Source: Odiellus spinosus (lineage: Eukaryota; Arthropoda; Arachnida; Opiliones; Phalangiidae). From it: a stretch of 64,000 nucleotides of DNA. The stretch is taken from NCBI GenBank assembly GCA_963920705.1, contig CAWUCO010000202.1:292970-356969 (forward strand), written 5' to 3'. Below are positions 1-64,000 of this stretch, piece after piece. The translations under genes were made by a program, and so were the position numbers. The notes under the pieces were generated by a model. The model was not told the DNA's origin. It did not search any database and saw only the letters and a program-made list of their open reading frames with translations. The stretch's first letter is position 1; every line of letters starts with the position of its first letter.

Positions 1-2299
1 CAGATGCTGTCAACACTGCGGCTTATGTTCGCAATCGTTGTCCAACAAAAGCCAATAATGGGAAAACACCGTTGGAATTATGGAACAAGAAAGAATTAGA
101 CTTATCACACCTGAGGGTTTTTGGAAGTAGAGCTTGGGCGTACAACAAAAGAAGAAATAACAAGCTGTCTCCAAAAGGGCTGGCGTGCGTTTTTATAGGA
201 TATGACTCTCAAGCAAAAGCATACAGATTATGGAATCCTACAAATGATGAAGTATTCATAAGTCGAGACGTCATCTTTGAGGAAAATGTATTCCCAATGA
301 AAGAGCTACGCAAGGAGAAGGAAGACAAATTCACATCTCTGGAAGAATCAATATGGTGTGCATTGGAGATTGAACCCTTCGATATAAATCCTAGAATAGA
401 AGATGAAGAACAAAGTTCAGACAATGATACAGAAACCAACGATTAAAAGGATGACAACGATAGCTCTGAGGAGGAAAACGAAAGCGATGAGACTGTTAGC
501 AATGAACATGATGGTAGTGTCGATGACAATGAAGCAAGAAACATACCTCAAGAAGTTAGGCGCACAAAAAGTGGGCGAGAAGTAAAAACTCCAGGGTGGA
601 TGAAAGATTACACAACGGACATGAATACTGATGAATCTACTACGGACCTAAATACTGACGAACCTAAATGTAAAACAGTTACTCATGTATTTGACACTGA
701 GACTGAGAAAATCGTAGATCCACAAACAACCATAGAGGCATTACACTCTAAGGAAAAGCAATTTTGGAAAGAAGCGATGAAGGAGGAGGCTGAAAATCTG
801 TTGCGTAATGGCACATTTGACTTTGTTACAAGACCAAAATATAAGAAAATTATAAAAGGAAAATGGATTTTCAAAACAAAGCTCAATGAAGATGGGAATC
901 CTGTAAGGCATCGGGCTAGATTAGTGGCCTTGGGTAACACGCAACGGCCAGGGCTGGATTTTGACCAAACCTACGCTCCAGTGGTTCAAATGAAATCTAC
1001 GCGACTTTTATTTGGAATAGCTATAGAGAAGAATTGGCATATTCACCATTTAGACAAAACCGCGGCGTACTTAAATGCAGACATTGACGAAGAAACATAC
1101 ATGGAAGTACCCGAGTATTTTGAAGAAATACAGGAAGATTTACGAAGGAAGTATCCAAACCTACCGAAAATGAAAGAATTCAAAGAAAAAGACTACGTTT
1201 GGAAATTACACAAAAGTATTTATGGTCTTCGTCAATCAGGAAGATAGTGGAACAGACATTTGGACAAATTCCTGCAAAGTCAAGGACTCAAGCGCTCACG
1301 AGCAGACCCTTGTGTCTATTACCACCTTGGAAAGATCATAATTGTTACCACATACGTTGATGATTTAGTTTTATACGGTAGCCTGGAGGAAATCAATCGC
1401 GTGAAGATAGCTGCGAAAAAGCATTTCGAAGTTAAGGACTTGGGAGACATAAATCACATACTATCTATTCGCGTAACAAAATCAAATGATTCAATCGTAC
1501 TCAATCTACGTACGCATACGACCTTCTAAAACAAATGGGCATGGAAAATTCAAAAGGTGTGGCAACTCCATTATGCATAAATTTAAAGTATAAATCTTGC
1601 CAAGTAGGAGAAGAGCTAGACGAAGAGAAGAGTATGAAGTATAGACAAGTAATAGGAAGTTTACTATACTTAGCCACTCACACCCGACCTGACTTAGCAT
1701 TCGCTGCGACCTATATGAGTCAATTTAGTAAAGCACCATCAAAAGAACACTACTCAGGATTGATGCATATGTTACGATATTTGAATGCCACTAAACATTA
1801 CTCATTAACATTCAAGAAGACTGCAAAGAAATTAGAACTGTTTACCGACGCGGATTGGGGATCAGATCTAGAGGAACGAAGATCCTTCAGTGGTAACGTT
1901 ATCATACTAGGGGGAGCCTCAGTAAGCTGGACATGCAGAAAACAGCACTGTGTAGCTATTAGTACTGTAGAAGCGGAATTCGTTGCACTGAGCGAAGTAG
2001 CTAAAGAATGTACTTGGATGCGACACTTATTTGAGGAAATTGGTCTAGATGAATGTATCGGAGAAACAATCGAAGTTAACATCGATAATCAGGGAGCAAT
2101 AAAAGTGGCAGAGAATCCAACCACATCTGACAGATCCAAACACATAGATCTTAAAGTATTTCACGTACGAGAACTCGTAGAAAACAAACAGATCAAACTT
2201 ACATATGTCAAAACCGAAGCAAATCTAGCGGATCAGTTCACTAAAATCATTCCTAGTCCAAAGATGCATCTGCACATGAAAACGCTGGGGGCCGAATAA
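1..2299 (+). mobile_element. Ty1/Copia-type LTR retrotransposon, pol 3' half (fossil)
   Basis: This is the end of a Copia polyprotein that begins outside the window. The first ~300 bases encode the integrase C-terminal part (LRVFGSRAW, then a VFIGYD-like stretch). Reverse transcriptase follows at ~740-1480 (KGKWIFKTKLNEDG, RARLVALG, the TTYVDDLVLYG catalytic box). RNase H is at ~1830-2290 (FTDADWG, STVEAEFVALSE, the KHIDLKVFHVRE stretch). The order integrase before RT is diagnostic of Copia. No 3' LTR is recognised downstream. The copy is broken in a few places and is not functional as it stands; its age cannot be set without LTRs. Confidence 0.93.
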
Positions 2300-3251
2300 A
2301 ATTAAAAAAAATGAAACTGGATGGATGATGCTAGATGTTTTCTTATGACATATCGTGATAATTAGTTATAATTATCCAAAATCAATGAAGATTTGGCCTT
2401 ACATGACTCCCTTTCATCCTACCGTTTTGTAGAACTATCAAACCGATTGGTCCGCGAAATGTGGCATTTACATCAAAACATTTGTACGTATGATTTGAGT
2501 ACTTTTTGATTCTTTTATCTTTATTATTTTAAAAGATATTTAGGTTTAAAGTCAAAATTTAACTTTTGCGAAAAATTGAAGATTAAGTTATCGGCCTGTA
2601 ATTTCATTTCTAAATAATCTCAAATCATAGATCGAAATCACACCTTTTTTTGACATGTTAATAGAAAATTACGCTTGATTAATTTTAAATAAACTTAGGA
2701 TGAAATATACCCTTCTAATTTCTCCATCGAGTTAACCCAGAGTTCTAGTTCCGAATGAAAATCGCCAGAGGTAGACGATGTTTCCAAAACGGAGAAAATG
2801 ATTTCTCCCGCTCTTAGAAAGGGGAACTATGACCCTTTCTTTGCAATAGATAGATCCATTTGTGTGGCGTGCGTTCGGACCGTCAGGTGTTTTCTTCTTC
2901 TCGATATCCCAACGAAAAAGGGGATCCCTTGTTCAATGTTGAGCGCCATCTAGTGTTTTAAATCGGCAACTTTTGGCGGAAAAGCAGCCTTAATACCAGT
3001 TTGAGTTGGCAGCACGCGCTAAGCCATTTTCCATACATATCATTTAGTCAAAAAAGCAAAGGTATAACGGGTGGTATTGGCTTAGGCCTGCTGCAAACTT
3101 GCGGTGGATTGAAGAATCTAAATAAAAGTGCGTTTACACGGGTATCCAAGATCCCACAGTCCACTGAATTCGAATTAATAAAAACAAAGGTACTTTGACA
3201 AAATATGATAAGACTTATTTTGGGTACGAAAAAATCTCTAGTTAAAAACAG
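2300..3251. other. Stretch without a gene
   Basis: I see no gene here. It may include the Copia 3' end, but no LTR border is evident. Bases 2943-2955 (GCGCCATCTAGTG) resemble a CTCF core. Around 3131-3156 there is one copy of the phrase GCGTTTACACGGGTATCC, which recurs in tandem at 46-47 kb and 57 kb. Bases ~3162-3218 are an inverted relative of ~5693-5756. Confidence 0.5.
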
Positions 3252-3749
3252 ATTATACAAAAAAGAGGTTGCTTCGCACCCTTAAAAAACTCTTTATCTA
3301 ACTCGAATCAAACCCGTGAAGGGACAGAAATTATTTGTTAGAGAAAGAGCAATTTCATATCTTTAAAATTATAGCTAGTAGATTTAGTCTACTACTTCAA
3401 AGATTTTATTACTATTATGTATTTTACAAAAAACGGATAAAGACGACCTAGGACTAATGATAAATATATATACATTAAATGAATTCCATCTTTAGCTAAT
3501 TTTATTAGTGATACTGATAGAATTTAAAATAAACATCAATGGGAGAGGACGGTTAACTAGGTCGTCTTTATCCGTTTTTTGGAAAATATAATAAAATCTT
3601 TGAAGTAGTAGACTAAATCTACTAACTATAATTTTAAAGATATGAAATTGCTCTTTCTCTAACAAATAATTTCTGTCCCTTCACGGGTTTGATTCGAGTT
3701 AGATAAAGAGTTTTTTTAAGGGTGCGAAGCAACCTCTTTTTTGTATAAT
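3252..3749. mobile_element. MITE-like hairpin element, ~190-bp arms
   Basis: The left arm (~3252-3450) begins ATTATACAAAAAAGAGGTTG and is repeated in reverse complement at ~3562-3749. The loop of ~110 bases contains TTTAGCTAATTTTATTAGTG. There is no coding capacity. A second copy at 45229-45514 has one arm plus the loop in opposite orientation, so this is a dispersed family. No target duplication was recognised. Confidence 0.8.
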
Positions 3750-3889
3750 TTCTGTCCTTTTTTCTCCAAAAATATACACCTTTTCCACATTTCACTATTT
3801 TGCTTTATAGGTTTATTGAACCTTAATTCTTACTAATGCTGAATAAAAATTAAAGCGTTTAATTGAGGCTTCAATCTATTCGTAATTTA

Positions 3890-4335
3890 GACCCTGGTAC
3901 AAATCTCGAAAGACAGAGATTAACTAACCTAGCCTTACCTAAGTTGTAAAACAGGGATGGGCTAGTTCAATTGATTAACTAACCTAAACTAATCTTACCT
4001 AAAATACTACAAGAGGAACGGGTTAGCCCGAGTTATAGGGATTACCTAGTTGCAGGGATGGGCTATTTCCAGGGTTTAATTAACCTAATTTAACCTTAAA
4101 GATTACTTGATGGAATGGGTAACCCGAGGGATTAACTAGTTGGAGCGATGGGCTAATTCGAGGAATTAACTAACCTAACCTAGCCTTACCTAAAATATTA
4201 CAAATAGCCCGAGCTAAGGATTAACTAGTTGGAGGGATTACCAGATGGACGGGGGAGGTCGAGGGATTAACTAACCTAGCCTTACCTAAAATATTACAAG
4301 AGGGACGGGCTAGACCGAGCTAGAGATTAAATTTA
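3890..4335. repeat. Degenerate tandem repeat, ~80-bp unit
   Basis: Successive units share CTAACCTAGCCTTACC, TAAAATATTACAAGAGGGACGGG and GGATTAACTAGTTGGAGGGAT. About five diverged copies are visible. The same unit and the sequence after it (to ~4500) recur at ~48740-49090, so the array is part of a dispersed element and not a local satellite. Confidence 0.7.
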
Positions 4336-4512
4336 TAATATTGAATCGCATCGACAAAAAATTAGCATGGAAAGCGAAACAATTCTTTAAAGCAAGAGAA
4401 CATAATTATGGAGACCAGAAGTATGTGGCCGTTTACTTTACTCGCCGACATCAATTTTCGTTTCGTATATCCTATTTAACATTCTAAATCTTTATTTTTT
4501 ATTATAATTAAG

Positions 4513-4614
4513 TTAGACGTGCTTTAGATACAGACTTCAATAATTGGCCAACTACTTAATAGCTACGTTATTACGTAGTTGTAATGACGAAGCTATTGGA
4601 TCTAAAGCACATCC
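4513..4614. repeat. Short imperfect hairpin
   Basis: GACGTGCTTTAGAT near the left end is answered by ATCTAAAGCACATC at the right end, with partial pairing further in (TAGCTACGTTATTACGTAGTTG forms the tip region in shorter pieces). It is probably a small MITE; the related copy at ~49.05 kb lacks it. Confidence 0.5.
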
Positions 4615-4718
4615 TAGTCGCAAAACTCAAGTATTTTAAAAAATAAAGTAGAGATTGAGAACGTTAAACTATAAATTTCATGTGTAATCGAGCACTTGGC
4701 AGGAAATGAAGTCCAACT

Positions 4719-6553
4719 CAAGTGATATTTAATCCCTAGAACTCTCATTGTGAAATGTTCTTACAGTGACTTTATATATAAAATTGGCCACATTTCTAGA
4801 TAATGCGATTTACATTCAATCGCCTCGGTTTATTCGAGTACTCTACCCAAAAGATCGTGAGAAATAGGTCTCTTATCACCGAAATATAGGTGAGAAACGA
4901 TTGCCTAAACAATCGAAGACGTCACCAATGCACAAACGAGAGGACTCGCCACAATTTTAAACCGCATTGGTACAGTGCATCTGTGAGTACTGAATCTGCA
5001 AATCTCGTTTATATAGGCCGAGAAGAGATATATTATTAAAGTTAAAAAATCAAATGATAAGAAAATCATGCCAACTTTTTAATTACGGTGAATTAGGGTG
5101 AATATAATGGGATACTCATGATATGACATAATAGTCAAAATTAGACGGCTGAAGAGGGCTACCCTAGTAAAAGAACCCAATAAATGCAATTTTCCGTTAA
5201 CGATAAAAAATGCCATTAAAAAAACTTATCAACTGTTTAATAAAATCAATTTTTGTTTATCAATTTAAAGCCAATTAATAAAGCTCGTCTAGTTATATGT
5301 TTTACCCTTTTCGTCACCTATACAGGCATGTGTCTCTCTATTAACTCGAATTCGATGGATATTCATTATCATTCTACTGTTTAAGAAATAAAATTTTGTT
5401 TACCATTTTGAAGCAATTAATAAAGCTCGGCTAAGCTTATGATTTCACCCTTTTGTAACCCATTCAGGCACCTTCCTTTCTATTAACTCGAATTCGATGG
5501 ATATACCTTATCATTCTACTGTTTAAGAAATAAAATTTTTGTTTATCATTTTGAAGCAATTAGTAAAGCTCGGCTAAGCTTAAGATTTCACCCTTTTGTA
5601 ACCCATTCAGGCACCTTACTTTCTATTACTTCATATACTTAATCAACATTTCATTATTGAAATCTGTGTTTAAGATACTCTTGTACCTGATCGAAGTCTT
5701 ATCAAATTTTTTCAAAAGTACCTTTGTCTGTATTAATTCGAATTCAGTGGACGGTGGGAAGAGGGAAACGACGACGACGATTTCAGTTATCCGGCGCCGC
5801 GGGTCCATTGGAAAAGACATTACGTTTTCTGATGAAATTCGAGTTTAGATAAAGGGATAAACACGAACGTGTTTATCCTAATTTCAATAATGAAATATTG
5901 ATAAAGTATATGAAGTTATACATAGTAAGGTGCCTGAATGGGTTACGAAAAGATTAAAACATAAACCTAGCCGAGCTTTATTAAGTAGTTCTAAATTGAT
6001 GAACAAAAATTTAATTAATTAAACAGTAGGTAAGCTATTTTTAATGGCATTTTTATCGATAACTGAAAATTACATTCACTGGCTTCTTCTACTCGGGTAT
6101 CCCTCTTCAGCCCTTTAATTCTGCCATGTTATATCATGTTTATCCCATTAAATTCACCTTGATTCACCGTAATTAAAAATAGGCAAGATGTTCTTATCAT
6201 TTGATTTTTTAACTTTAATAATATATCTCTTCTCGGCCTATATAAACGAGATTTACAGATTCGGTACTCATAGATGCACCGCACCAATGGCTTGTTTACG
6301 TTAGCGTTTAGAATTGTGGTGAGCCCTCTCGCTTGCGCGATGGTGTCGTCTTCGATTGTATCGGCAATCGTTTCTCACATATATTTCGGTGATAAGAGGC
6401 CTCTTAATTTCTCACGATCTTTCGGGTAGAGTACTCGAATAAACCGAAGCGATTGAATTTAAATCGCATTACTTAGAAATGTGGCTAATTTAATCTATTA
6501 TGTCTCTGTAAGAACATTACACAATGAAAGGGCTAGTGATTAAATATCACTTG
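4719..6553. mobile_element. Long foldback/palindromic element (~1.8 kb)
   Basis: The left arm, from 4719 (CAAGTGATATTTAATC) to about 5290, is matched in reverse complement by ~5975-6553 over more than 550 bases. Shared marks are TTCTTACAG, TCGAGTACTCTACCC, AAACGATTGCC and TAAAAAATCAAATGATAAGA. The centre holds three direct copies of a ~140-bp unit (~5290-5640: AAGCTCGGCTAAGCTTA, CATTCAGGCACCTT) with one inverted copy at ~5885-5990. There is no coding region. Non-autonomous foldback DNA transposon is the best reading. Confidence 0.75.
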
Positions 6554-7092
6554 TGTGTTAAATAACAGATTGAGTGTTCAGCACTTTTTTTGAATAAAAA
6601 AATGCGCATCTGATGTTGGAGAAAATAAATCTAAAAAATGGCGTCAGTTATCTATACTATAAAGCCGGCAAACATGTCCCTAAAAAAGTCATTTCAAAAG
6701 CAGGCGTCTCCAGTGAAGTTCGTTAGAGAGCAGAGCAGAAGTAGTAAGAGAGCTATAAAGATTTAAGTCATGTTTTTATTGGATTAGAGATGTTGGCATT
6801 ATAGAGATAGTTATTAAGGTAATTGACTGCTATTACCTTTGGACTTCGATTTGTTTGTGTATGTTACTATCGTTCAGATAAATTGTAGTTAAATATAAGT
6901 TGGAGGTTTAGGAGTACTGAATAGCAGTTAAACTTCGTGAAGACCTTGTCAATAGATCAACCATCGCAGAATGTAATCACCATTTGAAGTCAACAGAGCA
7001 ACTTCACTGGTGCCATTTCCATTTAACAGCAGGAAGAGGCGGCTTGGCCACAAGAATTGGGGCATAAAGCAGTGTTTTGAGACTCGACATGT
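6554..7092. other. Stretch without a gene
   Basis: This is moderately AT-rich, with only a 66-codon minus-strand open stretch that has no recognisable motif. No feature is supported. Confidence 0.5.
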
Positions 7093-7783
7093 TAGATGCC
7101 TACCATAGATATATGAATAATAAGCTAGATCCACTACCCTCACGGCCAAATCGGGGGGAGGGGGAAACGTCGGGAGCCGAAGGCTGCCATTTGAGGGACA
7201 TTATGTATTTCGCGCCATCAAGTAAACACTTTAAAAGGGCAAAACCGCGGGAAATTTGAAGTGATGAATTCTCGTTTATGAAAGCGCGGGAAACCTAAAG
7301 ATGCTAATAAGCCATTTGAGTAAAAGCAAAAGCGCGGGGAATTACAAAATGATTAAGCAACTTTTTGAGGTTTGAGAGCTTGGGTAGAGGCGAAATAATA
7401 GAAGACTAAAATGGTTAAAAGTTGTGCTTTTTTGCATTGTAAACGCAATAAGAGAGTCGGGAAAGAACAAAAGTGTTCATTTCATAGGTATAATATAACA
7501 TTTTAATATAATCATTATGTACAATAACCGAGGTGCATTTTTATTATTAAGATTTACTCTGGGCAATAGTGAGTTGCTATGAAAATGGATAGCTGTGAAA
7601 GATCGAGACATGTGGAATCCATCTTCATATCATTCAGTGTGTAGTGAACATTTCCAGGAGGAAGAAATTTATGTTCAAAACGGAAAACACTATCTTGTCC
7701 CTCAAATGTCAGCCACCTGGGTCTGACGTACCCCCCATAGGGCAGTGGGTCTAGCTTATTTTTCATATGTCTATGATGCCTAC
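7093..7783. repeat. Inverted repeat enclosing a THAP exon
   Basis: Bases 7093-7200 and 7696-7783 are diverged reverse complements (AATAAGCTAGATCCACTACCC against GGGCAGTGGGTCTAGCTTATT; inner ends CATTTGAGGGACA and TGTCCCTCAAATG). The right arm overlaps the last codons of the THAP exon, so part of that exon is present again, inverted, upstream. Confidence 0.7.
7411..7724 (+). pseudogene. THAP zinc-finger domain, two exons, degraded
   Basis: Starting from ATG 7411 the protein begins MVKSCAFLHCKRNKRVGKEQ, giving the C-x4-C of a THAP domain. The frame reaches a stop at ~7504, but an AG/GTATAA donor near 7487 would leave it. After ~90 AT-rich bases the second half resumes: KWIAVKDRDMW, then HSVCSEHFQEEE, supplying the C-x2-H-F pair, and a tail ending SATWV at ~7724. 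THAP domains bind DNA and occur in host regulators and in P-element and other transposases. A TGA directly precedes the KWIAV codons, where tryptophan would be usual, so the exon is probably dead. No transposase core is seen close by. Confidence 0.65.
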
Positions 7784-7879
7784 AGTCACATATAAAAATA
7801 ACTATTCAAGTGTAAATACTAACGGTATGGAATTTAGTCTTTATTTTTTATTCAGGGTTTTTAAAATATTTTTTTATTT

Positions 7880-8093
7880 TAGGAGTGCAGAAGATGGTCT
7901 TGTCCACCTGCCAGCCGTTTTTGACAAGCTATATCCTTGGATTTTTCCAATGACTGAAATCATTCACACGTATGATGAAAACATCAGCAATGGTCCTCAA
8001 TTAGAACGTCAGAACAAGAAATTCAGACGAAATCAATACCGGAAGTATTGCCAATCATCTACCGAGGGAAGGCTAATGGAACTTGCAGTCTAG
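7880..8093 (+). other. Possible exon, unrecognised
   Basis: A run of T bases ends in TTTTAG at ~7883, a plausible acceptor. It is followed by ~70 open codons (VHLPAVFDKLYPWIF, then a basic segment NKKFRRNQYRKY) and a stop at 8093. It lies 160 bases after the THAP exon on the same strand and could be a further exon of that gene. No domain is recognised and the stretch could be chance. Confidence 0.25.
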
Positions 8094-9017
8094 AATATCT
8101 TGGGTTTGTCCAAGAGTAACTTGGAGAATCTCCGTCGTTTTATTTTCGTCTCTTCCGGACCGAAGCCACCCCAGAGTGAATCATTCGTTTTTATCAAATC
8201 ATTTAATTAGCAAAAGATAATTGCGCAGTACAGCCTAATGATACCGGTGGATTTATTTATATTTCTATAATTTGTATTCCACTTATTTATATTTAAAATA
8301 AACATTTCATTTTATGTGTCTCTACTCATCCTACGACCTGACATAAAATAAGGTCATGGGAAATTTGAGTACTCTGAGTATATGGAGAAAATTGTTATAC
8401 ACTGTAACATAGAGGCGAAATAAAATACTGGCAATCAAAAGCACCATGATCCATACTCATCCTAATTCTTTACATACTCCATCTTTTATTTAAAGTAGGG
8501 TTAGGTTAGGTTAACGTTGTCGGGGAGGTAATATTTTGGTTTCCCAACTTGTATTCTTTGTGTAGGGGGAAAGCTAGAATACGCAATCTTTTCTTTGATT
8601 TAATATCTGTCACTTCAGCCATCCAAAATTATAACGTGTCCTTCTGGGTCTTTGTTCACAAAGACATTTTTGAAATAATATCTGTCACTTCAATCTTTCA
8701 ATTTATTGTAAACTCCTTTATTATTAGACTTGCCCTTTAAAAGTGCTCAGTTAAACATTTAATTTAAAATTCTGGACTAATTATTCGTTTATGAATACCA
8801 ATATTCAAAATAACACACTAAACCCATTGAAAGGATGAAGCGTAGCCAAATATTTAATTTCAAATAACCCTTGGCTTGATTTGTGTTGCTAGAGGCTATA
8901 ATCGGTCTAGATTTCCTTAAAACATCTAAACCAACTGGAGGGGTGAAGAGTAGCTGCATTATTAACAATTTTCATCTAAGCCTTATCAATCAAAGAATTC
9001 TTTTAACTTATAGGATT
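8094..9017. other. Stretch without a gene, one dispersed repeat
   Basis: Bases ~8497-8560 (GGTTAGGTTAACGTTGTCGG, then GGAGGTAATATTTTGGTTTC) match ~23605-23675. Nothing else is recognised. Confidence 0.5.
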
Positions 9018-9248
9018 TGATTACTCGAATATCATTCTTACAGTCATTTAGCACTGCGCGTTTAATAGTTATAAAAAGGTTTTCTCCTCCGTTCTTAAAA
9101 TTCAACTCCCCTTTTTACAGGCTCAAGCTCTTACTTTTATACTGACATTAACAAATAAGAGATATCTAAAACAAACATTACTAAAAAATGTCAGCTCGTC
9201 TATTTTAGGTTAATTTTTTATTTATTATTTATGTTCGAAGTTACGACA
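9018..9248 (-). repeat. BEL 3' LTR
   Basis: On the plus strand it runs TGATTACTCG to AAGTTACGACA; on the element strand it starts TGTCG and ends in TCA. It is uninterrupted, so it shows the pre-insertion form of the site occupied by the MITE in the partner LTR. Confidence 0.85.
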
Positions 9249-12200
9249 TTCTCCCCACTATGAACAGTATGTTCATCCCTCGGTGACTTCGAATCGGTGC
9301 AACATTTCAATTGCTCTGCGTACGATGGTTCCTCCTGGTAACTTGACAGCAACTGCTCGAATTCGCCCATCTCGTCCAGGAAAGGTTTCTTGAATTCGGC
9401 CCATACGCCAGGTTTGACGAGGAAGTTTTGGCTCAGCTAGTAAAACTATGTCATCCTTCCTAAATTCATAGACGTTGTGAACGGGCTTGCTAGCATGTGC
9501 CATTTTTAAGTCCAATAAGTATGTTTTGTTCCATCAAGTCCAAAATTGGTCTAGGATCATCTGCCGGCATCGTAGCCGTTTAGTCAGCTGGTTTTGGTTG
9601 ACTGTTGGTGGCAGGTCGGAATAGTCCCGAGTACGGAGACTGGTAAGGCGCTTGCTAATGAGAAAGAGAGCGGGAGATAATGGAGAGGGCTCGCCTAAAT
9701 CAGAGAAAGTGTACGTTAGAGGTCTTGAGTTTTGCACAGCTTCAATCTCCGTCAGACTAGTGGTAAGTTCTTCGTAGCTCAAACTGCTTCTCCCCAACGT
9801 CTTCTTTAAGCAGTCTTTAACGGACCGTACCAACCTCTCCCAAAATCCTCCCCACCACGCCGATCGTTCTACTATGTATTTCCATAGAATATTTCGTGTA
9901 CTTAGTAAATCTTGGAACTCGTTTCTCGCAATGCCATCTTATAGAATTTTTAATTCCTTTTCAGCCCTCTTGAAGGTTTTGCCATTGTCCGAGTATATTG
10001 TAGGGACCATTCCTCTTCTTGCGATAAATCGGCGAAAAGACATAATAAAATTTTCGGTAGTCAAATCGGTTACCACCTCCAGATGTACGGCACGTGTTAC
10101 TCCGCACGTGTACAGCGCTATATACAACTTTGGATTATCTTCGCCTTCACGTATGAATAAAGGGCCAGCAAAATCAACTCCTGTTGTGGCAAATGGCGGT
10201 GTCTACTATTCGGTCGATTGGTAATGGAGCTACTATTTGAACACCAGGTGTTGTTTTAAATCTTCTACATTTTCCTCATTTATTGATGACTCTTTTGGCC
10301 AACTGACGTCCTTTCGGTATCCAAAATTCTTCTCGTAGCTGAACCAAGGTGTTTTCAAGTCCGCAATGCTTTACTTTTTGATGCGCATCTCTAGTGATTA
10401 TTTCCGAAAGCCAATGTTCAGCTGGCAGTATACAGGGATGCTTGAGTTCGTAGGTAATATTTGCGAACTGCAGGCGGCCTCCTAGACGTATGACTTTGTT
10501 TTCCAGAACGGTTGAAATTGAATTATTTTTGGTGTCTTGGCTAATGGCTTATTCTCTTGAAGTCGCTGATAGTCTTCGGGATACGCTTGTCGTTGAATTT
10601 GTTGTACCCAGTAGTATTTAGCGTCTTGTATCTCTGATGTGGTTAATGGACCTTTTTGGCGTTCGACTTCGATAGTTTTTAGGTTGAGAACGAAGCGTTT
10701 AATCCATGCCGTTACTCTACAGATCAGATTTATTTGGCTGTATCTCTCCATGTCAAAGAGGGGTTCTTCGGTGTTCGTATTAATTAGCGCGACGATAGCT
10801 CTTTTCTCGCTGGTAACAAATTCTTCGTTTGGACATCTGTCTGTTTTAGAATGGCTTGGCCATAATTCTTTTCCTTGCGAAAGCCATGGTGGTCCCTTCC
10901 ATCATAGAGTACTTGTTACTAGGTTGTCGATTGCGCAACCTCTCGATGCGATGTCCACGGGATTATCTTTTCCAGATACGTGAGACCATTGGCTAGGATC
11001 GGTTAATTGTTGTATTTCTGACGTTCTATTGGCAATGAATGGTTTCCATTGTTTCGAGACTCCTTGTATCCAGTGCAGCGTAATTTCGGAATCAGTCCAA
11101 CATTTATAGCTCGCAATTGTGCCCTCGAAAACCTCCATCGTATGTTTTAGAAGTCTCGCTCCAATAAAGGCTGCCATGAGTTCGAGTCTTGGAACGGTAA
11201 GCGACTTAATTGGTGCGACTCTGGTTTTTTTGAGGAAATTAATGACACGCCAATTTGTCCATCTTCTGCTTCGTAGCGGATATATACCACAGCTCCATAG
11301 GCAACTTCACTTGCGTCAGAAAACATATGGAATTCTTGAGTGAAAACTTTGGTGCGAGATTCAGCATAATACCATCTTGGTATTCTTATATTTTCGACCA
11401 GCTTAAGCTAACGAATCCAGATGTCCCTTAATTCTTGCACGTCCATCGGTAATTTCTCGCCCAATCCTATGCCTTTGATCCACAATTTTTGAAAGAGGCA
11501 TTTTACTCTTATTAGGAAAGGTGACAACAGTCCAATCGGGTCGAATACTCTTGCCGCTGCTTTTAGGACACCTCTTTTAGTGTCTTGTTTGTCTCTTAAG
11601 AAATTGATGAGAGCTGAAATGTCGAACGTAATGATATCTTCTTCGGGATTCCAAGATATACCGAGGACTTTCAGTAAGTTCGTTGGCGATGATTGACTCA
11701 GCAACATCGTGGGAGCTTGATCTTGACAATTCGTAACCCATTTCCGAAGATTCATTCCAGCTTGAATGAATATCTCTTTTGATTCTTGATAGATATTCTT
11801 TGCATCTTCGATAGTCTCTGCTCCTGTGACCAAGTCATCGACGTATAAACGTTTATTCAACATTGCGCTCAGTTCTGGTTTATGATCCTTGTATTTCTTG
11901 AATTGGATCTTTCTGCAACTTCTTAATCAGATTATTTAAACGATTCAAAGACAAGGCGAAGTTGTTTCCGATTTTATCCTTGTTGTCCTTCCATGGTAAG
12001 CTAGTTTTAGATCTTCCGTTCTCGAAATCCAGACCTTTCTCGTGATTTAGTAAAACTTCGTCTTCGATTTTAGATTGTGTTATATCTTCGGTTATTCCTA
12101 GAGATTCGATCTCCCAAAAGGATTTTAAACAGTAAGCTCCGTTTCCTGTACGCCCACCGTCATGACTTGAATGCAATTAACTGACATCGACGGGTTTTGA

Positions 12201-13143
12201 ACTCCGTGAATGGACCATCCAAAGATACTTTTCACAGCTACCAGCGAGTTATCCAGTCTCTTATTTTCTCCAGTATTTAGTTCCCAAAAGTAATCAACAC
12301 CAATTAGTATCGGAATGTCTTGAGATACTGCAAATCCGTCGATATTGTCCGTATCGCCTAGGACCAAGTGACTTTCTTCCATTTGTTTACGAATATATTC
12401 TCCGGGAACAGTCACCAAGGCTCCGCTGATAGTCGGTACTTCCAGTGCTTCAATAACTGCAAAGGTATCGGGATCGGTTGTACATCGCAAGGTTAGTTTG
12501 ACGGTTCTTCTAGTAACCCAAGGCAAAGAAAGCTACGGTTCTGATCTTTAATTACTTCTGATTTCTGCTCAAGTGATAAAGCTTGACATTCTTCGCTGGG
12601 ATGCGTGAAAGCATTGCAGTACACGCAAGTTTTTGATACTGATGTTTTCAGCACGGCTGTGGTGGAAAATCTGCTCTTTGGATTTTGGTTCATCTTGAAA
12701 TGACTGGACTCGTTCTTTGATCTATGGGGGTTCCATCGACCACTGACAGCTACGTGACTCTCATACTCGACTTCTCGATCTTGCTTACAAAGAGCCATTG
12801 TCCTCTCTCGACTTTCCACTTCTCGCTTTAAGTGTTTCAGTAAGCTTGCAGAGTCTTTATCATCATGCTTCTTGGTGAAATCTAGAAGGACTTCTTGTGG
12901 CAAAAGTTGGGTTAGTATGGGATAAAGAAAGCTTCCATATGTGTCCATAGTTGTACCCAACGCTCCCAAACTCTTCACTTGAATTTCGCACGTGTCATAA
13001 AGCTGTCTCAATGCAACTACATCTGACGATCTTCTAACTGGCTGTAGACGTAGAAGTTTAACCATATGACTATTGACTGCTAATGATTTCTTTCCGAATC
13101 GATCCTTAAGTAGCGATACTGCGGCTTCGTAGTTTTCCGGATT

Positions 13144-13563
13144 TAATTACTCGAATATCATTCCTAAGGCCCATTTACAAAAGAGTGGAAAGCTGAAGCG
13201 TAAGCTGATGCATGGAGCAATAACAACAGGAGGCATAGGTTCATACATCGTTTAAAAATGAGATTTTGGAACCTATGCCTCCTCTTGTTATTGTTCCATG
13301 CATCGGCTCACGCTTAAGCTTTCCGCTCTTTTGTAAACGGGCCTTTACAGTCATTTAGCACTGCGCGTTTAATAGTTATAAAAAGGTTTTCTCCTCCGTT
13401 CTTAAAATTCAACTCCCCTTTTTACAGGCTCAAGCTCTTACTTATATACTGTCATTAACAAATAAGAGATATCTAAAACAAACATTACTAAAAAATGTTA
13501 ACTCGTCAGCTCGTCTATTTTAGGTTCATTTTTTATTTATTATTTGTGTTCGAAGTTACAACA
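13144..13563 (-). repeat. BEL 5' LTR, carrying a MITE
   Basis: It aligns base for base with 9018-9248 on both sides of the MITE at 13167-13344, apart from a few substitutions and one short duplication near 13500 (ACTCGTC/GCTCGTC). Confidence 0.85.
13167..13344. mobile_element. Harbinger-type MITE inside the BEL LTR
   Basis: The 178-bp element is almost entirely inverted repeat: two arms of ~77 bp starting AGGCCCRTTTACAAAAGAG and a loop of ~24 bp. It is flanked by CTA (13164-13166) and TTA (13345-13347), a 3-bp TTA duplication with one change. The empty site ATCATTCTTACAGTC survives in the other LTR. Ends and the subterminal motif GAAGCGTAAGCTG match the Harbinger at 49205-56938. It is non-coding. 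Confidence 0.9.
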
Positions 13564-13890
13564 TCTAGTTTTGGGTGGCACAGATTTAAAGAGGCAATAA
13601 CATATCAAGATTGCATAAAAGCCCGTAACTCTACCAGAAAGCCAGTCAAGTATATAAGCAGTTTCATCTATGCCTTGCCTAGTTTGAGGTTCCTAGGCCT
13701 GAAAAATTCAAGAGGTTCGAAAGTTCAAATTCTGCGTTTGAACTCTTACAGAGGTTACGCAAATCACACATCATTTGGCTACTTTCATTTTAGTTTAAAC
13801 ATATCGATACAAGCAGACATCAATTTAGACAATTTTGGTGTTAAATTATTGTCAAATAGTGATTTATTTTCACTTTGGTCAAAATATTAA
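13564..13890 (+). other. Unrecognised open stretch next to the BEL LTR
   Basis: The frame is open from inside the LTR (ATG 13495) to a stop at 13890, 131 codons, ~109 of them outside the LTR. The product would be basic and tyrosine/serine-rich (WHRFKEAITYQDC, KVQILRLNSYRGYA). I recognise no family. From 13891 to 14406 nothing is recognised. Confidence 0.2.
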
Positions 13891-14406
13891 ATTGTTTCTT
13901 AATTGGGTGCAGAAGAAAGGCATTTTCTTCGTTAGAACTGACCACATTTAACTATCATACACAGTTTGAAAATTGTCATAATTATTTTACGAGACTTGCC
14001 CTTCAAAAATATTTTTTGCCCAATTGGAAAATTTGAACACTTAATCTTACGTTAAAAATAATTTATTTTAAAAGTTTCGGCAAACTTTAACTATTTCCGT
14101 TGGTTCCCATTAGTACGTAATTACGCCAAAATTAACCTAAAATACAATCTACGTATTAAATGTTTTAAGGTTTTTATTTCTTTCAATGAACCTTTAAAAA
14201 TGGTTCGCGACACTGATTTGGGTAAAGGCCCCACTTACATTATTAAAGCTGCTATTTCTGGAAAATGTGGTTGCGAACATCAAACCGATCAATGTTAGAG
14301 TCAAAGAATGAAAAATGTACATAAATTAGAAGGCAAAATTACTTATTGTATAAAAACAAATATATTAATTATACCAACTCTTTAGCTACTGGGTCATTCC
14401 ATACGG

Positions 14407-15695
14407 TTTCACCTAGGCATGCAACCAAGGGTCGGCAGATGTTTATGAAATTTGGTACACTTGTTTCTATGCTTAAAAAACTAGGATTCCCAGATTTTCA
14501 GATGAAAATATAAATAATTGAATTTTTGGCGAAATTAAGAGTAAACCCCCAAAATTTTTAGAACGTCAGCGAAAAAAAATTATGCTCTTTCGAAAATACC
14601 AATATCTTACTGGCACTTCTGTTGATTCTTTGGAATTTACTCATGTTTATAGAGTAAAAGACGAGGAATTCGATGGTCATCTCGAAAATGGTCTAACTTT
14701 TAGTTTTTTGGTTTTTAATTTTTTAGATTTCGCGTGGGGTCCGTATACTGTGACTTGTGACGTCATGTGGCCCAACTTTTAAAATTTTTATTTTCACTTT
14801 ATTCAAAACCCCGAGGTCACATCTTTCACCTAATATATATTTGGTTCTTCGTATTTGTTTCGTATCTAACTGCTAATCAAAAACAAAAGTTTGTAAAGGG
14901 TGCTTCGAAAATGGCGGTAGGATCGAGCTCCAATGGGTTCTATGGGCCATTCTGAAACGAAAATGTTCTATGACATTTTGTCCTACGGGGCGACTTTTAA
15001 GAGTTACGAAATTAATCATGTGCGGATGACGCGTATACTCAATGGTAAAATCAATTTTTATCAAGCGCGTGCTTTTAAACGTATTTGATAATTGAGAAAT
15101 GTACGTTAAGGGGTCATCCGCACATGATTCATTTCGTAACTCTTAAAGGGCGCCCCGTAAGACAAAATGTCAAAGAACATTTTCGTCTTAAAATGGCCCA
15201 TAGAACCCATTGGAGCTCGATCCTACCACCATTTTCGAAACCCCCTGTACGTATTATAAATATAAATATTCCAAAAATTTGAAACTTTTGTTTTTGATTA
15301 GGAGTTAGGTACGAAACAAATACCAAGAACCAAATATATACTAGGTGAAAGATGTGACCTCGGGGTCTTGAATAAAGTGAAAATAAAAATTTTAAAAGTT
15401 GGGCCACATGACGTCACACGTCACAGCATAGGACACCCCGCGAAATTTAAAAAAATTAAAAACCAAAAAACTAAGAGTTAGACCATTTTCCAGATGACCA
15501 TCGGATTCCTCGTCTTTTACTCTATAAACTTGAGTAAATTCCAAAGAAACAACCAAAGCGCCAGTAAGATATTGGTATTTTCAATTATTTTTATTTTCAT
15601 CTCAAAATCTGGGAATCCTAGTTTTTTAAGCATGGAAACAAGTGTACCAAATTTCATTAACATCTACCGACCCATGGTTGCATGCTTAGGTGAAA
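14407..15695. mobile_element. Palindromic foldback element (~1.3 kb, ~600-bp arms)
   Basis: The left end TTTCACCTAGGCATGCAACC is answered by GGTTGCATGCTTAGGTGAAA at 15676-15695. Pairing continues inward through ACTAGGATTCCCAGATTTTC, AAAGACGAGGAATTCGATGG and GGGCCACATGACGTCAC on the right arm (its partner is near 14757), to a centre at ~15050-15110. The open frames inside are symmetric shadows and do not encode a recognisable protein. No target duplication was identified. Confidence 0.8.
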
Positions 15696-16907
15696 GTGTA
15701 AGGCATGAATTTTTTTTTTCTCTCTCGTTAGGGCTACTACCCCCTTTTGATACTACTATATAAATATACAACATTAGGATATTTTCATTGTAGTCAGATA
15801 TCTCAGTACCATTAGAGACCAATTCTAGAAAGCAAAATAATTGATAAATAGAGATCAAACAATGAACAGGACTTTATGCTCCAATTACAGGGTACGAAAC
15901 ATAATTAAGTGTACCATTATTTGGCATCGACGATTGCAATGCAGTTTCTAACAGCAAAATAAAGTACAGCTGAACTGAAAATCACGATAATTCTAAACTT
16001 CACCTTCGTGCACAGGTTCGACTTAATCGAAGCTCTTCGCGAAGCGTTTAGATAGTCTTACACCGTAAATACACCCAGTGAAGCACTTCCGCCACTGCAT
16101 TCGTATAAATACTTTTAATATGCCCTTTTTATATTCATAATAGGAAAAAATAGACCATAAAGAAAAACTTACTGGCTATTAAAGCAAGCTTGGCGGTGGC
16201 ATCATTTAACACCAAGGCTTATCTGTTACAAGCTTCGGAAACATACTTCTAGCAGATTTTGACAGTTTTTGCTGTAACGCTGGGGTTCCTAATGATAAAA
16301 AAGGCTAGGAAACTGTTGCGAGGTCTAATCGTACGCTCTTCATTTTCCAAAACCTTGTTTCCTTTTTTTCTTTTTTTTTTGAAAGGTAAACATGTCTAAT
16401 ATCAATATAGCCAGACTACTGACAATGAGAGCAGACGCCTGAACCACCCACCCCATCTAGTTTTTTAGTAAAACGCTCTTAGGTAGCGTTCTATAGTTGA
16501 GGAACCAATTTGTTACTCGAATGCGGTAACATAGACATTTTAAAATACTAACTTTCCTGATCTTGATGAAAATTCTTATGGTACATAAGTGAATGTTTTT
16601 CTCTTATTTAAAAATTAAATTAGCCTTTAATTAAAAGTTTTGCACTTATCTAAAATGGAATAAGACTTAAAAAACTTAACTAAGTCATTGGAAATTTCAC
16701 TCTTTTTTTAAAAAACAAGGGTACTTTTTAGGGCGGGTAAGTTAAAACGTCTGTAAGATTTGGTTTTTTGAAAGAGACTTGCCTTTTAGTATTATTTTCT
16801 AATGCTTAAAGATTATTTTAAGGGTTGGATTTTCATTGAAATATGAAATACGTTTCAAGCTTTATTTCATAATTTTACACCGATTATTTAGCCTACAATC
16901 TATTTAT
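15696..16907. other. Stretch without a gene
   Basis: AT-rich sequence with a 20-base run of mixed T tracts near 16360-16382. No gene or repeat was recognised. Confidence 0.5.
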
Positions 16908-17638
16908 TGTTATTTTATGATAAGGAGGGCCATGAAACATAAATCAATATCTTTATGGACTATGGAGGTAGAGTATGTAGGACTATCGGAGGCGGTCAAA
17001 GAAATTTTGTGGCTCAAAAATATAGTAGAAGAACTAGAATTATTTAATATAAAATTACCAAAACCAATTCTTTTCTGTGATAATAAATCTGCAATATGTT
17101 TTTCAAATAATGAAATCGAAAATCAGAAAACAAATCATATCGATATCCGACGTCATTTTGGGCGGGATAATCTAAAGAAAAGAGTGTTTGAATTAGAATT
17201 TGTTCCGTCCAAACTAAACGTTGCAGATATATGTCCAAAAATATTACAGAAGACTAATTTTAATAATTGTATAGAAATGTTGAATTTAAAATAATTTGTT
17301 TACATTTATGTCAAAATAGGGGGAGTGTTATTTTATGATAAGGAAATTTTGACATTCCATAACAAACAAGATAATTGGTTAAAGGTCACATGACCATAAA
17401 AATCTAAGCTATCGATAAAGCTTATAATAAAATGGGAGACTCACTCGAGTTTGGTCTCTCGACCTTTCTGGTCACTCTCTAATCGTAGCATTCGAGGCTA
17501 CTTAGTACTAGGTAGTATAGGAAATAGCACTCTCCCGATAATTATATATAACTTATTTTAGTTGTTTTTAAAATTAAAAGTTATTTTTATCGTTAAAGAT
17601 TAAATGATTTATTTTATTTGAAACGTAACTTTACAACA
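16908..17638 (+). mobile_element. Copia-type LTR retrotransposon, strongly reduced copy (fossil)
   Basis: The 5-bp duplication TTTAT lies at 16903-16907 and 17639-17643, immediately outside TG (16908) and CA (17638), so both outer ends are preserved. Inside are RNase H of Copia type (MEVEYVGLSEAVKEILWLK, CDNKSAICFSNN, NHIDIRRHF, KLNVADI) at ~16925-17294, a purine tract AGGGGGAG, and the 3' LTR at 17326-17638 starting TGTTATTTTATG. Most of the interior is absent. It is a different Copia lineage from the one at 1-2299, judging from the RNase H residues. Confidence 0.85.
17326..17638 (+). repeat. Copia 3' LTR
   Basis: It starts TGTTATTTTATG after a purine-rich tract, ends TTTACAACA and is followed by the TTTAT target repeat. 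Length is 313 bp. Confidence 0.8.
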
Positions 17639-17741
17639 TTTATAAAAACGGAAAAATGGTTAAGGAGGGGAATTAAGTCATTTACGTTCAATACCCATAG
17701 CCTCCCAAGCAAGCGCTTCGGTGCGTGATTTAAAAGGCTAT

Positions 17742-17784
17742 GGAAAACCTAAGCCTAATTTATAAAATTAGGCTTAGGTTTTCC
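17742..17784. repeat. Perfect 19-bp hairpin
   Basis: GGAAAACCTAAGCCTAATT (17742-17760) pairs perfectly with 17766-17784 over a 5-base loop. It is not followed by a T-run in the right place for a Pol III terminator. It is likely the core of a small MITE. Confidence 0.6.
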
Positions 17785-18254
17785 GAATCAATTTCTCCGC
17801 CTTAATTTTTCTCCGTTTTCATAAATAGACTGTGGGCCAACTAATCAGTGTATAAATATAAAATTTTTGTTATAGCTTTCCTGTAGGCATTGGCCAACAG
17901 TTCCCACATAATCACATATTTATTAATTTATATTATTATAATGCCTATTTATCTAAAGAATACTAGGTTAAAGAACCTTAATCCAAAAAGAATACTATAA
18001 TCTACTAATTTATACGACTAGTTCCTGACACGCTACATATGATCATCTTCGGATAATTCAACTTATCATTTGAGTCTCTTTTGAGTTCAAACACGTATAG
18101 GGCTGTAGTTCAGCCATTATTGTTTCTAACATCTTAAATGTTAGATAATATTATAGTTAAAGATCTATTTAATATTAATAAAAATACCGCCAAGTGTTTT
18201 CGTTGAAACTCATATCAGGAAACGCGAATCAAAACCTACTTTTTAACATTATTT

Positions 18255-18795
18255 TCCTTGGCGAGGGTAAATCCACTCATAAAACTGTCCGGGCTGCTTT
18301 CGGTTTCAGCGAACCCGGGCAGAAATAGCCATTGACTTATGGAAGGCTAAATGTGCCTGGTTTCCCCAAAAACGAGAACCGGGGCAGAAATAGACAGGCC
18401 ACATGTGGACCTTCTATTTCTGCCCGGGTTCTCGTTTTTGGGGAAACCAGGCAGAAATAGCCTACGACTTATGGGAGGCTAAATGTGCCCGGGTTCCCGC
18501 CACCAGCCAACCCAGGCACATTTAGCCTCTTCAGGCTATTTTCGCCCGGATCAAAATAGATCCAAATTTCATTTTTCTTTTAAATTGAAACCCCTTCAAC
18601 CAATCGTATAATACTAAGTCTTCAAGCGAACAGGACCCAAATATATATAACATGCCGTTATAATTTCATGAAACCCCGCTCGAAATAGAGCGTACCACAA
18701 GGATTTTGTTCGCTGGAAGACTGAGTATTGTACGATTGGTTGAAGGGGTTACAATTTAAAAGAAAAATGAAATGTGGATCTATTTTGATTTTTAA
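18255..18795. repeat. Cluster of nested inverted repeats
   Basis: GTTTCCCCAAAAACGAGAAC (~18360) and its reverse complement (~18428) form one stem around CAGAAATAG phrases. Direct copies of GGCTAAATGTGCC and CAGAAATAGCC alternate with them. A second pair, ~18560-18625 and ~18700-18790 (TTCATTTTTCTTTTAAATTG; AACCCCTTCAACCAATCGTA), encloses ~80 bases. These are probably two adjacent or nested MITEs. Nothing is coding. Confidence 0.65.
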
Positions 18796-19084
18796 AATCA
18801 TTTGGATATAATAAAATGCGAAGTCTAGAGGAATTGGTAAGAATTAGAACTTTAAGATGATTAAGAGTAAGCGGTTGTCATTGGTTATATAATAAAGATA
18901 ATAGAATAATTAGTATATGAAATAAAGGTATGAATTTGGTAAATTATTATTATAATTATTTTATTGATGCACTTTACTTTTAATTAATCACATTCATTTA
19001 TCTTAGCATTGACCCCTTGCCACATGAGCTGATAGCCATCATCAGACAGAAAAAAAAATACGTGGCGGAAAGTTTTATATATAA

Positions 19085-20371
19085 CTAGCTGAAAGCCCGC
19101 CCTACGGGCGGGTTTCATCCAGTTGCTTCGGGCCTAATGAAATTGTATTAAAATCTGTGTTTCCACGCGCCTGCCATATGAAAAGAGGTGAAAAGGATTG
19201 AACAGTGTTATAATTTTATTGAAATTATAATAACTATTGAAATCATAATAACTATTGAAATTATCCCCATAGATGGCGTAAAAGTAATGAAATGAGCGAA
19301 CGCGTAACCGCGTGGTTTATATATTAATGATTACTACTCCACATCTAAATCCTCCGTGGAAGTGGTGTTTATATTTGTAACGATACCAAATCGAAGATTT
19401 AATTTTTCACTTAATTCTAATTTTTATTTTCATTTTTTTAAGGGCGGTCCTCTTCCTTTCCACCTTTTTTTCGGCGGCCATCTTGCTTTTCATGCGGCCA
19501 TCTTACTTTTCATCTTTTTTCATGCGGCCATCTTACTTTTCATCTTTTTTCATGCGGCCATCTTACTTTTCATCTTTTTTCATGCGGCCATCTTACTTTT
19601 CATCTTTTTTAAGGCGGCCATCTTGCTTTTCATCTTTTTTCATGCTTCCATCTTAATTTTCATTTTTTTTTTCAGGCGGCCATCTTGCTTTTCATCTTTT
19701 TTCAGGCGTCCATCTAACTCTCATCTTTTTGCAGGCGGCCATCTTGATGTTCATCTTTTTCCGTTAGTTTAAAACGTTCCGTTTAAAATTTATTACCACT
19801 CCATTTTTAAATGCTCCCTGTAATGCTAAGCGGGGTTTTAATATATAAGACTACTACTCCGCGTCTAACAATCCTCCGTGGGGAAAAAAAAAAAGACCCT
19901 ACACTATACAAATCATTATCAACCAATGGGAGGCCGGCGTTAAGGCGAGGCATCCCGCAACGGGATCCTCCTGAAACGACAGATTATCGTGTTAACGAAC
20001 GGAAGCCTTTATCGAAATGGAATTTTTAACTTTAATTTTAATTTAAAAAGAGTAAAAAGCGGTACGAACCCCGATTAAATTTTATAATTTAAACTGAGCG
20101 GAGGCCTAACAGGAAGAAAATTAACGAAACACTGAAACGTTTGTAACGATACCAAATCGAAGATTTAATTTTTCAATTAATTCTAATTTTAATTTAAAAC
20201 GAACTACGAACCCAGATTAAATTTTGTTCCGTAGACGGCGTGTTTCTCCAAGAGCAATAAAATTAGCGAACTCGTGGGGGGCCGGAACGGCTCGGAATAA
20301 ATTCCCCCGCGAAAAAACCAACCAACGAACGACGAACGAACGAACGAACGAACGTCGTGGTTTTTATATAT
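19085..20371 (-). mobile_element. Non-autonomous Helitron
   Basis: Read on the minus strand the element starts A|TCTTATATATAAAAACCAC (20371) and ends with the hairpin CCCGCCC-GTA-GGGCGGG, seven bases, then CTAG|T (19085). TC start, 3' hairpin ~11 bases before the end, CTRR end and insertion between A and T are the Helitron rules. There is no Rep/helicase coding. The interior has two further 5'-end-like phrases (near 19335 and 19858) and a repeated block (~19370-19435 and ~20140-20205), suggesting internal copies or a composite. The 30-bp array at 19470-19760 lies inside. Confidence 0.72.
19470..19760 (+). repeat. 30-bp tandem array with YY1/Pho-like cores
   Basis: About ten units of CATGCGGCCATCTTACTTTTCATCTTTTTT type (unit shown in parts: GCGGCCATCTTAC, TTTTCATC, TTTTTT). 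About eight units keep GGCCATCTT, which fits the YY1/Pleiohomeotic consensus. The array produces a spurious repetitive open frame because 30 is divisible by three. Confidence 0.8.
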
Positions 20372-20397
20372 AAGATAGTACCAAAAATATAACCCAT

Positions 20398-21567
20398 ATT
20401 CCAGGGGTGTAGAAACGTTTTTCAGATCGGGTGGGCAAAATCCGCAGATGTGATAATTTTTTTTGGTTTTGCTCCTTCAATGAAATTTAATTTCAAACTC
20501 ATACCTTTTTCAGATGGGAGGAGGGGGGGCAAAATTTGATTTTTTTACACTAAAAGGTATTTTCATTTTTCAAATACATACATCCTAGTCCTATCCACAA
20601 GTACTGTACAACCCCAAGTATTTTATGATAAAATTCAAATAATTCACTAGAGTCAAGACAGATACTACATTTTTAAAAAGAAACAATTTATTAAATAAAT
20701 GTTTTATGAGAGCTCTCGGTTGTATTTTGTTATTTTTGTAAATTTCGTTATGTTAGAGTACAAAAGAAGTGTTAAGGGAGTCTCTACTCACTAGTAGTCT
20801 ACTACGTCCGAAAACATTTGTTTAATAAACTGTTTCTATCAACCATGCAGTAGCTGACAATTATTTTATTATTGTATATTATTTACCATGATCAAGTTGG
20901 TCAACAAATTTTGTGTAAAGGCCTATACATTGTTCATTTTAGGATTTTATGCCCACAAAAGAGTCCGTCAGTTTTATATTTTTAGACTTTAATTAAAACG
21001 TTAAACATAGAGAATTCTTAAAACAGTCCAACGACGTGTCCAGTATAGTCAGCAGAATAGTCTCAGGGCTGAGATTTGGGGGTTTATGTTTTTCACATTT
21101 AGTTTTAGTTTTGGGCTATATGTTTTTATGTATACTTTTGGTTTTAGTTGAAGCGATTAAAGCGAAGCGTGAGAATGTCAATGCATTATGTTTTGACAAC
21201 TTTGAAGGCTTACCTTAGTAATTTTTCTTAGGTGCTAGCCCATGAGTAACCACCTCTTTATAGTACCGTGGTTTGTTATAGCAGTAAATTTTTTCTGTAT
21301 GATTATAATGAACTAGGTGTAGTAGTTACTAGGAAAATACATTTTTGGAGCTTCAAGATTTTAATATAAAATATTTCTCCCAATATAACGAATAATTATA
21401 AGTATTTTTTTAATAATTATTGAGTGTTTAGCAGGGGAAATGTTTTACTTCCACAATAGAGGGGACAATCGAAATATTTGGTGGGGGCAATCTAAATGTT
21501 CTCTAGGGGGCAAGATCGACATTGCAGGGGCAACCGAATTTATTGGAGGGGGCAAGTTACGCCCCTG
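20398..21567. mobile_element. Non-autonomous hAT element
   Basis: Termini are CAGGGGTGTA (20398) and, inverted, CAGGGGCGTA (ending 21567). A perfect 8-bp duplication, CCATATTC, flanks it at 20390-20397 and 21568-21575. CAGGG ends with an 8-bp duplication are diagnostic of hAT. No transposase reading frame is present in the 1170 bp. G-rich phrases (GGGGGCAA) recur near both ends. Confidence 0.88.
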
Positions 21568-21575
21568 CCATATTC

Positions 21576-23604
21576 CTTCGGTAAATTGGTAAAAGTATCA
21601 CTTTAGGAATTGAGTAGGGGCAAAACCAGCGCGCGTGTGTTGCAACAGGGCGCCAACACCTTGAAAAGCCAGCTAGAGAAAAACGAAACAATGGCTTAGT
21701 AATGTTGGTGGCGCCCTCTTGCGACCGAAATATACATAATTTTGAAGACTAACAAGTGACAGTTTGCTCTCGACTGCCGCCTAGATCTTTCAGAAGAAGA
21801 ATTTGTAAAAAGTTACTCAAGTTTAAATCCCGTTCTAAAGAAAAAGAACGAAATTTTCTATTCAAAGAAAATATCAAGGAAATAAAGAGAAAAGTAAGCA
21901 TTTAAGGAAGCTTGAAAATATTACACTAAGACCATCATGTGGAAAGAAAAAGAAAAGCCTAGGCTTAGGAGAAATTTAAGATATATCTTAATTAATAAAT
22001 CATTAAGGTAACAAGAAGTATGCAAACTCGTTCTTAATTAAAGGAATCTACTTGTTAGTGTAACCGTGTACAAATATTCTTCCATTCTGTTTCGTTCTAA
22101 TCTAGATTCCCAAAATTTCCCCAGCTAATTAGTAGCAGTTAAATGTCAAGGCTGTTAAATGTCGTTACTTTTTCGGGTTGAATCGAAGGGTCCTACTTAG
22201 ATTTCCCCTTAAGGAATAGAAGTCTTATTCCCCTTATTTTTAATATCTTTTAGCTTTTTAGGGATTAAATTAAAAGAATTATCTACTTTCCTAATAATAA
22301 TGTGATTTTCTCCTTCGAGATGTTTGAATGCGCTTCCATATTGAAGCGTCTTTAACCGTTTTGCTCTTCAAACTTTTATTTTTCGAAGCGTTATTTGTTC
22401 TTCCAATTCGAACAATACAAAATTATCACATGAAAAATACTCAATAAACTTATTATCCAAAATATTGAAGACTCCTATCAAAGTTATAATTTTCATCTAA
22501 AAAGAATTCTACGAACGCCAGACTTGAACTGTCTGCTCTAGTCAAAAATGAAGAGGGAGGGAAAATGCTAGAAGGTGCCACCAGGTGTACAAAATTTTAA
22601 TCCAAATATTTTTTGGCGGGAAATCCAAACTGGAGGAGCCCATTTGCATCAGATTAAATAAAATAGAACAGTAAATAATATTCATGGAAATTACGCCTAC
22701 GACAAAAAAAATATATATTGTAACTGAGGGTGGTAGGCTTCTTCGAGAGTGGGAATTGAACAGGAAGAAAATAAAAATGGTTTCAGTGTATTCGTGAGAA
22801 TTTTATAAAACATTTTCAGATAATTCAATGTTAAAACAAATTAATTCTGCCATACACGAACGATTATTATTTTTAGATTGACAAAAAGGATTTGGGCTTA
22901 ATTTTGTTACGTTTGCAACAGGTGTCCCGCTGGAAGGTCGTTTCGCCAAATGGGTGGCGCTCCTTCCATACAAATCTCTGGAATATTCCAGCTGGACTCC
23001 CTGTTGCAAAGTTCCACCCCCTTTTTCTTTGCATAAAAAGAGATCTCAATAAGATAGGAAAATAGATTGATGATAGATTTAAAGACAGATTGATAATAGA
23101 TTTTCAAGAAAGATAGAAATAAAAGACCGAGTGAACGATTAGAAGAAAGTTGTAATTTTTTAATTAAGAAAATATTCATCCCGTCACTCGGAGGAAAGGA
23201 GATCAACGTTAATTATAACACAAGGGTAATATTTTATTATAATAGTTAGAAAATATCCCTTAAAGGGATCTTCTCCCGATTCCTCCAAAAGGTAAATAAG
23301 TAACCCTGAGGGAAAATAGATTAGAAAATAAGAAAAAAGAAAATAAATAGTAATCCGTCAAATATTTTCCCCGGCTACACGTTTTATACAGTATAAGAGA
23401 TTAGATTCGTAAAATCAAAGCTATGGCTAGATGCTTTTTTCTACATTACATAAGCTGCGTTTGGACACGCGTGTCGATGATAACGCCCGATGAAATATAA
23501 TATAGGTTGAATCCAGGTTGACGCTGAAGTCAGCCAGTACTGTCCGAATGCTTCCGATCTTCGTCTTCCTCCCTATGAACAACACGCTCAATATAAAAAT
23601 TTTA
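21576..23604. other. Stretch without a gene
   Basis: AT-rich. An 11-bp perfect inverted repeat TTTGCAACAGG lies at 22912-22922 and 23000-23010, with weaker pairing inside. Bases 22560-22640 carry GGTGCCACCAGGTG. No coding region is recognised. Confidence 0.45.
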
Positions 23605-23690
23605 ATGAGGTAAGGTTAAGTTAGGTTAGATAACGTGGTTGTCGGGGAGGTACTATTTTAGTTTCCCCAATTTGGATTAAATTAAAAGTT
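23605..23690. repeat. Short dispersed repeat with GGTTAGG
   Basis: AGGTTAGATAACGTGGTTGTC followed by GGGGAGGTACTATTTTAGTTTC matches 8497-8560. These look like diverged copies of one short interspersed sequence. Confidence 0.5.
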
Positions 23691-25081
23691 TTTTTTTTTT
23701 TCATTGTTGTCTGAATTTAGATTCAAATGATTATGGCTTCAGTTACCATAGGCCTAAAATTCCCATCCTAACGCGTACAATAAAACATTTTCAAAATGGG
23801 TTATTAAAAACCTAGTAGTGAAATAAAAAAAATTTAAATTTTGAATCTCACCTCAAATGAAATGGTTGGATAGCAACAAATCGTAAATATCGGAGGTGAC
23901 TAAGGCGACGGGGACTTCATAGTAACTTCTGGTTGGGTGGCGGGGACCTTAGATTGAGTGGCTTCAGCGGGGGTAACGTATGGGAATATTTCTTAGCCTC
24001 CGCTCTGTTTTGCTATTATTAAGCCTAAGCGGTCGTATCCTCAAGAAATACTTTTGGTGTACATTTGCCAACCTGCCACGATACTGCTTGGACCATTCAC
24101 TTCAACTCCAGTAACATAAACCTTTACTGGTTCACATCCCGACGTCTTTTAAGGCAACGGCCCGCTTAGTCGTTTGACCTGTTCCCTTGTGCAGATTAGA
24201 TTCGCCTGGACACTTTTTTTTCCCGGGTTGATCAGTTGCGGTATCAACGCTCGTCCTGGGGATAAAGTTTATGAAAATTAAAAATAGCTGCGAGTTAATT
24301 GCTATTTATAAAAACATTTGCTGTACTTTCTCATCAATGGTGATGAGCCATCCTAATACGGGACTCGTTAAACCTATTATAAAGATTTTTTCGAATGATG
24401 ATTGTTGGAATTTAAAGTCAGCGTTAGCCCCTTTCACTCCACATTCTAGCCCGCTTATTTGCTTGCGCTAGAGGCTTTTTTTTATTACAAGTTCCATGCT
24501 GGATAAAGGCTTTTAAATTTAAAACATGACACACTCAGTTTTTTAAGTTTTATTCTTCTAAACTTGACGCATAAATGTTCGTTGAAACATTTCTGCTACT
24601 CAATAAAGTGATTATTTCCTAGACTAAGAACGTTGTGAAGCATTAGCTCGCATCCAAGGTGACAATCGCATCGTTTAAAATAAAAATGTTGGCTACTCTA
24701 GGCTTGGAGATTTAAAAAAACTTTTCTTACCTGTCGTACGCGTGATTTGAAATATCCATTTCTATATATTCCATACTATTTTCCGGTAGTTATTCTAAAA
24801 ATAAAATTTTTAATACATTTTTAGAAAAACATATTTTTAAATTAAAATTATTAGTTATCATTGAGAAAATATAGTTGAAATTAAACTTTTATACAGAAAA
24901 GTAACGTGGTATTATATGAAAACTTTATCAAAAATAGCTTTCTTCTCGCGTTCCTTTCATTTTTGCACAAGAGAGAAAAGGTCGACCTCTCCATTTTTTA
25001 GCCATCTAAACGTCAGTCACCCATTCAGTTTTACTCTACAATATTTTTAAGTCTAGGTGGTCCCCTATATATCTCTCCTAC
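23691..25081. other. Stretch without a gene
   Basis: AT-rich. The only open frame (24271-24471, 66 codons) has no recognisable motif. No repeat border was identified. Confidence 0.45.
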
Positions 25082-26279
25082 CATAAGAAAAATAATTACC
25101 ATAGGTAAGACTCGCCCATAGGCGCAATATAAACGGCATTTACCATCCACTCAAAATGTTGAATTTGTATATACCGCCCTTTATCGCGTAATTTATAGGT
25201 ATAAACCAAATCATTACTTATTTTACAAAAGTATAATTAAATAATTTTATTAAAATCTTTAGGGATCTCCGAGTAATTAACGTGATGATTAAAAGTAATT
25301 TCAGAAGCCGATGAAACCCTCCATTGAAGTCTACTACTCCAATGTTCCATATAGCGCTCCTCTCTGTATGGGTAAAATTCCCAATTTTACGTGTTAGAAG
25401 GGGTCCTACTTCATCCCCCCTGCCTACGGAAAATTGGAAATTCTCTCTCTCCACAAACGACGACGTTTTTTGGACGAACTCCAAGGCTGCTAGAGATATT
25501 CGCTCGACGAGCTCCCGCTCCGAAAACATCTACCGTTAGGAGGCGTACGGATCGCGCTTTTTGATAATAACCCATTCAGAGAGGGGTAGACAAGACCCGG
25601 GAGTAATAGACTTCGAAGGAGGGTTTCATCGGCTTCTGGTAATTTTAATACGTATCAAATAAGGCTGTAGTATAGATGTCACTACCGTATAAAAAGTTCA
25701 TTTACAGTCTTATGGTTGAGGTTGCTTCATATAATTTATTATATATTTCAGAACGTTTATGTAGACCTTATTCAAACGCTTTTCTTTAACACGTTAATTT
25801 TTCAGATATTCCGCAAACTAATTAAGTTAAATTAACACTTGCTTTGGATCCCCAACTATCGACTGCTGGGTCTAGCGTAGACTCCGACCCCGCCGATTAC
25901 CTTTTCAATATTTTTGATGCCGCCGCCGATCACAGCTATAAACGCCGCAGCTCATGTCTTACGCCGTCTCAGAGCGCACAGACCGCCGTCGAAAGCAGGA
26001 AAAAAACACGGCCACGGCGGCGTCACGCCGCCCCCGGGGTTTTTTTTTTCGCGCCGTCCGAGTGTAGCTGCCGTATTTACGTGCGCCTCTGCCGCCGCAT
26101 CGGGGCGCTCGAGTCTTTCAGCCCCATTAGAGCGGTTTTTCTCCCTTTTTCCGGTGGTACCTAAATCTCCCACACGGGGGGGGGGGGGTATATGCGCAAG
26201 CGCGCCAAGTTTGGATGGTAAATGCCGTTTATATTGCGCCTATGGGCGAGTCTTACTTATGGTAATTATTTTTCTTATG
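25082..26279. mobile_element. DNA transposon with 68-bp terminal inverted repeats and CTCCTAC duplication
   Basis: Bases 25082-25149 and 26212-26279 are reverse complements with one mismatch (CATAAGAAAAATAATTACCA at the tip). CTCCTAC is repeated directly outside both ends (25075-25081, 26280-26286). A second inverted pair lies inside (25302-25340 and 25600-25639). The right half, ~25840-26200, is abruptly GC-rich, with overlapping open frames in several phases and a run of ~12 G near 26176. None of these frames matches a transposase I know. The 1.2-kb size suggests a non-autonomous element; the near-identical ends suggest it is young. Confidence 0.85.
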
Positions 26280-26286
26280 CTCCTAC

Positions 26287-27006
26287 TTATAATTCGTTAT
26301 GTAAAAACTTCCACTCATTATAAAAGTGGTTTAATATTTTTAAATCGAAATTTATGGTTTGTTCTAAGAGATGTATTTTTACCATAAAAATTATGTATTC
26401 ATACTCCTAATCTAAAGCTATGAACTGAGCCAATGCTTCTAACTCTACACTTATCAGCTCCAATGCTTAACTTCAATTGCACAGATATATAATATAGATT
26501 TCTCATCTAGAGAAGACGAATGTTTCGTACCATAAATTGTATTTTATACAATTTAAATACCATGAGTTAATCTACACGAAAATATTGTACTAGAGGCTCA
26601 AAATAATATAAAATTGCTAAAAATTTCTTTAGATAACCCTGAAACACTATTAATAAAAAAATCTATACGTTATTAGAGTACATTTTTGCCTTTTGGAATA
26701 AATATGCTTCATTTTATTATTATTATTTTTTTTTTTTTTCAAAGCGTCATTTTTCGACTTAGGAAGTAAAGAGCAGAGTCAATTTATATATCAAAAATCA
26801 GCTTGTTTAAGCACCTATTCAAATAAGCTATAAAATAAATAATCGAAGTTTTTCCTCTGGATATTTGTCCTTTGGAATAAAAATGTTTGATTAAGTTTTT
26901 TTCCCAAAGCTTAATTTTTCGTAAAAATCGAAAAATGCGAATATAGTGTCTAAGAAAACTAGCAGAGTCTATTCTTATATCTAAAGAAAGGTTATTTAAG
27001 CACCTG
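26287..27006. other. AT-rich stretch with a diverged direct repeat
   Basis: GCAGAGTC ... TTTAAGCACCT occurs at ~26772-26815 and ~26961-27005. The second copy is interrupted by the MITE starting at 27007. No gene is recognised. Confidence 0.5.
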
Positions 27007-27331
27007 CAGGGTTGCCACAGTTTTTTCAGATTCAAATTCCCTGAATTTTCCAACGATTTCCCCTGACTGATTCAGCTAATACTACAGAATTTTTAACCTT
27101 TTTTTTATATTATTTTGAAATTGCGTTCCACAGACTTTTTGCAAGCATATCATTGTTCTAATCTATACAACTGACACGGTCAGCTTCAAATCATTTCCGC
27201 AGATAATTGTAATTTCCTGCCTTCTTCAAAGATCTTTAAATTAGCTGACTTTTTAAAATATCTTAAAATTCCTTAACTTTTTTGGTTCATTTTCAAATTC
27301 CCTGACTTTTCCCTGACATGTGGAAGCCCTG
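27007..27331. mobile_element. hAT-like MITE (CAGGG ends)
   Basis: It begins CAGGGTTGCCACAG and ends, inverted, CAGGGCTTCCACATG. Both ends carry the phrase CCCTGACTTTTCC or a relative. The surrounding repeat shows the empty site as TTTAAGCACCTATT, and ACCT is present on both sides, but an 8-bp duplication could not be confirmed. Confidence 0.6.
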
Positions 27332-27415
27332 ACCTATTTCAATATGATCTAAAGTAAAAACTCTGAGTTGTTCCTCGAGGGGGGGGGGGGAATCCCAGAG
27401 CCTGACGGTATATTC

Positions 27416-28156
27416 CCATTGCGCCGAATCCCATTAGACCGAATTCCGCCCAAGATTTCGATGAAATTAGCCAAACGGCGGGTTTAATATTCTCCTAAAC
27501 GACCGACGCGATATTCTAACTGACCTCTCGCAAAAAATGAATATATGTATATTTTCTACTCCTCCTGTTTTTTAATAAAGGCGTTTTAATGTATTTTAAG
27601 ACCATTGTATACGTCATTAGATAAGTAGCAAAAATTATAAGAAAGAGTTTGCGGGATATACAAGGGTTTCAAATGTGTACAGTTTCACATTGTCAAAAGT
27701 ATGTTTTTCTGAATTATTGTTAGGCTAGGTTAGGTTAGAATAGGATAGAGGGTTTTTAATATGGAAATTTGAATAGCAAATACCCTAAAATTGCAGTTGA
27801 ATCATTTTTACGCAATGAATATGACCTAAAAATATAAAGAAAAATCGGCAATTTTATTTTTAAAGTTAAATTTCTGTGATTTAAAAATGTTTTGTTATTC
27901 TAAACATTACATTTTGCTTAATAATTTACCAAATATTTGGGTTTAGTGCTCATTTCACTAGGCCATTAAATTATTAAAAGTCAATCAGATTTCTTGCTTC
28001 CAAAGATTGAATCTTTGCGTTCCCGGGAATTTTTTTTAATTCCATCCCAATGGACCGAATCCTAAACCTGGATAGGTGCGGGTTTTTCGGTCGAATGGGA
28101 CAGTCCCATTGGACCGAATGGGAATGCGTTCGGTCCATTGGGATTCGGCGCAATGG
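27416..28156. mobile_element. MITE-like element with 27-bp inverted ends
   Basis: CCATTGCGCCGAATCCCATT (27416) is mirrored by AATGGGATTCGGCGCAATGG-type sequence ending at 28156, ~24 of 27 bases matching. The right end contains further internal copies of GGACCGAATCC and TCCCATTGGACCGAAT. Related phrases occur at ~46090-46200. It is non-coding; GGTTAGGTTAG occurs at ~27727. Confidence 0.65.
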
Positions 28157-29260
28157 AACTGAAGCTAGTCTGACCCCCAAATGACCCGTAGTTAAAAATT
28201 AACGAAAAAAGATATTCGGATTCTACGCTACAAATATTCTATAAATGATAAATTCCATAAAATTATAAATACCCAAAGGTATGACTCAAATTTATGTTTA
28301 GGGGACTCAAATTTATGTTTAGGGGTACGAAAACGAACTTTCGCAGAGGTCGAAAACGTGGGGTACTTTCAAAATGCTATAATTCCTCAACCAATCAATA
28401 TTTATCGCTCAAAACCAACCAATTGGCCACAATTTGGTGTGTCTAAAATTTCATGATGATCAGTCGACCCATGGTGGGGACCGTGCCTATCAGTCTTGTA
28501 TTGATTCATACGTTAATTTAAACTTATATATAATCTTAACCTTTTCACACTCGTTCTTCCACGAGTTCTGAGGAGCGACTGTTAGCTTTTTAAACTGGTT
28601 TTTAGTTAAGCGCAATAGGTTTGTTCACGCACCGTGACGGTATGTACCAATACTGTTGTAACGGCCAGGTGGTCTTACCCAACTTGCTCACGCACGTGAC
28701 TCCTCTCTGAAGAACCTCTAAGGTATTCAGTACTCAGTAGCAAGCTAGTCAATTCAGTCATTGCCAATTAGTAAACCCTAGTCACTCTGAGGAGATTAAA
28801 TCGTAAGCAATAAAGAACGAATTGAATACTGGAACAATGGTGAGCGACATGTTTTTTTATTACTAAATTCCCACAAAAGGATAATACCTCCTTCGCATGC
28901 GGTAAATTATAGAACCGTTTAAGCCTTGGTTCGTTACAAATGGTGGCTTCAAACAATTTGAAGAAGCAGACGAAAGTCAATTTAGGCGCAAAACTAGATG
29001 TTGCAATTATAAGGCAAGCTTAGGCTTCAGTGATAAACATAATGTATCACAAGAAGATTCAGTAATGTTTTCTTGTCCTAAAATTCAAAATCGGGAACCT
29101 TTTATAAAGTCCTTCCCCCCATGGGCCGCCCATCTGCTTCTTCAAATTGTCGTCTGCTTCTTCAAATTGTTTGAAGCCTTGGATGGTCTGTTAATAAAGG
29201 ATCGTTTTTAGCTTAATTTAATTACTTAATTTTAAAGGTATATTTTAATAGTTCATAAGG
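28157..29260. other. Leader-like region before Gypsy, no gene
   Basis: ~28540-28940 has LTR-like features (AATAAAGAACG near 28811 and a TTACAAATGGTGGC phrase near 28935 that could be the LTR end and primer site). No partner LTR was found downstream, so this stays unproven. A 27-base inverted repeat of the TTCAAACAATTTGAAG phrase lies at ~28948-28975 and ~29142-29175. Confidence 0.4.
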
Positions 29261-32200
29261 ATGGAACCATTATTTATAATACAGTATTGGATTCAGGATT
29301 ATTTAATGCATTACTGGTTTGCTGGTATTAAACTATCAATCTTGTTACCAACCTGGGTTTATTACAGTTTTGTAATCTTCTGGATTTGCTTTTGGGGTCG
29401 CTTTTTGGCTCGATTATTTCTATCTATTAGACCACAGAGTGTTTTCTGGAAGTTATTTGAAGGATTTTGTCAGTTGAATTTATCCCTTTTGGGTCATATA
29501 TGGCAGGCTTTTATGTTAATATTGGCATGCTTATATTGGGTTGTTCAATTTGGAGTTATATATATTATCGGAGATCCTGCGCTGGTATGGGGTCGGTTGC
29601 GACCGCAGCTCCCCGTATTAGCGAGTGTTCCTCTTCAACCGCAAATTACTACAACTATTCCGGTTGGATCGGTCCCAGCGCAATCTTCGCATATTCCAGT
29701 AAACAACTCGTTGGGACATCCTACTATTTAGCCAGTATTACCTGCAACTGCAATACCTGACCGAGGGGTAAATTGGACGGAAAATGTACCTACTAACCCC
29801 TTTGAGTGTATGGATCGTCAGTCGACAGCGTCAGGTCACTCAATTTTACGCACAACCCAGGAGCCTGTTGCTTCTAAATTTATTAGACTAACAGATGGAA
29901 GTTATATTCCAGAATATCCGGAATCGTTTCAATCCCAGATCCATAACCAAAGGTGGTCGGGTTTTAATTCTAATACGGTTAAGATCTCGTGTCCTACGTT
30001 TGAAGGAAAAGATACCGAAAACCCTAGTGTCTTTTTGGACACTTTGCAAAGTTATATTGAACTCAAGGGTGTACCCCCAGAACATCTACGAGTTCTTTTA
30101 CGACAAGTATTTAATGGAAGGGCCGAGGCTTGGTTCACTACATTATAGGCTCAGGTACAATTTCTGGGAAACGTTCTATAAAGGGTTTGAGGAACAGTAT
30201 CTCTCCGAAGATCGGGATCGGAATATCCGGGCAGTTTCAATGGGGACAAAGCAGGGTTCTAAGGATATTGCTACAGGATTTTCAGTATCGATTCGCCCAA
30301 ATTAACCAAACATTACGTCACCCGTACGATGAAAGAGAATTTTTAAATATGTTATTGATGAATTTAACAGAGCGTTATCGCAGGCTGATTTCTCCTAAAT
30401 GGTGCCGTACCCTAACACAGTTTGAGGAGGAAGCTCGACGTCTTACCGTTATGGAGGAAAATAGGTCTCCTTATACTCAGTATGCCACTACATCACCAAC
30501 GACGTGGGCCCGTTCCCAAGATGTTCGTAACCCCCGTAATTGTTTCCGATGTAATGGCTCGGATCATTTTCAAGCGGAATGCCCCTTTAGAAGCAGTACT
30601 GGACATAATATCACTGAAACTGGGCGGGACGAATTGTCGAGAAGTACATCTCCTCTAGTTACTCGGGGACGAGGCTCGTATCAAAATCAACCAAGAAAAC
30701 GAAGATCAGGCGGTCGAGGACAACAACAGCGTCTACCTAATCCACTCATAACACCTCCGGCGTCGGAAAACCAGCCTAGCGATCGAAGGTAACAGGGTAT
30801 CGATCTCGCCGTAAGTACCAATCCCCTGTGACTTTTGCATCAGGATCTGGTTGGGGTGTTAAGATAAGAATGAATGATGTAACAGATTTAGCTTTTTCAG
30901 ATTGTGGATCAAACCATTGTTTTATTAGTGTTAAATATTTGAAGAACCCAAAATTGGCCCATAAGATGACCCGTTATCGAGATATGGGTGCAACCAGTTA
31001 TGTCGAAGATGTACCCTTAGTTGGAAGAATTCGGCTTCCTGTTTGTTTAGAAAATAACCTTGATATGGGGGAACTGGATTTTGAGGTCCTGGAATACTCA
31101 CCTTACAATCTTATACTTGGAACCAATTATTTAAAAAATCGTAAGGTTATCACAGATTGGGGAAATGATGTCATGACTATCGAGCATAAATCTGTTCCGA
31201 TGTATGACATGCCAGAACCACACCAAACCCTGGAAATAATGCCAGATACCATTGTCGGTCAAGTTGAATCCAGCATTGGGTGGACGGTACTTCCTGAAGA
31301 AAGGGACGCACTACTAGAGCTATTGAAACAATACCCGGATGTAGTTACTGATAGAACAGGGCCAAGCATAAATTAAAAGTGGATCCGGATGCGGGACCCG
31401 AGCTGGGCCGTCAACTAAAAAGGTAATTGAAGATCAAATTGAGGAAATGCTCCAGTTGGGTGTAATCGTACCATCGGAAAGTCCTTATGCAAGTCCGGTA
31501 GTCATAGTTAATAAGAAAGATGGGGGAAAGCGTTTTTGTGTGGATTATCGTAAATTGAACCTGATTACGCAAAGTGATCTTTACCCCTTGCCTATTATCG
31601 ATGATTTGCTCGATACTATGATTCAACCGAAATATATCTCGAAATTCGATCTTCGAGCTGGGTATTGGGAAGTTCCAATGGATCCACAGAGTGCCAAGTA
31701 TACAGCATTTGTATCCCACCGAGGAAAGTTTCATTTCAAGGTTAGGCCTTTCGGTCTCAAAAACACCCCCTCCACCTTTCAAAGGCTTATGGACAGGGTT
31801 TTACGTCATGGAAAACATTTGGGAATTGTTGTCTATTTGGATGACATTATTACCTCAAAGACCTGGGCTGAACACTTGCAGGCTATGAAATATGTTCTAG
31901 ATCGACTTCGACAAGCTGGTCTAACGTTGAAACTTTCTATATGTGATATTGCTTGCGACGAGGTAAAACTCTTGGGCTATAAGGTTTCCCGCGAAGGTAT
32001 TTCTATAGACGAGGACAAAGTGCAGTAGATTCGAAATTTCAAGGCTCCGCGTAATTGGTCCGAATTAAGTACCTTCTTGGGTATGGTCAAATGGCACGCG
32101 AAATCTATTCCACACAGGACGGATATTATCGCCCCACTTCAAAAATTATGCAAGAAGGATGCAGTTTGGGAATGGGGAAATCATCAACAAGAATCTTTTA

Positions 32201-34477
32201 CCAATATTAAGAATAGGATAGCGGATGCTGTCTGCTTACATGTACCAGATCCTCAAACAGAATTTATCCTGACTACGGACGCAAGCGATTACGCTGTGGG
32301 CGCTATGCAATCCCAAATACAGGATAACCAGGAAGTCCCGTTGGCCTATTATAGTAGATCTTTTCAAGGGGCAGAAGCAAATTATAGTATACCTGAAAAG
32401 GAATGCCTCGCTATTGTGAAATCTATTGCAAAGATCCATCATTATTTGGAGGGACAACACTTCGCGGTAGTAACAGACCACCAAGCTTTGACTTGGCTAT
32501 TTAGCCTTCGTAATCAGAAAAGTAAATTACTCAGATGGGCTATTGAACTGCAAGAATACAATTTCGATGTCGTTCATTGTGCCGGTAAAGCTAATAGGGT
32601 CGCTGACGCATTATCTAGACCCGTACGGGATCTTGGAAAGGAGAACGCTGTTCCCATAAAGACCTTCCTAGCGGCCTTTTTGGCTGATGACCAACACCAA
32701 GTGGAACCGATAACAGATCGTGATCTTCGCCAGGCTCAAGAAAATGATCCTATATGGTCACCTATATTGTTGAATCTCCGAGCCGGTAGGGATCATGCTC
32801 TCTACGTTTTACAGAATGATATTATTTATAGGAAGAGTACTGCTCATAAAGGATTGAAACGAGTCCTTCCTGCAGCTTTGCATGACAGACTGTTTGATCT
32901 TTACCATAATCATCCTATTTCCGGACATCGTGGAGGTTTGGCCACAGAACGACGAATTTTGGGACGTTTTTATTTTCCTAATTTTCGCCCTCTCATACGG
33001 AAGTATGTCAGGAACTGCTTAATTTGTCAACAGTAGAAGTCCAGGAATACGCAAACACCTGGAAAAATGATTTCTAATACATCCTCTTATGGTACGAACC
33101 AGCTTATTGGGATCGATATGATGGGGCCGCTTCCGTTAACACAATATCAGAATCGTTTTTTGGTCGTCATTGTGGACTATTTTACTAAATATGTCGAGAT
33201 CTTTGCCGTACGAAATATTACGGCGATGACCATTGGTAACATTCTTGTACAATGTGTCTCGTCATGGCTCACCGGAAGCAATATGTTCCGATAATGGTCC
33301 CCAATTTACTTCGGCACTATGGCATCACCTATGTTGTATGCTGAAGATTAAACATGTGTTGGCTCCTCTGACTCTCCCGCCAGGGTGTATGGTCCGGTTC
33401 CCCACCCCCTCGATGGGTCCCTCATACAAGTGGAAGATACGGCGGTAGAACATGATTCGGTAGAGGAGGATTCTAGGTCTTCTTCAACCATTTGCTGTTG
33501 GATTTGTTCGGGACGTAGTTAAAAGAAAAGCACCTATAGGCAACCTTACTCACGCCGTTTCTTATAAATTATTACATTGTGATGGGCGGTTGGTTTCCGT
33601 ACGCTCTTTTCCCGATGTGGATCGGTTTCTCTTTCAGTATCCCGAGTATTCAACTTCGCTCTCTAAAGATTATTTTTTGTTTAAACCTACACCCATCTCA
33701 GGTGCCCCTACGGTATAAGAGAGGTTTAGGGACGCTGGCCAGATGTAATGGGCCGATATTATTGATATTGTATACATTAATGACAATTTTTCTTGATAGT
33801 GGTTTACGGTTTTGGTTGGCCCTCGACGGGTACAAATAAAAGCAGAGGTATCCGAATGTTCCAATACCACCTTGGTTCCTCTTCTGGAAGGCGTTAGTTT
33901 TCGTTCAGTCGACGCCCAGGGATTACAAGCAACGTACGGTGGTCTTGAAGATGTAGTAGTGGAAGAGGGATACGTTCGATTGGAGTCGCCAGTGAAAGGA
34001 AATTATAAAATAATTTATGCAGGCTTCTATAAGCCAGACGAAAAGGCGTATGTCTCCTTGGAAAGAGAAACGTTTAATATCATCACTGGTAGGAAAGGGA
34101 CCAGTACGGATGGACAGTTACTCTTCACCATAACCAATCCAGCACCTCATCCTACTAAACAGGGTAAGCGACCATTAAGGTACTCTGAGCAGAGGCCTCG
34201 TCGTCAACCAGTTAGAAAAGAAAATATGGCACCTAATCAGGGGCTTCGTAGTCAACCAATCAGACCTCGTAGTCAATCTGTGCTAGAACAACCTACCGTG
34301 ATCAATTGTTATAGATATGGTGGACACGGTCATCGTGTCCGGAAGTGCACCTGCCCTCGACGCGTACCGCGCACGAATCATCAACGATTGGCGCATGGAT
34401 TTGGACGTATCTTCGTAACAGAGTTGCCAGTACCAGCTGCCTTTCTGCCTCGTCGACGTGACGAACTTTATTTATAG
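29261..34477 (+). mobile_element. Ty3/Gypsy LTR retrotransposon (fossil)
   Basis: Parts in order: a hydrophobic ORF with three to four membrane-like segments (29261-29731); Gag (~29810-30790) with knuckle CFRCNGSDHFQAEC; protease-like region (~30830-31200); RT (~31430-32030; VYLDDI box); RNase H (~32260-32640; TTDASDYAVGA, TDHQALTWL); integrase zinc finger (~32880-33035; HPISGHRGG, CLICQQ); integrase core (~33100-33340; GIDMMGPLP, CSDNGPQFTSALW). A further ORF (33812-34477) follows with a zinc-knuckle-like motif near 34310. It is broken in about six to eight places. LTRs are not securely seen, so age is not estimated. Confidence 0.9.
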
Positions 34478-35074
34478 ATTTGCATAATACCTTGTAACCG
34501 TTTCCCGTACGGAATCCCTCTGTTTGGCGGGATTAGGAACGAGTACAGCTATGTAACCCAACACTTAGTTCTACCCCTTCCTTTGTTTTAAATTTTATTT
34601 TATTCTAATGTGAACGACTTACCCCTGTTTCGTCTTGATCACTTGATGTACTTGAACTTATATCTTTAAAGATTCGAGGCATGGTAGGATTTAACAAAAT
34701 GGAAATTAACGCGAATCGTCGACCGACAAAAGTTTTTTCCTTTACTTAGGGCCTATAGTTTTAAGAATCCAAAAAATGTTTAGAGAGACAACCCTTTCGC
34801 CTCATCCTATGGAGATCCAAAACTCTTCTGCCTGAACTTTTTTGAACTCTCAAAATTATTAACTTTTTTTTTTTTTTTCTCTGCAACGGGCGCCACACCG
34901 CGAATAAATTTGACCCGTTCTCGGGTACGTTTTTTCGGGTAGATCTTGGTGATATGGGGTTTTATTTAGGGCGAGACATCAGAAAATTATATTTTGTTTA
35001 AAGTTGGGATAGTTTAGGGGCAAAATTCGGCTAGCGTGTGGGGCGTCCGTTGCATTCTCCCCCGCAAAATTTTG
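34478..35074. other. Stretch between two Gypsy elements, no gene
   Basis: It may contain an LTR of either neighbour, but no repeat partner was found. It includes a T-run near 34865-34880. Confidence 0.45.
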
Positions 35075-36552
35075 TTATGGAAAAATATGATACATGAGTT
35101 TGTAACAAAATAATAGTTTGTTGAAATCTTTGGAAAGTTCGTTAAATCGATTGAGCTGGGGCTCCTCCACTAGGTGGGTCTCGTGGATTACGCTCCAATC
35201 CTCTTGCTTCGAAGGGTAGCGTCTTCTTCGTTTCATCTCTTCGAGGCGGCTTTTTCTGTAAAATTTTTGGGGACACCACGTGGCAAAGTGTTTCCCAAAC
35301 ACTCCACATTCTACGCATGGTTGGTCTTTTCCTGGTGGTCGAACTATTGGCCAACCTTGATGTGTTTACGGGATACCAACAGGCTTCTTCCCGTCTAGTC
35401 ATATTTGGCCAAGCGATGGGAAAAAATGCTCTTCCCAGAGGAGCCGTTACTTGTAAAGGTGGTGGAGTTCGTCTGTCTTCTAGTGATACTTCAATCGTTT
35501 TATTATAGGGGACGGGGAGTATTCCATACGCCGTAATCGGGAGAGAATCAAAATTTGATGAAATATTTTGTCTATAATGTTGGCGAGAGGAAGTGACGAT
35601 TTGTTGTCCCATAGATTGAATTGATCTTGAAGGCGTCAGAGAGGATGTTGTTAATTTTGCTATAATAGTGGTGTTTGGAACAAATAGATTAATACTCATT
35701 ATTTATCACGGTAAATTATAGTGTTAAAAGGTTAAAAAGTTTACGAAGATGACACGTGATTAGTAAAATAAAAACAGAATTTTATTTAAAATTGATGGTG
35801 GTGTTTGGATCTTGGATAGAATCTTGGTTCTCTGGGGGTCCCATCAGAATAGTTCCGGTAACCATCGTTGGGCCTTCATTTGGGGAGTTTTCGTCATTCG
35901 TGAAGATGGTGTATTGCATGGGAAGTCTAGTAGTTAATAGCCGGACATCGCTACATTGAAGAGCTTTAGGATGTTCGGACGGTTCACTTCTTCGTGGTAA
36001 CTTAAATTCAGGACTCTGTGATTTTGACCGTTCCCATTCCAAGAGAGAGGTCTCTTCTGTCGCCTTTGGTCCGCTTACTGGTTGTTTAGAAATTACAATA
36101 TTTTTAATTTCACGATCTGGAGATATTCTCAATTTTTCTGGGCCTAAGCGGACTTTTGGCCTGACGGAATGTTCTGGATTAATTGACGGGTGTTGAACTG
36201 CAGTCATTCTTTGGAAACTTAGGTCACTTGAAGAATTTTGTAAGGGTCGTACGGTTCCTTCCTCTGCATTTATAGAAGGTAATTCGTTTACCGAAGTAGA
36301 AGTTCCTGGGCGTTATATTTCTATATTCTCTGTAACGTGGGAGGTTCCTTTAATTTTTCTCGAGGGTTCCTCTTCTTCAAAAGGAATAGTTTCCCGACTG
36401 GATGAGTATACTTTCGGTGATGCTTGGAGAGGGTAATCTGGAGGAATTTCTCCTAAGAAGTCGGCCTCCCTTTTTTTTTCCTTCCTTGAGGTCATCCGTT
36501 CCTTTAACAAACTCTGGGTCTTGTTATAGGTAGCAATGACGACACAAGGCAA
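35075..36552 (-). other. Coding-like region behind the minus-strand Gypsy (fossil, unassigned)
   Basis: Several minus-strand open stretches rich in Pro, Ser and charged residues lie here, downstream of the integrase of the next element. A C-x2-C-x4-H-x4-C zinc knuckle (CVECGVFGKHFATWC) is near 35270-35316. It may be a third ORF of that Gypsy element, comparable to 33812-34477 in the plus-strand element, or the Gag end of another copy. It is broken in a few places. Confidence 0.45.
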
Positions 36553-37083
36553 ATTAAAGCACGGTAAGTTTATTGACTTCAGTTAAACATCTAGCGCGAG
36601 AGAGTGAGTGCTCCTCTCGATTGTTATCAGTTTTTATACTTAATCTAATATATTTTTCATCTTCTTTATTACCGCCACTTATCTTTTAGTCTATTTTAAG
36701 TCTATTGTTTAAAGATCTATTTACATATTTAAAGTGCTATTTACATGTCTATATTCAAGAGCTAGTTACATATATAAAATCTTTCTTTTCCCCTATAATA
36801 ATGTTCATTTTTGTTTTCCATCCATCCTTCCCTCCATGGCATTAGTAGTCATTAGGGTAGCGTGCAGGCGGCTTGATGTTGTTTCGTGTTCTAGTGCTTC
36901 GTCCCGGTATGAAATCTCTGACATTAAATGGCGGTGTGGTTTCTGATCGATCTTCAAACTCCTCTATAGGCATTCCGATGTCTAAATCCCATGGAAGCCT
37001 GGGTTCTCGTCCCATATTCAAGTAAAATGGAGAACGTCTTGTGGTGTCGTGAGGAGTGGAGTTTATAGCAAAAGCTAATGAAT
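36553..37083. other. Stretch without a gene
   Basis: It contains GTCAATAAACTTACCGTGC on the minus strand (~36564), a polyadenylation-like signal that might belong to an LTR. No LTR partner was found. Confidence 0.4.
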
Positions 37084-40000
37084 TCAGAGTTTCGTACGAT
37101 GGTTATTTCCGACATAAATAGATATCGTTTCTCCTAGAACTCGATTGACTCTTTCAGTCAGATCCGATGGAGGATAGTACGGAGTGGTATAAACAGGAGT
37201 TATTCGAAATAACTTGGAAGTATCCTTCCATAGAGTGGAGACAAATTGAGTTCCACGATCACTAAGTATTTGCTTGGGAGCTCCCCATCGACAGATGACC
37301 TTTTTTAGAGCTCTTGCACAAGCGTCAGCAGTCATAGCGACTAGAGGAACCAGTTCGACATATTTGGTCATATAATCACCGAATACTATCAAATATCGAT
37401 ATCCCTTTCGACTGGTCGGGAATGGACCCATTATATCCACGCCAATTTTGTCCCATGGAGCTGTTGGTTCAGTCGACTTTATTAGTCCCGGAGTACGAGT
37501 GTTTCGGATCTTATACTGCTGACACAATAGACATTCTTTGACATATTTCGTGACGTCAGCTCGTAAGGTGGGCCACCAGAATCTGGCTTCTATTTTTGCT
37601 ATCGTTTTATCTCTTCCACGGTGACCAGCAAGAGGGTGATCATGTAGTAAGCGTAGAGATTCTTGTCGTAGTCTTGTGAGAAGATAGATTCGCTCAGGAT
37701 GTCTGCCTATTTCTCTTCTGTATACGAGATTATTTCGTCGTATGTACATTCTGTCTTCGGGAGCATTTTCTCTTGATAATCGTTCGATAATTTCTTCCAT
37801 GCTTGGATCTTCTCGCTGTGCAGTAATGATTTCATTTCTATTGAAGATGTGGAAATTTGCATGTGGAAACGGAGGTAAAACATTCTCCCTTGGATTTTCT
37901 CTATTTTCTTCGTTGTCTGAGATTCGTAGAGACTCTTCAGAAGTGGATAATCCATGAAGTGGCATCACCAACAATTCCAGAGGGGCTCGAGATAAGGCGT
38001 CTGCTACGACATTTTCTACTCCTTTTTTGTGCAGGATTTTAAAATCGAATTTCTGTAGGTACATAGCCCATTTCACCAATCTTGCATGTGGTTCTTTGAG
38101 GGTGAATAGCCTCTGTAAAGCCTTGTGGTCCGTAATTACGGTAAACGGAAGCGTTTCCAAATATGGTCTAAAATATCCAACTGCCCAATAGATTGCTAGA
38201 CATTCTCGTTCTCTGTTGCTATAGTTGGATTCAGCTTTGAATAATCTTCGACTAGCATATGCTATAGGTACTTCAACGTTTTCTTGTATTTGAGACAACA
38301 TCGCTCCTAATCCTGTACCAGAAGCGTCGGTTGTTAGAATACAAGGTATATCCGCTTTGTACGGAGCTAACGATGGAGCTGAGGCAATAGCATCTTTTAT
38401 CTGTTGGAAGGCTTTATCTTGATCTTCTCCCCAACGAATTGGTATATTCTTCTTTTTTAGATGGTTAATTGGAGCTACTATCTCTGAGAAATTCGGAATA
38501 AAGCGATGTTGCCAACCGGCCATACCCAAGAATCTTTGCACTTGTTTTAGGGTTTTTGGTCTTGGAAAATCTTGAATGACTTATATCTTCGACGGGTCGA
38601 TGAATATCCCATTTTCATTGACGATATGTCCTAGGACAATGGCTTCGGGCTTGGCAAAACGACATTTCTTAAATTGGAGTGTTAAGCCAGCGTTCTTCAG
38701 GCGATTCATTACGTATTCCAATGCATTTAAGTGTTCTTCCCATGTTTCGGACGCAATAAGGATATCATCCAGATATACTACGATGGAAAAAGGTTCGCTA
38801 TCCCTGAAGATTTCATCCATTAACCGTTTGAACGTACTCGAAGCGTTGCATAAACCAAAGGCTAATACGTTGAACTCGTATTTACCAGCGTGAGTAATGA
38901 AGGCAGTCTTCGGTTTTGCTTCAGGAGCCAATTCGACTTGCCAATATCCGCTTTTTAGATCCAGAGCTGTAACATATTTTGGTTTTCCCATCTTGTTTAG
39001 GGTTTCTTCAATACGAGGAATCGGGTAAGGATCTTTTATTGAAACTGCGTTTACTTCTCGGAGATCGACACAAAACCTGGTTTTCGTTTTTCCGGTTCCG
39101 GATCCATCATCTTGTTCAATGATGACTATAGGAGAAGCCCATGGCGAGGTAGATGGTCGAATGATGCCTTCCTTTAACATTACAGAAATATGTTCTTCGA
39201 TAAGCCGTTTCTTGGCACCGCTGACTCTATAAGCTCTCTTATTTATCGGTTTCGCATCTCCTGTGTGAATTTCTTGTACGACTAGACTTGTATGTCCTAA
39301 TTTATCACTGAAGAGATCCGGAAAGTTTAGTAAGAGATCCTTTAATTCCTTTTTCTGTAGTTCTGGTAAATTGGTCGCTTCGACTGCTTCTGTTACATTT
39401 TTCACCATTATAGGAGATGGGGGTCCTTTATCTCTGGACCATCCGATGAAATTTAAAGTTTCTCCTTGAATCGAGCAGGTTAAATTTTTAAAATCAATTT
39501 TCATTCCCCAATCTTCTAAGAAATCTTGACCAAGAATGGCATCGCATAAAAGAGACGGTACGATATGGAATTCATGGGTGAACATCCGGTTCTGTTGATT
39601 CTCAAAAACAAGTCCAAGAGAATGGATCCTATAGTGAAGGTATATCTTTCATCACCCATGACGATACATTCAGATATCTTCTCATAAGGGATATATGACT
39701 CGCCTCTATGCTGTCTTATTTTCATCCATTGGTCGGCACTAATCATAGATACTTCAGCTCCGTTGTCTATCCTGGTGTTCAGTTTTCCATGTTCGAAGAT
39801 TGTCGTAATAGTATGAGGTTTTCTTCTCTGCAAGCCCCGTCTTCGTCGTATTGCTGTTAATTGAGATAGTTGAGGCCTTGATGCAATACGATGGATTTTC
39901 GTTTGGGCTATTGGTTTGGCGCGGGAGGGCGTTGGCCCAGTTGTTGGCCTCCCGCTCCGATGTTTTCTGGACGAGTCGCTCTGACTGATGGACAGTCTCT

Positions 40001-40252
40001 CGAGAGATGACCTCTTCCGTTGCAGGTGAAACAAGTAAGATTTGGTTGTAAAACTGTAGGTCTCGTCGGATATGATTGTCCTTGTGGTCGAGTAGATGAA
40101 GGAGTAATTATTCTTGGTGACCTTGATGGAATTCTTCGAGATCCTTGAAGATTTGATTGTCCTGTTCTTCTTCCAGCGGTGTTCGACTGAGTTTGTCTTG
40201 TCCTTTGTTCTACTACTGGATATGTTTGAGGAGCTGGTTGTGGTTGAATCAT
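37084..40252 (-). mobile_element. Ty3/Gypsy LTR retrotransposon (fossil)
   Basis: Reading leftward: Gag tail (~40252-39930) with knuckle CFTCNGRGHLSRDC; protease region (~39800-39500; RIDNGAEVSMIS); RT (~39250-38580; FCVDLREVNA, LDLKSGYWQVEL, VVYLDDILIA); RNase H (~38340-37980; TTDASGTGLGAML, TDHKALQRL, VADALSRAP); integrase zinc finger (~37640-37510; HPLAGHRGR, CLLCQQ); core (~37460-37110; GVDIMGPFP, LSDRGTQFVSTLW). The pol part is long and well preserved, with about two breaks. The Gag start and LTRs are not identified. It is a different Gypsy lineage from 29261-34477. Confidence 0.92.
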
Positions 40253-40810
40253 ATATCCTGTTTCATATTGAGGTACTTGTTCAAAGGGACCAGGAGTGGT
40301 AGGTCGAACTTGCTGAAATGTATTCGATAATACAGCCGTAGGTTGCTGTTGTTGATAGTTTAACCATGATGCTCACGAATGGCACGAGGCAGATAATTAA
40401 AAGTCCGTGAAATACCGTAACGCGTTAAAGTAATAGTTCGTTTAATCTAAAAAGTTCCGATAAATACCGTCACGCGTTAAAATAATAGTTCGCTTTAATC
40501 TAAAACGTCCGAGAAAGACCGTCACTCTCGTTAAAGGAATAGGGATTTATCGGGTAAAATACAATTGGCGAATGGAGAAGAGAGAATTGTCAGAGAGATA
40601 CTGAAAAACTGCTCAAGAAAATGTGGAGAATGGAGTATAAAGAGCTGCCTTATATACTTCTTTTTCATCCAATATCTCATAAGAGATTTCAACACAAAGT
40701 AAGCCTCAAATGAGAGAAGCCAGCTCAACCCAATATGCCTGGAGTTAGATGAGTTCCTAGCTTTGTTTGTATGCCAAAGAGGTATTTGGTTATTGAAATT
40801 GAGACTCAAC
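40253..40810. repeat. Region upstream of the minus-strand Gypsy, with a ~60-bp tandem repeat
   Basis: ATACCGTMACGCGTTAAA, TAATAGTTCG and TTTAATCTAAAA recur about 2.5 times at ~40410-40535. GTATATAAGG on the minus strand near 40655 resembles a TATA box and may mark an LTR promoter. No second LTR copy was found. Confidence 0.45.
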
Positions 40811-41229
40811 GGCGCCTAAAGGTATGAGAGTTTAACATGAGAGCCAACGAAAACTAATCTCTCACTTGTCAATGCTGTCAAATCTACGCACCTTTCTATC
40901 TCTATTTAATACACCACACCATTGAAGCCGTTTACCACTGCCTTTTAGGGGCTTCGCAAATGAGAGGTCATCGAAAAGCTCAAAAATGTGTGTCCTTCAA
41001 AAAGACTCGCTTGACGCTCGGAATTAGAATTCAGCGCCCTCAAAGGCTTCATCTCGTTTCCACGAGGCAAAAAGACCCAGGGATAGATGGGCTGTAAAGG
41101 GCACACGCTGAATTATGCATTCTTCTTAAAGCATATATGGGGTTATGGGCCCATCCCTTCCTACCTAAGCTAGCGAATGAAGTATTAGCCTCGCTTCGGA
41201 TTCAAGTCAGCGCGCTGGAAGCCAGGGGC
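40811..41229 (+). repeat. Foldback complex, repeat X copy 1
   Basis: It starts GGCGCCTAAAGGTATGAGAG and ends GGAAGCCAGGGGC. It matches 43314-43745 in the same orientation over ~420 bases (TTTACCACTGCCTTTTAGGG, GGGCCCATCCCTTCCTACC). Confidence 0.85.
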
Positions 41230-41429
41230 CTACGCTGCGATCAGGCTTCTAGAAGCCAAAGAGATCTACACGCAGTCTAACTTTAAGCGCGCTGCAAACA
41301 CATATACGAGAATATCTGGCGCCAAAGCTCGTTCTCTCGCTGTCAAATTGAAAGAGTTTTCATTTTCACTCTCTCTCTCTCTTTGCCGTTTCCACGATGC
41401 TACGTACCTATACATCTTTATTTAATCCT

Positions 41430-41645
41430 CGACCCTACTGAATCCCTTCTAAAGCGTTTCTTGCTCAGTCTATCCGTGTAGTACCTATTAGAGGGGGCTC
41501 GAAAACGAGAGCCGTACAAACCCCTACAAAAAAAGCACCTGATTTTAAAATTCACCTCTAGTTTCCGAGCCCCCCTTTAATAGGTACTAAACGGATAGAC
41601 TGAACAAGAAACGCTTTAGAAGGGATTCAACTAGGGTCGAGGCTA
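41430..41645. repeat. Foldback complex, 75-bp-arm hairpin
   Basis: TCGACCCTACTGAATCCCTT ... GGGGGCTCG (left) pairs with CGAGCCCCCC ... AAGGGATTCAACTAGGGTCGA (right; phrases shortened) around a ~55-base loop. Confidence 0.8.
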
Positions 41646-41663
41646 GGTCCGTAGCGTCGTAGC

Positions 41664-43390
41664 TTTGACACCATTGAAAAGTGAGAGATTAGTATTCGTT
41701 GGCTCTCATGTTAAACTCTCATACCTTTAGGCGCCGTAGAGTCTGGATTTCGCTAACCGTTTCTTTTATGATTCTTTTGACAAAAGATTTTAGTTTATAA
41801 TTTAATTTTAACTATTAACGATATATATTTAAGATTCATTTTATATCAGGTTATAAAGCTTATTTTTCTGCACATTATGATATGATTATTTTTAATTTAA
41901 GTTCATTTTAAGATTTACAGGAATTCACTTAATTTTACATTAAAGCGAGCTTTTCAATGATTTTCACGAGCTCCAAATAGAAATTAAGTATCAATTTCGT
42001 GAAGATCGTTAACAAAAACGATTCAAATATGTATGGCATGGAAAAAATTACCCGTAGAGTAAAATATATATTCTACATATTTGTTTATTTTATTAAATTA
42101 TTATCAATTTAAGTATAAAATCGGATCAATCATATTATATCAGCGAATATTATATTCATTTTTACTGTACTGGTATGTTTTCATTGGCATATGTATTTTG
42201 ATTCGTTTCGTTAACGATCTTTCCGAAAATACTACTCAAAGTCTAGTTGGAGCTCTTTAAACTCATATTTTTAATTAGTTTCATATTAGGTTTTTCAGTT
42301 TATTTTTTCTGCACATTAAGATATAATTATCTTTTCATTACGTGTCTTCACTGTCAGCTAAAAATGGAACTGCGGCTTTTTAATTTCTTTTCGGAATCAC
42401 CATGCCAAAAGTATCTTATTCGATAATTTCATCACCAATTTTAGACACGATTTTGGTTTTTAAACTAATCTCTAAAGTATGGTTAAATTTGAATGTAAGT
42501 GAAGGATGAAATCAAACCAAATACTTCACTGACATAAATTTAACAAAACTTTAGAGATTATTATAATATATATAATTCACAAGGAGACCTTGTAATTCAA
42601 CATTGTCGGAAAAGTATATGAGATTCTGGTCTTCGAGATTGTAACCATACACTAAGTACGACTATCTGGATTAAGTACATTCACGAAAAAGACCGCGCGA
42701 AAGCGACCTGATCACGTGTCAGAACGTGTGAGAATCAACCACAGGGTTTTATGATAGGAAAATTGGAAATATGAAAGTTTCCATGGATTTAGACATCAAT
42801 ATCAAATTTTATTTATCCTAAGCCATAATCTTGGTTCAAACATGGATAAATAATAACTTAAGGATTAAATATTAGTCGTAAAATGATTGATGGTTTTGGT
42901 TAAATCTATTTTATCCAAAGAAAGATCTATTCCACGTTTCTGTGATTAAAATATTTTCTAAACTTTGGTTAAGTTTGAATGTAATATATATTTTATTCTA
43001 CCGGTAATTTTTTCAATGACATATATTTTGAATCGTTTTTGTTAACGATCTTCACGAAATTGATACTCAATTCCTATTTGTAGCTCGGGAAAATCATTGA
43101 AAAGCTCGCTTTAATGTAAAATTAAGCGAATTCCTGTAAATCTTAAAATTAAATTAAAAATAATCATATCATAATGTGCAGAAAAATAATCTTGATAACC
43201 TAATATGAAATTAATCTTAAATATATATCGTTAATAGTTAAAATTAAATTATAAAGTAAAATCTTTTGTCAAAAGAATCATAAAAGAAACGGTTAGCGAA
43301 ATCCAGACTCTACGGCGCCTAAAGGTATGAGAGTTTAACATTGTGTATTAATCCGCCAACGGAAACTAATCTCTAACTTGTCAATGCTGT
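41664..43390. mobile_element. Foldback complex, large palindrome
   Basis: Left arm ~41664-42075 and right arm ~42985-43390 are reverse complements (GTAGAGTCTGGATTTCGCTA at 41736; TTGACAAAAGATTTTA; CTGCACATTATGATATGATT; GATCGTTAACAAAAACGATT). The outer 70 bases of each arm are the start of repeat X. The loop contains a third, diverged part of the arm (~42170-42335). It is non-coding. Confidence 0.8.
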
Positions 43391-43745
43391 CAAAGCTAAG
43401 GACCTTTCTATCTCTATTTAATACACCACACTATTGAAGCCGTTTACCACTGCCTTTTAGGGGCTTCGCAAATGAGAGGTCAGCGTTGTCAGCCTGTCAC
43501 CGAAAAACCCAAACATTTATGTCCTTCAAAAGACCTTCGCTCGACGATCGGAATTAGAATTCAGCGCCCTCAAAGGCTTCATCTCGTTTTCACGAGGCAA
43601 AAAGACCCAGAGATAGATGGGCTGTAAAGTGCACGCGCTGAATTATGCATATATGGGGTTATGGGCCCATCCCTTCCTACCTAAGCTAGCGAATGAAGTA
43701 TTAGCCTAGCTTCGGATTCAAGTCAGCGCGCTGGAAGCCAGGGGC
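43314..43745 (+). repeat. Foldback complex, repeat X copy 2
   Basis: This is a direct copy of 40811-41229 that shares its first bases with the right arm of the large palindrome. 43746-43992 after it contains nothing recognised. Confidence 0.85.
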
Positions 43746-43992
43746 TGAGATATAGCTGATTAAAACATTGCTGCAGACGCCATCTTTAAATGGCCGCCGT
43801 TTGTTGTAGCTCGGCGCCAGAGGTTGCCGGCAAACGGATTCAGACTACTGATACACTATTTATATCAAAATAGCATTGCCTTTTGTTCCGCCGAGTTGAT
43901 ACTCGAATTTGTATCTGGCTCATGGACTACACAAATTTATTGACTGACAAATGAAAAAAAATTCTACTGTTTTATTATTTCTGTAAATTTCT

Positions 43993-44397
43993 TTATTCTT
44001 TTGAAGAGCTTATACGAATACAATTTTGGTAGAATTCGAGAATAAGCGGCACTTGGCTTGACATATTTTCCAAAGATAACATGGAGTTGGTTGGTTGGTG
44101 ATAAAGGACGAACATGAAGGGTCGCATTGCAACGAATACGATTGGATCCGGTTCTACGATAACAGCAGTGGCCCTGACACCAACAACAGCCGTAGCGGCG
44201 GCCGCCTCAATTCCTTCTTCATTCACCTCGATGATAGTCTTTTGTACCACTTTCGAAACTTTCATTCGAGTGGTGTTACTAACCCCGCTGAAATCAGCCG
44301 AGTTTGTAAAAGCCAATTTAATGCCAGATTTTATTAGAGAGAGCTTAGTCGAATGAGCTCTCAATCTTAAATTTCGGTAAGGTTTTTTGCTACACAC
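43993..44397 (-). pseudogene. Serpin C-terminal part (reactive loop exon)
   Basis: The minus-strand frame carries the late serpin landmarks: GIKLAFTNSADFSGVS, then VSKVVQKTIIEVNEEG, the hinge EEGIEAAAATA, and the signature FVAMRPFMFVLYH followed by PTNSML. These cover roughly the last 100 of the ~380 residues of a serpin, from strand s5A to s5B. By alignment to the P15 Gly the scissile bond would fall near VRA-TAV, but insect loops vary by a residue or two. The last 25 codons do not fit a serpin end. No other serpin exons are seen in the window, so this is an isolated exon, a gene fragment or the 3' end of a gene cut by insertions. An insect serpin with spliced reactive-loop exons is possible. 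Confidence 0.8.
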
Positions 44398-44488
44398 TTC
44401 GATATAGAAATAGATTCTTAAAATGAGAAAAAGATACTAGCAACTAGAGTCAGGAACAATAAACAGTGTTTGGAGTTTATACATAGTC

Positions 44489-44637
44489 TTTAGAGAGAAT
44501 CTATTCATGTCGCACCAAAAACGGTGTATGTTCCGGACTTGCTTGCTAAATATAAACGTCCGCAAGGCAATGACGTATTTGAAACGCAACCAGCATCTCT
44601 GCTTATTGTCGATACTCGAATTCAAACTATCCTTAAA
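44489..44637 (+). other. Possible short exon, unrecognised
   Basis: TCTTTAG just before 44489 is a possible acceptor. About 48 open codons follow (APKTVYVPDLLAKYKRPQG, then ETQPASLLIVDTR) to a TAA. Codon use looks coding-like, but I recognise no family. Confidence 0.25.
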
Positions 44638-45228
44638 TAATTTAATTGGATAACAAATCCTTAGAACCTAAACTGACGGCAGAAAGCGATAACATGAGAA
44701 GTGAATTTTTATAACGCTTAATGTAACATAAATGTCTATAGATAGATTTACTTGCATAGTTCTTGACAAACTTTGTTTTTCTATTTTTCTCTCTCGATAA
44801 ATTCTTAAGCGCTTGACGTGTAAAAAAATGTTAAAAATGTTGTTAATTTCATCCTAACCGGAAGACGCCACCCCACGTGACTACCGCGCTTTTCGGTCTG
44901 AATTCGGTTGCATGTGTTAACCAAACAAATATCTAGACGCCGAGGCTCTGGGTAAGAGGCTAACATTTTCGGTCGTTATTTTGGGTCAAGTGGGAACCTA
45001 GCTCTATACGTTGCGTACCTTATAATCAAAATCCGTTTAAGCGAGAATTCTTGGATTTATCTATGGAAATTCAGGATTTCAGCCACTTTTGACCACGCGA
45101 GAGGCAGAAAAGTGGGCGTAAACAACAGACTAGGAGGAAACCGATTTTCATAAAGCCAAACGCTACCCTTGTGGAACTATTACTAGTCTCTTCGGTCAAT
45201 GCAATAAAAAGGTGTGTTTGATATAATT
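44638..45228. other. Stretch without a gene
   Basis: No gene or repeat border was recognised. Confidence 0.45.
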
Positions 45229-45514
45229 ATTATACAAAAAAGAGGTTGCTTCGCATCCTTAAAAAAAGCTCTTTATTTAACTCGAATCAAACCCGTGAAG
45301 GGACACAAATTAATTGTTAGAGAAAGAGCAATTTCATATCTTTAAAATTATAGTTAGTAGATTTAGTCTACTACTTCAAAGGTTTTATTATTATTATATA
45401 TTTTCCAAAAAACGGATAAAGACGACCTAGGAAACCTACCTCTCTTATTGATGTTATTTTTAAATTCTATCAGTATCACAAATAAAATTAGCTAAAGATT
45501 AAGTTCCTTTAATG
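45229..45514. mobile_element. Partial copy of the 3252-3749 MITE
   Basis: One arm (ATTATACAAAAAAGAGG ... AAACGGATAAAGACGACC) and the loop are present in the orientation opposite to the 3.2-kb copy. The second arm is missing. Confidence 0.8.
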
Positions 45515-46385
45515 TAATTTTCAATCACCGAAATTTAACTTTATAAAGCGAATTGCCGATTTTTAATTGTATTTTTAAGTATTTGTTAGATATAATTTAA
45601 AAAAGGGATACTAGGCTCTGGAAACAATTTATTTTAAGCAATTTGAACTGGTAAAACAAGACTAAAAATATTACAATTTCCCAAAGTCTTAAAAGATATT
45701 TGAGGCTAATTATTGAAATTCCGAAATTAGTCTCAAAGAAAATTAAGAATATTTTTTTAAAACGAGTCAATTTCTTGAGGAGCGTATGAACCGAAAGAGA
45801 TGTTTGTAAGAAATAGATGACGATATTCAAATCCCCACTAAATAATAATAGTGTTTGACTAATTAGTACCGTAGGAGTTCCGAAAATACTTAAAAAAATT
45901 TACGACAAGTAGATATGTGAAATTATAAAAACTCTATATTAAAATCACATAGAGTTCCAACCCAACCTAACCTAACTTAACACAACCCAACTTAGCCCAA
46001 CCCAAACGTAACCTAACCAAAACAAACCCGTCCTAGCCTATTACAAGCCTATGAGATTTGAAAGTTTCTTCTGCTGGTCGTAGATTTTGTACCCCGATAT
46101 GGCCAATTCCCATTTCGCCCAATCTCAATTGCCTCAATCCAAACTATCCCATTCCAAACTGGCCCAATTCCCACTTAGCCTTATTCTTTTAGCCCACACC
46201 CAATCGTCCCAATTTGATAATTTTTTCAATGAAAGGCATTTTCAACGCTCATTTTATATTCAGTTCGGTAAAATATATTTTTTATTTAAGTATTATTTAA
46301 CTATCATAACACTAACCAAACCCAGCCCAACCTAACCGAACCCAACCGAACCCCACTAAACCGAATCTAACACAAACAAACCTTA
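45515..46385. other. AT-rich stretch with AACCYAAC-type tracts
   Basis: Degenerate CCTAACC/CCCAACC runs occur at ~45960-46045 and ~46316-46385. Between them (46090-46200) are repeated phrases TTCCCATTTCGCCCAAT and CAAACTGGCCCAATT, related to the element at 27416-28156. No gene. Confidence 0.55.
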
Positions 46386-46733
46386 CCGTTATCGTTATGT
46401 ATTTATCTTGGATACCCGTGTGTACGCGGCTTTATACCTAATCTTGATTTTTCTTTGATACGTCTGAACGCGGATTTATATCTAATCTTTATTAATTTAT
46501 CTTGGATACCCGTGTGAAAGCGGCTTTATATCTTATCGTTATGTATTTATCTTGGATACCCGTTTTATTTATTAATTTTTAACTTAGATACCCGTGCGAA
46601 CAGGCATTTATATATTATTTTTGTCATTTTATCTTGGATACTCGTGCAACGGGACTTAATATCTATTCTTTATTAAGTCATTTTTTTGGAAACGCGTCTT
46701 TATATCTATTCTTTATTAAGTCATTTTATCTTA

Positions 46734-47584
46734 TTAAAGGAAGACTATTAGCTGAGAATTTCACACCGAAATTAATTTATACCCTGATTCATTGTAATTA
46801 AATATAACCTCCTGAATTTTTTCACAATTTGTAAAACATTATTTCGGCAAGCATTCATTTTTTAAAACTTCGTTAGGCTTAGCTATGGGAGCGGATTTTT
46901 AAACTGTTGCCAAGAGGCCAATTAGAGCACTTCTAAGAATGTCTATGAATAGTAAGCAACGGTTATGCCAGGTTTAACATTGCCTATCACTACGAGCTAG
47001 CTATTACACCATTGCTTACTAGCCTAAACCATAGCGTCCTCGATCACGCGCTTCGGCGGAGCTCGTGCTAATTTTCAAATCTCGTGAAAAATACAACTTA
47101 CAATACAAATTACGCTGGAGATTCAGACAAGGCTTAGATTTTCAATTAGGAAATTGAATCCTACTCAATTTATCCGCCTTAAAATTACCTACGTTTAAAA
47201 TATAAAGAATGTGAACAATCTAACAGGCGACACATTATGAAATTGATCTCAAAATTACGGGACACGGCTAGTCTTCGTAAAGATCAGGTAAAACATAATA
47301 TTGATTGTCGCTAAAATGATTAACCCTAATCTTCGGTGAAACGCTCGACTAGACTACATCACAATTACGTAAAAAGCTCGTGAGAATGGCCGTCTTTTTC
47401 ACGTCTGCTGATTGGCCTCTTGGCAACAATGAGAAATTCAAACACATGTTTACGATATAAAACTTTAAAAAATATTTTCTTATAGAATTTCTTCACGAAA
47501 AATTATGAAAAAATCAGGGAGGCATAGTTTTTCACGAGGAATCAGATAAAAAATACTTCATTTCAGCTAATAGTATCCCTTTAA
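46734..47584. mobile_element. MITE-like insertion in the left arm
   Basis: The left end TTAAAGGAAGACTATTAGCTG is mirrored by CAGCTAATAGTATCCCTTTAA at the right end. The tandem array resumes on both sides and the right arm at 57 kb lacks it, so this is an insertion. Confidence 0.7.
46905..47428. mobile_element. Second MITE nested inside the first
   Basis: TGTTGCCAAGAGGCCAATTAG at 46905 is mirrored by CTGATTGGCCTCTTGGCAACA ending at 47428, one mismatch in 21. It is 524 bp and non-coding. Confidence 0.7.
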
Positions 47585-48285
47585 GTCATGTATCTTGGAT
47601 ACCCTATGAACACGCCTTTATATCTAATCTTCATTAATTTTTACCTTGGATACCCTTGTGAAGGCACCTTTACATCTCATCTTTATTGTCTTATCTTGGA
47701 TACCCGTGAAAACGCACCATAATATCTATTTATTAATTAATTTTATCTTGAACACATGTAAAAACACGCCTTTATCTAATCAACCTATAAGAAAATATTG
47801 AATCTCTTCGAAAATATCTTTTATATTAAATTAAATTTTCAGCAAGATTGGTTTTTAGATTAAGTTAAATCATTTTATCTGTTTTAATTTTAATTTAAAT
47901 GAATATTACGTTTCAATTCAGTAAAAGCTATAACCTCAGAAGGCTAAAATAGACGCGAATCCAAAAGATACTATATAAGGCGTTCGTTGATTATTATAAA
48001 TTAACAAGCGAGTACCGGTTGCTGCTCTTCACTGAGCTGTGGTGGATATACGTTTACAGCAAGGTAGAAGCTAATAACTGTATATGCGAATTTTATTGGA
48101 GATTCAAGCGCCGTGGGTGATGATGTCTTCTTCCGACGTCACGTGCAGACACTAAAAGTTCACTCGGAGAGGTAAGAAGACGAAAGTTTTCCGATTCGAT
48201 GACGTATTTCGTCTTCTTGCACAACGCCCACGCCGACGCCGCAGTGAACACAGTAGCTAGACCCCACTAGGGTTGGGTCTAGCTA

Positions 48286-49093
48286 AAAACAGTCAACTTC
48301 AACTTGAAAATCGTCCGATCCTCTTCATAGTAACGCTCCCCACATTTCTAAGTAAACAATTCCTAGAGATAAAGGAAAGAGTAGGTTCATACGCGCTGCC
48401 AAATTAAGTTGAACTACAGAGAGTGAACCAGGTGCGGGCAAATGCTCACCAAACGCGCGTAAAGCGAGGCCCTCAATAACCCTATAAATAAAAAATTCTT
48501 AAGGATAACGGATAGGGTAAGTTTTGTACGCGCTGCACACTGTGGCGGAAAGACGGGTTGCTATCTAGATTCGAAACCTTATTGTAAATTGGCACCCCTG
48601 CTGAGAAAATCTCCAAAAATACTCAGAAATTACTCTGATCACGTGGTATACCACTTTGAAGGAGGGTGGCGACATCTGGTGGCGAAACAGTTTATAGTGC
48701 CTTCCCCTCTAAATTTTTCCCCCTTCATCTTTTTAACAATCCCCTATTTTAAGGATGGGTTAATTCGAGGAATAAACTAACCAAACCTAGCCTTACCTAA
48801 AATATTACAAATAGCCCGAGCTAAGGATTAACTAGTTGGAGGGATTGGCTAATTAGAGGGATTATCTACCCTAGCCTTACCTAAAATATTACAAGAGGGA
48901 CGGGTGAGGCCGAGCTATGGATTAAATTTTTAATATTGAATCGCACCGACAAAAAATGGGCAAGAAAGGCGAAACAACTCTTTAATGCAAGAGAACATAA
49001 TTCAGGAGACCAAAAGTACGTGGCCGTTTATTTAACTCGCCGACATCAATTTCCGTTTCGCCTATCCTATTTAACATTGTAAATTTTTATTTT
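48286..49093. other. Loop between inverted copies, with dispersed repeat
   Basis: It is flanked by TAGCTAGACC...GGTCTAGCTA sequences. ~48740-49090 matches ~4130-4500 (CCTTACCTAAAATATTAC, TTAACTCGCCGACATCAATT). Bases 48667-48684 resemble a CTCF core. No gene. Confidence 0.6.
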
Positions 49094-49335
49094 TAGCTAG
49101 ACCCAACCCTAGTGGGGTCTAGCTACTATATTCACTGCGGCGTCGGCGTTGGCGTCATCGAATCGAAAAACTTTCGTCTTCTTACCTCTCCGTGTGAACT
49201 TTTAAGGTGCGTTTACAAAGGCGCGAGAAACCGAAAAAGTCGAAGCTGAAAGCGTAGAGATGAAGCGTATTTCTTTTTACGCGAGAGATTAAACGTTGCG
49301 CGTTTTGCTCATAGAGAAAAAAAGAAAAAGACAGA

Positions 49336-50486
49336 ATGTTGAAGGCGTCTTTGAGGCAAAAGGATATTGATAAAAAAGAAACTTTGATAAATGTGATAAT
49401 TAATTATCCAATGTTATGGGATAAATCCCACAGGGATTATAGAGATAGACATTTGCAAAATGTAAATTGGGGTCAAGTGACTGATGAAATGAAAATGCCC
49501 GGTAAGCGAAACAAATTATGTTTTAAAAAGGCGAAATTATAGATAATGTTTTCTAGTTAAAGATTTAAAAGGTATGTGAAAATACTTAAAGGACCAATTC
49601 AGGGTAAATTTTCACGCTATTTCAGCCAAAAAATCTGGTCAAGAATATGTAGAAAACGATGCCGATCTTGTGAAATGGCCTTTTTTTAAACAATTAATGT
49701 TTCTTAAGCATGTAGTGACGAGACGAGAGTATGTTATCAATTATTCCGACTTTAGAAACTACCAATGAAACTACTAATGAGATAAATTTGATTAATTTAG
49801 TATAACCTCGAACATTGAAATTGCTTCAAATGCTCATGACAATGAGACGTCGAATGAAGCAGATAGTGTAATTGCAATTACTTAAATTAATGGCAATTAA
49901 ATTATTAATAATTTAAGCCTTTAAAACTAGCTGTTCGCCAAAATTGGAAAAGAAGTTGATTTGGTCGTAGTGGAAGATATAACTTTGAATCAAGATTAGG
50001 ATGTATTTACTGATGGAAATTTGCCTTCAACTTCTAATAATAAACTTCTAATAATAAACCAACAAGGTCGTCAACTGCGCAACCCCCTAAGAAAAGACGT
50101 CGTTCTGACCATTCAGAAATTGTTGATATTGAGGAAAATATTTCAAAGGAAATAGACAAGGTTGATGGGTATGGGAATAAGGTTCAAAAATGGATAAGGG
50201 ATGTAGTTTTATTAGAATTAATCCCAACATGTCTAATTACAGTCTTATTGCTGCAAGCCTTGCGCATAAATGTGAAAAAAATATCGAAGGTAAATCAGAG
50301 ACAGTTTGTAAATATTTCGCAGATCTTTTGAAACTGGTAAATGTTGATCTACAAAGACGGTGTGAAATTGAAATGGCAGAAGTAGTGGATAAATATATTG
50401 AGATATCTAAACAGCAGGCCGAGAAACCACAAATGGTCACACCTTGTCAACCCGACCCCCACCGATTTGGTTCAAATTTGGTGTAG
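49336..50486 (+). pseudogene. Harbinger accessory protein, MADF domain
   Basis: The first exon from ATG 49336 gives LINVIINYPMLWDKSHRDYR and NVNWGQVTDEM, the first half of a MADF (Myb/SANT-like) domain, ending at a GGTAAGC donor (49501/49502). The second half resumes around 49595-49720 with LKDQFRVNFHAISAKKSG and VKWPFFKQLMFLKHV, the MADF C-terminal helix. A third stretch (50190-50460) encodes FADLLKLVNVDLQRRCEIE. Such proteins bind the element ends and carry the transposase to DNA. In-frame stops around the presumed introns and phase changes between the pieces suggest it is decayed. The inner transposon begins at ~50473, within or just after the last exon. Confidence 0.65.
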
Positions 50487-50966
50487 GGGGTTTTCATCAT
50501 CGTAGAAACCGAATTCCCGGGTATTTTTTCAATCGGACAAGTAGTTTCTGAGATACAGAAAGTCACCATTTGCTGAAATGGCCTTGACCCCTAAACTTTA
50601 ACAAGGTATAACTCTGGTAATTATTGCGCGATATTCATGATTTAAAAAGCATTTTAAAGCGTAAGAAACGTTTTATATACGTACGCGATGGAAAATAAAA
50701 TATATAAATTTCTAACCCGCAATATCAGTGGTCAAACCATTTGACCTTTGGCTTTAACCTCAAGTTTAAATTAAAAACAACATTTTATTTCGAATTCCCC
50801 GTGTGTGATTTACCTGAAAATAGTGAAAACCAATTCTATTATTTCTAGTTCTCGAGATATTTTATGTTCATTTTACCCCACAAATGATATTTATTGTTTA
50901 ACATAGTATTAGAATACAAATCAATCAAACACGTATCGTGCCATTGCTAGTTCAACTTTATCGTTA

Positions 50967-53900
50967 TCAGCACCTTTTAACGTGTATTTTGAGCGGGGCA
51001 AGTACCACACTAGGACTCTGAATTTGACATATAATGTTTTCTGGTAAGACCCAGCTTTCATCTTTAATAAGGGGCCAATAATAAGTATTGGAATTGAATG
51101 GAGGGTACATGAATGAAACCAAATAATCTTCACATTCATTTGAAAATTCCTTCACTATTCCAATATAGCATTTTTTTCCATAAACACAAGCAACAACTGT
51201 TTCTAACGCAATATCATCTGAGGCAGATTCATCAATTTTTTTCCATAAACACAAGCAACCAATGTTTCTAACGCAATATCCTCTGAGGCCGATTCATCAA
51301 TAATAACACTTGAACTGCTGAAAATTTTCATTTCTTCCATTGAGGAAAGGGGTGCGGCTTTAATTTGGATTGAGTTAAAAGGAACAAACTTATGAAATCG
51401 ACGAGTGCCTTTTATAGTTTTTGCTTTGAAAAATCTTTCTTTCAAAAAATTTGCTTTTTCATTTATTTCGTCATTGGAGACGTAGAAAAATGTAATATTT
51501 TGGAAAGCAGAAACGCTGAAGTCAAACATGTCTTTAGCAGCCCATATTTGACCAGATATTGGACGTTTTAGCTGTTAAGCGCTTCACTGTGCCTCCAATG
51601 CCATCACATGGACCTTTTCCGTGTGAGAAGGCAAAAAATGCCACTCACAATCTATGTCAAAATCTTGTTTGTGATGACAAATATTACAAAAGTTAAATTT
51701 GTTTTTGTATTGCGCGGCACAACCATCAGTAAAATACACAAGTTTTTTAAAATTAGGGATCCCATCTTTCAAATATGTAATTAATTTAGACTGAAATGTG
51801 TATACTGTGCTTGTAGAATGTGATCTGGTATCACTAATCATACACACATTTTTATGTTTTAAAGGCTCCATTAAAATATCTCTGTAGTAAACCACAAAAG
51901 GATGTAAAATAGCTTGAGAATTTTCCCAATGAAAACCTTGCACCTCATCTTTGAATGAGTAATTTTCTGAAAAATCGCCTATAACGATAGCAGTTTCAGG
52001 TTCTATAGATTCTTTCAAAGACTTCAAATATTGTGACTGGGATTTTGATGTTAAATGATGACAAGTAAGTTCGAGTATTTTAATAGAAAAGGTTTGCAAG
52101 AAGTCTTCTGTAGATTCCGACATAGTAATAAGATTAGTTTTGTCTGACGAAACCCATTGTTTATATTCAATTTTTTTAAATCGTCTAGCATAGTGCGAAG
52201 AAGTTCATTATTTAGTATCCCATTATTTCCTGGACAGTTTTTACACCACCTCATCATGCATTGTCTATTTTCAACGTTGCAAACAGTAAGAGCCATAACA
52301 TCAGAAACTGAAAGGGTGTTTTCTTTTGGTAAGGCTAGAACCATTAATTTCATAATCTGATGGTAGGTGCACACACATACCGAATGTGTGCCCTTAGGTC
52401 CAGCCAAAATACACCAAGGAGGACGTAATGAACAGAAAGTAGAAAAACCAACAGGTGCATTCCCCTCTTCTTTATATTTTTGATGGAGTTCCTTTAGGTT
52501 CAGTAAAAGTCTCTTCTGTTTATGTTCTTTTATACCAGTTATTTTGTTTCTCACGGAAACGTAATCCTTTTGACCAGGGGTCATTCTGCTGTAGTCATCA
52601 AGTTGATAAAAATTCGAAATAGCAACTTTAGACTCATTGCTTATTCTAAGTCCTTTTGATTGGCAGCCAGGAAGACATAAAATTCCTTTTTCTTTTTTCA
52701 ACTGTCGACTTCGTTTCACCAAATACCTTGAGGCTCCGAATCGTTTTGCGGTTGAGCTGATACTGAATGGTGAAAGTGATAAAATCTTCAACTTTTCAGA
52801 ATATGAAGTGTTTTCAGCGTTAAACTTTGTTGTTAACTCGACCATCATGCTTTCATATTGCAAAATAACTCTGTACATTTTCCAATCTACCCACATTACT
52901 TCGGGTGTATGGACTTTTGGCATTACCACTTTTAAATTTAAACTATTGAAAAGAAATGTAAAAACCCTATCCTCTCTTTGCTTCTGCATCTCGGGCAGGA
53001 AACGACCCAACAAAAGAAGCCCGGCGCTGGTGGTCTCTCTCCCGGTCAAACGGAAAACCCTCCGGTGACCGGGAGCAGACTGCTGGCGCCAAAGGTTTCC
53101 GGTCAAGTTCCGCCCACCCCGCGAGAGGTGAGAAGCGACCAGAGAGGATAGGATAGGATTAGATTCAAATTCAACGTGAACCTCGGCGGGCCAAAATCAG
53201 TGCCACTCTCGCTAAAGCGAAATATAAATAAAACTTTGAAACTCGTTCTAAAGAACATAGTCGTTTGTGTTTCATTTCAAAAACGCGGGACTTAGAAAAT
53301 TTCCCATAATATCACGATAGAAAAACCTACGCGAATGTTTCAGTCCGTTCGCGGTAGTTAAAATTACAAACAAGACTCTCCCAGTCAGTCAAATCAAGAG
53401 CTAGAACATAAAGAACCAGGGTTCGGATTAAAAAAACCGTATAGAGGATAGTCACATTAACCAAATATTCTTCTCATATAATGCATGTTCTTTGAGTTTG
53501 ATTTCAACATATTCGGGATCCTGTACCTCTTGTAGAGTCACGTCACAAGTTTCTTCCAATTTCTCTTCAAAGTACTTGATGCAGAATCATACTTCTTTTT
53601 TGCTAAGCTTTGTAAGCCTCGTAGGTTTAGTCCCCCTGTAAATTTTATACAATATTCAAGCCCCAAACAACTCATAACGTACTTTAAATTCTTAAACATA
53701 CTTTTTTTTTAATATGAGATTGCTTGAAGAATTTTCCTATGTTTCTGTAAAGTTTGTACTCTGGGAGAGCTTAATTTTACTTAATTCACCGACTGAAAAA
53801 TGAACTAAGTTTTAATATTTCTGTTTTTTTCTGTTTTTAGTTTTAAATAAAACGACTAAGTTACTTCCACTCCTTTCTTACGTAGTTGTGAAGTTTACAG

Positions 53901-54082
53901 CTATTTGAACACTTAAACTGCTTATTGGAATATCTTTTCAAATGCAACTGTTCGTGATGCAAACAAATGGTTTTAATAGTTTTTCTAGGAACTCCCGTTC
54001 GTAAACTAAGTAATATTTTTTCTTTTCTCATTCGAACCTCTTTCAAATCAACTATCAGGAACGTTGTCAAAAGAACAGGCAT
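50967..54082 (-). pseudogene. Transposase-like protein of the inner transposon
   Basis: Pieces in order: a Cys/His N-terminal exon (54082-53861; ICLHHE, FKCSNSCKLHNYVRK); a linker (~53720-53430; GGLNLRGLQSLAKKKYDSA); a central region (52960-52170) with LPGCQSKGLRISNESK, MTPGQKDYVSVR and GTHSVCVCTYHQ; and a core (~52160-51560) with VIGDFSENYS, QGFHWENSQAILHP, ISDTRSHS and FTDGCAAQYKN. SHGKGPCDGIGGTVKR follows in a shifted frame near 51600. The tail is VACVYGKK...WPLIKDESWVLP, chromo/Tudor-like. Acidic residues in DFSENY and TDGCAAQ are candidate catalytic residues of an RNase H-like fold. The family resembles uncharacterised proteins seen in arthropods and cnidarians; I cannot name the superfamily. 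At least three phase shifts and a 67-bp tandem duplication (51175-51305) show it is dead. Confidence 0.65.
52966..53455. mobile_element. Small insertion in the inner transposase gene
   Basis: CTATCCTCTCT at the left is mirrored by AGAGGATAG at the right. The block is GC-rich near its left side (CCGGTGACCGGGAGCAG) and separates the KEHALYEKNIWLM part of the gene from the FLFNSLNLKVV part. A second mirrored copy of the end phrase at ~53140 makes the exact right border uncertain. Confidence 0.5.
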
Positions 54083-54839
54083 CCATCACGATTCCAAAAT
54101 TTTCACTATCCGGAAATGCCAGACATCCAAGCAGACTAATCTAAAAATTAGAGTTCGAGGGGCTGAACATATTACTTAATATCTCGATAACTAGAAAGTA
54201 TAGATTTGGATTTCACTATTTTCAGGTAAATCACACACGGGGAATTCGAAAAAAATGTTATTTTTTATTTAAACTTGAGGTTAAAGTCAAAGGTCAAATG
54301 GTTTGACCACTAATATTAAAGGGTAGAAATTAATATATTTTAATTTTAATCACGTACATATATAAAACGTTTCTTACGCTTTAAAATGCTTTTTAAATCA
54401 TGAAAATCGCGCAATTATTACCAGAGTTATACCTTGTTCAAGTTTAGGGGTCAATGCCATTTCAGCAAATGGTGACTTTCTGTATCTCAGAAACTACTTG
54501 TCCGATTGAAAAAATACCCGGGAATTCGGTTTCTACGATGATGAAAACCCCCTACACCATATTTGAGACAACGATTCTTGAAAAATTTGTAATATTTTAA
54601 TATTGGTATCAACCTCATTAATGTTTGTATATACTGAATGAACAAATTTTTAACACATTTAAAAGAATTCTTTTATTTCTTTAAACACCACCACCAAAAT
54701 CCATTATTTAAGTTTAGAGTTTTCAGTTAAAAATGTTTGTCACAATCTGATATGCTTGCTCTAGAATTTGACTTGAAAGGGCCTCCATAAAAGGTACTTA
54801 GTCGCTTTAAAACATTTTCTTATAGCTTTGAGATATATT

Positions 54840-56739
54840 TTAACGATTTACACCTGGCATATCCCACTGCCATGGAACTGCACCTTCCTCTGACCAAAAA
54901 TAATCAGTGTAGATTTTCCTGCATTTTTTAGCTGCTTCCGTCGAATTTCTCGCTGTTGAGCCTCTCAGATTTAATAGAGCATTGTCACGCTCATCATTCC
55001 AAGCGCCATATTGGTAGTTCCCAAGGCTATCCGTAAATCTGCAAACCCAGGAGGGCAGTACACCTTTTGAGACTTTTTTAGGTGTTTTTCTTTCGTGATT
55101 AGGTAGTTGTGAAGCACAACTGTTGCTTTTATTACTCTTTCAGCATTCTCAGGTGCAAGGGTTATTGTTCGATGGTATATCTTCCACCTCGCCCCCAATA
55201 TTCCAAAGGCATTTTCACTGCAGCGCCTAAGTTATGATGGACTTAATTGTATTTAATATATATTAATTATTAAAGAGAGAGTCAAATCTGACACCAAATG
55301 ACTTTTAAAATAACCCTAATTCTTTGGCAAAAACAAGCAAATACGTAATTAGAAATCTAGTTTTATTTTTAAAAGTAGACTTATGAAGTTATGACTGTAC
55401 TTGGCGTTTGCTTATATACCTAAGCCTACTTTCTGAGTAAGTTCAGATGAAAAAAAAAAACAATTGTCAGACTTCACCCACTCTTTGATGCAGTTAAATA
55501 AATGGGATAAATGGGTGATTTTAAATATTTTGCTTTATAATACCCACAAGAAAGTAATTACCTGGCTCTACTCAGACGATAATTAAAAACTCGAGATTTA
55601 GAATTTAATTCCTTTGATGAATAGGGCCGCAAGAAATTTTCTTCTAGTTGAAAGGCTTCATCACCAACGAATAAATAGGGCGCGGAAATCTCACTTCTCG
55701 GTAATTTTGATGGGGATGGCAAACCCAGAGTTTTATTTTCTAGCGCAGAACCAATTGAAGAACTTTTAAAAATGTCACCATCAGAATTAGAGCGAAAACC
55801 TCCTATGTCAACAGCTAGAAATTTGTACTCAGCATCCACAACTGCCATGAGCACAACAGAGTTTGTACCCTATCAAAACTATTTATTAATATATCTCTGG
55901 ATATATTGTATAAAAATATTTACCTTGTAGCTGTAGTACATTGAACCACTGTTTGCGGGTTGTTGGATTAACACGTGCTTACCATCAACAGCACCACAGC
56001 AGTTTGGATACTGATATACTCGTCCATATCCATAATCAGCATCTTTCCAAACGTTTTCGGTTGGTGCCTGAAATTCATCATCAATTAAAATGATTTAGAA
56101 AACAAATAAAAGCTACATTTACTTTGAGGTAGAGTGGCTGTAAAACATCCCATAAGGCATCGCACGTCTCTTTGACTAAAACGTGGGCAGTAGCTTTTCC
56201 AATGCGGAACCCATACGCAATGCTCATGAGACTGTCACCAGTTGCCAAGAATCTGCGCAAAAAACACAATAAGAAATTAAAAAATTTTAAAAGAAATATT
56301 TACATTACCCGAGAGTGACAGCTAATCTATGAGCTGGTGAAAGAGGCTCTCAAGGTACCGGATTTTTTTTCAAACGAACAGCCAATAATTTCACTAATTC
56401 GTCAAATAACTGCGGCGACATACGGACGAAATTTTTAAAATTATCGTGGTCAAATTTTCTCATCTTTTGAAGCTACAAAAGAAACCAAATTTCGTTAAAA
56501 ACACAGGTAAAATTCGAAAAAAAAAATTCATTTGATAAATCTTAAGCCTTTGGCCTTTTTACTATGTACTTACCAATGTATGAAAATAGCCTTCAGTAGT
56601 CCTTTGTCTCCATATTGGGTGGACCCACGTACGACGTTTCATTCTACGTTTTAACTTCCGTAGTTTAATTAATCTTTGTTGTTTCAATAGTAACAATTTC
56701 TTTTTCATGAGAAGCAAATTAAGAACAGTCGACGCCATT
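54840..56739 (-). pseudogene. PIF/Harbinger DDE transposase, six exons
   Basis: This cuts and joins the element ends in the nucleus. Exons with good splice sites: 56739-56573 (start MASTVLNLLLMKKK, donor GTAAGT); 56473-56312 (FVRMSPQLFDELVKLL); 56253-56123 (FLATGDSLMSIAYGFRIGK); 56068-55924 (CCGAVDGKHVLIQQP, first catalytic Asp); 55869-55563 (VDIGGFRSNSDG, LFVGDEAFQL, second Asp); 55229-54840 (CSENAFGILGARWK, catalytic Glu; VVLHNYL; RDNALLNLRGST). All three DDE residues are present. Exon two contains one TGA (56350-56352) where arginine CGA is likely, and the frame shifts once near 55.0 kb, so the gene is freshly inactive. Its partner is the MADF protein encoded at the other end. Confidence 0.9.
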
Positions 56740-56938
56740 TTTGTTGTTTACTTTTTATTTTCAAGGCTATCGACTAAACCACCATCTGTCAGCTCTTTTG
56801 TAAACGAAACAACGGGAGGCTCAAGCGGGGAGATAAAGCTTTCCTCAGACTCAGAATTTCACGCGCGAGATTTAAAAATTTTTTAATCGTCATCTACCAG
56901 CTTACGCTTCTACTAAAAGTGCCTTTGTAAACGCACCT

Positions 56939-57960
56939 TTAGTTCACGGAGAGGTTCTGTCTGTTACGTCATCGAATAGGAAAAATTTCGTCTTCTTACC
57001 TCTCAGAGTGAACTTTTAGTTCGCGGAGAGGATCTGTCTGTACGTGACGTCGGAAGAAGACGTCATCACCCACGGCTCTTGACTCTCCAATAAAATTCGC
57101 ATATACAGTTATTAGCTTCTACCTTGCTGTAAACGTACATCCACCACAGCTCATTGAAGAGCAGCAACCGTTACTCGCTTGTTAGTTTATAATGATAAAC
57201 GAACGCGTTATTTAGTATCTTTTGGATTCGCGTCTATTTTAGCCTTCTGGGGTTATAGCTTTTACTGAATTGAAACGTAACATTCATTTAAATTAAAATT
57301 AAAACAGATTAATTTAATCTAAAAACCAATGTTGCTAAAACTTAAATTTAATATAAAAGATATTTTCGAAGATATTCAATATTTTCTTATAGGTTGATTA
57401 GATAAAGTCGTGTTTTCACGGGTGTTCAATATAAAATGAATTAATAAATTTTAGATATTCACGGGTATCCAAGATAAGACGATAAAGATTAGATGTAAAG
57501 GTGCCTTCACAAGGGTGTCCAAGGTAAAAATTAAAAAAGATTAGATATAAAGGCGTTTTCGCAGGGTATACAAGATAAAATGACTTAATAAAGAATAGAT
57601 ATAAAGACGCGTTTTCAAGATTAAAATGACTTAACAAAGAATCGATATTAAGTCCCGTTCGCACGAGTATCCAAGATAAAATGACAAAGATAATATATAA
57701 ATGCCTGTTCGCAAGGGTATCAAAGTTAAAAATTAATAAATATTCGATATTAAGCCACGTTCACACGTGTATCCAAGATAAATTAATAAAGATTAGATAT
57801 AAATCCGCGTTCTGACTGGTATCAAAGAAAAATTAAGATTAGATATAAAGCCGCGTACACACGGGTATCCAAGATAAATACATATCGATTAGATATAAAG
57901 CCGCCTTCACACGGGTATCCAAGATAAATTAATAAAGATTAGATATAAAGACGCGTTCAC
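56939..57960. repeat. Right inverted arm of the foldback-like structure
   Basis: From ~56980 to 57960 this is the reverse complement of the left arm. The inner unique part is followed by ~10 tandem units (CGTTCACACGGGTATCCAAG, then ATTAGATATAAAG) at 57410-57960. The inner end carries two tandem copies of GTGAACTTTTAGTT/GTTCACGGAGAGG sequence, one of which received the Harbinger. Confidence 0.85.
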
Positions 57961-57974
57961 AGGTAGCCAAGTTG

Positions 57975-58925
57975 AAAAACATGATTTGAAAAGCGCGATT
58001 CGAAAAGCGCGATTCGACGAGCGCGATTCGACGCGCGCGATTCGACGCGCGCGATTCTAAAAGCGCGAGTCGACGCGCGCGATTCGACGCGCGCGATTCG
58101 ACGAGCGCGAGTCGACGCGCGCGATTCGACGAGCGCGAGTCGACGCGCGCGATTCGACGAGCGCGAGTCGCAGCGCGCGCGATTCGACGAGCGCGAGTCG
58201 ACGAGCCCGATTGGACGAGCCCGATTGGACGAGCCCGATTGGACGAGCCCGATTGGACGAGCCCGATTGGACGAGCGCGATTGGACGAGCCCGATTGGAC
58301 GAGCCCGATTGGACGAGCCCGATTGGACGAGCGCGATTGGAAAAACGCGATTGGAAAAACGCGATTGGAAAAACGCGATTGGAAAGGCGCGATTGGAAAG
58401 ACGCGATTGGAAAGGCGCGATTGGAAAGACGCGATTGGAAAGGCGCGATTGGAAAGGCGCGATTGGAAAGGCGCGATTAGAAAAGCGCGACTGGAAAGGC
58501 GCGATTGGAAAAACGCGATTGGAAAAACGCGATTGGAAAAACGCGATTGGAAAGACGCGATTGGAAAGGCGCGATTGGAAAGGCGCGATTGGAAAGGCGC
58601 GATTGGAAAGGCGCGACTGGAAAGGCGCGACTGGAAAGGCGCGACTGGAAAGGCGCGACTGGAAAGGCGCGATTGGAAAAACGCGATTGGAAAAACGCGA
58701 TTGGAAAAACGCGATTGAAAAAACGCGATTGAAAAAACGCGATTGGAAAAACGCGATTGGAAAAACGCGATTGGAAAAACGCGATTGGAAAAACGCGATT
58801 TTAAAAAACGCGATTTTGAAAAACGCGATTTTTAAAAACGCGATTTTTAAAAACGCGATTTTGAAAAACGTGATTGGAAAAACGCGATTGGAAAAACGCG
58901 ATTCGAAAAACGTGATTCGAAAAAC
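57975..58925. repeat. 14-bp minisatellite, ~68 units, open in all six frames
   Basis: The unit is GATTGGAAAAACGC with zoned variants: GATTCGACGAGCGC (~57975-58205), GATTGGACGAGCCC (~58205-58340), mixed GATTGGAAAAACGC and GATTGGAAAGGCGC (~58340-58800), a 15-bp form GATTTTTAAAAACGC (~58800-58870), then the 14-bp form again. No unit creates a stop in any phase, so long open frames (up to 325 codons) appear on both strands; these are not genes. CpG is dense here, unlike the surroundings. Confidence 0.95.
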
Positions 58926-59306
58926 TTTACGCAACTTCGTGTTTAAAGGAATCTCGAAACGCCATTCAAATTGTTCAAAGAGCGTTTATACATGTATAAC
59001 AAGCCCCTGCTATAGCATAATTCTTTTCAGCCTCTTTTACAATGTCATGGGTCTAGCTATTCCTATGGGCTTGACCATCTTGTTTAATATACTTTGTTAT
59101 GAGGCAACAAACTACGTTTAGATTTGCTTGACTTTTATTAGCGACGTGTCATAAGTTAAGAAACATTTATACAACAGATTTTGTAACAACGCGATCTCCT
59201 TTTATATTTCCATGCTTGGGGCAATCTCATTGCCTCTTCACCTTTGCCCCGTTTATCTATCGTGTTGTGTTTACATGAGTCTATATCGCTTGAGTAACTA
59301 CAGAAG
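58926..59306. other. Stretch without a gene
   Basis: AT-rich sequence between the minisatellite and the LINE. Nothing is recognised. Confidence 0.5.
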
Positions 59307-60383
59307 GTGTACATGAATATATATATACATCTAGCACATGTAACATCTTTCTTTTCCGATAAAATTAAAATCGTTCTTACAGTAACTTCGGTGGAAGGAA
59401 CCCTAAGTAATGAGAAGTCAATGACTTTCGGGGTGCCACAAGGAACAGTTCTAGGCCCAATTCTTTTTCTAGTTTATATAAACGATATTTGTAGTTTGAA
59501 TATAGATGGTAACCTAACCGCGTTCGCAGATGATACCACTCTGGTCTTCGAAGGTAATACTTGGTATGAGGTATTTACAAAAGCTCAAATAGGACTAGAT
59601 ATAATTTATAGTAAATTAAAAGAAAACTTATTGTCGTTAAACATATCTAAAACTAAATACCTCTGTTTCTCCTCCAGACTAGAAGTAGATCATGATTACG
59701 ATTTAATTATACATGACAGTTCTAATGGTCACGAATGTGGAATAAACTGTCAGAAAATACAACGTTTAGACCGTATCAAGTTTTTAGGTATAATAATTTA
59801 CCAGAATTTGAAATGGAACTACCATATAAATAATGTTATATCTAAACTACGCATCTGTCTACCACGCTTTTATCTATTAAGAAATTTTCTTACAATAAGA
59901 TGGCTCAAAATAGTATACTTCTCACTGGTTCAATCCATAGCTACATATGGTATCATAGGCTGGGGAGGTACCTACTGTTCTTATATGGAACCTTTAGGTA
60001 TAATGCAAAGAAAAATAATAAGAATTTGCTTAAAGCTTCCTTGGTTAACCCCCCGACACATATTATATAATAACTTTAAAGTTCTTTCTATCCGCCAAAT
60101 TTATGCTAAAAATATTCTAATACATATGTTTAAAATAAGAGACTTTTTACCCTCCAGAAATGTTACATACGCTACACGATATGTTACTGACGGGAACTTA
60201 GTTAGTAGTACAACCAATAAAACAATTGGCCAGAAACATATTAGTTACCTAGGTCCAAAACTTTATAACAATCTAAACAAACAAATTAAAGAACATACTT
60301 CAATTACCTTATATAAAAAAGATATTTTAAGCTGGCTAATCGAGATTGGTACCTTGCATTTGAACTTTCTGTTAGATAACTAG
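59307..60383 (+). CDS. LINE reverse transcriptase, C-terminal two thirds
   Basis: This uninterrupted 358-codon frame carries the late RT motifs: GVPQGTVLGPILFLVYINDI (block with the template grip), AFADDTTL (catalytic Asp pair), NISKTKYLCF, FLGIIIYQNLKWNYHI, then the thumb/C-terminal region SIATYGIIGWGG and MQRKIIRICLKLP. The first RT blocks and the endonuclease are missing, so the ATG at 59307 is not the native start. The open frame suggests a fairly recent insertion. The clade is probably CR1/Jockey-like; an exact clade needs a tree. Confidence 0.88.
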   Translation: MYMNIYIHLAHVTSFFSDKIKIVLTVTSVEGTLSNEKSMTFGVPQGTVLGPILFLVYINDICSLNIDGNLTAFADDTTLVFEGNTWYEVFTKAQIGLDIIYSKLKENLLSLNISKTKYLCFSSRLEVDHDYDLIIHDSSNGHECGINCQKIQRLDRIKFLGIIIYQNLKWNYHINNVISKLRICLPRFYLLRNFLTIRWLKIVYFSLVQSIATYGIIGWGGTYCSYMEPLGIMQRKIIRICLKLPWLTPRHILYNNFKVLSIRQIYAKNILIHMFKIRDFLPSRNVTYATRYVTDGNLVSSTTNKTIGQKHISYLGPKLYNNLNKQIKEHTSITLYKKDILSWLIEIGTLHLNFLLDN

Positions 60384-60570
60384 ATAATTTTGTTAACAAA
60401 TATAAAGGCTCAGGCTCTATTGTCAAATTTGCATAATCTAATGCTTTAAGAATTACTATTGGTACACTCCCTGCCACGCACAAGCAAATTTGCTTATGTG
60501 GCAAAGGGAAGATGTAAAATTTTTTTTGTTGTTAATTCTTCTTATGTAATCTACGACATCATAAAATAAA

Positions 60571-60601
<31 letters not shown>
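59307..60601 (+). mobile_element. Non-LTR retrotransposon (CR1/Jockey-like), 5'-truncated, poly-A tail
   Basis: The 3' part of a LINE ends in a 3' UTR and an A-run at ~60573-60601. The truncated 5' end lies somewhere before 59360, as expected of incomplete target-primed reverse transcription. No target duplication was found; A-rich ATAAAATAAAATAAA precedes the pure A tail. Confidence 0.88.
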
Positions 60602-60603
<2 letters not shown>

Positions 60604-60718
60604 CATTTTTAATCAATTCCGTATCGTTGCGGATGTTTCTTTTTTCGGTGCGTTCTTGATGTGAAGGGAGGTTTGGTGCTTGAGAAGTTGTGTAGCGGGT
60701 GCTTCCGGTCTGGTGTAT

Positions 60719-61320
60719 TTAGTCCGACTTCCGCTTGGCGGCCTGATGAACCTTGTTGAACGGTTTGGGTTTTCCGCTGATTTGGTACAAGACGGGATGT
60801 GGTTGCTTTCGGAGGATCTTGGCTTCTGTTGGTTGGTTGGCCATCTTTAGATGGTGTCGTGTTCGTCGAATATTTCTACCATTTTCTGCTCTTATGATGT
60901 ACGATTGTGGTTCCGCCGCCAATGCAATTACTACGCCTTTGCCCCAAGTTCTTGGGGCGATATAATGGTATATTGGTGTGCCCACTTTTAGAATCAATGT
61001 TTTTATGGTATGTGATGGACGATAGTTGTTGAGCATCGTGTTTTGTCGCTTCTGCAATGTTTCGCGTATATGTTCTGTGAGAAAGTTTGGACGTAGAGCT
61101 TCCGTTGAGGTTGTGAGAGGTGTTCGGATCTTACGGCCCATTAGCATTTCTGCCGGAGATGGTAAATTTCCTATGGGAGTGGAGCGATATTCCATTAATA
61201 CGTGCTGTAAATCGCTTCCATCTGTCGTTGACTTTATCATCATGTTCTTTATTGTATGAATTGTGCTTTCTGTTAAGCGATTTGATTGCAGATAGTGGGG
61301 GCTCGAAGTCACATGTTGGA
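60719..61320 (-). mobile_element. Gypsy integrase C-terminal fragment (fossil)
   Basis: The minus strand encodes the end of a Gypsy integrase: LTESTIHTIKNMM, EYRSTPIGNLPSPAEMLMGR, then VGTPIYHYIAPRTWGKG and RRTRHHLKM, the usual C-terminal barrel and tail. The element class resembles the Mag/K02A2.6 type. Only this piece is present, bounded on the left by the LINE poly-A tail and on the right by unrecognised sequence. It is a third Gypsy lineage in the window. Confidence 0.85.
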
Positions 61321-61477
61321 CTCCAAATTGTTGCAGGAATTGTTGAGATTAGATTAGATATCACTCGAGACCAGTCGCACAAAATGTGCGCTCCGTACTA
61401 TAATAGAAAGCTATACAACTCTAGTGTTTGTTATTTTAGCTAAAGAAGAAATATCATAGAAATAGCGTGATTTTAAA

Positions 61478-61690
61478 ATGAGTGATCTTTGCTCCCACTG
61501 TGATATCTTATTGAATAACCCGAAGGAAATAATTCAGTGTACTGGTGCTTGCCAAGGTTATTTTCATGCGAAATGTACATCGATCAAAAATTAAGAAAAT
61601 CTACGGAAACTAGGAGCTAAGAAAGGTATCTGGCGGTGTAATAACTGTAAGTTGAATTCTAAATCTGAAGAAGACGTATTAAAAATGTCT
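61478..61690 (+). pseudogene. LINE ORF1 fragment with PHD zinc finger
   Basis: From ATG 61478 the frame reads MSDLCSHCDILLNNPKEIIQ, then CTGACQGYFHAKC. After a stop it continues LRKLGAKKGIWRCNNC, giving the Cys4-His-Cys3 spacing of a PHD finger. PHD fingers at the N-terminus are typical of ORF1 proteins of some insect LINEs. One in-frame TAA interrupts it. It may be the 5' end of a lineage such as that at 59.3 kb, but no contiguous body follows. Confidence 0.6.
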
Positions 61691-61942
61691 AATACATTGA
61701 TTTGGATTTGTATACCACTACACCGTGTTGGGAAACACATAACAGTGGTTAAAAAAAAATTATAGGAGAGGTGCAGGAAATAATAGGAAGATTGTATAAA
61801 TAAATAAATCACAGTAAAGGTATTAGGTAAATAATAAATTAATAAATTATAAATTATAAATCGTAAATAATAAATTAGAAATAAATAAAATAGGTAAGAT
61901 TAATAATAATCAATAAGAATTTGTAAATTATAGACAGTAAAC
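61691..61942. other. AT-rich tract, probably 3' end of the minus-strand LINE
   Basis: Repeats of AAATTATAAATTATAAAT and TAAATAAAT form a microsatellite-like region directly behind the LINE stop codon on the minus strand. Confidence 0.5.
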
Positions 61943-63061
61943 TTAGGTCAGTGTAAATAAATTGAAATTTTTAATAATAGAAGACATCATGTCGCGTAAT
62001 TGGGATAGTTTAGCTGCTGTCAGCGGTAAGCCATAGAGCTCACCGTGAAGTGAAGTGCGGTCTATAAACCCTTCGGTAAGTGGACAGTGTAAAATATAAT
62101 GTGTTGCGTCGCCATCTGGGGCACCACAGGGACAGGACGGTGTGGGATGGTGTCCAAGGTGATGAAGATACTTTGGGAATTTCCCATGGCCGGTGAGTAT
62201 TTGCGATAAATAATAGTCGGATCCTGGGCCAATCAGGGAGACTCGTGGAGCAAACAAGTACGTAAATCGACCTGTGTCGCCAGAGTCCCATTGATTCTGC
62301 CAAGCCGAGATGGACAGATGGTGAAGAATAGTCTTGAGCGACTGACGTGTGGGTAAGATATTGATTTTATAAGCTGAGGGATTAGTAATAGCGGCCTTAG
62401 CGTGGAAGTCAGCTAGTTCATTTCCCAAAGTTCCGATGTGTGCTTTGGTCCAAGAAATGTTGACGTTAGGGTAGTTAGAGACGAGATTTTTGATTGTTTG
62501 AACTAGCAACGTAGTGCTACTTCTATTTTGAAGGGAGGTAACCGCAGATAAGCTATCAGTAAAGATGGTTAAATTGTCTGTGATGTCGTTATGGTGAATC
62601 CAGTAAAGGGCTTGTTCAATCGCCGTTAGTTCAGCGTGATAGATAGTGCAAGACGAGCTGAGAGAGTATTCCCGGGAAATAAAGAGGGAGTTGTTGTGAA
62701 GTACTACAAATGCGCAGCCTACACCATCCACCATCTTGGAGCCGTCCGTAAATATTTCCAAGCCGTTGCCTGAGGGTGTGCGAAGGGGACACTGAAGGCA
62801 CACCTTCAAGGCCGGATGCTGGAAGTGCTTAGGTAAGTCATAGAGATTGGCGTCGTTAACGTGGGTTGTTTGGTAAGTCGTAGGTTCGCGAAGATAGTAG
62901 TTGCGAAATACTGCGGCTTCCTTGCCGACAGTGAGGTGGAGGGGAATGATGCCAGTTAAAGTTAATAATGCCGCCGTGGATGTAGTACGGTAAGCGCGCG
63001 AGATACGAAGTAAACAAGTTCTCGGCGAATAATAGCAGAGTTGGAAGTCTCTCGGTACCAT
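61943..63061 (-). CDS. R1-like LINE ORF2, RNase H and C-terminal zinc region
   Basis: The frame starts in the post-RT region (ISRAYRTTSTAALLTLTGI) and continues into a complete RNase H: LEIFTDGSKMVDGVGC (Asp), YHAELTAIEQALYWI (Glu), LTIFTDSLSAVTS (Asp), KAHIGTLGNELADFHAKAA (Asp). All four metal-binding acids are present. The end carries CPCGAPDGDATHYILHCPL, a C-x-C-x8-H-x4-C zinc motif. The first ~20 codons belong to a shifted phase; the native protein is continuous with the RT frame at 62962-64000, so one frameshift lies at ~63000-63060. Confidence 0.9.
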   Translation of the reverse strand: MVPRDFQLCYYSPRTCLLRISRAYRTTSTAALLTLTGIIPLHLTVGKEAAVFRNYYLREPTTYQTTHVNDANLYDLPKHFQHPALKVCLQCPLRTPSGNGLEIFTDGSKMVDGVGCAFVVLHNNSLFISREYSLSSSCTIYHAELTAIEQALYWIHHNDITDNLTIFTDSLSAVTSLQNRSSTTLLVQTIKNLVSNYPNVNISWTKAHIGTLGNELADFHAKAAITNPSAYKINILPTRQSLKTILHHLSISAWQNQWDSGDTGRFTYLFAPRVSLIGPGSDYYLSQILTGHGKFPKYLHHLGHHPTPSCPCGAPDGDATHYILHCPLTEGFIDRTSLHGELYGLPLTAAKLSQLRDMMSSIIKNFNLFTLT

Positions 63062-64000
63062 ACTCCGCTGGCGTAAGTGATAATTCTCTCAAGGCCCCTC
63101 TTGTAGATTGCCTTAAGGGCCAGGCCGTTAACACCCCAGGTCTTCCGAGCGATCAGAGCGAGCTGCTGAACAGAACGGGCAACTTTTAGGTGGACCGCGT
63201 CTAGGTGTGGAAGGTACGTTAACCCTTGATCAAAAGTAAGGCCGAGAAGTAATAATGTTTTAACATTCGTAATCCTAGAAGCATTCATCGTGAAAATGGG
63301 GTTACGGTTTAATTGGCAACCGGGTTTGTAAAATGTAATTGCTTGGGTTTTACTGGGGGAAAAATGGAGTTTGTTCATGAGACTCCAGTCGTGAATAATT
63401 TGCAGAAGAGATATGCCCTGGTGCTCGAGTTCCCTACGAGAGGTGGCCCAGATGATGCCTAAGATGTCGTCAGCAAAAACCTGAAGGTCACTATGGATTG
63501 GGATATTTAACTGGAAGATTGAGTCGCAGGCGACGTTCCAAAGCGTAGGACCAATACAGGAACCTTGAGGGACGCCACGCTCAATATCTTTGGTGACGGA
63601 TAAGTTACGAGTGGAAATCACGGCCTGACGGTGTCCCAAATAACTTGCGATCAGTGAGTAAATGTTTCTGGGGCACTTCTTGACTCGCAGCGAGTGAAGA
63701 ATACTTGGAATCCATACGTTGTCGAAGGCTCCCTCAATGTCAAGTGATAAGAAAGCAGTGTGGGATTTTTCTGCCTTATTTTGACGGATGAAAGAATCTG
63801 CCCTCGACAACGCATGGGTAGCAGATTTTCCAGAGCGAAAGCCAAACTGTCGAGGATCGAGTAGATGGTTTGATTCCAGATAATAGTTGAGGCGTTCCGT
63901 GAGAAGCTTGTCCAGAATCTTTCCCAAGGATTCTGGTAGGCAGATTGGCCGATATGAACGAGGTGACATCGGGTCCCGCCCCGGTTTGTTAATGAGGATT
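62962..64000 (-). CDS. R1-like LINE ORF2, reverse transcriptase (runs off the right edge)
   Basis: Visible RT blocks in order: YRPICLPESLGKILDKLL, QFGFRSGKSATHAL, FLSLDIEGAFDNVW, GVPQGSCIGPTLWNV, LQVFADDILGII (catalytic pair), LHFSPSKTQAITFY, LLGLTFDQGLTYLPHL, then thumb sequence WGVNGLALKAIYKRG. The phrases PQGSCIGPTLWN and RPICLPE point to the R1/I group. The N-terminal RT part and endonuclease lie beyond base 64000. The frame is open over the whole 1 kb. The last ~12 codons before the stop at 62962 are out of phase with the real protein. Confidence 0.92.
   Translation of the reverse strand, partial: ILINKPGRDPMSPRSYRPICLPESLGKILDKLLTERLNYYLESNHLLDPRQFGFRSGKSATHALSRADSFIRQNKAEKSHTAFLSLDIEGAFDNVWIPSILHSLRVKKCPRNIYSLIASYLGHRQAVISTRNLSVTKDIERGVPQGSCIGPTLWNVACDSIFQLNIPIHSDLQVFADDILGIIWATSRRELEHQGISLLQIIHDWSLMNKLHFSPSKTQAITFYKPGCQLNRNPIFTMNASRITNVKTLLLLGLTFDQGLTYLPHLDAVHLKVARSVQQLALIARKTWGVNGLALKAIYKRGLERIITYASGVWYRETSNSAIIRRELVYFVSRALTVLHPRRHY

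Follow-up and report, generated by a model that had tools for sequence, protein, structure and literature searches.

A nest of mobile elements inside a hairpin-like foldback structure in Odiellus spinosus

The foldback structure

The window analysed here, a 64,000-nucleotide stretch of contig CAWUCO010000202.1 of the Odiellus spinosus assembly GCA_963920705.1, contains a locus that consists of nested mobile elements and is largely real, with a hairpin-like foldback as its outermost level. The left foldback arm lies on the plus strand at 46388-48289 and is followed by a loop of about 800 bp (48290-49089), overlooked in the preliminary description. The right arm, on the minus strand, comes in two pieces, an inner one (49090-49204), which pairs with 48153-48289, and an outer one (56942-57978), which stops at a 14-bp minisatellite. 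Inverted arms with tandem units had been described before, and the units of about 50 bp and the alignment of the arms bear this out, but the right arm begins at 49090 and not at 56980, breaks after 49204 and resumes at 56942.

Self-comparison of the 64-kb window (E<=1e-6, matches of at least 45 columns listed) pairs 47581-48206 with 56965-57588 in reverse orientation (645 columns, 87.8%), 46391-46732 with 57572-57889 reversed (348 columns, 85.1%) and 48153-48289 with 49090-49204 reversed (137 columns, 80.3%). Once 46738-47584 is taken out of the left arm and a PIF/Harbinger element out of the right one, the arms are collinear and identical at 930 of 990 bases (93.9%), with 141 gap columns in 24 gaps. 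Their outer parts are arrays of the ~50-bp units, and the motif GGGTATCCAAGAT, allowing up to two mismatches, is found 19 times in the window, 16 of these inside the arms; the average over 100 shuffles is 1.25. At the inner end of each arm there is also a near-palindromic 32-mer (48254-48285 and 49094-49125), the two being exact reverse complements of each other.

The locus thus shows what is looked for in a foldback element, a middle domain enclosed by long inverted arms that contain tandem repeats. At their outer ends the arms do not match, the right one extending about 93 bases further when followed to 57985, and a search for a target duplication at these ends was negative (best score 4.5, below that of random placements), so that this copy is incomplete or rearranged at its ends; its true ends may have been lost. 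Given the lack of a target duplication, foldback is used here as a structural term and not as proof of family membership.

The loop contains a reading frame (48463-48780) in which Pfam recognizes no domain. Part of it (48754-49094, ending a few bases from the border between loop and arm) has a second copy, 87% identical, at 4147-4499, and apart from this the only foldback sequence elsewhere in the window is short pieces of arm unit around 3122-3152, including 25 bases at 3128-3152 with a 96% match to the unit. Further inverted repeats lie near this second loop copy, at 3252-3749 and at 4716-5328 / 5931-6556, and an arm of the palindrome that spans 3252-3749 occurs again at 45229-45516 (91-95%). 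The minisatellite that directly adjoins the right arm (57983-58923, about 67 copies of the consensus GATTGGAAAAGCGC) was considered as a derivative of the arm units, and this was not supported, with 123 of 1000 shuffles scoring at least the 19 of the boundary stretch and 651 of 1000 at least the 12 of the unit.

Elements inserted into the arms

The best-supported level of the nest is a decayed PIF/Harbinger element at 49205-56938 in the right arm. It is flanked by TTA on both sides (49202-49204 and 56939-56941), just inside of which lie terminal inverted repeats identical at 18 of 18 bases, and it has pieces of both of the genes expected of such an element. A piece of a MADF domain (PF10545) is encoded on the plus strand at 49315-49539 (E=1.4e-8, 35.4 bits, cut-off 22), and pieces of DDE_Tnp_4 on the minus strand at 55561-55869 (PF13359; E=1.4e-10, 41.5 bits, cut-off 24.8) and, below the curated cut-off, at 54971-55231 (E=6.5e-5). 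With MADF on the plus strand at the left and DDE_Tnp_4 on the minus strand at the right, the two genes converge.

When the flanks are joined with a single TTA kept, their alignment to the arm unit next to them continues across the junction and scores 95, where 500 shuffles reach at most 25. They also match the left arm (score 98, best of 500 shuffles 26), here only to two bases past the junction, because the left arm does not have the stretch that follows. The earlier claim of a Harbinger with exact TTA borders in one arm is therefore confirmed by the flanks, the ends, the two domains and the restored site.

The left arm had been described simply as an inverted arm, which it is, but it holds a separate element that the preliminary description missed. 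This is an 843-bp insertion at 46738-47580, bounded by TTAA at 46734-46737 and 47581-47584 with matching inverted ends. The TTAA on both sides at inverted ends is the target duplication looked for in piggyBac/Kolobok-like elements. Behind these ends follow diverged inverted repeats, identical at 135 of 174 aligned bases with 29 gap columns, and the reading-frame list includes no frame of at least 100 aa within the insertion. With the element removed, the array of the arm continues, the joined site having 17 extra bases compared with the other arm.

The long-TIR element and its presumed transposase

Inside the Harbinger, between its two genes, lies a DNA element of about 4.1 kb with long terminal inverted repeats (TIRs), on the minus strand at 50472-54566; a plus-strand reading frame (50181-50486) enters its left end. 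The TIRs (50472-50861 and 54178-54566) match at 93.6% over 390 columns in the window self-comparison, which agrees with the ~390-bp inverted ends first reported. That each TIR should be the best match of the other had been set beforehand as one of the points on which this reading could fail, and each has the other as its sole partner among the matches listed. No target duplication above chance was found at the borders of the element. The best candidate, a pair of 8-mers that differ at one base, scores 5.5, and 8 of 60 random placements do at least as well.

The element contains a broken gene (minus strand, 50967-53586) made of several overlapping or adjoining reading-frame pieces, with an internal 65-bp tandem duplication at 51170-51301 (94% alike). 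That its product is a transposase is presumed from its location, flanked by the long inverted ends, and from stretches resembling motifs, among them VIGDFSENY and YFTDGCAAQYKN, which to the eye resemble RNase-H-type catalytic strands. Pfam-A gave no match above the curated cut-off for six pieces of the gene, including those of 291 aa and 44 aa (best E 0.012); NCBIfam gave a single match for three pieces, far under the cut-off (E=0.071), and the sequences of the PDB nothing better than E 0.75 for two. The MULE transposase domain likewise had no Pfam match above the curated cut-off in the six pieces, although in a gene this broken a decayed domain could escape recognition. By tblastn, no relatives were confirmed in viral_contigs (4 pattern matches for the 206-aa piece, 22 for the 291-aa piece) or, for the 291-aa piece, in genome_contigs (84 pattern matches). 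An AlphaFold2 model of one piece, made without an alignment, was uninformative (mean pLDDT 37.5), and a literature search with three peptide strings returned no paper.

The nested locus as such is judged to be ordinary, with no mechanistically unusual feature, and its least ordinary part is this presumed transposase, for which neither Pfam nor NCBIfam nor the sequences of the PDB offer an above-chance match. Unnamed proteins similar to it are presumably present in many invertebrates. That the element might come from a eukaryotic group of DNA transposons missing from the domain libraries is a speculative and rather unlikely suggestion.

A GC-rich segment within the presumed gene

The preliminary description placed a fourth level in this gene, a small insertion at 52966-53455 with readable borders. 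This was not upheld, as no target duplication above chance was found for that span (at least 10 of 40 random placements do as well as the best score, 8.5) and the region is covered by a frame-compatible GT-AG intron. On the minus strand, the span 52943-53461 has GT at 53461 and AG ending at 52943, the AG being preceded by a pyrimidine-rich tract; the reading frames on either side are joined in phase, as worked out by hand. Both these signals and the missing target duplication speak for an intron of the long-TIR gene, an intron that may itself contain a GC-rich insert.

Against it, a lone frame-compatible GT-AG pair is weak evidence, and the composition of the segment stands out. At 52970-53149 the GC content is 61%, compared with at most 42% in 323 windows across the rest of the long-TIR element, and only 16 of 3191 windows of the whole 64 kb exceed it. 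A 9-bp inverted pair (52967-52975 / 53443-53451) also lies near both ends and was equalled by 4 of 2000 random pairs of 24-mers, the borders for this comparison having been chosen after the pair was seen. The same 9-mer occurs once more at 53143-53151, where it is part of a 12-bp stretch inverted relative to 52966-52977, and for this reason the 9-bp pair does not define the borders. We give the intron and the insertion equal weight, and the two are mutually compatible, so that either or both may make up the fourth level.

Comparison with known systems

The plan of the outer structure is close to that of Tetris, a foldback of Drosophila virilis which has long inverted arms with internal tandem repeats, an inner domain, a variable non-coding middle and no transposase of its own (PMC4079207). 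Tetris also has units of ~220 bp, an outer flanking domain and target duplications of 8-10 bp (PMC4079207). Measured against these features, the present foldback shares the arms with tandem repeats and an inner domain, the non-coding middle and the lack of its own transposase, and it differs in its ~50-bp units and in that an outer domain and a target duplication were not found.

This likeness bears on whether the outer structure is a transposon. The arms could instead stem from ordinary tandem-repeat DNA that was duplicated in inverted orientation and received transposon insertions later, and the lack of a target duplication at unequal outer ends would fit such an origin, as would the recurrence of part of the loop apart from the arms, save for the 25-base arm-unit match nearby. 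A tandem outer part, a unique inner part and a non-coding, variable middle are nevertheless the very plan of Tetris, and several more inverted-repeat structures occur in the window; a plain inverted duplication is thus an improbable source of the arms, and the foldback element is the preferred reading.

The inserted elements can be compared with two better-known groups. PIF/Harbinger elements have TTA on both sides, from a 3-bp target duplication of TTA/TAA, short inverted ends, a DDE_Tnp_4 transposase and a separate MADF (Myb/SANT-like) gene. The present copy has all of these features and differs only by its decay, its genes lying in short frame pieces with the 4.1-kb element between them. 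Mutator-like elements are cut-and-paste transposons with long TIRs, a target duplication of 8-11 bp and a MULE transposase. With its ~4 kb, its ~390-bp inverted ends and one long gene, the inner element resembles them. It is unlike them in that the pieces searched gave no above-chance match to a Mutator or any other transposase domain. Its best candidate for a duplication of 8-9 bp, 8 bp with one mismatch, does not rise above chance.

Order of the insertions

The order of insertion, foldback, then Harbinger, then long-TIR element, follows from containment and, for the Harbinger, also from the joined site. The TTAA element is younger than the foldback and is unordered with respect to the other levels. 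The preliminary description had the order of four insertions readable from the junctions, which is too strong. The joined site of the Harbinger and the containment order stand, but the long-TIR element, whose best target-duplication candidate is no better than chance, owes its place in the order to containment only, and the fourth level is uncertain; the two levels with readable junctions are the Harbinger and the TTAA element. The four-level nest is accordingly retained as foldback, Harbinger and long-TIR element by containment, with an uncertain fourth level and with the overlooked TTAA element added.

TTA and TTAA are known target sites of such transposon families. On their own they are too short to outscore random placements in the target-duplication test, and they count as evidence only since they lie exactly at inverted ends and agree with these target sites. 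Divergence between inverted repeats amounts to 6.1% (standard error 0.8) for the arms, 5.5% (1.2) for their non-tandem part and 6.3% (1.2) for the long TIRs, and it indicates no age difference between arms and long TIRs; with the outer and inner levels equal in this respect, divergence alone could not have given the order. The locus is in this sense a worked example of nested junctions ordering the insertions at one site while the divergence of inverted repeats fails to do so.

An assembly artefact joining repeats from separate places, which a window this rich in repeats might invite, is scarcely credible, as an arm unit with TTA present once is regained when the flanks of the Harbinger are joined, and the arms differ by ~6% throughout, unlike the outcome of a misjoin.

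Starting from what can be read directly in the DNA, namely the inverted arms, the flanking TTA and TTAA, the restored Harbinger site, the position of one element within another and the broken reading frames, we consider it very probable that an old foldback was later hit by the TTAA element and the Harbinger, and the Harbinger then by the long-TIR element. The starting point would have been an old, apparently non-coding foldback with inverted arms of ~1.05 and ~1.15 kb, tandem units of ~50 bp and a loop of ~800 bp. A TTAA-targeting element would have inserted into its left arm, and a two-gene PIF/Harbinger into its right arm at TTA; the long-TIR DNA element would then have entered the Harbinger between its two genes. 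Each element would have moved by cut-and-paste with the enzyme of its own family, and the nest is presumably inert today. Two elements are worth adding to a repeat library of the host, the foldback with its ~50-bp tandem units and the long-TIR element with its gene unmatched in the libraries.

Other features of the window

In the region 46000-60000, ARAGORN found no tRNA, and the five Rfam matches with E<=0.5 were all under their gathering scores. Elsewhere in the window there are long reading frames at 447-2299, 11408-13146, 30115-33036 and 37084-40262, which by eye look like copia, BEL/Pao and two oppositely oriented gypsy-type retroelements. A stretch of ~1 kb at 14592-15582 is its own reverse complement at 84%, and a direct pair (40788-41229 / 43291-43745, 85%) encloses most of an inverted pair (41660-42072 / 42983-43398, 91%).
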